From: Gautieria morchelliformis
Lineage: Eukaryota > Basidiomycota > Agaricomycetes > Gomphales > Gomphaceae
Reading direction: 5' to 3'
Assembly (NCBI GenBank): GCA_015179125.1
Contig: WHVA01000075.1
Location: forward strand, 62,001 to 126,000
DNA: 64,000 bases
In this document: positions 1-64,000 of the stretch, piece by piece
Position numbering within the stretch: position 1 is the first letter of the stretch
Layout: each line of letters opens with the position of its first letter
Notes under the pieces: generated by a model
What the model saw: the letters and a program-made list of their open reading frames with translations, nothing else
Told to the model about the DNA's origin: nothing
Database searches by the model: none
Made by a program: the position numbers and the translations under genes

Positions 1-1388
1 ACGGCCCGGTTCCCGGTCGCGCAGAGAGCGCTGGCATCGCAATCTACCTTGTTGCTAGCCCAGTGTCACACTCGAGTGAGCATAGAGCTCTATTGCAATA
101 CGCGGGAACGGAACAAGATACATGGCCCCCGAGCACCACCTGTGAACATCGAGAGCGGGTTTTTCTACTTCAAATGCCCACGAACACAGGGGGATCTGGA
201 AACTTTTTGGGCCAGGCTGTGGGCGTACAAGAAAGCATCCATCATAGCCCCCCTTCATCCTGGTCATGTTCTTACCGTAACGAACTACATGGGGTCTTAT
301 CATGGTCATCCGTCTTCTGGAACCCGCGAGCTCCCTCCACTTATCCGGCAGTGCACTGGGTATAACGTCACCATGCCCCTACTAGTTTTGCAAGCTCCCA
401 TTCAAGGCGGAGACGCCAAGTGGTCTCAAGTCTGGAGGGGTGTTATGACCTCTCAGGATTTTCCCGACCTGTCACCCGTACCAGTGATTATCAAATTGTT
501 TCAAGAAAGCTATTTAGGCTTTGGTCCTGAAATTGGAGATCTATGGGGTAATTCAGAATATGCTGAGTGGCTTCCTGGTGCGCGATTGGCCGCTAATGAA
601 GCCTGGGCATATGATCGCATGAGAGCTCTACAGGGCAAGTTCCTCACCCTCTAGGCTACGTGCTACAGCAGTATTGACTCGATTGCTGGTTCAACAGGCC
701 GCACCGTCCCTTGGTCATATGGCTTTTGCAAGGTATTTGCCATCTCATCTTCTGTGGCAGGCTCACATATCTCAACAGTGCCTACTTCCGAATGGAGAGG
801 CGACATTTGGACATGTTATGGAAGTGATCGAGGGCCCCACAGCATCCACGACGACCGCAGATGAACTTGGACTAGACGAAGTTGGTATATTCAACCTTGT
901 ACAAAGATTTTGTTGCCTTCATCTGCTTTGTACTGATATGTTTATATCTTAGGGAGATGCACTCGCTACAGCATTACACGAAATACACGAGTGTGGTGTT
1001 CTTCATAACGATGTAAAAGAGGATAATGTCATCATTCACCATAACTCTTCAAACCAGGACTGTAATGTTGTCCTGCTGGATTTTGCTTTGTGTACGACGC
1101 TTGGACCACCCCCCGAGCAGATGGAGGTTGTCTTTCAGGACATGTTGAGGTGAGACTTTTCTTGAGATCGCACGAGCGCACACCATTGACCGTTGGGTGC
1201 CTTTTATCAGGATAACTCGTGTGTTCTCTGCACTCGGAATCAAACCACGTACCCGGGACTGGTTCCGCTCGCGTCTGCAAATGAATGTGCCGTTCAGCCA
1301 AGAGTTGGCAGAGCTGGATCAAGCTGGATGGCTGGCGCCAAGAAAGCCACCGTCGACTAAATTTGTAGCCAATTGGGAAAATTTATAA
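1..1388 (+). CDS. kinase-like protein, copy 1 (5' end off window)
   Basis: Protein kinase-like fold of a basidiomycete family. Exons that keep frame: up to 634, 698-732, 779-884, 957-1149 and 1211-1388 (TAA). The first intron is GC-AG (GCAAGT...ACAG); the others are GT-AG, 46-72 nt. Visible motifs in order: VIIKLF (probable N-lobe lysine), NEAWAYDRMRALQG (probable alpha-C region), LPNGEATFGHVMEVIEGP (hinge region), HNDVKEDN (catalytic loop, HxD..K..N) and LLDFAL (DFA in place of DFG). The relatives start with MAPRAPPV; the equivalent ATG at 122 is one base out of frame here because a C-run is one base shorter. The frame is instead open to base 1 of the window without an ATG, so the true start is unknown or lost. 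Homology to the other copies begins near 86, so the upstream region differs. Activity is uncertain because of the DFA motif. Confidence 0.62.
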
Positions 1389-2889
1389 ATTACCTAATAT
1401 CCTCAAACTCGAAGCAGCCTTATCTCAGGATGTAAAGAGACCAGTGTCACGCTTTTGTGGTGTCTGCGGTGTCTATAAAGACAGTTCTGTCAAAAGGTCT
1501 TACATAATTGAAATTCCTATCACATTATGTAATTGCAACCGCAGATTATGATTAAGTGGATGGATTATTATTAATAGCTGAAGATATTGTGAGCAACCTC
1601 TATGAGCAGTATTAGGACCTAGACGGCGTCAGAAGAGTGTCTGAAGCGCCGTCGTACACGCGTTGGGTAACTATACTAGTTGCTTAGTAATATCGACTGA
1701 AAAGAGAGGATGATGCCGAGTCGGCGATTGGTCATTCGGATTCACAACCGAAGATACCATGCCTATCCAACTAGCATGAGGGGTCTTCAGAACGGTGCAT
1801 AGATATGTATGCCCTAGTATTTTCATGGTTGCTGACCAGTACTCAGTACCATCATACATCGGCGCTGGCCCGACCCCGCTGGGCCATGTAAATGATGCAC
1901 CAGCAGACACAGGTAGATCGCCTGAAGTAGCTAGGCCTGTCCAATACCGAATTCGAATAGCTTTTCCCATAGACCCGCGCAATATTGGGATGATGCGGCC
2001 GCCATGCGGGACTGAAGTATGCACCCTGAATGTCGACCTAGAGTCGCAGAGGATTGCCTCCCTCGTGGGCAAGATGGAATTTATTCGATAGTTGAGCAAT
2101 CAAAGAGAATGACGTACAGACACGCATAGACTCCAGTAGGAGTAAGAGCAAGAAAGAAACGCGCCATGTCAGTGCACTATGCGCTTGACTGATTCAGTCC
2201 GGAAATCGTCAGTGTCGTTGTTCATGGATAACCCTGAAGCTTTCTTCCTACATAGTCGTGAGTCAAGTGTAAGACGGTCGAGCGTACAGGTCCGGGTGTA
2301 TGAATAGCAGGGCTAAACTGATGAAGAAGAAGGTCGTTCGGAACAACGCATGACTGAGATGGTGCGTATTGCTGATTAGAGAGCCATGAACAACGGCATG
2401 AATGAAAATATGACGTATACTTGCAGATAAGTGGATCGTCGGTACGTTAAGTGCTGCTTAACCAAACGTGTGGGATCCATTTATGTCGTATCGTCCCTTT
2501 GTCACACCAAGGCAAGGCGGGTTGTTATGAACACTGAGATAGATGTGTTATTGAATGCACGAGCTCAGCGGAAACAAGAGTAGCTGACACCTTTGAGATG
2601 AGCTATAGGCTGACCGGAGATGTGATCTCACAAGAAAACAGTTGTCCTCAAAGATTGGGAACAGGTAAGCTGCCTGACCAGTGCAGAGTCAAGACGGGCA
2701 TATTGGTTGCATATCCCGGTCGCAGGCTAGTTGGGTCAGCACGTCTGAGCTTGATGATGTACGTGATAACCCCCACCTAACGGTTCTATACCTGGAAGTC
2801 TGTGAAGGACAGAACGCCGCCTGGTACTGTTTGAGCCGCACATTTCTCATCTCCATTGAAGATCTATGACGGCATTGCATGGTTTGACT
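1389..2889. other. intergenic, no recognised gene
   Basis: Bases about 1400-1500 match the 3' flank of the kinase-like copy at 21062 (the other side lies near 20940-21050), so the flank was duplicated with the gene. A minus-strand open frame of about 140 codons at 1671-2099 has no clear ATG or known motif, and an overlapping plus frame is also open. I cannot support a gene here. The rest is unremarkable mixed-composition DNA. Confidence 0.4.
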
Positions 2890-3400
2890 CATTCGTATTC
2901 AGCGCCGCTGCAGTACTCTGGTCCTTTTAATTCGGTTGTGACGTGCTTGCTTGGAAATATACGAATCGAATTTTGTAGATAGTGTAAATTCGGAATATAT
3001 ATAGTTGCCGACTGATATGGGTCTGTCGAGGGATCTGTACGCGTCTCTTTATAAGTTGGTGGAGAACTTACAAGTGTCTCGCACTTGTAGAAGCCAGTAA
3101 TTGTCAAATAATCCAGAGCTCTGAAGTCTTCAGATCTCAAGCCTTAGAGCTCGTCTCTCCTCATTTTCTGGTGTAAAAATTGAGATTGGGATCATTGTGA
3201 TGGACAAGCAGCAGTTTTTGAGCTCCGCCGAAGGCTCACCACCAGTGCTGGTGGCGGTCTGAGCCGCCTTGCAGTTCCATTGCAATACCTGGGAACGGAA
3301 CAAGATACATGGCGCCCCGAGCACCACCTGTGAACATCGAAAGCGGGTTTTTCTACTTCAAATGCCCACAAACAGAGGAGGATCTGGAGACTTTTCTGCC
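2890..3400 (+). pseudogene. kinase-like gene, 5' fragment (upstream region and first codons)
   Basis: Bases 2890-3308 match the region upstream of the minus-strand kinase-like gene (22326-22750), including the stretch just before the start codon. From ATG 3309 the frame gives MAPRAPPVNIESGFFYF, as in the other copies, but homology stops near 3400 after about 30 codons. The rest of the gene is not adjacent. A matching 3' end in the same orientation lies at 19772-20135, beyond a block of nested elements. The two ends may be one gene split by insertion with loss of the middle; this is inference. Confidence 0.6.
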
Positions 3401-4060
3401 AGCCATCTGATCCTGCCCTGGATTTTCTCTAGAGTACATGTATTCCTTTGACTTCCACTTAGCATACTTGTCATTCCACAGACTGTCTATGCACTCTCTT
3501 TTTTGCAGGTGGGCACCTCACCAGACACCCACCATTCTCCCCAAACCACTCACAAACACGCAAGGCCCCGGGAGGCCACCACAATTCAAATAAATTATAA
3601 GGAAAGTCAAATTTGAAATGTCATATGTCACAGAATATATATGTATCTATGGGTTTTTGATGGTATGGGTTGGCCAGAGTGAGCAGATAGTCACAGAAGT
3701 TGCTGCATGTTACTCTGCTAGTGGGTCTGTATTGGAATCATGGCTATGAGGCATTAGCTTGGATGCTGTCATTAAGCCTCTGCCATTCTTCCAGATCCTA
3801 CTGAACCATCAACCAGTGCCTGAAAGAGACACTAACTGCTCACCCGAGGTGATCTGCCCAGCCAGTTCTACATCTCCAGGAAATCCAGTTGTGCAAGGAA
3901 ACTCATCCAACTCTATCCCAGCTGACCCAGCCTCTTCAGCTGACTGCTGGCCTTTCTGATCAGCCACATTGTCCTCCAAATTCTCAGCATTAAGATCCTC
4001 CCGGCTCAAGTGAGGGTTCCCAAATTCAGCCACTATAGCATTGTGAACACTTTGCCTGGC
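3401..4060. other. spacer between kinase fragment and Chromo-1
   Basis: No homology recognised. A minus-strand open frame (about 3809-4033), rich in Glu, Asp and Gly, has no motif I know. The stretch has no kinase homology, so it was either inserted or replaced part of the split kinase gene. Confidence 0.3.
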
Positions 4061-5915
4061 TGTAAGGGCAACCCTGGCTGGTCGTGGAGATCACACTACC
4101 ACACAACTGAGAAGGGGAAATCCAAAGTATGTATAAATGAACAACAGAGTATACAAGAGAGGGGATTCTCACCTGACAAGGGGAAATCCAAAGAGAAAAG
4201 TCTAAGGACCCCCAATGTCAGTGATGTCAAGATTGGTTTTTAGGTGTTAATATCGTGTATTAGTGAACACAGCGAATGCCTGAATAACTGTTGCGAATAA
4301 GTGAGCCGATGAATGTTCACGAAGCAAAGGGGTTGCCCGAACGGGGCTCGCCCTATCTACAGTCGTAGCGAAACAGCTCGCAGCACTTGACGACGTAACG
4401 TGCAAGATATCACGGAAGGGCTGTCTAAGTTTCGACGGTCCCTTCGCCAACAGCACAGAAAGTATTTCGAAGGCTAAGGTAACGAAGATGAAGTATGAGA
4501 ACTCACCAGTGATGCCTAAGTCCTTGGCTGGTCGAAGATAGAAATCTTCAAGGAGAGGCTCAAGACGATGATCACAGCAAGGTCAAGTTTGCACAAGATG
4601 GACGACGTATGATAATTGAACTGGGGAATATACATGTGAATGTAGACTACTTATATCGAATACTCGTACGGTATCAGCGAATAGGAAAGAGGCTTTCACG
4701 AGTCAGGGTTGGATAGGGGTGCGCAGTCATGATACTAAGGAGATGGAATAAACATACAATAGAGTGAGGGAAGAATGCGAACATGAAACGACGGAGAGTA
4801 AAAGGGGGCGAAGGCACTTATGGACAAAACCATGTCTTGGGACCCGCATACATGCTACCCTGCACCGACTCTTGGTCTACTGGGTTGATCCCGCACGACC
4901 TATGGAAGGGACACCCTGCGAACACGCATTGGCCATACGAACACCCAATGGGGTTGGATTAAGAAGGTGATGGGGCTAATGATGAACCATCATGCCGGGT
5001 GATTGGTATCGATCATATTTGATGGCGTGCATGCTGGCGAAATGCGCGAGTAGCGAATAGCGGTTTAGAGGATGGGGCGAACAGCGAGTAGAGTAGATGT
5101 AGAGGAGGAGTGGTCGGTAGGTGCGGCGAACTCTGACGAAGATGCTAGGGAGTGACAAGGGGGAACATGGAGGTAGCGCGGTAGGAGAAATAAACCGGTC
5201 ATGACAATATGGCGAATGTGGCGAATAGCGAATGGAGCGAGGAGTGAATGGAGCGAAGACGAGCAAACATGGAAGAGTGGTGAAAGGGAACACAGGGATA
5301 GCTGGGTACAAGAAATAAACGAGTCATGACAGCCTGCACCTCCTTGCAATTCATGATAGGACCAGTGATGAACCATCAATCCAGGTAAAGGATGTCGATT
5401 GTGTGTGATGGCGTGCCTGCTGATGAATGATGCGAGTAGCGAATGGTCATATGGCGAATGTGGCGAATAGCGAATGCGAAAGCAGTATGGTGATGAATAT
5501 TTTGGCAAGATATTCGCTGGTTCAGGAAGTCGTTCGCTGGTTCGGGAAGTCATTCGCCTTGTGCTGAGGGATGATTCACAGAATAAACAAATCATGACAA
5601 GCGAGCCCGTATTATACTACGCTGCGCAGCCAGGGACAGCACTTGGCACTCGCCATCAACCCTGCATCCCCCTGACCTCCCTGACCCTTGATCGACCCTT
5701 GATGCCACCTATTACGCGAGTCGCTTGATTTCCGACCCTGTTCCGAGAGCGGAAGTCGGAAATTGGAGTGGAACTGGCAAGGCGAACAGAACTGGTGGAA
5801 GTTCTCCCAGAAGCGGAATCATTTCCGAAAGCAGAGGCGGAGATGGAATCGGAACCGGAACCGGTGTCGGAAATGGTGTCGGAACTGGAAATGGAAAACA
5901 GAGTGTCCCCTGACA
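4061..5915 (-). repeat. LTR A, 3' LTR of Chromo-1, interrupted by LTR B
   Basis: Bases 4061-4224 and 5600-5915 match solo LTR A copies at 38842-39331 and 41334-41811. The gap is filled exactly by LTR B with its target duplication. The right half carries repeated tcggaa/gcggaa words. Confidence 0.85.
4225..5599 (-). repeat. LTR B, solo copy (minus orientation)
   Basis: About 1.38 kb with TGTC...GACA ends and imperfect 5-bp target duplications (agtga, agcga) inside LTR A. It matches the plus-oriented copies at 39540, 37650 and 63354. It contains many gcgaat/ttcgc words and no coding region I recognise. Solo LTRs arise by LTR-LTR recombination. Confidence 0.8.
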
Positions 5916-5949
5916 TCACCCCCCCTCTAGCGTGCTGCGTCCTCGAAGC

Positions 5950-8900
5950 ACGGGACACGAGGGATTGAAATGCAAGTGAGCGGATTCAGCGAGGGGCACC
6001 AGGGTGAGTCCTATAGATCTCGCGGAGTTTATCTGGAGTGGATACATCTTGCTCCGGGACCCACGAATTCTCCTCATACCCATACCCTTCCATTTCACGA
6101 GGAATTGGAGTCGTCCTCGCACCAACCTGCTGTCCAGGATCCGTTCCACCACATAGTGCTCTTCCCCATCCACAATTTCCAGTGGAGGTGGCGGACGAGC
6201 CTTCCGACCTGGAATTGGGTCCTCAAGGGTAGGGAGTAACTTCACCACGTTGAAGACGGGTGGAGGTGGGACATGGACATCAGAAGTCGGAGGCGGTATG
6301 CATTCCGTCCAACCTTCCGCATCACTGTGAAGGGCCCAAGGTAGCGGTGGGCAAGCTTCTGCGAAGGGCGCGTGGTGCAGATGTCACTTGCATCCAGATA
6401 CACCTTGTCTCCAACTTGGTATTCTGGGGCAGGAACCTGGCGTTGGTTGTAGTAACTTGCCATGTCATCCTTGGCCTTCGCAAGGGCCAAATTGGCTTCC
6501 GAAAGGGTGGAGTCCATGCGGTCTCGGAACTCATTGACTGTCTCGAGTCGGGACTCTGCCTGGCGTGGCTCAAAGCCCATCCGCGGGTGTCGTCCGGAGT
6601 CAAGCATGAAGGGAGTCTGTTGTGTGGCGGAATGTACATGGTTGTTGTATTGGAATTCCGCCAGTGGAAGTAACTCATCCCAGTCATCCTGCCTCTCATT
6701 GACAAAGAGGTGGAGATATTGCTCCAACTCCTGATTGACCCGTTCCGTCTGTCCATCACCCTGCGGATGGTACACTGTGGTGGTAGCCAGCTTTATGCCG
6801 AGCAGGCAGTAGAGCTCCCGAGTCAGTTCCGCGACGAACTGCGGACCTCAGTCGGAAACAACTTGCTTCGGGAGCCCATGCAACTTCGAGACATGTGCAA
6901 GGAACAGGCGGGCCGCTCCGAGGGCTGTGATCTTCGTGTGCGTCGGAATGAAGTGGGACACCTTGCTTACTGAATCCACGACGTTCATGATCGCGTCGTA
7001 GCCATGAGACTCTGGGAGTTCAACGATGAAGTCGACACTGATGGTGTCCCAGCGGGATTCGGGAATTGGGAGCGGAACAAGTTCTCCGACAGGCGGATGT
7101 CGTTGCGCTTTGGTTTGGAGACAAAGGTCACATGTCTTCACATACTGTCCAATGTAGGGGGACATCTGAGGCCACCAGTAATTCCGAGCCACTAACTCCA
7201 GCGTCTTCCACCTGCCAGCATGCCCAGCGACCCGTGTGTCATGGTGCTGGGACACGATGTGGCGGCGGAGGTCCATCCCACCTGGAACATAGACCTTGCC
7301 TCTGAAGTGGAGCAGTCCATCACGTTCCAACCATTCCGCTGCCCGTACAGACCGTGAGTGCCCTTTCCGAAGTTCCTCCACCGCCTTCACCACCGACTCC
7401 TCCTTCTCTCCATTCCAGTACTGCCTCCGGATGTCCCGGAGCATTTCCGCTTCCGCCCCAACTGCAGTCACTCCCTCTAGGGCGCAGATTGCAAAGAGAC
7501 TTGGGCGGAGCAGTGTCATATCCGCGTTGTCTCCACTTCCGCTTCCATGATCCGCACAGCGGGATAGGACATCGGGCTTGCCCATGGTGTGGCCGGGGCG
7601 GTGGCGGAGCATGAAATCGAACCGGGACAGGTGTAGGGACCACCGTGCTTGTCGTCGGTTCAACTTCTTAGATGTGCAGAAATACTCGAGGTTCTTGTGG
7701 TCTGTCCAGATCTCAAATGGGCATAGAGCACCCTCGAGGAAGTGTCGCCACTCCTCCAGCGCTCGGATGATTGCCAGCATCTCCTTGTCGTGGATCTCAT
7801 AGTTCCGCTCGAATGGGCTAAGGCTTTTAGAGAAAAATGCAATCGGATGCAACCCCCCACCATCTTCTGATGACTGTTGCGACAAGACTGCTCCGGTAGC
7901 TGTGTCGGAAGAATCCGCCTCGACTCGATAAGGGTGAGAGTCGTTGGGAAAGATCAGGACCGGGGCAGAAGTGATCAGCTCTTTGAGTTTGTCAAAGAAG
8001 GCCTGTTCCGGCTCTCCCCCCCGCCATCCAACCTCCTTCTTGGTGAGGTTGAAGAGGGCACGGGCATGGCAGGAGAAGTCCTTGATGAACCGCCGGTAGA
8101 CATTGACAAACCCAATGAAGGACTGGACCTCCTTCTTGTTCCGCGGCACCAGCCAATCCGATACACCGGAAACTTTGACTGAGTCCATTTCCACCTTTCC
8201 TTCCGACACAATCACCCCAAGATACTCTATCCGCGTCCACTCAAATGCACATTTTTCCGGCTTGAGACACAGGTTGTACTCCCGGAGCCGTTCCAGCACT
8301 CTCCGCACGACTTCCCGATGTTCAGACCTTGTTTTTGTGAAGATGAGGATGTCATCGAGGTAGATGCAGACGACCCCTTCTGCTATCATGTCACGGAAAA
8401 TGTCATTCATCATCGTCTGGAATGTGGCAGGACTGTTGGTGAGGCCAAAGAACATGACCTGTGGCTCAAAGAGTCCTCGGTTGGTGTGGAATGCGGCCTT
8501 CCACTCGTCTCCCTCCCAGATCCGGACATTATTGAAGCCCCAGAGGACATCCAGCTTAGTGAAGTACCTCGCCCCGCGGAGTTGTGTGATCAGTTCAGAA
8601 ATGAGTGGAATGGGGTACCGGTTCTTGATCGTGATCGCATTCAAGGCCCGGTAATCCTGCACAAGTCTGAGCGAGCCGTCCTTCTTCTTGATGAAGAACA
8701 CCGGAGATGCCATGGGTGACTTGGAGGGGCGGATCCTCCCTGTACGGAGGTTTTCCGCAAGGAATGCATTGAGCTCTACCTGCTCCTTGGGTGACAGCGG
8801 GTAGCCTTTGCAGTTGGTGGGCTTTGACCCAGGCTCCAACTCGATGGCGTGGTCCCACAGCTTCCGTGGAGGCAGGGCATCAAACTACTCCTTGGAAAAG

Positions 8901-9900
8901 ACGTCCTCGAACTCCTGCAGGTACTCCGGAATTTCCGCCTCCACTCTATCATTCCTCTTGGAGGCTTCAGCAAGGCGTTGCGAAATATTTCCGGTGGCGC
9001 GGATGTGTTCCGCTTCCGGCGGAAGGTTTAATACAGCAAGCGCTCCCCTTCCGCCAGAGTGTCTTCCGGGCTGAGTTGGATGACGTCGGAGTCGGAATCG
9101 GAATCGGAATTGGAAGTGGGATCCGGTTCAAATTGCGCTTCCGAGTCTTCTTCTGCAAGCAGTGGATGGGGGCCAGATCGACATGTCTGTATGAGCCGTT
9201 CGGTCTTCCGCTGCTCCTGGCGCTCCTTCCGCACTTCCGACCGGCACATATGACACTTGGCCGGACATCGACTCATCAGTACCTTCCAAGTCTGCCAATT
9301 GATCTCCGGGTTGTGCTCTTGAAGCCAGGTAAACCCGAGGATGATGTCTTGCTTCCCCAGGCTGGTGACTGCAAAGGAAGTGCGTTCTGAGTGTCCATTG
9401 TAGCGGAGAATTGTGTCTACTATCTCTGTGATGGACCCTGCCTCATTGGGGCTTCCATCCATATTGAACACCGGGATTGCACGTTGCAACTTCCGCATGG
9501 TCAGTCGGTTCCATTCCACATAGTCCCGGTCTATAAACTGACCAGTGGCCCCGCAATCGACAAGGGCAGGTCCGGATTTGACTTCCACCGTATCTGTCGT
9601 CTGGATCTCCACCTTAATGACCAGTGACTTGGGGCCAGGGGTGGCAGCAACAACATAGCGCTTCGGAAGGTGTGTCTCCCAAGGGCGGATGCGGGATGGA
9701 TGGGGTGTCGGATTTGGTTTTTGTGTGACTTTATCCGGTGGGTGTAAAGATGTCTATCTTAGACCTTAAGTCACAAGAGCACGGCAGAACTTGACCAAGG
9801 TGTGGTATTCTGATGCTACGTAGTGACAGTGTAAGGGTAAGATGCGATGTGGACCGCTAGTCGGTTCCCACGCATAAACTATACAGTGGGTCCCTAAGGG
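5950..9900 (-). mobile_element. Chromo-1 pol region: protease, RT, RNase H, integrase, chromodomain
   Basis: Minus strand. A retropepsin-type DCGATG motif lies near 9540. RT shows the [16 protein letters not shown] region and the YLDDILIF active-site box (8300-8700). RNase H shows the YEIHDKEMLAI signature near 7780. Integrase shows an HHCC zinc region near 7150 and a DD-type core near 6950. A chromodomain with FLVKWKG lies near 6080. The domain order places it in Ty3/gypsy chromoviruses. It is part of a broken fossil. Confidence 0.85.
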
Positions 9901-10048
9901 GCCCACTGGGATTATGTAATAACTAACATACATGTAGATACACGGGTTATTTACAGTGGGTCTGTACGAAGTGAGGGGAGTGGGGGCTTTTCATTCTCTA
10001 CTTCAAGACAGGCAAACCGGTTATGTACAGGCAGCAGGGGCACACATC

Positions 10049-11224
10049 TCACCCGCTGCGCGTCACAAAATCCGACGCATCCTCCGCTTCCGGTGGACCA
10101 TGTTCCGCATTTTCGGAAACCTCTTCCACAGTGGACACTCCGCTTATGTCCGCAAGCGTGAGGAACTCTGGAAGGAGCTCGAGTTTCTCCTCTGTGGTCA
10201 TAAGCCGGATATCAAAGGCTTGGGGGCACTCGCGAGCATAGTGGCCTGGTTGTCGACACCGGCAGCAGGTGATAGTTCCGCGGTCTTTTCCGCGCATGCG
10301 GTCAACATCCATGGGGGCAGGGCCACTCTTCGAGGGAGGAGGGCTATGGTTCCTAATAGGAGCAGGCGGGGCAAGCGGCGGAAATATTTTCCGTGTGGGA
10401 ATTAATGCGCTTCCGGGTTTTGGCACAGGTGGAGTAGGACGAGTGGAACTGCGTGTCATGTTCTGGCTTGTCTCCACGAAGGCCTCATTTGCTTCCCTGT
10501 CCCGGGACACCCTCTGCGCAGCTTGGTACCACCCTTCCGGGTCATCAAAATCCGGAGCTCCATCCCCAAGCAGCGTGACTTGGTTCTGGAGTGTCGGATC
10601 AAGTCCTCGTCGGAATTTGATGACGATCGTCTTGTCGTCATCATACTCCGCAAGGTCGATGAGCTCCTGGAAGCGATCAATGTAGTCATCGACCAGATCC
10701 TTGGCCTGGTACCAGCTGGTCCCCTCGAGCTTCGTAAGGGCTGTGAGCTGCTCGTTCTTTGGGCAGAACTGGTCGGAAAATGTTTTCTCGAAGGCGTCCC
10801 AGTCCCGGAAGTAGTTCCCCTTGCCCTTTGCTTCATGTCGGATCACCTTGTTTGCAAAACGGGCTGCCCGGTCCGACTTGAAAAAGGACAATGCCCAGTG
10901 AATCCGAGCCTGGTCGTTCGGAAAGAGGTCTCCGACAATTGCGAAGTAGATGCTGCACGTGTTGAAGAATGCACGTCCCTTCTCCCGATCTCCGTCAAAG
11001 TCCGCCGGAGTTGTGGGTTTGACCTTTGCTAACTTCGCGGAGATCCTCTCTTCCGCTACTTCTGCTTTTCCAAAATCCGAATCATCCAGCATTTCATTTC
11101 CACCACCTTGTGGAATATCTAACTTAGCCAAAATCGCTTGTAAGGCTGTTTCAATCGCGTCGGTCTTCATCCGGTTCCGCATCAATTCCTCCTCCATATT
11201 CCGAAGACGATCGTCCGGATCCAT
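10049..11224 (-). mobile_element. Chromo-1 gag region
   Basis: Minus strand, about 390 codons. A retrotransposon gag core with FDGDREKGRAFFNTC and QFCPKNEQ segments is followed by a Pro-rich linker and one CCHC zinc knuckle (CCRCRQPGHYARECP) near 10230. This layout is typical of chromovirus gag. Plus-strand TTCCG words are dense through the coding sequence. Confidence 0.85.
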
Positions 11225-11855
11225 GTCGGAAGGAGAAATATGTGTAGAGGACAGGAATTATAGGCAGTAGGATGGACTTGTTGCTCAAAAGAATAGATAC
11301 CTAGAAAACAATTCACTACAGAGGATTTCTAGGTTAATAAATCGAAAGAATACTAGACTAATTTACTTGCCTCTCTCAGTGAATTTAGTGGTCACTGAGA
11401 GAGGGGGAAATATGTTCTACTGCGCATGTACTACTACCCGGCCCTTTAGCGCCCAAGAGCTCGCGCGTCGAAGTCATTTCAGACTCCGCTCGGTGCAGCC
11501 GCTTGTGAAAGTAGGAATAACAAGATGAAATGGAGAGATAAGGAGTGAGTGGAAAATTTCGAAAATAACCAGAGAAATGGATGCATGATACAAGAACAAT
11601 GTGAGAAGAAATTGAGAAGCCACACAACAAATTGGATATATTATGCTTGATTTTGGTGCAGGAGCATAAATGCACCCAACAATATAGGACGGGATTTGCG
11701 GGGTTGGGAGCTCGACGTAAGAAGAGGGGCTGTCGTACACTGTGTGTGCGGAAGAGGTTGCGATCTCCGAGTCGCTGTCTCCGATTCCGAACGCACCTAT
11801 GGCGAATGCAACGCGCAGTATGACTGCCGGTCCTCTAGGGGAGAGACTTTTCTGC
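11225..11855. other. Chromo-1 leader between 5' LTR and gag
   Basis: Non-coding leader of the minus-strand element, ending at the LTR A boundary at 11855. The segment next to the LTR (minus strand, starting GCAGAAAAGTCTCTC) is similar to the equivalent position in Chromo-2 and is the likely primer-binding neighbourhood. I cannot name the tRNA. Confidence 0.5.
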
Positions 11856-12000
11856 TGTAAGGGCAACCCTGGCTGGTCGTGGAGATCACACTACCACACA
11901 AATGACAAGGGGAAATCCAAAGAATGTATAAATGACCAGAGTATACAAGAGAGGGGATTCTCACCTAACAAGGGGAAATCCAAAGAGAAAAGTCTAAGGA

Positions 12001-12567
12001 GGATGTTTATAACTGTCATATATATGTATATATAGCTTAGCTCATCTATATTTCATAAAATATATCACAATTGAGGCAGTTGCCAGCATCTGTAAGACAT
12101 GCTTAATCCTAGCCCCAAAGTTCTTTCTCACAGTCTGCTGCTCCCCCAGGAAAAGGTGTATACCCCATTGTCTAAACATCAATAGTTACATATCTTTGTA
12201 CTAATACATGCATATTATTTTAATCATACCTTCTAATCAGATCTCTCAACCATATATAATAATATAGTACAGGTATTGTCCATACTTGCTTCTATATTCT
12301 GTGATTGTACATCTAACATGTTTCATGTATACTTTTAATATCTAGTCATCCACATCCTCTCTGAAATTGCTCTGTTATATCAATACACACTATGCTTTAG
12401 CACATACAACCATATTTTTAAAATATCAGAACATTCAAAAGAATTTAGGATATCCACAATATACAAGTTGCTCAAAATGATGGACTATGAACTCAGTTAT
12501 GGTTGATTTTTTAAAAGATATCTAATATATCCTAGAAGAATGTACATTGTTGTCAATGTGAACATCC
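12001..12567. mobile_element. AT-rich MITE-like DNA transposon inside LTR A
   Basis: The insert starts GGATGTT and ends AACATCC, with weaker similarity continuing inward. It is flanked by a near-perfect 8-bp duplication of LTR A sequence (tctaagga / cctaagga). An 8-bp duplication with short inverted ends fits a hAT-type non-autonomous element; a 9-bp Mutator-type reading is possible. It is about 570 bp, very AT-rich, with no coding capacity. Confidence 0.65.
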
Positions 12568-12745
12568 TCCTAAGGACCCCCAATGTCAGCGAGCCCATAT
12601 TATACTACGCTGCACAGCCAGGGACAACACTTGGCACCCGCCATCAACCCTGCATCTCCCTGACCACCCTGACCCTTGATTGACCCTTGATGTCACCTAT
12701 TACGCGATTCGCTTGATTTCCGACACTGTTCCAAGAGTGGAAGTC

Positions 12746-13217
12746 TATAAGGGCAACCTAGGCAGACGCTCTACACTCAAGCGGCGAACTGGCGAAGGGG
12801 GATCCAAAGTGAGATAGAGAACTATATACAGGACATAGACATACCTGGCGAAGGGGGATCCAAAGAGAAAACTCTAAGGAACCCCTTCGCCACCTAACTA
12901 CGACTATAAGCAAACGCGGGCATGCTAGCCCGATCACCGAATGCCCGAGTTACATAAGCAATCATGCCAGCGATAACAGGGGTGGACAGATAAGGAAGGA
13001 ATGATGTCGGAAGGGGCCGGAACAGAAAGGGAAATAAATGGAACACAAGACAAAAGGATGCTAAAGGCTAGGAGAAGCTCAGGGGCCACCAACAACACGC
13101 TGCGATGATGCAGTGTGCGATAACGCACAGTGCGATCGTACACAGTGCGACGATGCACAGTGTGATCATGCACAGTGCAGTGTGATCATGCACAGTGCGA
13201 TTGGTGTTCCCCTGACA
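12746..13217 (-). repeat. LTR A', 3' LTR of Chromo-2
   Basis: 472 bp, plus-strand ends TATAAGGGC and CCCTGACA. It is related to LTR A at both ends but differs in the middle (gcggcgaactggcgaagg in place of the LTR A segment). It holds a short array of 'atgcacagtgcga'-type repeats at about 13090-13205. Confidence 0.85.
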
Positions 13218-13220
13218 TCA

Positions 13221-16200
13221 CCCCCCCTCTAGAATGCGGCGACCCGACGCATGAAGTCCCACTGGTGGAACAGGGATGCGATTCTGAAATGTGACAGCCT
13301 CCAAGGAGCGAATGCGACGAGGGGCACCTGGATGCGAACGGTAGAAGTCGGCAATCAGGTCAGGAGCTTGGACATCGCCCTCATTTTCCCAAGAATTCTC
13401 TTCACAGCCATACCCCTTCCACTTGATGAGGAACTGGAGGCGATTTGCTCGCATGCGACTGTCTAACACCTGTTCAACGTCAAAGTGCTCATCACCCTCT
13501 CTAAGGATGGGTGGAGGTGGTGGGGATGGTCGCCGACCCAAGATTGGATCGGATGGAGCAGGAGTGAGCTTAATGACGGGGAAAACAGGGTGGAGGCGAC
13601 TTAGAGACCTTGGGAGGCGGAGACGGTGGGCTTGTGACCCAACTTGGCGTTCAACCACATAGGGGCCAAGTCGCCGATGAGCTAGCTTTTTCGAAGGACG
13701 GGTGGTGTGTATATCGCCTGCATCGAGGTAAACCTTGTCACCCGGAGAAAACGTAGGTGCTGGTTCACGTCGGCGATTATAGTATATTGCCATGTCCTCC
13801 TTCGACTTTGCCAGTGCTGACTTTGCTTCTGACAGTGACTCCTCCATGCGTTCCTTGAATTCATTGACCGACTCAAGGTTCGATGGGGGTTGATGTGGTT
13901 CGAAGCCCATTCGTGGGTGCCGCCCAGTGTCCAGCATGAAGGGCGATTGACGAGCGGAAGCATGCACATGGTTGTTGTACTGGAACTCGGCCATGGGCAA
14001 GAGGTCATCCCAGTCGTCCTGTCGCTCATTGACAAAGAGTCGAAGGTACTGCTCTAGCTCTTGATTGAGTCGCTCCGTCTGTCCGTCAGTCTGTGGGTGG
14101 TATGCTGTGGAGGCTGCGATGCAAATTCCCAGCAGGCGATAAAGCTCATGAGTGAATTCACGCACGAACTGGACTCCGCGATCTGACACCACTGTTCGCG
14201 GGAGGCTGTGCAGCTTCCAGACATGGTGTAGGAAAAGTCGTGCTGCTCCGGCTGCCGTGATCGTGGTGTTAGTGGGGATGAAGTGTGCCCGCTTGGAGAC
14301 CGAGTCCACTACATTCATAACAGCATCGTAGCCATGTGCGTCAGGCAGTTCCACAATGAAGTCAACACTGATCGTGTCCCAGCAAGCTTCAGGGACAGGC
14401 AGTGGATGGAGTTCACCAAGGGGTGGCTGCCTTCGTGCCTTTGTTCGCAGGCATAAATCGCACGTCTTGGAGTACTCGCCAACATACCGCGACATGTGGG
14501 GCCACCAGTAATTTCGCGAGACAAGTTCAAGGGTCTTCCATCGCCCTGGATGACCAGCGACCCGAGAATCATTGTGCTGGGCGACAATTTGTCGCCTGAG
14601 GTCCTGGACGTCTGGAACGTAAACTTTACCTCGGAATGTGAGCAACCCATCCATCTCAGCCCACTCTGCAGACACCAGCGATTTCCCACCAGACTCTCGC
14701 AGCTTCTTTACCGCTCCTGCGACCTCATCCTCCAGTGACCCATCTCCAAATGCCTTCTTTACGTCGCGAATAATCCCACGTTCTTCCCCCACCAGGGTGA
14801 GCCCCTCCAGGGCGCGAACAATGAACAGCTCTGGGCGTAGGAGCATCAAATCACTGTTGTCACCCGATCCTGACCCATGGTCCGAGCGCCGCGACAGTGC
14901 GTCTGACTTGCCCATCGTGACACCAGGCCGATGGTGAATCTAAAAATCAAAACGCGACAAGTAGAGAGACCATCTAGCCTGCCTGCGATTAAGCTTCTTT
15001 GCAGTGCAAAATACTCCAGGTTCTTGTGGTCAGTCCAGATCTCAATGCGATGCTTAGTACCTTCAAGGAAATGTCGCCATTCCTCTAGGGCACGAATAAT
15101 CGCCAGCATCTCCTTGTCATGAATCTCATAATTTCGCTCCACAGGGGTGAGACTCTTGGAGTAAAATGCAATCGGATGCCATTTGTCGTCATCTGGAGAT
15201 CGTTGGGATAGGACTGCACCAGTGGCGACATCTGAACTGTCAGCCTCCACCCGGTATGGTTGATTGTCATCTGCAAAGTGCAGGATCGGCGTTGATGTGA
15301 ATCGCTGCTTCAGCCCATCAAATGCCTGCTGTTCGCGATCACCCCATGACCATTGTACGTCCTTCTTGGTGAGCTCGAACAGGGGACGTGCATGATGGGA
15401 GAAGCCCTCAACCAACCGGCAATAAAAGTTGGCAAAGCCCAGGAATGCCTGCACCTCCTTGCGATTTGCCGGGGCTGGCCAGTCCATGACACCTGCAACC
15501 TTGATGGGGTCCATCTCCACCTTGCCATGTGACACAATGAGCCCAAGGTACTCAATCTTTGTTCGCTCAAATTCGCATTTCTCAGGGCGAAGATATAGCT
15601 TGTGCTGCCGTAGGCGCTCAAGGACTATTCGCAGAAGTCGGCGATGCTCCTCAAGGGTGTCGGTGAAGATCAGGATATCATATAGGTACACACACACATG
15701 CCCTTCCATGATGAGGTCTTGGAAGATGTCGTTCATCATGGTCTGGAAGGTCGCAGGGCTGTTTGTCAGTCCAAAGAACATGACGAGGGGTTCAAAGAGG
15801 CCGCAATTAGTGTGGAACGCAGCCTTCCACTCATCGCCATCCTTGATCCGCACATTATTAAAGCCCCATCGCACGTCTAGCTTGGTGAAGTATTTCGCTC
15901 CACGAAGTTGTGCAATGAGCTCAGAAATAATGGGAAGGGGGTAGCAATTTTTCACTGTCATGGCATTGAGCACGCGATAATCCTGGTCCAGTCGCAGCGA
16001 CCCGTCCTTCTTCTTGATGAAGAACACTGGGCTGGCCATAGGCGATTTCTAGGGGCGAATGCGACTGGTGTGCAGGTTCTCCTGCAGGAATTCATCCAGC
16101 TGTGACTGTTCACTGGGGGCAAGTGGGTAAACCTTGCATGCAGATGGCTTGGCTCCTGGCTCAAGCTCAATCGCATGGTCCCATGTCCTGCGCTCGGGTA

Positions 16201-16970
16201 GCGAATCAAAGGACTCTTTAGCGAAAACATCCTCGAAGTCACGGAGGTACGGAGGGATGAGTTCCTTTTCCGCTGGGGGTACACTGCGAAGGGCCTTTTC
16301 CGCGAGCTGCTGCGAAGTGGTTGTGGTGGCTGCAATAATGGGTACAGGTACATTGGGCGTGGACACAGTCGCAAACAGGCGGTCGCCTGGCTCCAGAAGG
16401 GGCTCAACCTCACCAGCCTCATCTCCTTCTGCGTCTCCCTCTTCCTCTTCCACCATCTGAGGCAGGGGGCCCATGCGGCATGCACGTATTCTCGCCTCCT
16501 CTCTCCGCTCTTCCCGCAGTGTTGCTCTGCAGGTGTGGCACTGCGCAGGGCATCTATTCAGTGTCACCTCCTGCGTTCGCCAGTTAACCTCTGGGTTGTG
16601 CTCCCGGAGCCATGGATAGCCCAGGATCATCTTGTGCTTCCAAAGGTTCGTAACGGCAAAGACAGCGCGTTCAGAGTGGTCGCGGAATCGCAGGATGACA
16701 TCAACAACATTGCGAATCGCTCCGCCCTCGTTGGGAGTGCCATCAACATTGTAGACAGGGGCAGGGCGTGTGAGTGATCGCATGGTTAACTTCTCAGCGG
16801 CAACAAATTCGCTGTCGATGAACAACCCGGTCGCACCACTGTCAAGGAGTGCAGTCACTCCTTTGACCTCAGCAGTGTCTGTTGTCTGGATCTCTACCTT
16901 GAGGTTCAGCGAATTTGGAGAGGGAACGGATGCAACCACAAAGTGCTTGGGAAGAGCTCACTCCCAACGC
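13221..16970 (-). mobile_element. Chromo-2 pol region: protease, RT, RNase H, integrase, chromodomain
   Basis: Minus strand. A protease DSGATG motif lies near 16840. RT with [11 protein letters not shown] and a YLYDILIF box lies at 15500-16030. RNase H with YEIHDKEMLAI lies near 15120. Integrase with an HHCC zinc region lies near 14500, and its core extends to about 13700. A chromodomain with FLIKWKGYG lies near 13430. It is a sister of Chromo-1 pol with the same domain order. Confidence 0.87.
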
Positions 16971-17130
16971 TTCAGTCGTGGTGAAGGACCTTTCTGAATG
17001 TTGGCAGTTGATGTGTCTTTATCGCTTGCTGTGTGCGACCCAGTTTCTGACACAGGGAATGTATCTTCAGTATCTGGGGCTATTGACAGAGCAGCAAATC
17101 GATTGGACAGGGGCAGCGAGGGCACATCTC

Positions 17131-18242
17131 TCACTCGCTGCGCGACACAAAATCCTCCGCCTCATCCTTCTCAACCTCTTCCTCAGCGACATCTCGCACA
17201 TCCGCAGCGACCATCCAGTGCTCCAAAAGCTCCTCACGCTCATCAGCTGTCATGTAGCGGATGTCGTAGGCCTGCGGGCATTCTCGCGCAAAGTGTCCGA
17301 CCTTTCCGCAGCGCCGACAGGTGAGTGGCTGTGGGAACCGCTTCTTCGCAGCATCCACATCCATCGGAGCAGGCCCAGAGGCATTTGGAAGGGGAGTGGG
17401 CACTGGCGTTATTGCTGGCCTCAAAGAGAGCTGACTGGTGAACCTGGTGTGTGATTCACCTGCCTTGCAAAAACTGGCGGTGGGGGAGGGCCACTGTTCA
17501 TCACCCTAGGCCCCTGGAATGCTTCGTTGGCTGCACACGTGAGTGCGACTGTTCTCGCAGCTCCATACCATGCAGAAGGGTCATCATCCTTTGGCCTGCC
17601 ATCCAACATCAATGTGATGCGACTCTGGATTGCAGGCTCGAGACCTCAACGGAACTTCATCACAATCAATCGCCCATCTGTGTATTCGGCCTTCTCAACC
17701 AGCTCCTCGAACCCATCGATGTATTCGTCAACTGAACGCTTGCCCTGGTGGTACTGGCGCAATTCCAGTTGATTCATAGCATTGGTGGCCTCATGTAGGG
17801 GGTAGAACTGCTGGCGAAAAGCCTCAACGAAATCCTTCCAGGTCGCGTAGAGCGGCGCCCCATGCTTCGCTTCATGAGTGAATGCGCGTGTGGCGAAAGT
17901 TGCAGCCCTTCCTGTTTTCATGAAGGACATCGCCCAAAGGATCTGCGACTGCTCGTCTGGAAAGTCGCTTGCACACACACCCAGGTAGAGGCTGCACGAC
18001 TGGAAGAAGTTGCGACCGTTTGCACGATCCCCATCGTACTCGGAAGGCTTTGCTGGCTCTGCTGTTCGTTTTGAGGAGGTGCGAACGCGACTAGGGAGTC
18101 CAGCCATCAGCCCAGTGGTTGTAGCCTGCAGGGTGTTCAACCTCGTCTCCAGATCTTGTTTTTCCTGCCTCTCCCTCATCAACTCTTGCTCTATCGCCGC
18201 CAAGCGGTCCAAAACTTCAGCAGCAGATGGCAGGTTGTCCAT
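17131..18242 (-). mobile_element. Chromo-2 gag region
   Basis: Minus strand from an ATG at 18242. An N-terminal coiled-coil-like segment (LAAIEQELMRERQEKQDL) is followed by a gag core (YDGDRANGRNFFQSC) and a CCHC knuckle (CRRCGKVGHFARECP) near 17290. Same family as Chromo-1 gag. Confidence 0.85.
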
Positions 18243-18636
18243 GGTAAGTGTTAGAGGGTGTCAGGGTATGAGAAAGGATTGCTAAAATCGCTGCTTTCGA
18301 AGGGTGGTCGATTCAAAGTCGGGCGATTTTGCAACCGGTGCTCTAGAGAGAGTTTTCTACTATAAGGGCAACCTAGGCAGACCCTCTACACTCAAGCGGC
18401 GAACTGGCAAAGGGGGTTCCAAAGTGAGATAGAGAACTATATACAGGACATAGACATACCTGGCGAAGGGGGATCCAAAGAGAAAACTCTAAGGAACCCC
18501 TTCGCCACCTAACTACGACTATAAGCAAATGCGGGCATGCTAGCCCGATCACCGAATGCCTGAGTTACATAAGCAATCATGCCAGCGATAACAGGGCTGG
18601 ACAGATAAGGAAGGAATGATGTCGGAAGGGGCCGGA

Positions 18637-19319
18637 TGTTACGTATCGAGATTTCTACTAAGTTGGAACTGGAAAGGACGGCGGCTTCAACTTATAGGTT
18701 GCGCCCCCGATGAACTATCGTCCTAAGTATTTCGGAACTGAGTCGGAAGTCGGAAAGTACTGGACCAAAGGTTTGGTCGGAACTGGTGTCGGAACTGAGG
18801 CGGAAGGCGGAAGACTGAGAGAGACTGAGATCTTGCTAGACTCGCTGTGCTAAGAACAGGAGATGGAGCGAAAGAAATCAAGTATCGAAGGTGATTATCT
18901 GATTGCAGAATAACAGACATACATGAGGGGGTTTTATACAAAGCGCAGAGCAACAAGTAATGGTGTTGTACTAAACAAATTCTGGAGGAAGCGGAAGTCG
19001 AGTACAATGTGTGGGAACTAACTAATTGGGAACAATGGGACTACAAGGGGGGTTCAGGGTAAGGTAGAACAATGGCAAAGAACAAGGGGTCGGGAAAAGA
19101 TATCTGACAACGAACTACAAGGGTGACCGGGTATGTGGTTTTGATGAACGATGAAGCGGGTCCGGTGGGTCCGAGTAATAGAGTCGAAAGAACAAGGGAA
19201 ATGTACAATGGGCGAAATGTTGGAAATGTCGGAGGGGCGGAACGTGTGACGGAACTATCGGAGGGGCGGAAAGAGTGGCGGAACTGAGGGCCGGAAGTCG
19301 GAAATGAACGGTCGTAACA
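18637..19319. repeat. solo LTR C (Chromo-3 family)
   Basis: 683 bp with TGTTACG...CGTAACA ends and a perfect 5-bp target duplication ccgga (18632-18636, 19320-19324). It matches the two LTRs of Chromo-3 closely and is dense in CGGAA. It inserted inside a CCGGAA word of the host LTR. Confidence 0.9.
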
Positions 19320-19454
19320 CCGGAACAGAAAGGGAAATAAATGGAACACAAGACAAAAGGATGCTAAAGGCTAGGAGAAGCTCAGGGGCCACCAACAACA
19401 CGCTGCGATGATGCAGTGTGCGATAACGCACAGTGCAACGACGCACAGTGCGAT

Positions 19455-19575
19455 CGTACACATGGCGACGATGCACAGTGCGACGATGCACAGTGCGACG
19501 ATGCACAGTGCGACGATGCACAGTGCGACGATGCACAGTGCGACGATGCACAGTGCGATCATGCACAGTGCGATT
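19455..19575. repeat. 15-bp minisatellite inside LTR A'
   Basis: About seven tandem units of gcgacgatgcacagt, the last a variant with gatcatg. The matching place in the other LTR of the same element (13140-13205) has only a few, more irregular units, so copy number changed after insertion or between strands during replication. Confidence 0.85.
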
Positions 19576-19771
19576 GGTGTTCCCCTGACAAAGTCGGAAA
19601 TTGGATTGGAACTGGTGAGGCGAACAGAACTGGTGGAAGTTCTCCCAGAAGCGGAATCATTTCCAAAAGCAGAGGCGGAGATGGAATCGGAACCGGAACC
19701 GGAGTCGGAAATGGAGTCGGAACTGGGTGTGGTGTCGGAACTGGAAATGGAAAACAGGGTGTCCCCTGACA

Positions 19772-20135
19772 GACGGCAATGTGGTCCTGCTCGATTTTTC
19801 TCTTTGTGAGGCACTCGGATCACCTTTAATGCGTAAGCTGGCTGACAGGGGGACATGGGGAGGTGGGTCCCTTCCGGAGATCACACGTGTACATAACATT
19901 GACCGTTGGGTGCTTTTTATCAGTATATCTTTGGTATTTGGTGCACTTGGAATCGTATCACGTACCCAGGCCTCGTTACGCTCACGTCTGCAAATGAATG
20001 TGCCGTATGGTGAAGTGTTGGCAGAGCTCGATAGGTATCGATGGCTGGGATCATACTCAGACGTTGATGATATTCCAATGGAGCCACCGCTGGGTGGTGA
20101 GGGGCATACTTGGGATTTAACAGATGTCTCCTGAA
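19772..20135 (+). pseudogene. kinase-like gene, 3' fragment
   Basis: It starts abruptly at the LTR boundary with GNVVLLDFSLC (the DFG region, here DFS). An intron with the same position and sequence type as the last intron of the other copies follows (GTGGGT...TTATCAG, ending at 19922), then a last exon RLQMNVPYGEVLAELDRYRWLG ending TGA 20135. The exon before that intron is one base shorter than in copy 1, which shifts frame. The C-terminal tail (VDDIPMEPPLGGEGHTWDL) differs from the other two copies. The upstream part is missing; a matching 5' end in the same orientation is at 2890-3400. Confidence 0.65.
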
Positions 20136-21061
20136 CTCCTCAAACTCATCGGATGTCAAAGCAGCTTTATCTCGCCCGACTCAACCAAGCGTCGGAATGC
20201 ATGTGGCTTTAATTTCTTGAGATGGATAGATTTCGGTCCCCTGGTGCAGCCTGCGACACAGCTTCCTTCTCATACACTGTTGCCTTTCACAAATAATTGG
20301 ACAGTATTACTATCGGAGGCTCGCAGCTTATTCAACTGAGCAGGCGAAGCATACGACACCAGTCTGTGCTGCAACGTGTCAGACTAATGCTGGGAACTCC
20401 GCTTGTCAATCCTCTCTCTTCTCTTCCTCAGAGTCTCAGATCACTACTTCCATCAATTTGTACTTTTGCTGTGGCATATCTTCTCCAAGTATATTCTCTC
20501 GCTCCCATCTGACAGAGAGTTTGGAAGGCAAACTCGATATTTATCTGACATGTGGCTGCTGATGCGATAGGTCGGAGATTCGCCGACGAATCTTAATCAT
20601 TACCAAGTACGGATTGAGGAATGTCCCCGAGTGACAAGGGAAACTTGCCAACGGTAGACTGAGACAACTCGCCGTGCACCCGCTGTCACTCCGACCCTTC
20701 TTTAATTCAGCCAATGGTGCTGCTAGTAACGATATCTATCCTTTGTTCAGCCCTTCATGATGCCTGGACAGACATGGTATCTTCGCCTGCTATTAATACT
20801 CCATCCACTCTCTCCACCTTATTATAATCTGCGGGTGCAATCAATGCAATATACGTACCCTGTTAATCCTTGCTTGTTTGTGCGCACTCAACCTCAAAAT
20901 GGGAAATGTTTAAATACGAGGAAGGACTTTCAATTAAGACGTCGACAAAACCGGCTTTATAGAAACCTCAGACACCAGAAGGGCGTGACAGTGGCCTCTT
21001 TACATTACATCCTGAGATAAGGCTGCATTGACATGCGAAGAGTTTCAGGGGATTAGGTAAT
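20136..21061. other. intergenic, kinase 3' flanks
   Basis: Bases just after 20136 and just before 21061 resemble each other and 1400-1500 (a 'cagccttatctcaggatgtaaag'-type block, two orientations), so this is where the 3' flanks of two kinase-like copies meet tail to tail. Nothing else recognised. Confidence 0.45.
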
Positions 21062-22325
21062 TTATAAAATTTCCCAGTTGCCTTCAAATTTAATCGATGC
21101 TGGCTTCCTTGGCGCCAGCCATCCAGCTTGATCCAGCTCTGCCAACTCCTCGCCGAACGGCACATTCATTTGCAGACGCGAGCGGAACCAGTCCCGGGTA
21201 CGTAGTTTCATTCCGAGTGCTGAAAATACTTCAGTTATACTGATTAAAGGCACCCAACGGTCAATGGTGTGCGCTCGTGTTATCTCAGGAAAAGCCCTAC
21301 CTCGCCATGTCCTCCAAGGCAACCTCCGTCCGCTCGGAAGGTGGTCCGAAAGTCCTACACAGAGCAAAATCAAGCAGGATGACATTACAGTCCTGGTTTG
21401 AAGGGTTATGGTGAATGATCAGATTATCTCCTTTTATATCGTTATGAACAACACCACACCCATGCATATCGTGTAATGCCGTAGCAACTGCATCTGCCTA
21501 AGATGTAAACCTATCAGTACAAAGCAGATGAAGGAAACAAAATCTTTGCACGGTTCAATACACCACCTTCGTCTAGTCCAAGTTCACTTGGGGTCGCCAT
21601 GGATGCCGTGGGGCCCTCGATCACCTCCATAATATATCCAAATGTCGCCTCTCCATTCGGAAGTAGGCACTGCTGCGATATGTGAGCCTGCCCCAGAAGA
21701 TGAGACGGCAAATACCTTGCAAAAGCCATATGACCAAGGGACACTGCAGCCTGTGAAAGCATCGATCGAGTCATACTGCTGTAGCACATAGCCCAGAGGG
21801 TGAAGAACTTGCCCTGCAGAGCTCTCATGCGATCATATGCCCAAGCTTCATTAGCGGCCAATCGCGCACCAGGAAGCCACTCAGCATAATCTAAATTTCC
21901 CCATAGATCTTCAAGTGTAGGAACAAAGCCTAAATAGCTTTCTTGAAACAATTTGATAATCACTGGTACGGGTGACACGTCGGGGAAATTTTGTGAGGTC
22001 ATAAAACCCTTCCAGACTTGAGACCACTTGCCGTCTCCGCCTTGAATGCGAGCTTGTAAAACTAGTAAGGGCGTGGTGACGTTATACCCAGTGCAGTGCC
22101 GGACAAGTCGAGGGAGCTCGCGGGTTCCAGGAGACGGATGACCATGATAAGACCCCATGTAGCTCGTTACGGTAAGAACATGACCAGGATGGATGGGAGC
22201 TTCAAGGATGCTTTCTTGTAAGCGCACAGCCTGGCCCAAAAAGTCTCCAGATCCTCCTGTGTTCGTGGGCATTTGAAGTAGAAAAACCCGCTCTCGATGT
22301 TCACAGGTGGTGCTCGGGGGGCCAT
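21062..22325 (-). pseudogene. kinase-like protein, copy 2 (near-complete)
   Basis: Same five-exon structure as copy 1, on the minus strand: 22325-21813, 21750-21716, 21669-21564, 21493-21301 and 21239-21062 (TAA). The first intron is again GC-AG (GCAAGT...ACAG). The start ATG (MAPRAPPV) is in a good position. Motifs: VIIKLF, NEAWAYDRMRALQG, LPNGEATFGYIMEVIEGP, HNDIKGDN, LLDFAL (DFA for DFG). Exons 2-5 have exactly the same lengths as in copy 1 and stay in frame. The only defect I see is one missing base about 38 codons into exon 1, just after AYKKAS. It is therefore a very young pseudogene, or a functional gene if that base is a sequence error. Confidence 0.68.
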
Positions 22326-22750
22326 GTATCTTGTTCCGTTCCCGCGTATTGCAATAGAGCTCAAAGGCGGCTCAGACGGCCGGCCGCCTTAGCACTCAAG
22401 CTGGCGGAGCTCCAAAATAGCTGCTCTCCATCAGAATGGTCGTATGCAGTCACAGTTTTTACACCAGAAAGTGAGGCGAGACGAGCTCTAATATTTGAGA
22501 TCTGAAGACTGGCCCTGGGTTATTGTGACAATGGCTAGGTCCTACAGGTGAGAGACACTTGTAAGTTCTCCGCCAACTTGAAGAGACGCAGACAGATCTC
22601 TCGACAGAACCATATTCAACTATCAGTACGTATATATATTCCATATATACGCCACCCACAAAATGGTTCCGGATATATCCAAGCAAGCACGTCACAGCCG
22701 AAATAAAAATTGTCAGAATACTGCAGTGGCGTGGAATATGAATTAATCAC
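22326..22750 (-). promoter_or_regulatory. upstream region of kinase-like copy 2
   Basis: Conserved with 2890-3308 upstream of the truncated copy, which suggests promoter plus 5' UTR were duplicated with the gene. AT-rich TATATAT stretches occur near 22625-22650. No specific site can be named. Confidence 0.4.
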
Positions 22751-22859
22751 AACATACGACCCCATCCATTACCGTCGTAGATCTTAAATAAGCGTGGGAT
22801 TCAAGCCGGGTAGATGTCGCGTACATCAACAACTTGCTCAGACGCGCTGACCCAACCAC

Positions 22860-24215
22860 CCTGTGACTAGGATGTGCACTCAATATCGTCGGTATGAACA
22901 CCTGGGTGAATATATCTCTGTTCTTTTTCGCTGTGCTCTCCCACAGGCTCAAAACCTTGTCCAGCAGCGTGTCAGCGACCAGCGACTTGGAGGGCTGGGT
23001 GGTTTCGTCGGCGTTGGCGCGGGGCGCGGGGCGCATGAAGGAGTCGACAGGCTCGCGAGAGGAGGCGACGGGCTGCGGAGCAATCAGTCCGAGGTGTTCT
23101 GGACACTTGTGAAGGCGCCGTTGCGCAACCAAAGCACGAAACATACCTCAGTAAGGCTTCCGCCGCAGAGTCGCCGCGAATCGCGTGAGTCGCCAAATGC
23201 TCCTACAAGCAAATCACATCAGTCGCGCCGAACCGCGTCGCGCGAGGATAAGAGCGCGGGATACTAAACGTACAGGTCTCCCGTCCATCCTCGACTCGAT
23301 TTCATCCGTGTCCTCGACCACTAACGCGATCTCGGAATCGCCATCACCCTTTTGGGAACGGTCGTTTAGGTTTGGTGAGCCCATCGACAGGGTCATGTTA
23401 GTCGTCCGTCTTCAGGGGAGGGAAGAGGAAGCGGGAAGAGAAATGGAGGGGAGAAGGGCGAAGGGGCGAAGGATCAAGGGGGAAAGGGCGAAGGGGGGGA
23501 GGGGAGATTAGCAACGCACAATGACACGACGATCATCCACGATCATGGCCTACAGTACCGTGTTCAACAAACACACACCATACGGAGCCGAATCCAGCAG
23601 CTCGGACACATACCTATCCGAGTCAAACCCACGCACATCAGCCGTCGCTCCCATATACGCCAAAGAAAACCACCACTCACGCATTCCTCTCCTCGTCCGG
23701 CATCCCCTCCCACCTCTCGTCCAATAACCCCGTTCGCTCCCGCAACACATGCCCCGCCACACTATCCTCCACGCACTCATCCCCGCTAAGGCAACTCTCC
23801 CTCCGCTCAAAACCTCGCCAGTATGTCTCTCGCCTCCTCCACTGTCCTAGGCATCGAAACCGCCTCCACGTTCTTATTCGCTTCCTTCAAGGACTCGACG
23901 ACGCCCTCCGAGGACGGTTGCGAGAGCTTGATGGCGACGGTGGTCTGGACGTCGGGCATGCCGTACGAGGGGCCGATCCAGAACCTGCGCCTGGTGGAAG
24001 GTCACGCCGGTTGTAGTACGTACGGATCGAATCCTGAGGCCCTGATCACCTCGGAGTCCGGGGTCCTTGATAGCGCTGTAATAGAATATAACAATAGAAC
24101 ATACCATATCAGGACATCGCCTATTATAGAAGTGACTCATGCTGATTGCGATCGATAACGGATAAGCAAGCATCGCGCTCTTGACCCCCACTCCCCTGCT
24201 GTGCGCCCTCTTCAT
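22860..24215 (-). pseudogene. phospholipase D (Spo14/PLD1-type) C-terminal fragment
   Basis: Phospholipase D hydrolyses phosphatidylcholine to phosphatidic acid. Minus-strand blocks in family order: SHFYNRRC (near 24140), GVTFHQAQV (near 24000), DVQTTVAIKLSQPSSEGV (near 23950), YVSELL (near 23600), MIVDDRRVI (second HKD region, near 23530), NLNDRSQKGDGDSEIALV (near 23380) and HLGLIAPQPVASSREPV (near 23090). The blocks lie in different frames. The HxK residues that should precede MIVDD are not visible. The intron between MIVDDRRVI and NLNDRSQ keeps a branch-like ACTAAC but has no AG acceptor. The N-terminal half is absent. I judge it a host-gene pseudogene fragment. Confidence 0.75.
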
Positions 24216-24253
24216 AACTGTCTGATACTCGCCTAGCTATCACTCACTGCGCT

Positions 24254-26507
24254 ATGACTGACAGAGGACATGGCCGCGGCACCCAGCCTGGCCAAGGGCA
24301 AGCTTCGGACGGTCGCAACAATCCCCTCCCGCCCTATCTTCGTACGAGAGGCCCCCCGCTGACTATCTAAACCAGTTCCGTGCTAGCCTAGGGCAGAATC
24401 TATCGGCCTCTAGCGACAATCCCGGCGCAGCCCACCCTAGTCTACCACGCCTGCCCTTCCCTGGCCATGGGCAACGTCCGTCAGCCTCCGGCAACAATCC
24501 CGGCCCAGTTCACCATAGTGTGCCGTATGCCCCGCGCCTGCGCCCTCCTGGGCCACCCTCCGGCGACATACAAGGAAGCCAGGGCTAACCTCATGCTCAA
24601 GGCACCCGTCGCAACCGCCCCCCTGAGCACCTTGTGGAACCCCTCGATAGGCTAAGCCCGTCCGTGATTCCCCACGCCGAAAACACCCTCCATGCTGGGC
24701 AACCTCCGTCGGTCTCCCGCAGCAATCCGGGCCCAGCTCACCATAGTGTGCCATATGCCCCGCGCCTACACCCTCCTGGGCCACCCTCCGGCGACATACA
24801 GGGAAGCCAGGGTCAATCTCATGCTCAAGGCACCCGTCGCAACCGCCCCCCTGAGCACCTTGTGCAACCCCTCGATAGGCTAAGCCCGTCCGAGATTCCC
24901 CACGCTGACAACCGCCTCCATGCTGGGCAACCTCCATCGGTCTCCCGCAACAATCCGGGCCCAGCTCACCATAGTGTGCCATATGCCCCGCGCCTGCGTG
25001 TTCCTGGGCCACCCTCCGGCGACATACAAGGAAGCCATGGTCAACGTCAAGGCCCCCATCCTGTCCCACCCCCCGACGAGTCCCTGGTGCAATCTTTCGG
25101 TAACCTAAGTTTAGGCCAATCAGCAAGTCCTAGTAACACCTTTCAGCCCGTCCCATCTCAACCCCACAATGCTGGTGCCATCATCCATGGAAGGCTGCAA
25201 AAGTTCTTTTCTGGCCCAGATCAAGCCACAAAATTTCTTGGGAATTTTGAAGGGCCTGGCGGTACAAGGCGGCAGGATATCTTTCTTGACATGTTTGCTC
25301 CCACTGGGGCAGGCAGCAACAGCAGTCATGGCAAAGACTTGCTCGACCTCATTCGACGTAATCCGGCGGACATCGGAATGTTCTTGAACAAGGTTTCCTC
25401 TGTCATTGGCTCCTTGAAATCTGCCGATAAACTCCTGAGAATGGATTTGCCAGCACCCATAACTAATGCTACCACAAATACAACCTCAGTGAGCACGACG
25501 GCAAATCAGTTATTCAGTGGTGACCCAATTGCATTCCGGTATTTAACTACTGCGGCAAGCGAGGTTCGGGCAGCAAGGGGTGCATTCAACATTGCAATAG
25601 CCAAAGTCCAGAGGTTCTTCTATGATGAACCAATCAAGAAATTTGCTCAAGTTGAAGGAGATGTCGTGTAGGTATTCAAATTCTTTGTCAGTACATTTAC
25701 CAAGTGACCATCTATGTTTTCAGGGACATATGCCTCGTAAACATACTTCTTCCAGTCGTCCAGGTGATGAATGAAGTGCTTACAGTCTGGTATGATGAAA
25801 AAGACTATCCTAAGATGGACCATCGCCGTCGGATTGTTTCAATCAGGGCTCAATACAATCCCACTAACCTGGGCAAAAGCAAGTACCCACTCAATGCTAG
25901 ATCATGCATTGATCATGTCTTGATCCTTGTGAAGCAAGACTTACATGACACCAGTGATCAACATGTCCTGGTCATACATGAAGCCAAGGTTAGCAATATA
26001 TACACTTTACAATTGTATTCTTGCCAACAATGTCTACAGATCGTGAAGAGCCTGGATGCAGATGAATGGGATGAACAGATAGCAATTTGCAGCAAAGGAC
26101 CAGTGAAGCTTATTGAGGATCCTGAATTGGATGACATTACAGAAATGTCAAAAATGATACCTCAAGTTCGCAAGTAAGTTTCAAATAATTAAATTGCAGC
26201 TTAGCTTTCTCACCCTGAGTCTAATAGATATGTATTTGGCAGCTGTTGCCCTTATGCTGTATTATCAGATTCATGCAATCACTGTGCTATGATATGGGGT
26301 AAGCCATCTGGCTGGCACCATAAGTCACACTCCTCCTTTGACATAGTACCAGAGCATTATCCTGGGAGTCAGCATATACCTGGAAATCCTCATCATTGCC
26401 ATGTTATCAGTGGTTCGAATACTGTTCATGGTTCTTTATGGGCTGCGCGTTACACCCTTGCATTCTTGTGTTATCTTGCTCTCAGGGACCACGGGCTCTG
26501 TGCTTAA
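24254..26507 (+). pseudogene. PD-(D/E)XK nuclease-like gene with Pro-rich repeats
   Basis: ATG 24254 begins a Gly/Pro-rich N-terminus. The repeat region follows (24380-25110), then a conserved helical part ending at 25667. Further exons keep frame: 25724-25988, 26040-26173 and 26228-26507 (a 48-nt in-frame GT-AG intron 26299-26346 is optional). Introns end in TTTTCAG, CTACAG and TAATAG. The pattern CIDHVLIL ... HVLVIHEAK resembles the D-(x)n-ExK core of the restriction-endonuclease fold; VLSDSCNHCAMIWG follows. This is a motif-level call. Two defects lie in the N-terminal region: a one-base frame change near 24350 and a TAA near 24580 where sister repeats read TCA. Function is unknown; similar folds occur in fungal CRN-like and transposon-linked proteins. 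Confidence 0.5.
24380..25110 (+). repeat. tandem repeat of about 228 bp encoding a Pro-rich segment
   Basis: Three units share blocks reading NNPGPAHHSVPYAPRL and PPGPPSGDIQGS, in frame with the downstream exon in units 2 and 3. Units are close in sequence, so the repeat is recent or homogenised. It falls in the coding region of the PD-(D/E)XK-like gene. Confidence 0.75.
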
Positions 26508-26569
26508 ACTTGCACAGCACAAGTGCACCTTGAACTCAGCAGCATTCAGATTTTTGGGGAATTAGACAA

Positions 26570-27035
26570 CAAAGGTTGTATGTACATACCAGATTCCAAT
26601 GCATATGCCTGCCAATATTACATCTCATATATCATGTAATTCATGAGCATTGGGACTATAAGGTTGTTCTGCCTTGGTATTGCTCTCATCTGCCATGGTC
26701 CCTGCCCTCACCCCATCACCATGCCTGGAGGTCTTACAAGGGGAGTACATTGATCAAGGACAAGGAGATGCCACACCTTTGAAGTTTCGGCATGTGACAG
26801 ACCCTTTCCGGCTCTCGTCGACCTTTCTGGAGGTTAATTTACAGGATGCAATTGGAGTCCTCGCCTTTCCTGCACCTTGCCAGTGAAGATGTTCTACGTA
26901 TGATCGCTTCACCCTGTTCCCCCATGTGATGTCCAGCAATGTTTCAATATTTGAGTCTTTCATCTTGGGCCCAAAGAGCAATAATTATGCATGTGCCTTC
27001 GAACAAATCTGTATGGACTTCTTCGCTGCTTTCAA
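26570..27035 (+). pseudogene. possible downstream exons of the nuclease-like gene
   Basis: Coding-looking plus-strand segments: LKFRHVTDPFRLSSTFLEV then NLQDAIG (26780-26860), and SSNVSIFESFILGPKSNN (26930-26985). A D-x-IG-type segment could be the start of a kinase N-lobe, which in some fungal families follows a nuclease-like domain, but no glycine loop or catalytic loop is present. Stops separate the pieces. Confidence 0.25.
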
Positions 27036-28009
27036 GTCATAGATGCAGATGATATGGAGCGTGCACGTAGACAATGTATAGGCACAGATAAACGGATTAT
27101 CGGTACGTTCAGTGCTGCTTATGTTGTAAACTGGCATATATTAGTTCATCTCTATTTACTATGTCAGCGCCGCCTGTGTTGCGAACCGGCACTTTCCCAG
27201 GACTATCTGCATTAGGATACACCTACCTAGTTCCCACTCCGCAGTCCCCTGACCGAGCGCTCGCATATCAATCATTGTATAAGTAGGTAGCGCCATAGTT
27301 ACAACAAATCCAACGGTTTTAGCCCTTCACTCCCATGAGGAGTCCGGTCGAGCGAGTTAACAGTGTCCTCGCTAGTGTTTCGTCTCGCGCATTGCGCATT
27401 GTGTTCCATTCCGTCTCTGTCTCCATCTCCCTCCTCGTACCCTTTTAACAGCTTACACCCGTTTGCAGTACCTAAGGCGCATGTCGGATTTGCTTCTGTT
27501 TTAGCGCGCAAACCTCGAACAATGATATCTTGCTTGATATCGCTCCAATTTGCTTGAAACTTCATATCTGAAGCTATGTGGACCATAGCTAGGGCATAGA
27601 ACTAAAAAATCCAAATAAAACAAGCATTTTTTATTTTGCATTTTGGGTGCTGAGGGGGGAACAATGTCAAGCTTAGCTTACTGTATGTAGTTCAATGCAG
27701 GTTTTAATTTTGTTTGCTACTTTGTACTAATGGTGAGAAGCCACTACAGGAGAATCTCCAGCAGAGTGTCATAGGATTGGAGAGGAAGGGCTTAGCTTCT
27801 TCTGACGTTGGATCAATGAGATCTGGCGGTAGGCATTCATTCTCAATATCGGATTTCCTCCTGTGTAGCATAAGCCCTGAAAATCTGAGGGATCATATAA
27901 CATGGAACATACGCATCATCAAAGTTCATAATAGCATCTTTGATCCCTTTGCACCGAGTGCCAATGCACCATAAGGCAACTTCGCTGATCCTGACACGTT
28001 CTTGAGCTC
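27036..28009. other. intergenic, no recognised gene
   Basis: About 30 bp near 27085-27115 (gataaacggattatcggta) resembles 2425-2460, origin unknown. Short open frames on both strands lack motifs. Nothing else seen. Confidence 0.3.
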
Positions 28010-28520
28010 GGAAACAGTGGGGGCGCACGCGTATGCGGCAGGGTGAGGGGCATGGAGGTGCTGGGGTGGGCGAGCTGGTGTAGGAGGATGGGGTGGTGGG
28101 GGAGCGGGCGGCGGCGGGTGCCGGTGCAGGTGCCAGTGCTGGTGCAGGTACGGGTGCGGGTGCAGGTGCAGGGATGGGGGATGGGTTGGGCGGCGACGCG
28201 GGGGCGCATGCATATGCGGTGGGGGTGAGGGGTGCGGAGGTGCTGAGGTGGGCGAGCTGGTGTAGGAGGACAGGGTGGTGGGGAAGTGGGCAGCGGGTGC
28301 AGGTGTGGGTGCAGGTGCGGGTGCAGGGATGGGTTGGGCGATGACGTGAAGGACGCGGGGGCGCACACGTATGCGGCGGGGGTGAGGGGCGCGGAGGTGC
28401 TGGGGTGGGCGAGCTGGTGTAGGAGGATGGGGTGGTGGGGAAGCGGGCGGTGGCAGGTGTGGGTGTGGGTGCAGGTGCAGGTGTGGGTGCAGGTGTGGGT
28501 GCAGGTACACATGCCCTAGG
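28010..28520. repeat. GC-rich minisatellite, nested periodicity
   Basis: Three units of about 155-180 bp, each with gaggtgctggggtgggcgag, a 'gtgtaggaggatggggtggt' block and a run of 6-bp ggtgca/ggtgcg repeats. Runs read as Pro-Ala-Pro-Thr on the minus strand, giving long spurious open frames. I treat it as non-coding satellite DNA. Confidence 0.75.
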
Positions 28521-28882
28521 ACACAAATGTGCCTGGGCCGTGGCACTCTGCGGGAGTCGAGTGGTCAGACACCCTGGTATCAGGAATATGGGCCGGGATA
28601 CTCATGGAAGTTGGCCACTGGGGTTATGGGGGAGTTGACAGGGAGCTGCTGGTAATTGACAGTGAGCCTGTGGCGGTGGGAGTCGAGCTAAGCGAAGAGG
28701 TGCGATTGAAGAACAGGGTTGGCGGATGCTTTGAAGCCTGGGGCAAGTTCATATGGAAGACGAGTGCCGAACCAAGAGAGGCTGAAGTGTCTGTGGTGCG
28801 TGGTGTTGTCGATGGTGCAGCGCGGCAAGCCGCCTATTATGAATCGGCATAACCCAACCAATTTCGACTTGCCTTACCAACA

Positions 28883-29632
28883 ATGGGAAATAACAAAAAT
28901 AAAAGACAGCCCACCAAGTCAACACGAGCAACGAAAACGGTCAAAGAACCTCTGGAGGAACTGTTACCTGACATAGTGGGAATTCAGGGAAAAGGTCAGT
29001 TTATATATAATGATGCTATTTCAAGCTCACCAGTTATTTAGACTCTGTTCAAACTCCTAGCACTTCTTGACCGAAATGTCAGGCAGCAAAAAAAGTAACT
29101 TTTGAAGACTTAGAATCTGAGTCAGGGTCTTCATATGGGGAAGAGACCCAGCCGGCTCAAAGTGCATCCGAGTCCGAAACCGAGCCCAATGACCCTAATC
29201 GAGACTCAGAGTCTGAAGAGTTAGCAGAGGTGGCAGTTCCCAAACAGGTAAAGGATATTGATGAACCTGGTATGCCATCATATTTTTCATTTATAATTTG
29301 ATGCTCATTTCACGGCCTAGTAATTATCTTGCGTGTTCTGGACGGCACTGAAACTGAAGGGTTTGTTGAGCATGTGAAGCTTCCTGCCAATGTCAGTTAC
29401 AAGAAGGTCGAGGAACATATATTCAAAGCAATAGGGTGCTATCAAACAGTGAAAAAGATCCCGCACCTAGCTTACCGGCTCAAAGGTGTGCGAGATAAAC
29501 ACCTTTCAAAACTGGCAAAAGAAGGGGACTGGGACAACCTCAAGGATGATGTGAAGGGTGCTCAGGCAAGGAAGAAAAAGGGCAATGCCAGTGGCGTGGA
29601 AGTAGACATCGTTCTGGATGAAAGTGTACATG
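28883..29632 (+). pseudogene. unrecognised three-exon gene, cut by Chromo-3
   Basis: ATG 28883 opens a basic N-terminus (MGNNKNKRQPTKSTRATKTV). Exons that keep frame are 28883-28994, 29087-29269 and 29321-29632; the introns are GTCAGT...GGCAG (a CTTGAC branch-like site 18-20 nt before the acceptor) and GTATGC...CCTAG. Exon 2 is acidic (VTFEDLESESGSS, then Glu/Ser-rich). Exon 3 has a folded-domain look (IILRVLDGTETEGFVEHV, then KVEEHIFKAIGCYQTVKKI) and a Lys-rich stretch. I do not recognise the family. The reading frame runs straight into LTR C at 29633 after DIVLDESVHV, so the C-terminus is lost. Confidence 0.55.
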
Positions 29633-30317
29633 TGTTACGTATCGAGATTTCCACTAAGTCGGAACTGGAAAGGACGGCGGCTTCAACTTATAGGTTGCGC
29701 CCCCGATGACCTATCGTCCTAAGTATTTCGGAACTGAGTCGGAAGCCGGAAAGTACTGGACCAAGGGGTTGGTCGGAACTTGTGTCGGAACTGAACCGGA
29801 AGGCGGAAGACTGAGAGAGACTGAGATCTTGCTAGACTCGCTGTGCTAAGAACAGGAGATGGAGCGGAAGAAATCAAGTATCAAAGGTGATTATCTGATT
29901 GCAGAATAACAGACATACATGAGGGGGTTTTTTATACAAAGCGCAGAGCAACAAGTAATGGTGTTGTACTAAGCAAATTCCGGAGGAAGCGGAAGTCGAG
30001 TACAATGTGTGGGAACTAACTAATTGGGAACAATGGGACTACAAGGGGGGTTCAGGGTAAGGTAGAACAATGGCAAAGAACAAAGGGTCGGGAAACCATA
30101 TCTGACAACGAACTACAAGGGTGACCGGACTTAGGGTTTTGATGAACGGTGAGGTGGGTCCGGTGGGTGCGAGTAATAGAGTCGAAAGAACAAAGGAAAT
30201 ATACAATGGGCGCAATGTCGGAAATGTCGGAGGGGCGGAATGTTTTGCGGAAGTATCGGAGGGGCGGAATGTATGGCGGAACTGAGGGTCGGAAATCGGA
30301 AATGAACGGTCGTAACA
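29633..30317 (-). repeat. LTR C, 3' LTR of Chromo-3
   Basis: 685 bp. By hand count it holds 18 CGGAA/TTCCG words, against about 1.3 expected at random, nearly all as CGGAA on the plus strand. Confidence 0.88.
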
Positions 30318-30439
30318 GTATCTCCCTTCTAAGGTCGAGCCCCGCGAGACCACAAGTCGGAATCACGTGACCTGTGAACAAACGCGTCGGAGTTCGAAAG
30401 ATAGGCGGGAAACAAGACGCGTCTTCTGTTTATTCCATC

Positions 30440-31615
30440 ATGAGTACTCCAGTCGACTTCTCCAAAATGACCAGTGCTGAGATGAAGGAACACTTTGCTG
30501 ACATGCTCGCGCAAAAGGAGTTGGCCGAAAAACGCGAGGCCGAGGAAGCGGCACGGAAGGAGAAGGAGCGTCTGGAGGAGGAGCGCATAGAGAAAGAGCG
30601 CAAGGAACAGGAGCGTCGGGAACAGGAGCGGAAGGAGAAGGAGGAGCGTGACCGTAAGCGTCGCGAGGAGGAATCGCGCGTCCGTGAAGAACAGCGGAAA
30701 CGGGATGCGGCCAAAAAGGCTGCGGAAGAAAAGGTCGTGGCGGAAAAGGCAGGGAAGTTCCGGGTGAGTCGGAAATGTCGTGGGGGGTTCCGGAGCTCAC
30801 AGAACTCCCAGAGAGTCGCAGATTCCGAGGGAGAGTCGGAAGCGGAAAGGAGTGCGGAAAGCACACCGACTCCAGAGGGCAAGGGGAAGCAGAAAGGAAG
30901 TGCTCCCATGCCGAACGTCGTTGAGGAGCGGAAACGGAGGGCGGACGAGTTCCAGCAAGCTCGGAAGGAGAAGCTGGCTCGGATACTGGAGTTGCGAGAG
31001 CTGGGGCCGGAGAATCCTGCGACCCGGAAAAGGAAGACCAGGGACGGTGAGGAGGAGAAGGCCCCTTGCGATACGTGCGAAGTCAAGGGCCTGGAGTGCG
31101 TATGGTCGGAAAATCCGCGGGAGACGGCCTGCGAACGGTGCCGGGAAAAGAAGTGCCGTTGCGTGGTGGATGGGTGTGCCGCGAGGGTGGAGCGGAAACG
31201 GCGCAGGGTTGAGACCGAGGGGCCTGAAACCCCCAAGTCAAAACCGGGACCAAGCGGAAAGAAGGCGGAAGGGTTTCCGGTGACCGGGACGTCTGAGGCA
31301 GCTGTGCTGAACCGCTTCAGCATGGCGTCTCCACTGCTGGACATCGCTGAGTCGCTGAGGGGGATCCGGAAAAACCAACGTGGGATCTGGAACTTGCTTG
31401 AGGGTATGGCGGTGGTTCAGGAACAGCAGTTGCTGTCGTTCCAGAACCAGATGACCGTCATGTCGACGGTCTTGGAGCAATTCAAGCGGGAGTACCGGTG
31501 GCAGAACGACATGGTGCGGGAAAGGATGGAACTGCGGGTGCAGGAGGAAATCGGGGCGGAGGCGGGTCCGAGCGGGGGGCGGAAACGAGGGAACGGGTGG
31601 ACACGGAGTTGGTGA
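30440..31615 (+). mobile_element. Chromo-3 antisense ORF: coiled-coil Zn2Cys6-type protein
   Basis: 391 codons from ATG 30440, opposite in strand to gag-pol and placed between pol and the 3' LTR. The first 110 residues form a long charged Glu/Lys/Arg helix (coiled-coil or single alpha-helix). A basic linker leads to a cysteine cluster at about residues 213-245 with spacing CX2CX6CX10CX2CX6C, which is the Gal4-class Zn2Cys6 pattern, followed by the basic run ERKRRRVE. A second helical region lies near the C-terminus (SLRGIRKNQRGIWNLLEG). Gal4-class proteins bind CGG triplets (established). The element is saturated with CGGAA, so self-recognition is a plausible inference. Nuclear location is likely. 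Part of a fossil element. Confidence 0.7.
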
Positions 31616-31825
31616 TCGTCGGGGCAGGAGGGTCGGAAAAGGAGCCGGAAGCGGAAAAAGAGGTCGAGGCGGAGACCATGAGGGAGGAGTAGGCTGTCGG
31701 ATTGACTTGTAGTGTTTTTCTTGAAGTGTCGGAATTTAGTATATCGGAATAATAATCGGATTTTCTTTAAATGACTTGAGAATCTGTAAGAAACCAATGG
31801 GAATCGGAAATGAGGTCGGAAATGA

Positions 31826-34800
31826 CTAGGGCGCGGAAATGGGGCCAGGCTTATCAGGATAAGACTTGTGGAAATCAGAGACGAGGTCAGAGGCGTGGTC
31901 TAGTTCCGTGGCGGAAATCCACGAGGTCTCTTCGTCGGTGTTTTCATAGCCTGCCCACTTGACTAGGTACTGGAGTTGGCAGCGGTATCGTCTGTCGAGC
32001 TTGGAGTTGAGAATTTCCGAGATTTCATATTCCGGTTCTCCGTCGATAACGACTGGCGGAGGTGGAGGTTGTTCTCGATTCGGAATTGTATTCGGAACTG
32101 CGGGTTCAAGCATGGAGACATGGAATACCGGATGTACTGCGCGCATATTGTCAGGAAGTCTGAGGGTGAAAGAACGACTGCCGGCCTTAGCGATGATCTC
32201 GTAAGGACCGAGGTATTTCTCAGAGAGTTTCTCGAGGGGCGAGTGGTGCGGAAGTTTTCCGCTTTGACAAAGGCTTTGTCGCCTATCTCGAATGCCGGTT
32301 GCGGAAGGCGTTTCCGATCGGCAGAAGTTTGGTATCTCTTCTGGGCAGCTGTAATGTTCTCTCGGAGGTGCTGGTGAAGGTCGTCGAGTTCCACAACGAA
32401 ATCTCGGGCTCTTGCAGAGGCGAGGTCGCATTCGGGTGGATGGCGAGATTCGGGTGATAGCCCTTGTTGGCGTAAAAGGGGAAATTCCGGTGGTAGCGGA
32501 AGGCGCATTGTTGTAAGCAAATTCCGCGAGTGGAAGAAGGTCGGACCAATTGCTATGTTGGTAGTTGCAATAGACGCGGAGATACTGTTCAAGGGTCTGA
32601 TTAGTACGTTCCTTTGTCCGTCTCCTTCGGGGTGATAACCGGAAGTGAAGTGGAGCTTCATGTCGAGGCCTTCCGAGGTGCGGAAAAAGGAGACACGAAT
32701 TCGGATCCACGGTCGGAAGTGACATGGGAAGGTATTCCGTGCTTGGAAAAGACGTGGAGCACAAAGAGCTGTGCGAGCTGGGCGGAAGTTATGGTGTCAT
32801 AGGTCGGAATAAAGATGGACTGCTTTGTAAGGCGGTCAACGATCACTAGAATGGTATCATAGCCGGATGACTTAGGAAGTTTCTCAATGAAATCCATGGA
32901 TATCGAATTCCACGGTTGTTCCGGGATCGGAAGTTGCTTCAGGAGGCCGTAGGGTTTGTGACGTTGAGGCTTGGCTCGCATACAGGTGGTGCATGACTTG
33001 CAGTAGTCTTGGACCATCGTGCGGAGAAGGGCCAAGTATAGGTACGTCGGATTATGTCGAGGGTTTTGTTCTGGCCTTGGTGTCCTGAGAGCGGATGATC
33101 GTGGCTTTGCTGGAGCACACGAAGTCGTAGATCGTTGGTGTCCGAACTAAATCCGGGACTTGTACCGGAGAAATCCGTCGGAATCGAGGGACCATCCAGG
33201 ACTGGTGGGGTCATCGAGGTGGGATGCGGAGGTGGGGTCGGAACGGAGTGCGGAACGGATGTCGGAATGGAGAGACTCGGTGTCCATAATAATTGAGGCG
33301 CGGAGTAGCGGAAACTGCAATGCTGTGGCACGCAGGGACGATGCCAGTTGCTCAGTAGAGAATACTGGGCGGAAATTGTGCGGATTAACGCTGGCATAGT
33401 CGCTACTTCCCTCTTTTGGGTAGACGTCCCAACGTCTAGTGAGCGCGTCGGGTTTTGCTCCGAGCTTTCCGGGGCGGAAACGGATCACCATGTTGAACTG
33501 TGAGAGTATTCAGACCAGCGGACTTGACGGCGAGTCAAAATCTTAGTAGTTGCAAATACTCAAGGTTCTTATGATCCGTTACAACGTCGATCGGATAAGT
33601 TGGACCTTCGAGGTAGTGTCTCCAGATTTTGAAGGCTTCGAAAATCGCAAGTAGTTCCTTATCGTGGACTCGTAGTTGAGTTCCGGGGCGGAAAAGGTGC
33701 GGGAATGAAAGGCGATCGGATGAATTTCTCCGTCGTCGGGTGAAATGATGGAAAGAATGGCGGCTAGCGCGTAGTCAGAAGCGTCGGTTTCGAGTACAAG
33801 TTGGGCATCAGGAATCCAGAAACCGAGTATGGGAGCCGTGGTGAAGGCCGATTTGAGAGCTTCAAATGCGGAACGGCATTCCGGAGTGAAATTCCATGGG
33901 GCACCCTTCCTGGTGAGACGCGTAAGCGGAACAGTAATGTCGGAAAAATTATAAATGAAACGCCGGTAAAAGTTGGCGAAGCCAAGGAAAGACTGCACAT
34001 CCTTAACACGTCGGGGTTCCGGCCATTCTTGAATTGCCTTGACCTTGTCCTCTGCCATGGTAAGACCTGTTGGAGAGAGGATGTAGCCGAGGTATTCGAC
34101 CGTGTCGCGATGCCATTCGCATTTCTCTGCTTTTGCGTAGAGATGTGTTTGCGTAGACGGCGGAGTACTTCGCGGACATGTTCCCGATGTTTTTCCGGTG
34201 TGTCGAATAGATGAGGATGTCGTCAATGTAGACTAGAACGCATACGTCGAGGAGGTCGGAAAATACGTCGTTCATGAATCGCTGAAAAGCGGCGGGAGCG
34301 TTGGTTAGACCAAAAGGCATGACAGTCCACTCAAAGCACCGTAGCGGGTGCGGAAGGTGGTTTTCCACTCGTCACCTTCCCGGATGCGGACAAGGTGATA
34401 AGCGTGCCGGAGGTCAATTTTGGTGTAGATCTTCGCCCTGCGGGGAGTGTCGAGTAAGTCGGAAATGCGCGGAAGCGGATATTTGTCCTTTTTAGTGAGG
34501 GCATTGAGTCCGCGGAAATCGACGCAGAGGCGGAGAGATCCATCCTTCTTCTTGACGAAGAGGACCGGAGCACCGTGCGGAGACAGCGAAGGGCGGATAA
34601 AGCCCATGTTGAGATGTTCATCGACGAACTCTCGGAGAGTTAGGAGTTCACTTTGCGAAAGAGAGTAGATCGGTCCAAGGGGCGGAGATGCTCCTTCTTC
34701 CAAATCTATCTTCAAGTCGTAAGGTCGATGTTCAGCAGGTTTGTCGGCTTTGGCCTTATTGAACACGTCCGGGAAGTCACGATATTCTTCCGGAACTGAG

Positions 34801-35450
34801 CTCATGTCGACCGGAGCGGAAGTCGAGGCGGAACGAGCCTTGACTGAAGCCGAATCGGAGAGGTGAAGCTGGAAAACGGTCGTATCATCTTGCCGTTGCA
34901 ATACGCGGAAAGCGGTGGCGGAAACGAGCGCAATTCGAGGGGCTTCGAGGGGCGGAGGTGCTAAAGCGGGACCGGAGTGCGGAACTGAATCCACGAGCGG
35001 AGTTGCAGAAGAGGCCTGAGCCATCTTTGCAGAAGACGTCGGAATAGACGGAAGTTGATCCGGGGTACGGAACTGTATTTGACCCAATGCCCAGTTAATC
35101 GACGGATTATATCGGGTGAGCCAATTGTGTCCTAGTACAACGGAACAGCTAGCATCTAGCGGAGTAACGTAAAAGTAACTTCATGGTTGTCCCCAGTAGC
35201 GAAACGGATAGACAGATCCACAACTTGGGAAATTCCCGTGTTGGAAGACCCGTCGAAAAGGCGGAGCGGAATAGTCGGAATGTTGCGGGTCGGAAGTTTA
35301 TGTTTCAAAACAAAGTCGGAATCGAGGAAACAATGAGTCGAACCGGAGTCGACCAATGCTGTAAACGGGGGTGCGGAAATGGTGTCGGAAGTGAGCGGAA
35401 CAGAGAGAGAGTCGGAGGACGAAAGAGCGGATGCGTTGAGTTTAACCTCG
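31826..35450 (-). mobile_element. Chromo-3 pol region: protease, RT, RNase H, integrase, chromodomain
   Basis: Minus strand. A protease DSGSTH motif lies near 35350. RT with [16 protein letters not shown] (near 34550) and a YIDDILIY box (near 34230) follows. RNase H covers about 33650-33850. Integrase zinc region lies near 33100, with its core at about 32600-32900. A chromodomain with YLVKWAGYE lies near 31950. A chromovirus more distant from Chromo-1 and Chromo-2 than those are from each other. Confidence 0.85.
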
Positions 35451-35499
35451 TTTGTCGCACGAATGGGGTCAACACAGCCCTCAGCTCGTGCGGAGGCCG

Positions 35500-36935
35500 G
35501 AGGACTGCTGACTATTTTTTTGAATCCGCAGCGGGAACCGCTTCGGATTTCTCTTCCGTCTTTGCTGCGCGGCCCTTGGCCTTAGCAGCGGAGGCGGAAG
35601 CGCGAGTGCAGTCGCGAGCGACGTGACCTCCTTTGCCGCAGAAGAGGCAAAGGTTGTTGTCCATGCGACGCTGGCGTTCTACAGGGGTTAGTTTTCCGTC
35701 CTTCCCAAGTTTGTCGGAAAGATCCGGGGTCTCTTCCGGGCGTTGGTGTTAGAACCAGAGGCCTGGTTGTTCGAGGGGTGTTGTTGTTGTTCCGGTTGCC
35801 GGAGTTGGATCCGGAACTGTTGTTGTTGTTGTTTCCGGAGTTGGTGTTTCCGGAATTGGTCTTCTTCTTGTCTTTATCAGACTTCTTGTCGGAAGACTTG
35901 TCGTTCTTGCTCTGGGCGGAAGTTTCACGAGCAATCTCGGAGTGTCTTTCCCAGTAGCGCGAATCGATGGATTGGGCGAGGTTGCGGAGGTCGGTAAGGG
36001 TGGCGGGTTTTCCGACGCGGGCAATTTCATCCTTGATGCGGGATGGCAAGCCCATGTAAAACTGGTGTCGGAGTGCGGCTTCTCCCCATTGGACTCGAGG
36101 AGCGAGCTGCTGAAACGTGACGATATATTTAGCTATCTTATGAGTGTCTTTCATGCGAAGCTTATCGAGTTCGTTTTCCGCATCGGCTTCCATATCAAAT
36201 GGTCCGAAGTTGCTGCGGAGTTCGGAAATGAAATTGGGGTAATCGTCGGCCCAGTCGACGAGAGCGAACGGATCCATGAGGGCGGGTTCGAAATAGTCGA
36301 GCGCCGTGCCTCGGAGATGGGAAAGGGCATAATTGACCTTTCGTTCGTCGTCGGGAAAGGCGTCGGGACGATCACGGAAATTGAGTTGAAGCTGAACCAG
36401 AAATGGCTGGAGCTTCTTGGGGTCGGAACCGTCGAACTGATCTGGTTCGCGGACCTTTGTCTTGGGGTGTGGTGGTGCTTGGGCCGGGCGCTGGAGTTGT
36501 CCGGCTAGCATGGCGATGGCTTGTGCAAGATCCGGAACTGGCACGGGCGGAACTGGGTTGGCGGGAATCTGAGGTGGAATTGGAGGTGGAGGACCGCCTG
36601 GGGGACCGCCGGTGGGCCGCCATGAGGGCCGCCTGGAGGGCCGCCTGGAGGTGGTCCTGGTGGAGGTGGTGGTGGTGGGCTGGGCGTCGGAATGATGCTG
36701 CTGTTTGTTCGCCGCTGCTACTCGTTGAATTCCCGTCGTAGTCGGGATTTTCGTCGGGATTAGCGTCGGGAACTTCTTCGAATCGTTGCGGAAAAGCATC
36801 GGAAAGCTCATCGTCGGCACGAGAGCTGCTGGAGGGTTCCGCGTGCCTTGGTGCTGCGGATCTAAGACTGCCAAAATAAGAGAGAGCTTCAACAGCTCCT
36901 GCTCGAGCTGAAGTAGCTGTGGTACGAGGAGGCAT
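35500..36935 (-). mobile_element. Chromo-3 gag region
   Basis: Minus strand from an ATG at 36935. A Ser/Pro-rich N-terminus is followed by a retrotransposon gag core (VREPDQFDGSDPKKLQPFL; ALDYFEP) and a low-complexity Asn/Ser/Gly tract near 35800. A CCHC knuckle-like C-x2-C-x4-H-x4-C region lies near 35640. Confidence 0.8.
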
Positions 36936-36968
36936 AGTGATAGTTATCGGGTGGGAATCAGATAATAC

Positions 36969-37649
36969 TGTTACGTATCGAGATTTCCACTAAGTCGGAA
37001 CTGGAAAGGACAGCGGCTTCAACTTATAGGTTGCGCCCCCAATGAACTATCGTCCTAGGTATTTCGGAAATGAGTCGGAAGTTGGAAAGTACTGAGCCAA
37101 AGGTTTGGTCGGAACTTGAGGCGGAACTGAGGCGGAAAGCGGAAGACGGAGAGACTGAGATCTTGCTAGACTCGCTGTGCTAAGAACAGGAGATGGAGCG
37201 AAGGAAATCAAGTATCGAAGGTGATTATCTGATTTCAGAATAACAGACATACATGAGGGGGTTTTTATACAAAGTGCAGAGCAACAAGTAATGGTGTTGT
37301 ACTAAGCAAATTCCGGAGGAAGCGGAAGTCGAGTACAATGTGTGGGAACTAACTAATTGGGAACAATGGGACTACAAGGGGGGTTCAGGGTAAGGTAGAA
37401 CAATGGCAAAGAACAAGGGGTCGGGAAAACATATCTGACAACGAACTACAAGGGTGACCGGATATATGGTTTGATGGATGGCGAGGTGGGTCCGGTGGGT
37501 CCGAGTAATAGAGTCGAAAGAACAAGGGAAATGTACAAGGGGCGGAATGTCGGAAATGTCGGAGGGGCGGAACGTTGTGCGGAACTATTGGAGGGGCGGA
37601 AGGAGTGGCGGAACTGAGGGTCGGAAGTCGGAAATGAACGGTCGTAACA
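36969..37649 (-). repeat. LTR C, 5' LTR of Chromo-3
   Basis: 681 bp, partner of 29633-30317. It abuts LTR B sequence on its right side without a target duplication. Confidence 0.88.
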
Positions 37650-38661
37650 GCACCTTGGTATCCCCATTTTCCCTTTCGCTACTCCTCCTCACTGTTTGCT
37701 CGGCTTCGCCCTCCACCTCGACCTCTCCTCCCCTATGTCACCTCTGTTCGCCCTTCCTTGCATTTCGCCGAACGGCTATTCACTGCTCGCATCATTCGCC
37801 AGCAGGCACACCATCAAATACGATCGATACCATTCACCCGGCATGATGGTTCATCATTAACCCCATCATCTTCTTAATCCAACCCCATTGGGCGTTCGTA
37901 TGGTCAAAGTGTGTTCGCAGGGCATCCCTCCCATAGGTCGTGCGGAATCAACCCAGTAGACCAAGAGCCCGTGCAGGGTAGCATGTATGTGGGTCCCAAG
38001 ACATGGTTTTGTCCATAAGTGCCTTCGCCACCTTTACTCTCCGTCGTTTCATGTTCCCCCTCTTTTCACATTCTATTGTATGTTTATTTCATCTATGCTG
38101 TATCATGACTGCGCACCCCTATCCAACCCTGACTTGTGACGGCCTCTTTCCTATTCGCCGATACCTTACGAGCATTGGATATAAATAGTTTACATTCACA
38201 TGTATATTCCCCAGTTCAATTATCATACGTCGTTTATCTTGTGCAGCTTTGACCTCGCCGTGGTCATCATCCTAAGCCTTCTCTTGGAGATTCCCATCTT
38301 CGACTAGCAAAGCACTTAGGCATCACTGGTGAGTTCTCATACTTCATCTTCGTTACCTTAGCCTTCGAACCATTTTCTGTGCTGTTGGCGAAGGGCTCCA
38401 AAGGAGCACCTTCACCAGCGAAGGGATTGTCGAGACTTAGACAGCCCTTCCGTGAGACCTTGCACGTTACATCGCCAAGAGTCACGGGCTATTTCGCTAC
38501 AACTGTAGATAGGGTGAGCCCCGTTTAGGCAAACCCTCTTATCTTGTGAATATTCATTGGTTCACCTATTCGCCAAATGGCATACTTATTCGCACAAGTT
38601 AATCGGGCATTCGCTGTGTTCACTAATACACGATATTAACGCTTGAAAACCAATCTTGACA
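37650..38661 (+). repeat. LTR B, truncated copy
   Basis: Matches about 39797-40814 of the full copy; the first quarter is missing where Chromo-3 begins. It ends CTTGACA at 38661, next to gag relic sequence. It contains a TATAAATAG box near 38178, a likely LTR promoter. Confidence 0.8.
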
Positions 38662-38841
38662 CCAGCCTTAAGTAGCTGTTTGCACCGTTCCAAAGCTGTT
38701 GGACTAGGTGGAACTCGGTTATATCAGGTAGCCTAGTCGCTAGTGATCGTAAGTGTCGTATGAATTCTCTTACAGTCTTCTTTCCCTGAGATGCCTCATA
38801 AAATTTAGAGTGCATTTGCTGTCTAAATCTTGCAGGGAAAC

Positions 38842-39331
38842 TGTAAGGGCAACCCTGGCTGGTTGTGGAGATCACACTACCACACAACTGACAAGGGGAA
38901 ATCCAAAGTATGTATAAATGAACAGAGTATACAAGAGAGGGGATTCTCACCTGACAAGGGGAAATCCAAAGAGAAAACTCTAAGGACCCCCAATGTCAGC
39001 GAGCCCATATTATACTACGCTGCGCAGCCAGGGACAACACTTGGCACCCGCCATCAACCCTGCATCCTCATGACCTCCCTGACCCTTGATCGACCTTTGA
39101 TGCCACCTATTACGCAAGTTGCTTGATTTCCGACACTGTTCCGAGAGTGGAAGTCGGAAATTGGAGTGGAACTGGCAAGGCGAACAGAACTGGTGGAAGT
39201 TCTCCCAGAAGCGGAATCATTTCCGAAAGCGAAGGCGGAGATGGAATCGGAACTGGAAGCGGAGTCAGAAATGGAGTCGGAACTGGGTGTGGTGTCGGAA
39301 CTGGAAATGGAAAACAGGGTGTCCCCTGACA
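38842..39331 (+). repeat. solo LTR A
   Basis: 490 bp, TGTAAGGGC...CCCTGACA, with a perfect 5-bp target duplication gaaac (38837-38841, 39332-39336). CGGAA/TTCCG words (8 by hand count) all fall in its second half. Confidence 0.92.
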
Positions 39332-39539
39332 GAAACAGAAATCAAATAATTCCTTTCCCAGGGACTCCACCGTGTATGAATTTACTTGTGGAGCGACGAA
39401 AGTCATGAAGTATTTTGCCGCTTTTCCCTTCATGAATTTCTTCATATGTCTCACGCAGAATCTTCGAGGGAAATTGGTCATTTCAAACCAATTGTTGACC
39501 TCAAAAGTCCATTGCTCGAAAGCATCAAAATCAGCGGAG

Positions 39540-40814
39540 TGTCATGACGCGTTTATCTCTCATACTCAGAAGCTTAATTTTCCTATTTTCTCACCCCACC
39601 TTCGTGTTCGTTCCGATCACCATTGTTATGTTCGGTAACCAACTCTCGCTGTTCGCGCCAACTACCATAGCCACGCCGCCAAATGCACAGTCGACGTCCT
39701 GGGACTGATTCGGCAGTCAGCACTGGGCCTACCACCTCCTCTGCTCAACCCTCTCCCGATGGTGTTCGAATAGTTGGATTGCCATGACCTGTGCATTTCC
39801 AGCACCTTGGTACCCCCATTTTCCCTTTCGCTACTCCTCCTCAGTGTTCGCTCGGTTTCTCCCTCCACCTCGACCTCTCCTCCCCTATGTCACCCCTTTT
39901 TTCCCTTCCTTGCATTTCGCCGAACGGATATTCGCTGCTCGCATCATTCGCCAGCAGGCACACCATCAAAAACACGATCAATACCGTTCACTCGGCATGA
40001 TGGTTCATCATTAACCCCATCGCCTTCTTAATCCAACCCCATTGGGCGTTCGTATGGTCAAAGCATGTTCGCAGGACACACCCTCCATAGGCCGTGCGGA
40101 ATCAACCCAGTAGACCAAGGGTCCATGCAGGGTAGCATGTATGCGGGTCCCAAGACATGGTTTTGTCCATAAGTGCCTTCGCCACCTGTACTCTCTGTCG
40201 TTTCATATTTTCCCTCTTCCCGCATTCTATTGTATGTTTATTTCATCTATGTTGTATCATGGCTGCGCACCCCTATCCAACCCCGACTTGTAACGGTCTC
40301 TTTCCTATTCGCTGTTACCTTACGAGCATTCGATATAAGTAGTTTACATTCGCATGTATATTCCCCAGTTCAATTATCATACGTCGTCCATCTTGTGCAA
40401 ACTTGACCTCGCTGTGATCATCGTCTTGAGCCTCTCCTCGAAGATTTCTATCTTCGACCAGCCAAGGACTTAGGCATCACTGGTGAGTTCTCATACTTCG
40501 TCTTCATTACCTTAGCCTTCGAACTACTTTCTGCGCTGTTGGCGAAGGGCTCCGAAGGAGCACCTTCGCCAGCGAAGGGACCGTCAAAACTTAGACAGCC
40601 CTTCCGCGATATCTTGCACGTTACGTCGTCAAGTGCTGCGAGCTGTTTCGCTACGACTGTAGACAGGGTGAGCCCCGTTCGGGCAACCCCTTTGTTTCGT
40701 GAACATTCATCGGTTCACTTATTTGCCGAACGGCATACTTATTCGCACAAGTTATTCGGGCATTCGTTGTGTTCACTAATACACGATATTAACGCCTAAA
40801 AACCAATCTTGACA
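39540..40814 (+). repeat. solo LTR B, full length
   Basis: 1275 bp with TGTCATGAC...CTTGACA ends and a perfect 5-bp target duplication cggag (39535-39539, 40815-40819). It holds a TATAAGTAG box near 40335 and 14 TTCGC/GCGAA words by hand count, against about 2.5 expected. No coding region. Confidence 0.9.
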
Positions 40815-41333
40815 CGGAGCCATCGTACGGGTCCGGCTCGGAGATTTTCACACTTGAGGTTTCCTTGATTCGAAGCTTCAACCTTTTCTTGTAAGCCTTT
40901 TTCTTTCGATTCGACCTATATTTTGCCATTGAGTCGCTTGTAGAGCTCTCTTTGGAATCCTCTGAGTCGATGTCGAGGTCCTTCCGATGATTGGCTTTCT
41001 TCAGTAGCGTCTGCACTAGGTAACCATCTTTGGGGATCTGCGTGGTCACTAGCGGGTAAGATGCAAGGGGCATAGTTGCCTTGATATTTCCCCCTGGCTT
41101 CATGTGCCGTAGCTGATATACTCCAGGCAGGATAGCCATCGTTTTTCTCTGACAATTGTCTCTGGCAGGTAATGGATCGCCCTTATCACGACGGTCGTTC
41201 AGTGCGTGATGTAAGTTTAACGCGATTTGGCTGTCCATTATGCTCACATTGACCGATGATCGTTCCTCGAAGGTTTCTTCGGGGGTAGAGTCCGCCCTCC
41301 ACTTTTCCATTTCCTTGGCCATGAGACGCTTCC

Positions 41334-41811
41334 TGTAAGGGCAACCCTGGCTGGTTGTGGAGATCACACTACCACACAACTGACAAGGGGAAATCCAAAG
41401 TATGTATAAATGAACAGAGTATACAAGAGAGGGGATTCTCACCTGACAAGGGGAAATCCAAAGAGAAAACTCTAAGGACCCCCAATGTCAGCGAGCCCGT
41501 ATTATACTACGCTGCGCAGCCAGGGACAACACTTGGCACCTGCCATCAACCCTGCATCTCCCTGACCACCCTGGCCCTTGATCGACCCTTGATGCCACCT
41601 ATTACGCGAGTCGCTTGATTTCCGACACTGTTCCGAGAGTGGAAGTTGGAAATTGGAGTGGAACTGGCAAGGCGAACAGAACTGGTGGAAGTTCTCCCAG
41701 AAGCGGAATCATTTCCGAAAGCGGAGGCAGAGATGGAATCGGAACTGGAAGCGGAGTCGGAACTGGGTGTGGTGTCGGAACTGGAAATGGAAAACAGGGT
41801 GTCCCCTGACA
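41334..41811 (+). repeat. solo LTR A
   Basis: 478 bp with a perfect 5-bp target duplication cttcc (41329-41333, 41812-41816). Very similar to 38842-39331, so both are recent. Confidence 0.92.
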
Positions 41812-42788
41812 CTTCCGGCTCCTGGATGCGGATATGGAGGGTGAGCCGTCTGCTGCGCTAGGCTTAGACGGCGAGGACAACCGTTGACTTATTTGAGGTA
41901 GTCCCGCCACTAGGTCAGCACGTTGTTTTATCATTTCACACAAGGATTTAGAGTCCATGTTATCAAGAATGTCTAACATAACTGTTCTGTAGACATCCTG
42001 TTCGTTGGTATGGCTCTTCCGTTCTGCACGACGCCTTGACTTTCCTCTCGCCGCGTCCCTGACCCAGCTCTCCGGTATAGCACCAAACGGGTCCTCAGAG
42101 CCATCGTAGTCAGACCAAGACCAGAGGGGCGATGAGGTGCGTCCCTTCACCTTTCCCCCCTCTTCCTCGGCTGAATTTTCTTTGGAAAACCAGCCAGGGA
42201 AGAACAACGACTCGTTGTTGGCGCTATCCTTCACTGGGGACATGCTTCCGCTAGAGCGATCGCTGTCGCCCGCGGAGCCGTTCTCAGCGACCGACGTGTC
42301 GTCGTTCACGCCCGGCAGTGTGTAGGGTGGGGTTCTCTCGGATCCATTGTCAGCTCCTTCCGCTATGCGGGGGCGACTAAGCGTGCGTCCAACGCTGTAG
42401 GCGTGAGCACTGCTTGCAGCTCCAGCTTCTACCTCGAGAGGGAGCGAGCTGTCCTTGACCGAGTCAAGGACCGTTCTAGAGGGGCCCATAATTGGCACAC
42501 CCTCTCTTCCGACATCGTCGGGGACAGGTGAGGAGGACCGACTTACCGATGTGAGTGGGCTTATCTCCATTGTTTTAGGGTCGCTCGAAGTGTCTACGAC
42601 GTCCTGCGGGGTCATCCCACTGTTCGATGGTACCATGTGATGGTGGGGGGCTTCTGAGTAGCTTTTCCCAGAGCGTGTCACCATGATTCTGTCTTCCGGT
42701 AAGTTGTGTTAGAAGAAAAGGGAATAAAAAGAAAAATAACTTGAATTTTAATACTCAACAGCGGGTGATCAGTTCGTGTCAAGTTCAT

Positions 42789-43308
42789 TGTTGACGGTGA
42801 GTAGGTTAAAAAATGTGACGACTTTAGAGTCGGAGCTCGAAGTGAACGCGACAGACTGAGGGACTGAGTTCTTTAGGATGGAGGAACTCGATATAACCAG
42901 TCTTTGTCAACGATAGATATGGGGGTACTAGGAGTCTCAAGTATTTACAGGATAATCGGTCTCAACTTATATATGTCTTTCTCGTTCTATATTTGGCTCG
43001 GTCGGGGTCTGTAAGGTGTCGGCGTTAGTAAGCTCGCCCGGTTCCTTACAGCGAGCCAGGCACCGATGTCCAGCGCCAATGAGACAGACGCCGCGGCGAT
43101 TGTGGCAGGAGAAGGCAGCGGGGCGGGTGGCTGGAAGCGTCGTGGGCGGGTGGCATATCGTTGGTGGTGGTGGTGTTAATCTTCTGGCGCGCATCAACGC
43201 GACTCTAATGTTCCCACGACCGATATCGATATCTTTTGTTGAGACCGGCATGGCCCGAACAGACCCAAAAACCCCAGCAAAAATAGTCTAGTAGACTAGA
43301 CTGTTACA
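42789..43308 (-). repeat. probable 5' LTR of the gag relic
   Basis: It lies just upstream (minus sense) of the gag relic and has TGTAACA...GTCAACA ends in that sense. It carries a tctagtagactaga palindrome near its outer end. No second copy in the window, so the assignment rests on position and ends only. Confidence 0.4.
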
Positions 43309-44075
43309 TGCTATTGTGAGCAAGGGTTCTGCCGAGCGCACGCCGGCCTCCTCTGGTCTTCTAATCGTGAAGAATCAAGGACTAGGTTCGAGTCTAGTGG
43401 AACTCGCCACGCAGTAGCGAGCTAGTAGATCATGTGATCGTCGTGATCATTGCAGGACTCGCCCATCCCATATCTTTTCGTGTTTTCTGAGGCGTCCTGA
43501 GGAAGTCCATATGCAGTCTGGACTTGTAGCTGGAGTCAGAAGGGTGCGTGCATCTGATGAACCGAGCCTACGTCGCGCAGTCGCACCTCAGATCATCGAA
43601 GAGTGTTGCAGGGTCCCATGGACTTGAATGATGTAGGTCTCAAGGGACATAGCTGAAGAGGGGATTGTCTTTGCTGTCATGGTGCAGAAATTGCTCCGAG
43701 GCCTAATATGAGATGCTTTCCAGGTTGTGTTATGACCGCCACCGACAGCGACAGAAACCACATACGTCATCCAGCATACGAATCGCATCCCCGGGGGTTT
43801 CATACGTTGGATAACTGACGATTCTACGCTAACAGCAAATGAAAATACCGGAAATCAACACATGGTTTTTTTAAACTTAATCCCTCGCAGCTCTCACCTC
43901 ATATTGGAATGTAGTAGTCTTTCCCAGGCGTTGCGGATAGCAAGGTTGGTATAAGATAGGCCACCGTTTTAAATTGTGTGTTTGATGGCTTGTCTATACC
44001 GTGTATTAATGGTCATCAGCAGGGCACCCTTTTTTTTTGTGTGTTTGTTCTATCTATCCCATATTTCTCGGTCTC
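43309..44075. other. intergenic, no recognised gene
   Basis: A tRNA-like stretch near 43326-43410 was examined and rejected. An open minus frame at about 43588-43803 has no motif. A T-run near 44030 (A-run in minus sense) may be the tail of the LINE fragment. Confidence 0.35.
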
Positions 44076-44340
44076 TCAACTTTCTTTGGGCCTGGCCAAT
44101 AAAACCCTCGCTGAGTTTGCTCCTCTGCGCAATTCCCTCGTCACCTCTCTCCTCTGCGTCGCGTATTTCGGGCATCTGAACAGGTAGTGGTGCACCGATT
44201 CATCTGACAACATGCACGCCGGGCATTTCGGCGCTTCCTTGTCGATCTTTGCTATGTGTTTGCTAAGCGCCACACGCCCGGTTCTGAGCTGTACAAGGCT
44301 GGGCACACATACAGTTAAGCGGCCGCTGCGTAATCGGTAT
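44076..44340 (-). mobile_element. LINE (non-LTR retrotransposon) C-terminal fragment
   Basis: Minus strand reads LVQLRTGRVALSKHIAKI, then a zinc motif CPACMLSDESVHHYLFRCP (C-x2-C-x9-H-x4-C) followed by YATQRREVTREL. This is the C-terminal zinc region that follows the reverse transcriptase in many fungal LINEs. The RT and the rest are absent. A short A-run (minus sense) about 40 bp downstream may be the 3' tail. 5'-truncated, as is usual for LINE copies. Confidence 0.65.
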
Positions 44341-44610
44341 TTTGCCTAGCTGGCATTTGAGCTGTCCACTCAGTCGAAAGCATAGCGGTTCGTTCTGAAT
44401 CCCTACTTGAGAGTGACACCAGCTCCTTTAACTCACGTCCTTGCCATCCTTCAATTCAAATGTTTCACATTCGTTAACCCACTCTACGGACCTACATAAT
44501 TCGACCCGCTGCTTGTACTCTCGCTGCCCCGGAGGCTTCTTCGTCTTTCTCCGCCGGACTTCAAGGCAGTCATCTTTCATCTTAACCTCGACATCCAAGT
44601 TGCATTCGAA
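44341..44610. other. upstream region of 7TM gene 1
   Basis: Bases 44500-44600 resemble the stretch upstream of copies 3-5 (tgccccggaggcttcttcgt-type block), so the upstream region is shared by the tandem family. It likely holds 5' UTR and promoter; no site can be named. Confidence 0.4.
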
Positions 44611-46121
44611 ATGATATCTACAACCGCAATCACGTGTATCACACTCAATATGGTCGCGGGGTGCAGCTTGCTGCTGCTTCTTTGTACTTATTATTTTGTC
44701 AAAACTTTGCCGCAGAGGAAGAATCCAGTCCTGGTCAACCTGATTTTGATATCGCTCTTAATCACGATACCTCCGGTCGTGTTGTACGTCCCCTAATTCA
44801 AGGTCGATCGCCGTCCTCTCACTGCGGGTCATGCTTATGAGCAGACTATTCACCGGCCAACAAGGAGGAATAACTATACCTTGGATCTGTATCCTCCAAT
44901 CAGCCTTGATAGACGGCATCCCGCCAATGTAAGCAGCTTAGAAGCATCACACAGCAATTAACGACCTCGTGAAACTAGATTTTTTGTTGCCCTGGTCGCT
45001 CTTGTCATTCAGGTACATTTCGCAACATAAATTGAGGATTTGACGACTAAAAACAGACTTTGGGCTTGTCGATATGATTAAGACATGGCTGGAATTAAGA
45101 GCGATTGTTCGGAAAACGACTTCTATTTCGTCGAGATCTGTCTGGTTACAATGGACAGTGCGTACAGTCTAGTTGCTGACACTTTCGAAACCTGATGAAA
45201 TGAGCCGTTTTACATCCAGTTCCTTGTTGCTCCATACGTGGTATATATGTTTTGGTTTATGGCCTCTTTAACGGTCTGCCTGCGCCTAAGTTCATACCTC
45301 ATGGTGTTCTGATGTATGCTATCAATCTTACTGATATAGCAATCGCTACAACCGTCAGCAATAGTGTTACTACACCCGTTTTTTTTCTGCACCAATGATG
45401 GTATCGGCATCCTTGTGTATGTTATCATTATTCGGCAGCGAACCACATTCAGACCTTTGGTGTCCTTTGATAGGCGAAATCAACTCGGTTACTTTGTGGT
45501 TATTTGCCTCGTCATAGCCATTTTTCTGGAAGGTGTGCACCCTTATTGCCGGATCAGTTTCGGGATATATAGAGTCATTTTAAGAACCTGACATACTGTA
45601 ACATGCTCTACAGGCTGGACTACCTATTTTGTGATCGCATGCCTTCGACGTTGTCGGGTGTCCAAAGATCTTTCATATGCATCAAGGTTGTATCGTGCAA
45701 GCCTTCACATGTATATGCGACTTTGCATATTCACTGTTATGCAATTATTTCCGATACTGTAAGTTGTGTATGCGGGCAAGCATGACGTTGTTGTAGTCGC
45801 TGATCTCATTCATGTATAGCCTGACCGCCATCGACTATCGGCCCTCACCACATCCCCTACCTACATTGATACCAAGGGAGGTGACAGAGATCATGGAGAG
45901 CATGTGTAAGCTCTGGAACGACCTTTCCTGGCAGTGCTGTCTTTAAGGATACTTGAATAGACCCATTGGCAGTCTTTTTCGTCTTTGGGACGCAAAGCGT
46001 AAGTTACACACCGCATGCACAAGTGTTCCCCAGTTCATGCTCATCCCTTGGTTCCTTACAGGCCGTGTTGCGAGCGTGGAAGATCTTGCCACAAACATCC
46101 CAAGTCGACGAGCAGGCCTGA
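44611..46121 (+). pseudogene. 7TM GPCR-like family, copy 1
   Basis: First of five paralogous multi-exon membrane-protein genes. ATG 44611 opens TM1 and TM2 (CSLLLLLCTYYFVKTLPQRK; VLVNLILISLLITIPPVVLY). Later exons give RLFTGQQGG, FFVALVALVIQ (TM3 end), FLVAPYVVYMFWFMASLT (TM4), RRNQLGYFVVICLVIAIF (TM5) and PLAVFFVFGTQS (TM7). The last exon ends RAWKILPQTSQVDEQA, TGA 46121. It is the only array copy with an intact frame between the TM4-5 loop and TM5. The junction before GLVDMIKTW does not keep frame with the acceptor I can see, so I call it a probable pseudogene. A signalling-receptor role is inferred from topology only; no ligand or partner can be named. Confidence 0.55.
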
Positions 46122-47750
46122 AGTACTGACCATATGCTGGATCCAACGATGCCGTATTCGTTTGACTGTTCGGTGTTGCAGTTTGGTAATTGTCTGAAGG
46201 CGATGATACATCAAGTTAGCCATGTAGCGTGAGTCCCGGACGATTGTAGAAGAAATGTAACAGTGGACATATTTCAGCACCCTTCCATGACGGTGTCTTT
46301 GATTGCCCAGTTATCACTTAGACCCGTCAACTGACCTATCTACTACCTTGACCAGTCTGTGAGCCAGTTACATGAATCGTCCTCAGACTTCTGGGAGCCC
46401 CGGAGACGTTCAGATAGACTGTCACCTCGCCTAATTTGCGTCTTCTGCCGTCGTTTTGAAGTATCGCGATATGAGTGTATGCCGGCTTCGTCAAAACCGT
46501 ATTCTTTTCAATTGTTCCGTGTCACTTTGGAGGTCGCTAAGTCATGATAGCTCTTGCATTCGTTTATTGGTAGATTTAGTTGCAGTGTGAGCTCTGTTAG
46601 CTTTTTTCCCCCCAGAGGGCACGCAACAATCATGCTGGGTACTGGGTATTGATGTAGGAAAACAGCGATGCACTTGATAGCAAAACGATGATGCACAACA
46701 GCGGGTTACAACCGCACGAGCAATTAATGCACATCCAGTACTAATTTATAAACTATTCCTCAGTGTCTCAGCCTGGACGTCGCTCGCACTTCAACAATTG
46801 AACTAGCTGCACTTGCAAGGTTCACGGCAGAACTTCAATCGGGTTCTCGAGTCGACAATTAACTTGAACGCATGCAGAACTTCGTGGGAGGTACCGTGGC
46901 TTCAACACGGGCGGCCGTCAGACGCTGTATCGGCCCGGCTACTATCTTCAGTGCCACTTGATACGGGGAATGCGTGCCTGCCGGTAAATGATTGAATATT
47001 ACTTATTTCAAGGGATGCTGCAATACTCTATCAGAGCTAGAGAATCTCTGAAATAATCACTGGTCTGTATATTGACGTCACAAAGAACCTCCGTTTGCCG
47101 TGATGAGTAGCACGTGGGTCTATCGAGTCCAGAATTCCGCAGATGCATTTGGACTGATAGAAACGATCAGCACTTACATGATCTGATGTCCATCCCGGGT
47201 CCGCTGGGGTAAACAAGCCAAGAAGTACCACTGTACAAGATAGAAAGGATTATTTCGCGGTCACTATTGCGTGTATAATTTCCTAGAAGAACAAATCCTA
47301 CCTGAAGACGTAGAAGCAACCGCGTGCAAATTTGGCAACGACTCCTAGCTTGTTTGAAGCGAAGTCTGAGTCCTATTAGAGACGGCCGGCATTCCTTCCG
47401 GCCGCAACAATGATGTACCTGATGATGAGCCTGTGCCTCGCAGTTGAACTGATGCTTACTGTAAGGCTGGAGATAGCAGTGTCTCTGATTATCTTGGAAA
47501 CCACTGGTGGCTGCCGTTGGGAAAAGACTGCCACAGTCGGCTCCTTTGAGTTAGCATCTCTGGTGGCAATATTATACTTTAAACCGGCAGTCCCGGATAT
47601 CAGCCATGTTTCTGCTAGTAGGCCAGTCCTTCAAACTTGCTTCTCCTACCCTTTCAAGTCCTTTCGCCGCATAGGCAGCTGCTTTGGCCTCTTCTCCTTC
47701 CACGACATAATTTCCGTCGATCCCCCGGCCCAGAGCCACAGAACATAGCC
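46122..47750. other. intergenic between 7TM copies 1 and 2
   Basis: Several short open frames without motifs (for example 46359-46547 plus). A plus frame at about 47410-47748 is hydrophobic at its start but I cannot place it in the family. No repeat boundary seen. Confidence 0.3.
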
Positions 47751-49259
47751 ATGATATCCGCAACCGCAGTTGAATGGGTCACACTGAATATGATTGGGGG
47801 ATGCAGCCTGCTCTTTCTCCTCTGCACTTATTATGTCGTTAAAACTTTGCCGCAACGGAAAAATCCATTCCTGATCAACATGGTGTTGACCTCGTGCTTG
47901 GGCACAATACCTTCCCTCATGCTGTGTGTCTTCCAATTTCAGCACCAGCGTATTAACACTGAATTTATGACAAGGCTATTCACGGGTCAGCAGGGGGGAA
48001 TAACTATACATTGGATCTGCGTCCTCCAAGCAGCCTCGATTTTGGGCGTTTTGCCTATGTGAGGATCTTCTGGAGCGTTGTCTATTCTCTAACGATTCTC
48101 CCGGAGCAGGTACGGTGTTGCTCAGCTCACTCTGATCTTTCAGGTACACTGTTTGCGAATAACACTTGGGATAGATAGCTAACACTGTATACATTATGTC
48201 ATTAACACGATCAAGACGTGGTCAGACATGAGAGCTGCTGTCCAGGGTACGACCAGCATTCTGGACAGATCTGTTTGGTTACGATGGGCGGTCAGTACGG
48301 TCGAGTCAATGATGTTTGGGAATCTGATGATATATCATGTTTACATACAGCTCATACTCGCACCATATATGGCATTTATTGGCTGGTTTATAGCCTCATT
48401 AGTAGTCAGCCTTCGTCATTTCTTCCATATGTCCCAACTCTGACATCCATTTTAATAATTCTCATGGATATAGGATGTACTACTACCATCAGCAAGAGTG
48501 GTACTTTTCTCGTTTGATTACTGTTCAAACGAGCCTCTCACCGGTGCGAACATGTACGTTCTCTTACCTATTCTACGTAGAATCACCTCTAGAACCGACC
48601 ACAATAGGCCGCGAAAGCTTGTTGGCTACTTCATGGTTGTCTGCATGAGCCTAGCTATTCCTTTAGAAGGTTTGTTAGCTAGACACTCTTTCCCAGGAGT
48701 CGGCACCCGTGAAATTGACAACATAATGACTTTATCTCGTACAGGTTGGACTGCTACTTATGTTTACTTTTGCCTCCAGCGCAGTCGCGTGTCTGGAGAT
48801 CTTGCCCATGCTTCAAGCTCGATTCGTGCAAACGTTCACATGTTTGTACGACTCCTGATATTCACGAACATACAACTAGGTCCGATATTGTGAGTTGTGC
48901 TATCCTGGTGGTCGTGTTGTGGCTGTCGTTAACCCCATTCCATATAGCCTGACGGCCTTGAACAACTTGAACCGGGTCTCTCTCGATCCAGTGGCTGTTA
49001 GGAATGCTACACAGATCATGGAGAGCACGTGTGAGCATTGATTTAAACTTTTCCTAGCGCCACATCGTTGAAAACAGTTGAACAAAGACGCATTGGGAGT
49101 GTTTTTCGTCTTCGGCACGCAAAGGGTGAGTATCAGTATCCTGCGCTGCATCTCAGGTATGCCTGAGTGAATGGTAACCTTGGGATCCTTCAGACTGTCT
49201 TGCAAGCATGGAAGATCTGGCCGTCAACGGAAACTGAAAAGGAGCACTTGGAATGTTAG
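47751..49259 (+). CDS. 7TM GPCR-like family, copy 2
   Basis: The most diverged copy. ATG 47751 opens TM1 and TM2 (CSLLFLLCTYYVVKTLPQRK; LINMVLTSCLGTIPSLMLCV). The first exon reads through where copies 3-5 have an intron, up to LGVLPM near 48060. Further pieces: YGVAQLTLIFQ (TM3 end), LILAPYMAFIGWFIASLV (TM4, 48351-48404), KLVGYFMVVCMSLAIPLEG (TM5), MFVRLLIFTNIQLGPIL (TM6), a region near 49090 equivalent to TM7 (GVFFVFGTQR), and a last exon VLQAWKIWPSTETEKEHLEC ending TAG 49259. Boundaries of the exon carrying IKTWSDMRA are unclear to me. It may be functional; the call rests on family resemblance and hydrophobicity. Confidence 0.5.
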
Positions 49260-49565
49260 CGTATGCTTGCTCCAGCAAGGACCATACTCGTTTTAGTTCC
49301 TATGCTTCCCGTAATCGTGTTGAGTTCATGATTCCCCTTACACTCGTTATTTGTGAATCCAATTATAGTAGAAGCTCTGTTATAAGAATTTCCCGCCAGT
49401 CTAGAGGTTAGTGGCTGCACCTCATATCGATTGTCTGATGGCCCTAGACATTTATCGACATGCAGAAGGGGTGTAGAATTTCTGGAGAGGTCGGCTCAAT
49501 ATTCATGGTGCCAGATTGGTGATGTCAGGGCAGATCAAAACTCCTGACCTGACGTGGGTCTGACT
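49260..49565. other. intergenic downstream of 7TM copy 2
   Basis: Nothing recognised before the MITE. Confidence 0.3.
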
Positions 49566-49852
49566 GGGTGACTTTCCGTAGAGCTAAATTCCTAAATTCC
49601 ACATCGAGCCGAGTACTAGCCGATGGGAAGCGTTTTACAAGTCCGCTATGACAGAAATTAAGGTTTTAAACCAAAAATCTAGAGCAGGTCGCGACCCCTG
49701 CTCTAACCTATTTGCTGTTTCCTAAACCGTTTCCTAAACCTTCCGCCATTGCTTTGGTGTTACGGTTTCGAAATCGGTCCTACTCGACAGCTATCGCGCG
49801 GAGCCGGTTTAGAACCAGGAGTTTAGGAATTTAAGGCTACGGAAAGTCACCC
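49566..49852. mobile_element. Harbinger-like MITE
   Basis: 287 bp with terminal inverted repeats starting GGGTGACTTTCCGTAG, extending with small differences through TAAATTCCTAAA (about 35 bp). It is flanked by the 3-bp duplication act (49563-49565, 49853-49855). A 3-bp target duplication fits PIF/Harbinger. No coding capacity. Confidence 0.7.
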
Positions 49853-50813
49853 ACTATTGACGTCCTTGACCGGGGGTTCATCCTGTATCGAAACTTTGAG
49901 AGGTCAAATGGCTTCAAGGCGCCAGTTACCGTCCTACAGTGGCCTCCAGCAATCCTCTTAACTCGTTTCTCTTGCTGTAGCTGCTTCCCATCAAACTACG
50001 TGCCGCCGATTATTTCCTGGTACTACACCCTAGACTAATCATGAGACAATCTTAGTCGGTGACTTCCGAAAGGATCCTTAGATATGAGCTGGAAGAGGAT
50101 GATATACTAGTAGCAGCTTGATGAGTCCGACGAAAATGCAAATAACACTCATAAATGCGTTGCGGCCCATTGAAGGCGCATGGGTCGAGACTCCATATAA
50201 CTAGTACTAGTGCCAATATTTTGCACGAGCAAAGCTATCGTACCACATGTAATGATCTTCATGTTCAATCGCGTCGTCTTCCCTCTCCTAGACAATGGCT
50301 TTGGACTTCTAAGAGCCAAGGGCGGCAGGAAATCTCATAACTACGGTCTACCTTGAAGGGCACAGCTTACTCAGGGAAAAAGTACGTGATGCTAACTGCC
50401 ACCAATACATTCTTCTAGCCGCTGCCAGTGAACTATATACTAATAAATCTTTTGACAGCGCTAGCGGATTGCCCTCTTGCGACGGAAATCGGAGCCTCTG
50501 GCAGTGCTTCTCATCTGAGCTGTCCACTCAGGTGTAACATGACATGTGGCACTCGCGAAGTTAGCACTGCGTTCGCTTGCATGAACCGAGTACTTTAGGT
50601 TTTTTCTGAACCTCTACGGTTCTTCAAGCTCTGTTCTTATTCCCCGCCATACACAGTGGAGTCCCTGCATCATTCGGGTCACCCAGGACATTGCTTCAAG
50701 CTTCATCTTCCTTTCCCACTTGCTGCCCTGGAGGCTTCTTCAGCTTGTTTCTGTCCCTTGACATCAGGCTACATATTTTTATCGACGTCCGCAACTCCAC
50801 GTTGAATTCAGAT
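49853..50813. other. upstream part of the duplicated 7TM unit
   Basis: From about 50052 this is nearly identical to 55901-56646 and includes the full upstream region of copy 3. Only a short part is shared with copy 5 (from about 60085). No gene recognised apart from the start of copy 3. Confidence 0.5.
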
Positions 50814-52329
50814 ATGATTTCTTCCACCGCAATCACATATATTACATTGGATATAGTCGGGGATGCAGCTTGCTGCTACTCCTGTACACCTATTATGCTG
50901 TGAAAACTTTGCCGCAGAGGAAGAATCCAGTCCTGGTCAACATAATTGTCATATCGTACTTGGCAACGATACCTCCACTGATGCTGTACGTCGCGTGGCT
51001 TGATTTGGATCGTCTTCATCTTATATCAGTGTGTATTTGAGAAGGCTATTCACGGGTCAGCAAGGGGGAGTACATATACAATGGATCTGTATTCTCCAAT
51101 CAGCCTTGATAGACGGTATTGCGCCAATGTGAGGGTTTTCTAAGCTTCCTGGCAGATACAGATTACTCACGTTGCGGCCTCACGAGAGTAGGTATTTTGT
51201 TGGCCTGGTTGCTCTTGTCTTTCAGGTGCATTCGTAAAGCAAAATTTTGGATGACAAACTAATGCAAATATGATCAAGACATGGTCAGAGCTAAAAGCGA
51301 TTGATGAGAACTTCACAACCTCTAATTATAACTTGGCGAAATCTACCTGGGTACAATGGACGGTACGTGCTGTTTAGTGGTTATGGCAAAACTGTCGAAA
51401 TCTGATGGCCGGTTTAACATCCAGCTTCTGCTTGCGCCGTACATTGTGTATATGTGCTGGTTTGTGCCTTCCTTAACGGTCTGCCAGTCCCATAGCCCCA
51501 TATTCCATTATTTATTCTGACGTGCCCCATCTACCAATCTTATATATAGCTTGCGTTACAACCATCAGCAAGAGTATTGCTAAATCCGTTTATTTACTGC
51601 ACGAATGATGCCGCTGGCCACCTTATGTATGTGGCCAATAAATCAGTACTGAACCGGCTCCTGACACCTGTGATAGACGAAACCAAGTCGGCTACTTCGT
51701 GGTGGCTTGCCTAGCGATCACCATTGTTCTAGAAGGTGTGCATCCTTGTCGCGTAGAGAAACAGTCTCTGGACACGTGGATCGTGATCTTGATAACCTGA
51801 CATACCATGCTCTACGTACAGTCTGGACTGCGTATTTTGTGTTCGCATCCCACCGACAATGTCGCAAGTTCGGAGATCTTGCACATGCTTCAAGCTTATA
51901 TCGTACGAAGCTTCACCTGTATGTGCGACTCTGTACTTTCACCGTCATGCAAGTGTTTCCAATAATGTGAGTCCTGCTCCCAATCTCATTTTTTAACCTT
52001 GATCCCGTGTACAAATAGCGTGACCGCCGTGAACTATTACCGTATAACACCTACCACTACAGCATATATGTCGAGGGGTGCGACACAGATTGTGGAAAGC
52101 ATGTGTAGGTTCTGAAACGATTTTCCCCTGATGGTGTGTGATCAAAGAAGATCCTTGAATAGATCCATTGGCAGTTTTTTTCGTCTTTGGGACGCAAAGT
52201 GTGAGTTCTGCTCGATCTCTGGAATAGTCCAGTGCATGAACGGTGGTCATTCAGACTGTGCTGCAAGCTTGGAAGATCTTACCAGCAACGCCAGTTTGCA
52301 AGGCAGAACCCGGAGTGCCGAAGATATGA
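50814..52329 (+). pseudogene. 7TM GPCR-like family, copy 3
   Basis: ATG 50814 (MISSTAITYITLDIV) opens the family TM1, but one G of the GGATGC found in copies 4 and 5 is missing, so the first exon shifts frame. Later exons match copy 5: VYLRRLFTGQQGG, YFVGLVALVFQ, the TM4-5 loop (FCTNDAAG) and the last exon ending ATATGA (52329). A deletion of about 13 bases near 51263 removes the acceptor and first codons of the exon that reads IGLVNMIKTW in copies 4 and 5. It also has the one-base deletion before RRNQVGYF shared with copies 4 and 5. Clearly a pseudogene. An AATAAA signal lies near 52447. Confidence 0.65.
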
Positions 52330-53894
52330 TGAATCTGCCACCACGGTAAGTATTTGTTGACGACCGCTGGGCCATCCGTTGCGTGCGATCTGATCAACTA
52401 TCCATAGGTGTTCTGTTCAGTGTGCGTCCTGCAATCTTGCATCATGTAATAAAGCAATATCGCCCATGCTTAATTATTACCTTTGACGTCCGTCAATGTA
52501 CTGGGTGTTCCAAATACAAACTTGTCGGGACGGGAGTTGAGGTACTAAGGTTGCTCCGATATGATGGAGTGTTGCGATGGGCCATTAGTGCATTAGCTTT
52601 CAGCCTCAAGCGATCAAACTGCTCGGGAAGGGGGCACTATGTAATGAACAGATCCAGAGTTACACCTTTCAAATAAGGTGGGCCCCGTCCTGTTGTGTGA
52701 GTGCTCGATGACAGATCATCATGCTTTCATTTGACAAGCATAGCAACGGAGGATACCAGTTGAATGGCGTGTATTCGGACGTCGGAGATCTGGGTCCCAT
52801 ATCATGGATTCGTGGGTCTGTTGTTATTTTGATGGTCATGGTGTCGCCTTCGTCAATCTCATATGCATATGATGGCTTGACGGGATAGCTTGCCAAACAT
52901 TTGGCCTACTGATCCATCAAGCAACTTGTAATGTGACACAGATCTTTGAGCGCATATGTGAGTTCTGAGTCACTTTGACCGAATTCCACTGAACCCCAGG
53001 GGGCAGGCGGCTCATGGTAAGCTCACAGCGAGATGAATAACACTACAGTACAGCCTGCAGATCAATATTTTCATAATTGTCTAGTCTTCGGTCGACGCGA
53101 CAGGCTCGGACATTTCTGACTAGATGCCGCCGTCGATCTGTCAGGAAAACTCAAAAGTCCATATCAGGCCCAACAAGGCTCATCAAGCCATCAGGCTGTG
53201 GTACCGCCTTATCAGACCTGATAATGAAGAGGTAGCTGATCAGTTTTGCACTATACTGACAAGTAATGATTAAGTAGATACTTACTGATAGAGTCAGCAT
53301 GCAGTGACATGTACTGATTAACTAGATATGTCCTAATCTTTACTGACTAGGGCCTAACAACTACCTAACAAACCGGTAGACAACTATCAACATATCGTCT
53401 TACCGGTTTGAAAGAGGATTCATATAGGCAACATTATAAGTAATGTTGAGAGATTAATTGTTATGCATTAAATCAATTTACATTGTTGTTCAACCTTCCC
53501 CCACAATTCGCGCGGCTTCAACTTAAGTGTTAAGGTGCCAATGGTTTAATAAGTTTACATGTTATATAAGGCATTTTGTTAAGTCCAGTAAATTTGTGAA
53601 ATGTTACAGTCAGACCTGTATTGCTATTCATTATGTAGGTATATATAAAGTGTGATGCAGTCAAGTACAGTATTATTTGTTATGTAGGCATATACAAGTG
53701 TGCCCAACACAAATCGAACGAGCGCAGTGATGGGTGAGAAAAGTTATATGCACACACAAGCACTAATTGTTGAGCTATGCAGACAAGATGCTAGGGTATA
53801 ACTTAGAGGAAATATAATTCTGAAGCAGGAGTCACTATAAATGTTTACAAGGTAATGAAGCTTCCATAACATTCTGTTTTCTTCCCACACCACC
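52330..53894. other. downstream flank with degenerate 7TM-like tail
   Basis: 52330-52670 is the 3' flank with an intron-like stretch and AATAAA, shared with copies 4 and 5. 52675-53110 matches 58860-59290; in it VTQIFERI followed by GTGAGTTC resembles the exon reading ATQIVEGL in copy 5, so it may be the tail of a sixth, decayed copy. 53150-53880 is AT-rich with many ctgat/actgac words and no gene. Confidence 0.4.
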
Positions 53895-54246
53895 ATGGCC
53901 AGCAATCACAGAATACGCACAGTGAAATCAGGGTGTCACTGGACAAGTGCTGAATTACTCGACTATTCCATTACAATCTTGCCCTGCAATGTCCCCACAT
54001 TTTTTAAAATTGCAAGCCTTCCTCAGATCCCCATTGATTCTGAATTTCTGACAAAGGAGGACAGAGAAGATATCACCGACCATCACACTAGGGACCTCGC
54101 CAATCTCATATATGTTGCCTCATCTGCTCCTGATGAGGCCACTGTGGATCTCTTCGCCAGCATCTTTCTGTCCCATATTTGTTACACATCCAAGACATGG
54201 TATATAGGCCTCCACAAAGAGCTCCCCCTCACTATGTGTGGGGAGG
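53895..54246 (+). pseudogene. N-terminal fragment of an Agaricomycete hypothetical family
   Basis: ATG 53895 (MASNHRIRTVKSGCHWTSAELLDYSI) runs about 115 codons with FLTKEDREDITDHHTRDL, ASSAPDEATVDLFASIFL and LPLTMCGEETYARTSATNLF. This layout recalls a large family in mushroom genomes whose next segment is an 'LLVQEDK'-type motif; I recall it by pattern and give it no function. Coding similarity ends where the copia relic begins (about 54247), so the gene is truncated by that junction. Confidence 0.45.
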
Positions 54247-55622
54247 AAACCTATGCGCGTACTTCGGCTACTAATCTATTCGCCGAGTCTTTGATGGTAC
54301 AGCCGTCTCTGTGGAGGTTTACTTTGAACCCATCTTCGATAAGCTGTCCAGGAGAGAATAGGTGCGTATAAATGCTTGGCACCCACTGGACGTGCGGGAT
54401 TTCAATGGTCCTCCTTTCTCCATGATTGTTCATCCCGATTTTCACAGTACCGCTACCCTTCGATTGCACCTCCACACCATTTGCGGCAGTGAAGGACCTA
54501 GGACTCGTGAATGGGACGAAATCGTGTAAGTCCTCTATTTTTGGCGTAAAGTTCCCTGATGCCGCTGTATCAATAAAGCAGCGCTGCGTAACAGGACTAT
54601 CGCCCAAGAACATTGAAGTCTCAATGACTGAGAATAAGCCGCGCGACGTAGAAGGGCTCCCTTTGGTCTTATCCTGATCGCCAGTCGGTGAGTCCTTTTT
54701 TCTATCTTGTTGCGAACCGCTGTCCCTCTTCTTCTTCGGAGAGGGGCAATCCTTTGCAAAATGACCTTGACCTCCGCAATTATAGCATTTGCCTGAGCGT
54801 CCCGAAGACTTCTTCGGCTTGCTCCCCCTCGCACTCTGTGGGGTGCTCTGCGTGGCCCCCTGCGAGGTTGAAGTTGAGGTCGTTCTGGGCTTTTGTTGGT
54901 TCTTCTTTGCTATAGCAAACGCTGAGCCCTCTGCCCCGGTGCGCAAACCCTTCCTTATCTCCACCTGACGCAGATTGCCAACCAATTCCGCCACTGTGTC
55001 ATGATCCCAGTCGATGGTATTGGTAACTGCGTCAAACTCCTCCAGGAGTGTGTTGAGAAAGAAGCTAAGATAGAGCGGCTCCGGAACGGGATGGCCAGCT
55101 TCTATGAGCCTCAAACGTAATGAGTCCATCCTGGCTTTATGCTCCATGATACCAGAACCGTCATAATGAATGTGAGTGATTTCTCCGAGCAGTGACACTC
55201 TCGTATTTGCTAAACGATTGCCATACACCGTATGCAGTGTGTTCCAGGCCAAGCATGGGTCGCGATTATCACGAATCACCGTCCGTTGCTGTTCTTCAAG
55301 ACGCAGATCAATTTCTGTGTACGCACGCTCCATCCGGAGCGTCCAAGCTTCTTCTAGCTCCAGCTCCTCTTCCGTAGGAGCTTTCGAGTCAGCACGTATC
55401 GGACTGGGGACTCTTCCCATCACAACCTCCCACTGGTTGAGGGATTGCAACATCGACTCCATACTTGCGCTCCATGAAAAGTAATTATCATGGTGCAACT
55501 TTGGGAACACAGAGTAGGCAGTACCAGTACTTGACTGGTAATTGTTCATTTTATCAAGAGGTGTAGCTGGCATTGTTACAGTGGATTTTTGCGTTCAGAA
55601 GGTAGGGCCGGGGCCCATAACC
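54247..55622 (-). mobile_element. Copia-1: Ty1/copia gag-protease relic
   Basis: Minus strand from ATG 55573. A copia gag core (FPKLHHDNYFSWSASME; VSLLGEITHIHYDGSG) is followed by a CCHC knuckle (CYNCGGQGHFAKDCP), a protease motif FIDTAASGNF and a pre-integrase start. Integrase and RT are absent; the relic ends at about 54247. A copia-type primer site lies at 55611-55622. 3'-truncated; no LTR could be delimited. Confidence 0.75.
55611..55622 (-). promoter_or_regulatory. copia-type primer-binding site
   Basis: Minus strand GGTTATGGGCCC, complementary to the anticodon stem-loop of initiator tRNA-Met (anticodon CAU). Drosophila copia is known to prime from such a tRNA half-molecule. The same word sits in Copia-2. 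Confidence 0.65.
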
Positions 55623-56646
55623 TAAAGACAAATGTAAGTTCCCAGTGGCAGTGAAGGACACACTAGGTAGTTATACACTACCTAAAGACAAATGTAAGCT
55701 ACAAGCTAGTTAGCTTTGCTCTCGTTATACAGGTTAGGTACTCACTTCCCAGTGGCAGCGAAGGACACACTGGGAAGACTACACTATTGTACATACGCTC
55801 ATACAAATACGCGTGTCTCAGATTGAAAGGGGTCGAGCACAGACCAATTGTTCCACCTTCCCGGGTCATGCCGAGCTACAAGACGCTCGACATCCTACAA
55901 ATCTTAGTCGGTGACTTCCGAAAGGATCCTTAGATATGAGCTGGAAGAGTACTAGTAGCAGCTTGGTGAGTCCGACGAAAATGCAAATAACACTCATAAA
56001 TGCGTTGCGGCCCATTGAAGGCGCATGGGTCGAGACTCCATATAACTAGTACTAGTGCCAATATTTTGCACGAGCAAAGCTATCGTACTACATGTAATGA
56101 TCTTCATGTTCAATCGCGTCGTCCTCCCTCTCCTAGGCAATGGCTTTGGACTTCTAAGAGCCAAGGGCGGCAGGAAATCTCGCGACTACAGTCTACCTTG
56201 AAAGGCACAGGTTACTCAGGGAAAAAGTACGTGATGCTAACTGCCACCAATACATTCTTCTAGCCGCTGCCAGTGAACTATATACTAATAAATCTTTTGA
56301 CAGCGCTAGCGAATTGCCCTCTTGCGACGGAAATCGGAGCCTCTGGCAGTGCTTCTCATCTGAGCTGTCCACTCAGGTGTAACATGACATGTGGCACTCG
56401 CGAAGTTAGCACTGCGTTCGCTTGCATGAACCGAGTACTTTAGGTTTTTTCTGAACCTCTACGGTTCTTCAAGCTCTGTTCTTATTCCCCGCCATACACA
56501 GTGGAGTCCCTGCATCATTCGGGTCACCCAGGACATTGCTTCAAGCTTCATCTTCCTTTCCCACTTGCTGCCCTGGAGGCTTCTTCAGCGTGTTTCTGTC
56601 CCTTGACATCAGGCTCGACACCCGCAACTCCACGTTGAATTCAGAT
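55623..56646. other. spacer and duplicated upstream region of 7TM copy 4
   Basis: 55623-55800 carries repeated blocks (acaaatgtaag; cccagtggcag(t/c)gaagg) next to Copia-1, possibly part of its leader or LTR. From about 55901 it is nearly identical to 50052-50813. Confidence 0.45.
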
Positions 56647-58168
56647 ATGATTTCTTCCATCGCGATCACATATATTACATTGGATATAGTCGGAGGATGC
56701 AGCTTGCTGCTACTCCTGTACACCTATTATGCCGTGAAAACTTTGCCGCAGAGGAATAATCCAGTCCTGATCAACATAATTTTCATATCGTACTTGGCCA
56801 CAATACCTCCACTGATGCTGTACGTCGCGTGGCTTGATTTTGATCGTCTTCGTCTCATATCAGTGTGTATTTGAGAAGGCTATTCACGGGTCAACAAGGG
56901 GGAGTACATATACAATGGATCTGTATTCTCCAATCAGCCTTGATAGACGGTATTGCGCCAATGTGAGGATTTTCTGAGCTTCCTGGCAGATACAGATTAC
57001 TCATGTTGCGGCCTCACGAGAGTAGGTATTTTGTTGGCCTGGTTGCCCTCGTCTTTCAGGTGCATTCGTAAAGCAAAATTTTGGGATGAAAAACTAACGC
57101 AGATTGGGCTTGTAAATATGATCAAGACATGGTCAGAGCTAAGAGCGAGTAATTATAACTTGGCGAAATCTACCTGGGTACAATGGACGGTACGTACCGT
57201 TTAGTTGTTATGGCAACACTGTCGAAATCTGATGAAACGGTCGGTTTAACATGCAGCTCCTGCTTGCACCGTACATAGCATATACGTGCTGGTTTGTGCC
57301 TTCCTTAACGGTCTGCCAGCACCATAGCCCCATATTCCATTATTTATTCTGACGTGCCCTACCTATCAATCTTACATATAGCTTGCGTTACAACCATCAG
57401 CAAGAGTATTGCTATATCCGTTTGTTTACTGCACGAATGATGCTCATGGCTATGTTATGTACGTTGTTAATAAATCAGTACTGAACCGGCTCCTGACACC
57501 TGTGATAGACGAAACCAAGTCGGCTACTTCGTGGTTGCTTGCCTAGCGATCACCATTGTTCTAGAAGGTGTGCATCCTTGTCTCGTAGATAAACAGTCTC
57601 GGGCGTGTGACACGTGGATCGTCATCTTGATAACCTGACATACCATGCTCTACGTACAGTCTGGACTGCGTATTTTGTGTTATCATCCCACCGACGATGT
57701 CGCAAGTTAGATCTTGCACATGCTTCAAGCTTATATCGTACGAAGCTTCAACTGTATGTGCGACTCTGTACTTTCACCGTCATGCAAGTGTTTCCAATAA
57801 TGTGAGTCCTGCTCCCAATATCATGTTTTAACCTTCGTTGATCCCATGTACAAATAGCGTGACCGCCGTGAACTATTACCATATAACACCTACCACTACA
57901 GCATATATGTCGAGGGGTGCGACACAGATTGTGGAAAGCCTGTGTAAGTTCTGAAACGATCTTTCCCTGATGGTGTGATCAAAGAAGATACTTGAATAGA
58001 TCCATTGGCAGTGTTTTTCGTCTTTGGGACGCAACGTGTGAGTTCTGCTCGAACTCTGGAATAGTCTGCAGTGTATGACCAGTGGTCCTTCAGACTGTGT
58101 TGCAAGCTTGGAAGATCTTACCAGCAACGCCAGTCTGCAAAGCAGAACCCAGAGTGCCGAAGATATGA
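56647..58168 (+). pseudogene. 7TM GPCR-like family, copy 4
   Basis: ATG 56647. The exon plan follows copy 5 with good GT-AG sites: TM1 (CSLLLLLYTYYAVKTLPQRN), TM2 (IFISYLATIPPLMLYV), VYLRRLFTGQQGG, YFVGLVALVFQ, IGLVNMIKTWSEL, TM4, FCTNDAHG, TM6-containing exon and TM7. The last exon TVLQAWKILPATPVCKAEPRVPKI ends TGA 58168. Compared with copy 5 it lacks 24 bases after WSELRA, in frame. It carries the shared one-base deletion before RRNQVGYFVVACLAI and a further length change in the exon with SHRRCRKL. Probably a pseudogene. AATAAA lies near 58287. Confidence 0.6.
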
Positions 58169-59559
58169 TGAATCTGCCACCACGGTAAGTATTTGTTGAC
58201 GACCGCTGGGCCATCCGTTGCGTGCGATCTGATCAGCTATCCACAGGTGTTCTGTTCAGTGTGCGTCCTGAAATCTTGCATCATGTAATAAAGCAATATC
58301 GCCAATGCTTAATAATTACCTTTGACATGGTCCGTCAATGTAGTGGGTGTTGCAAATGCAAACTTGTCGGGCCGAGAGTTGAGGGAGGAAGGTTGCTCCG
58401 ATATATATAATGAAGAGTTCGCAGTGCGATGGGCCATTAGCTTTGAACCTCAAGCAAGTAGATCAAACTGTTCGAGAGGCACACTCGGGGGAATTGAAGC
58501 GCTACCGGAGTTGAAGCTTTGAAGATCCACAGTTAAAGCGTTAGATATCCGGAGTTGAAGGTCATGATGTCACCCATTGCCGTGCCAAAGTCGGGAGCTG
58601 ACTACTTATTTTCTTTCATTGGGTTAGTCTACACCTTGCGTCGGCCGGATGGAAGAGTTGCGTACCATCGTCTACACACCAGCGCCGCTGTATCGTCAAA
58701 GGATTGAAACCGACTCTGTGCCATGGAGGCGATCCTGTACAGCAAGTTGATTGGCTTATACTGGTAATATAACATTAGTATATTTCCAGTAAACCCGGTG
58801 TCTGCTGAGGTTATAATTTCAAAGTACTGGTCTGTCGAAAGTTGACAATACCTTTCGGATAAGATGGCACCCGTCCTGTCGTGTGAGTGCTCGATGACAG
58901 ACCGTCATGATTTCATTTGACAAGCATAGCAGCGGAGGATACCAGTTGAATGGGGTGTAGGAGTGTATTTGGACGGAGATCTGGGTCCCATGGATTCGTG
59001 GGTCTTGTTATTTTGGTGGTCATTGGTGTCGCCTTCGTGAATCTCATATGCATGTGATAGCTTGACGGGCTAACATTCGGCGCATAACGTCTACTAATGT
59101 GACACGGATCTTGGAGAGCATGCGTGGGTTCCGAGTCACTTTGACCGAATTTCACTGAACCCGTACCCTAGCGGGCCGGCGGCTCATGGTACTAGGCTTA
59201 CAGCGAGATAAATACCGCTAACAGTCTGCAGACCAATATTAATATTTTCATAATTAATTCTAGTTCTTCGGTCGCGGACATGTCTGACTAGATGCTGTCG
59301 ATCCTAATCGCGAAACAGTAAGTCGGGTGTGGTTGGTGACACCCGGCTCGCTACTGCAACAATCGGGATCGAAACAGCTAGCGTGTCTGGCAGGCTTCAG
59401 CACATCCGAGTCTGTCTCGGAAGATCAGCGCGTTGCAAGACAGCGTTAATCAAACTAGGACCCCCAAGCGCTTTCCAAAGTACTTCTTTCTCGTACATCT
59501 TTCGCGTTCACAAAACTTTAACCATTTAAACATGATGTTCCAACTCTCACAAACCGTTG
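58169..59559. other. 3' flank of copy 4 and degenerate 7TM-like tail
   Basis: 58169-58430 matches the 3' flanks of copies 3 and 5. 58860-59290 matches 52675-53110 (see there). 58440-58850 and 59290-59559 hold nothing I recognise. Confidence 0.4.
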
Positions 59560-60040
59560 TCGCTTTGAAGCAGGTGGTCTTCGTGGTGTCGCAAGGCACA
59601 ATGAAGTAAGGCTGCCCAGTGTCGAAGTATACATCGTCGAGCGCTGTTGATCCCGTGGTATGGCCTTGTCAGCTCACTGACGAGAGGCCAGGTTCCCGGT
59701 GGTTCGGCACAGTCCTGCCACTGTCCCTATTCTCCGAATTCCTCGACCGTTACGGTACTCACCATGCCGCCTCTATTCCCATCGTCGTCCAGTTCGAGCA
59801 CCGTCGCACTGGCGTGATCCCCACCATCGCAGATTATCACGCCGAGAAGGCTGGTTGCCGCCCCAAGAAAACTGCAAAGATGCATCAGCTTTCTAAATCA
59901 GATGCTACCAGCAGGTTCGGAAGGATGCCAAGACGTTGGGATTTCTGGCACCTCCTGGCGCTTTCCCTGTCTTGAAGAGGGAGAAGAGAGTTATTCCTAG
60001 GAAGGCCTGTACTTAACATGAAGGACACATCGTCGAGCGG
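59560..60040 (+). pseudogene. coding-looking fragment, family not recognised
   Basis: Plus-strand frames switch along the stretch: FLDRYGTHHAASIPIVVQFE then TGVIPTIADYHAEKAGCRPKK in one frame, then QVRKDAKTLGFLAPPGAFPV and LKREKRVIPRKA in another, ending TAA near 60018. GC-richer than its surroundings with a coding-like third-base pattern. It could be a decayed host gene captured between 7TM copies. No motif lets me name it. Confidence 0.3.
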
Positions 60041-60084
60041 AAGTGGCGCTTGACGAGTGCTCAGTGGCTCGTGGTTGATCCCCA

Positions 60085-60476
60085 GGGAAAAAGTACGTGA
60101 TGCTTACTGCCATCAATACACTGTCTTCTACCTGCTTCCAGTGATATATACTAAGATTTGCATTTCGCGATGGAAGCCGAAGCCCTCAGTGCTTCTCATC
60201 TGAGCTGTCGACGTCCGCTCAGGTTAGGAACATGACATCTGGCATTCGCTAGCACTGCGTTTGCTCGCATTGACCGAGTACTTTATCTATCCTGTTCCTC
60301 AAGCTCTGTTCTTATTCCACGCCATACACAGTGGAGTCCCCGCATTGTTCTGGCCACCCAGGACATTGCTTCAAGCTTCATCTTCCTTCCCCACTTGCTC
60401 CCCTGGAGGCTTCTTCAGCGTGTTTCTGTCCCTTGACATCAGGCTCGACACCCGCAACTCCACGTTGAATTCAGAT
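60085..60476. other. upstream region of 7TM copy 5
   Basis: Shares blocks with 50370-50813 and 56225-56646 but with deletions, so only the proximal upstream region was kept or this duplication is older. Confidence 0.45.
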
Positions 60477-61975
60477 ATGATTTCTTCCATCGCGATCACA
60501 TATATTACATTGGATATAGTTGGGGGATGCAGCTTGCTGCTACTCCTGTACACCTATTATGCCGTGAAAACTTTGCCGCAGAGGAATAATCCAGTCCTGA
60601 TCAACCTAATTTTCATATCGTATTTGGCCACGATACCTCCACTGATGCTGTACGTCTCGTGACTTGATTTGGATCGTCTTCGTCTCATTTAAGTGTGTAT
60701 TTGAGAAGGCTATTCACGGGTCAGCAAGGGGGAGTACATATACAATGGATCTGTATTCTCCAGTCAACCTTGGTAATGGGTATCCCGCCAATGTGAGGAT
60801 TTTCTGAACTTCCTGGCGGATACAGATTACTCACGTTGCGGCCTCGCGAGGGTAGGTATTTTGTTGGCCTGGTTGCTCTCGTCTTTCAGGTGCATTCGTA
60901 AAGCAAATTTTGGGATGACAAACTAACGCAGATTGGGCTTGTAAATATGATCAAGACATGGTCAGAGCTAAAAGCGATTGATGAGAACTTCACAACCTCT
61001 AATTATAACTTGGCGAACTCTACCTGGGTACAATGGACGGTACGTACCGTTTAGTTGTTATGGCAACACTGTCGAAATCTGATGAAATGACCCGTTTAAC
61101 ATCCAGCTCCTGCTTGCACCGTACATAGTGTATACGTGCTGGTTTGTGGCTACCTTAACGGTCTGCCAGCACCATAGCCCATATTCCATTATTTATTCTG
61201 ACGTGCCCTACCTATCAATCTTACATATAGCTTGCGTTACAACCATCAGCAAAAGTATTGCCAAATCCGTTTGTTTTCTGCACGAATGATGCCGCTGGCC
61301 CCTACGTTATGTACGTTGTTAATAAATCAGTACTGAACCGGCTCCTGACACCTGTGATAGACGAAACCAAGTCGGCTACTTCGTGGTTGCTTGCCTAGCG
61401 ATCACCATTGTTCTAGAAGGTGTGCATCCTTGTTGCGTAGAGAAACAGTCTCTGGACACGTGGATCGTGATCTTGATAACCTGACATACCATGCTCTACG
61501 TACAGTCTGGACTGCGTATTTTGTGTTCGCATCCCACCGACAATGTCGCAAGTTCGGAGATCTTGCACATGCTTCAAGCTTATATCGTACGAAGCTTCAC
61601 CTGTATGTGCGACTCTGTACTTTCACCGTCATGCAAGTGTTTCCAATAATGTGAGTCCTGCTCCCAATATCATGTTTTGACCTTCGTTGATCCCGTGTAC
61701 AAATAGCCTGACCGCTGTGAATGCACCCACACATGCGATACATATGCCGGGGGATGCGACACAGATTGTGGAAGGCCTGTGTAAGTTCTGAAACGATCTT
61801 TCCCTGATGGTGTGATCAAAGAAGATACTTGAATAGATCCATTGGCAGTTTTTTTCGTCTTTGGGACGCAACGTGTGAGTTCTGCTCGAACTCTGGAATA
61901 ATCTGCAGTGCATTACCAGTGGTCGTTCAGGCTGTGTTGCAAGCTTGGAAGATCGTACCAGCAACGCCAGTTTGA
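60477..61975 (+). pseudogene. 7TM GPCR-like family, copy 5 (best-preserved)
   Basis: Ten exons, all with usable splice sites: 60477-60649, 60694-60792, 60856-60889, 60932-61039, 61107-61160, 61231-61419, 61506-61650, 61707-61780, 61837-61874 and 61931-61975 (TGA). Seven hydrophobic segments fit a seven-transmembrane protein: CSLLLLLYTYYAV, LIFISYLATIPPLMLY, ICILQSTLVMGIPPMYFVGL, LLAPYIVYTCWFVATL, VGYFVVACLAITIVLEG, LYVRLCTFTVMQVFPI and PLAVFFVFGTQR. Between LLTPV and RRNQVGYF one base is missing relative to copy 1, the same change as in copies 3 and 4, so the frame breaks in exon 6 unless an unseen splice repairs it. Location: membrane. Function by topology only. Confidence 0.62.
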
Positions 61976-62695
61976 AAAGCAGAACCCAGAGTGCCGAAGA
62001 TATGATGAATCTGCCACCACGGTAAGTATTTATTGACCATTTGGGCCATCCGTTGTGTGCCATCTGATCAGCTGTCCACAGGTGTCTGTTCAGTGTGCGT
62101 CCTGCAATCTTGCATCATGTAATAAAGCAATATCGCCAATGCTTAATAATTACCTTTGACCTGGTCCGTCAATGTACTGGGTGTTCCAAATACAAACTTG
62201 TCGGGACGGGACTTGAGGTACTAAGGTTGTTCCGATATGATGAAGAGTTGCGATGGGCCATTAGGGCTCATCACAGTAGAGGATTTGGCTAGGATTTGAT
62301 GAGGATTTGACGGAGGATTTCGATTTTTTTAGAACACCCGACAATGCCCCGACATCGCGATTTAACAGTGACTAGCCTGTTTTGAAACTGGATTTGAGAG
62401 GATTTGAGAACGCTGGTGCCGGACACGGCAGGGTGGCTCTCTCGCCGGTCTGTCAGCCGAAGGTAGGTTCTGCACTATAATGTATCCCTAAAAAATACCA
62501 AGTAACATATGTGAAAGCATTAATTTACCTTCAGGTGTTCTCTTAAAATAACAAATAACATAGGTCAAGAGAAACTCAAAATTACATAAAAAATATAGAA
62601 GAGAAACACTGAAGAATTAAAAAACAAGATGGAAGTATGTATTTTTTAGAGTTTTCACTGAATTGACCAGATTCAAAGGCTTGCACAGGTGTCAT
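61976..62695. other. 3' flank of 7TM copy 5 and spacer
   Basis: 61976-62265 matches the 3' flanks of copies 3 and 4, including AATAAA near 62119. 62280-62420 has repeated 'aggatttg' words. The rest is AT-rich with no gene. Confidence 0.4.
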
Positions 62696-63353
62696 TGTTA
62701 CTGCAGCAGTGACACAGTACGTCACGTGATCGTCACTGATATGGTATCTGAGTTCAAAGTAGGAACTATACATTTCCTCCTTTGAACTCAGGTGAGGGTC
62801 TTGTAGATCGGCTTGTATCCAGAACTAATATATATACATTTCCTCCTTTGAACTCAGTACTGCGTTTAACAGGTTATGGGCCCCGCGCTCTGAATGAAGG
62901 AGAAGTATTCACATCATGTCAGACTCAGAATCCGAAAATTGTGTGAAAAGCATAAAGCTCACTAGCTCGAACTACAATGTTTGGGCAGTAGCGCTCCAGG
63001 GCAAGCTCATGATGGTAAACGCATGGTGTATAGTCACCGAGGACCTCAAAAAGCCAACAGATGCTGGTGAAGAGGCAAAATGGTCACTGAAGCGTGAGGA
63101 AGCCGTGGGCATCATATTAAAATCCCTAGCTCCCACGCAGTACGTCCAGATCGAAGGAGTCATGGATGACCCGGTTGAGATGTGGAAGAGGTTGAAAGCT
63201 ACACACCGGTTGCAGATCGTGAACAGCCATTTCCACGCCATGCAGAAACTACTGAGCATACGCAAGGAAGATGAAGAATCTCTTACAGATTACATTACTC
63301 GCATAAACACAGCAACCAACGATCTCATCGCGCTCGCACCGAGTACACTCACC
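62696..63353 (+). mobile_element. Copia-2: Ty1/copia LTR, primer site and gag start
   Basis: A short LTR candidate at 62696-62871 (TGTTACTG...TTTAACA, 176 bp) holds a direct repeat catttcctcctttgaactca (near 62772 and 62839). It is followed directly by the primer site 62872-62883. From ATG 62916 a copia gag runs (MSDSESENCVKSIKLTSSNY; WKRLKATHRLQIVNSHFHAM; RINTATNDLIAL) until it is cut by LTR B at 63354. 3' part not in view. The family is related to but distinct from Copia-1. Confidence 0.72.
62872..62883 (+). promoter_or_regulatory. copia-type primer-binding site
   Basis: GGTTATGGGCCC starts right after the LTR end AACA, complementary to the anticodon stem-loop of initiator tRNA-Met. Same word as at 55611-55622. 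Confidence 0.7.
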
Positions 63354-64000
63354 TGTCACGACCGGCTTATTTCTCCTACCGCGCTACCTCTATGTTCCCC
63401 CTCGTCACTCCCTAGCATCTTCGCCAGAGTTCGCCGCACCTACCGATCACTTCCCCTCTACGTCCACTCTACCCGCTGTTCGCCCCATTCTCCAAACTGC
63501 TATTCGCTGCTCGCGCATTTCGTCAGCAGGCACGCCATCGAATATGATCGATACCATTCACCTGGCATGATGGCTCATCATTAACCCCATCATCTTCTTA
63601 ATCCAACCCATTGGGTGTTTGTATGGCCAAGGTGTGATCGCAGGACGTCTCTTCCATAGGTCGTGCGGGATCAACCCAGTAAACAAAGAGCCCGTGCAGG
63701 GTAGCATGTATACGGGTCCCAAGACATGGTTTTGTCCATAAATGCCTTCGCTCCCTTTATTCTCCGTCGTTTCATGTTCGCATTCTCCCCTCACTCTATT
63801 GTATGTTTATTCCATCTACCTAGTATCATGACCGCGCACCCCTATCCAACCCTGACTCACAACCGCCTCTTTCCTATTCGCTGATACCTTACGAGCATTC
63901 GATATAAGTAGTTTGCATTCGCATGTATATTCCCCAGTTCAATTATCATACGTCGTTCATCTTGTGCAACTTTGACCTCGCCGTGGTCATCGTCTTAAGC
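63354..64000 (+). repeat. LTR B, partial at window edge
   Basis: Starts TGTCACGACC inside Copia-2 gag and matches other LTR B copies to the last base, so it continues beyond the window. A TATAAGTAG box lies near 63904. The target duplication cannot be checked. Confidence 0.8.

Follow-up and report, generated by a model that had tools for sequence, protein, structure and literature searches.

A conserved antisense gene for a putative Zn2Cys6-like protein in a fungal chromovirus packed with the word CGGAA

Within the window, i.e. the whole stretch of 64,000 nucleotides of Gautieria morchelliformis DNA analysed here, the chromovirus Chromo-3 combines a conserved antisense gene (asORF) for a putative zinc-cluster protein with a short word, CGGAA, that is packed in the element far beyond chance. 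On balance, and from the evidence of one genome, we favour the proposal that asORF encodes a Gal4-class-like Zn2Cys6 protein, which would recognise the word packed in its own element and act in trans on the family.

The Chromo-3 element and its antisense gene

The features of the window considered below are as follows.
29633-37649, gag-pol on the minus strand: Chromo-3 element, with its two LTRs and pol domains
29633-30317, minus strand (gag-pol sense): 3' LTR of Chromo-3, with 17 CGGAA on the plus strand and 1 TTCCG
plus-strand coordinate 29936 and below, in the 3' LTR, minus strand: likely sense TATA box, TATAAAAAA
30219-30301, plus strand: 7 CGGAA sites clustered at the end of the LTR, some 140-220 bp upstream of asORF
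30440-31615, plus strand: asORF, 391 aa from ATG, between pol and the 3' LTR
30764-30811, plus strand: probable asORF intron, GTGAGT...CCCAG, 48 nt in the window copy
31067-31162, plus strand: zinc cluster CX2CX6CX10CX2CX6C, asORF residues 210-241
31826-36892, minus strand: chromovirus gag-pol of Chromo-3, frames broken in the window copy
36969-37649, minus strand: 5' LTR of Chromo-3, with 16 CGGAA and 1 TTCCG
18637-19319, no strand assigned: solo Chromo-3 LTR, 94% identical, with 14 CGGAA and 0 TTCCG
4060-12745, minus strand: el2, a second chromovirus with the CGGAA word, its extent inferred from LTR repeats

Chromo-3 is placed among the chromoviruses by its Ty3_capsid, RT_RNaseH_2, SH3_Tf2-1 and Chromo domains, all of which exceed the Pfam cut-offs, the Chromo and SH3_Tf2-1 domains being located in the minus-strand pol. 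Its LTRs, the ends of which read TGTTACG...CGTAACA, differ by 43 substitutions over 682 aligned bases, and no matching target-site duplication was seen at the edges of the copy at 29633-37649. The solo Chromo-3 LTR splits an apparent 5' LTR of the element el3 (18360-19590), the pieces of which match 12745-13217. Elsewhere in the window, the stretch 24468-25049 holds a direct repeat with 228-bp spacing, has three partial copies 88-91% identical and is open on both strands, and a unit of 2-2.5 kb occurs three times (50048-52562, 55900-58404 and 60167-62264; 90-93% identical), with copia-type gag frames nearby (54251-55573 and 62898-63581).

The 391-codon frame opposite to gag-pol, with its CX2CX6CX10CX2CX6C spacing, lies on the plus strand between pol and the 3' LTR, exactly where the original prediction had put it. 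It encodes a charged N-terminal coil, a Zn2Cys6-like cluster, a basic run and a C-terminal coiled coil, and the alignment of copies indicates that the C-terminus of the window copy is altered by a frame change. Judging from the following comparisons, asORF is a real gene, under purifying selection and with a probable intron. First, searching the source genome with the protein gave 108 matches at 106 scored places (of 1070 candidates), which are 62-100% identical when second fragments are set aside, and 71 of which, by hand count, have no inner stop; a more distant query gave 123 matches, partly at new places. Second, the dN/dS ratio among nine hand-chosen copies is about 0.2 (0.13-0.32 over 36 pairs), and in the zinc region it is at most 0.17 in 35 of these pairs. 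Third, an intron of the form GTGAGT...AG (48-57 nt) occurs at the same place in all 39 distinct loci examined. Its length is a multiple of three in 37 of them, the exceptions being L002 (52 nt) and L040 (55 nt), so that many asORF copies are readable whether spliced or unspliced; in L002, L041 and L045, the frames span 162, 108 and 120 codons unspliced, and 313, 390 and 401 codons spliced. An intron lying opposite to the genomic RNA would escape loss in retrotransposition.

Aligned to the window copy at the DNA level, the copies L041 and L044 are 93-95% identical in the LTR and 67-75% identical in most of asORF (79-85% at its ends). Either LTR and asORF have recombined in these apparent mosaics, or asORF evolves much faster. 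As natural swaps, they are of use for testing the word against its reader.

The zinc-cluster pattern occurs once in Chromo-3, on the plus strand. All six cysteines, in the arrangement CX2CX6C-spacer-CX2CX6C with spacers of 7, 10 or 15 residues, are present in the seven sequences compared, which represent four groups and leave out the diverged Chromo-3 copies L042 and L043 (two of the ten aligned), each of which lacks one cysteine. Against the Pfam family Zn_clus (PF00172, cut-off 21 bits), the window protein scores 16.1, i.e. below the cut-off; the score of L075 (21.0) reaches it, and those of L078, L044 and L013 are 16.4, 14.7 and 12.6, respectively, the L074 antisense protein having no Pfam match. 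All six weak matches of a PDB profile search are Zn2Cys6 proteins (Cep3/CBF3 subunit B twice, GAL4 twice, LAC9 and LEU3), at non-significant E values of 0.088-0.95. Structure predictions for the Chromo-3 second exon with ten sequences and for L074 without alignment gave models of which the confident parts are coiled coils only; in the AlphaFold model of the former, short helices (residues 83-88 and 104-108) follow the first cysteine of each half of the cluster, with a pLDDT of about 60. Similarly to the Gal4-class Zn2Cys6 proteins (PF00172), which bind CGG-type sites, asORF has the cysteine spacing, a basic loop and a coiled coil behind the cluster. The basic loop (CREKKCRC), which stands in the second half of the Chromo-3 cluster, is matched to the first half in the alignments with GAL4 and LAC9. 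Unlike ordinary Gal4-class genes, the Chromo-3 gene is antisense inside a retrotransposon, and its window copy remains under the Pfam cut-off. We accordingly treat the antisense protein as carrying a putative, diverged Zn2Cys6-like cluster.

The CGGAA word and the words of other families

On both strands of Chromo-3, CGGAA was counted 150 times against a first-order expectation of 28.6 (119 CGGAA and 31 TTCCG versus 19.3 and 9.3), which makes it the most over-represented 5-mer of the element and bears out the excess that had been predicted; likewise, the 18 words counted by hand in one LTR were recovered as 17 CGGAA and 1 TTCCG, against 1.7 and 0.3 expected in the 3' LTR. The z score of CGGAA is 22.5, as compared to at most 4.8 for the top 5-mer in 200 simulated sequences (8018 nt) of the same dinucleotide make-up, and the next permutation of the same letters, GGAAC, occurs 39 times on the plus strand, versus 119. 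The excess also withstands shuffling of codons. On the sense strand of the five open gag-pol frames, TTCCG occurs 47 times versus 15.7 (the top 5-mer), and CGGAA 22 times versus 8.6; in nine copies of asORF, the z score of CGGAA ranges from 1.8 to 5.9, L042 being the weakest (12 versus 8.1). The word was thus judged to be caused neither by base composition or dinucleotide bias nor by the encoded protein and its codon usage, since the nulls that preserve them are exceeded and the permutations lag behind. Most of the sites (115 of 150) lie outside the LTRs, and the word is also present in asORF, in its intron and in both LTRs. Its fuller form in Chromo-3 is GCGGAA/TCGGAA. A 29-bp tandem repeat (30215-30281) makes up part of the seven-site cluster upstream of asORF.

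The comparison of copies indicates that CGGAA sites persist with turnover. The copy L044, which is so diverged from the window copy (dS about 1.1) that synonymous sites are near saturation, retains 21 CGGAA; 8 of 17 aligned sites are common to both copies, versus 147 of 688 for CpG-free 5-mers and 26 of 79 for other 5-mers starting with CG. Within LTRs, conservation of the CpG in CGGAA exceeds that of other CpGs in 7 of 10 copies, is equal or hardly better in L042 and L039, and is worse in L043. Within the window, the excess is found in Chromo-3, the solo LTR and el2 with its LTR pieces, CGGAA being at expectation in el3, in a copia gag and from 42 to 64 kb. In the genome as a whole, CGGAA forms 8291 + 8114 triple clusters, versus 520 + 532 for the reversed pattern.

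A clear word was found in five of the six chromovirus families sampled from reverse-transcriptase (RT) matches, the best 150 of 4604 candidates being scored. In a codon-shuffle test that pools the strands of 5-mers and holds protein sequence and codon usage fixed, the leading words are CGGAA in Chromo-3 (48 versus 17.1), CGAGG in F64 (L064 and L074; 48 versus 21.1), CCGAG in F67 (L067 and L075; 31 versus 13.0), GCGAA in F66 (L066, L068 and L069; 77 versus 28.1) and again CGGAA in el2 (L051; 74 versus 20.6). The matrix of observed over expected words by family is mostly diagonal, the off-diagonal values including 3.3 for CCGAG in F64 (versus 3.7 in F67) and 3.1 for GCGAA in el3. The bias towards one strand is strong in Chromo-3 (119:31) and F64 (68:17), slight in F66 (65:52) and el2 (60:49), and mixed in F67 (28:27 for CCGAG, 17:3 for AGCCGA). 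Triple clusters of GCGAA number 1713 + 1301 genome-wide, versus 221 + 137 for the reversed pattern, and those of CGAGG show a modest excess (1127 + 998 versus 576 + 565); an array of 11-bp period (G000:C14:191477-192048) inflates the GCGAA count.

Chromo-3 and F64 are closely related, their pol sequences agreeing at 656 of 980 aligned residues (67%). At the 583 codons of identical peptides, TTCCG occurs 11 times in Chromo-3 versus 3 in F64, and CCTCG 2 versus 10 times, the expectation in the family that owns the word being 3.7 and 3.5, respectively; two positions are common for TTCCG and none for CCTCG. The opposite-strand words CGGAA and CGAGG are only at expectation in these codons.

An antisense gene lies downstream of pol in all four of Chromo-3, F64, F67 and F66, that of F66 being represented by a coil exon only. 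In 30 of 30 hand-picked contigs with matches to both (12 Chromo-3, 10 F64 and 8 F66), the RT and the antisense gene are on opposite strands, 2.4-3.2 kb apart. The F64 antisense ORF (295 aa; L074, 2245-3129) carries CARCEERDYTC-X15-CVWCRTRSLGC, and its search, with 133 candidates scored, gave more than 20 matches 97-100% identical and without stops. F67 has an antisense coil and CNNCYRRKVSC-X7-CQDCNARKVHC, the search with this cluster giving at least 150 matches, including a second group at roughly 35-50% identity, a member of which, L078, has CDTCRHRQTGC-X7-CQQCVDRKVRC. The antisense gene of L078 (C606:64150-65500) runs into a long microsatellite, which keeps the frame open, so that its reported length of 421 codons is misleading; the first 930 bp of this 1.35-kb stretch show no clear word (best z scores 3.8 for CACAT and 3.7 for CGGAA and CTCGG). 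The F66 coil exon gave at least 150 matches; among nine RT matches with the F66-type span (2-205), five of which were shown to be F66 by sequence, eight are accompanied by the coil exon, on the other strand at a distance of 2.6-3.2 kb, C315 having no such match. The F66 zinc cluster was not found in L076 and L077, both decayed copies.

The original prediction that the word would co-vary with the zinc cluster holds in part within the source genome. The clusters of three antisense families share the Zn2Cys6 spacing and are otherwise diverged in sequence, as are the words; on the other side, the F64 word CGAGG(T) and the F67 word CCGAG overlap despite differing zinc clusters.

The comparison elements are as follows. 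The el2 copy L051 is a compact, young element of 6.25 kb, with LTRs 99.8% identical; its pol frame enters one LTR and its gag frame the other, it offers no room for an antisense gene, and a six-frame scan did not find the zinc-cluster pattern. No trace of a former antisense gene was seen in el2: compared with the Chromo-3 protein, the antisense strand of four el2 3' ends gave nothing better than E 0.7. The pol of el2 is only 41% identical to that of Chromo-3, and its CGGAA word was hence not inherited through pol recombination. Since el2 has CGGAA without asORF, the density of the motif does not follow the presence of the gene, contrary to the link originally expected. By chance, a given word would be shared at a rate of about 1 in 122, the number of strand-pooled CpG 5-mers. 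In the window, both el2 LTRs appear to be split by inserts (4060-4221/5600-5915 and 11846-12000/12570-12745), and unsplit copies lie at 38841-39331 and 41333-41811. The word of el3 appears at best weak: GCGAT/GCGAC reaches z 8.1 against the Markov null, and GCGAT occurs 26 times versus 11.1 after codon shuffle (z 5.3, the next word having 4.7); no zinc-cluster pattern was found within 12745-19590, and no antisense gene was seen. By the same tests, the copia controls are without a comparable word, none of the three sets having a codon-shuffle leader above z 3.7. Their small first-order excesses are CCTTC in L071 (z up to 4.0) and ATATA in the copia set of the window (z 5.0), and host DNA at 56-64 kb has ATATA at z 5.5.

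Possible readers of the words

In the mechanism that we propose, the antisense protein would bind the CpG-containing word of its family (GCGGAA/TCGGAA for Chromo-3) and, once bound, would act in trans on copies of that family. The most likely effect would be to keep the chromatin of the element open and transcribed, by anti-silencing or LTR activation, as VANC does for VANDAL. Anti-silencing, transcription and marking may be alternative effects; words spread through coding sequence argue for an effect on the whole element, anti-silencing or marking, beside LTR activation. The seven sites just before the start of asORF would permit its self-control, and el2 would free-ride on the Chromo-3 factor. 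We infer the reading of the word by the antisense protein, the effect of its binding and the free-riding of el2 from the patterns described above. The self-recognition that had been predicted is supported in part, by the conserved antisense gene, by a word that beats the codon null and by the other words of related families with diverged zinc clusters, and weakened by el2, which has the word without the gene. More tentatively, with doubt slightly ahead of belief, we extend this proposal to a family-by-family code of fungal chromoviruses, in which an antisense, intron-bearing Zn2Cys6 gene and a CpG word spread over LTRs and synonymous coding positions would co-evolve, each family protecting or activating itself alone, and compact gene-less elements of the el2 type would copy the word of a neighbour.

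The chief rival, which we regard as unlikely, is that each word is bound by a protein of the host, probably one of its numerous Zn2Cys6 factors, which activates the element or protects it from silencing, the antisense protein doing something else. Fungi have large numbers of Zn2Cys6 factors, many of which read CGG, and a host protein would account for the strong word of el2 in the absence of the gene and for the weak one of el3; el2 may indeed either borrow the Chromo-3 factor or carry a word read by a host factor. However, related chromoviruses with pol 67% identical have differing words, so that several host readers would be needed; the four of the six sampled families other than el2 and el3 all have an antisense gene or coil exon and all have a word; and the copia families are without a comparable one.

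It is very improbable, in our estimation, that the protein serves copy control or self-targeting, i.e. that it represses the sense promoter or marks element DNA for integration into copies of the family. The clustering of sites before the start of asORF would allow such a feedback, and nested insertions occur in the window, such as the solo Chromo-3 LTR inside el3 repeats, but the el3 host of that LTR is not enriched in CGGAA. A mutational or compositional origin with no reader at all, through context-dependent CpG bias, reverse-transcriptase bias or codon usage, already fits poorly and is scarcely probable. Every word does contain a CpG, the diverged copy L039 shows CpG decay (upstream of its ORF, 11 TGGAA versus 7 CGGAA) and one strand of Chromo-3 is purine-rich; yet the nulls that keep dinucleotides, or protein and codons, are exceeded, other orders of the five letters are much rarer than the word, the words of related families differ at corresponding codons, and copia elements of the same nucleus are without the word. 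Least probable of all is a signal at the RNA level, the word acting in genomic or antisense RNA (packaging, export or protection), as suggested by the strong strand bias of Chromo-3 (119:31; 17:1 in the 3' LTR) and F64 (68:17), for the bias is slight in F66 and el2 and absent for CCGAG in F67, and the Chromo-3 word is also present in asORF, its intron and both LTRs.

Comparison with known systems

The proposed reading of the word by the antisense protein has its closest parallel in the VANC/VANDAL systems of Arabidopsis, in which anti-silencing proteins encoded by the elements correspond to dense words in one orientation that differ between families (PMC5735166; PMC10398659). Both cases have a family of element-encoded proteins, and short dense words that differ between related families. 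The sharing of CGGAA by el2 parallels that of the VANC6 word by AT9TSD1, an unrelated element that responds to VANC6 (PMC5735166). The dense family word of the VANDAL type is thus present, the orientation bias being strong only in Chromo-3 and F64; as for tandem repeats, the LTRs hold the word-bearing 29-bp array, yet 115 of the 150 sites lie outside the LTRs. VANDAL elements are described as Mutator-like DNA transposons with DUF1985/DUF287 proteins and with words mainly in non-coding tandem repeats; unlike them, the elements of the Chromo-3 kind are LTR retrotransposons with an antisense Zn2Cys6-like gene and with words also at synonymous coding sites. Pfam scans of six antisense sequences gave weak Zn_clus matches or nothing, and neither DUF1985 nor DUF287. 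We propose that the Chromo-3 system would work like VANC/VANDAL without being a member of it, given the other protein, element class and word placement.

The conserved antisense ORF of Chromo-3 between pol and the 3' LTR also places it with the plant aORF-3R genes, such as Grande gene23, RIRE2, Retand and PvRetro13, which share this position and are kept across copies (PMC7264820). In contrast to the Chromo-3 gene, their products are given as having no similarity to known proteins, and the review's account of them makes no mention of word saturation (PMC7264820); the roles of antisense genes in plant LTR retrotransposons have, according to it, not yet been determined (PMC7264820). The Boty/BcGypsy1 element of Botrytis is likewise a fungal gypsy-type element with an extra antisense gene, brtn (PMC8365987; PMC7264820). 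Similarly, HBZ of HTLV-1 is a regulator of the DNA-binding type encoded antisense and made from the 3' LTR; it is a bZIP protein rather than a zinc-cluster one, and we claim no homology. In the open-licence PMC literature, at the level of titles and abstract openings, we found no fungal or retrotransposon system that pairs family words with an antisense zinc-cluster gene.

As several families pair a putative DNA-binding domain with a strong candidate word, the function of the antisense gene is directly testable, and such domain-word pairs would teach how Zn2Cys6 specificity changes. If the proposal is true, fungal retrotransposons have evolved anew, with another protein fold, the sequence-specific self-recognition that is known from plant DNA transposons; such recognition can influence which synonymous codons are used throughout an element, and unrelated elements can hijack it.
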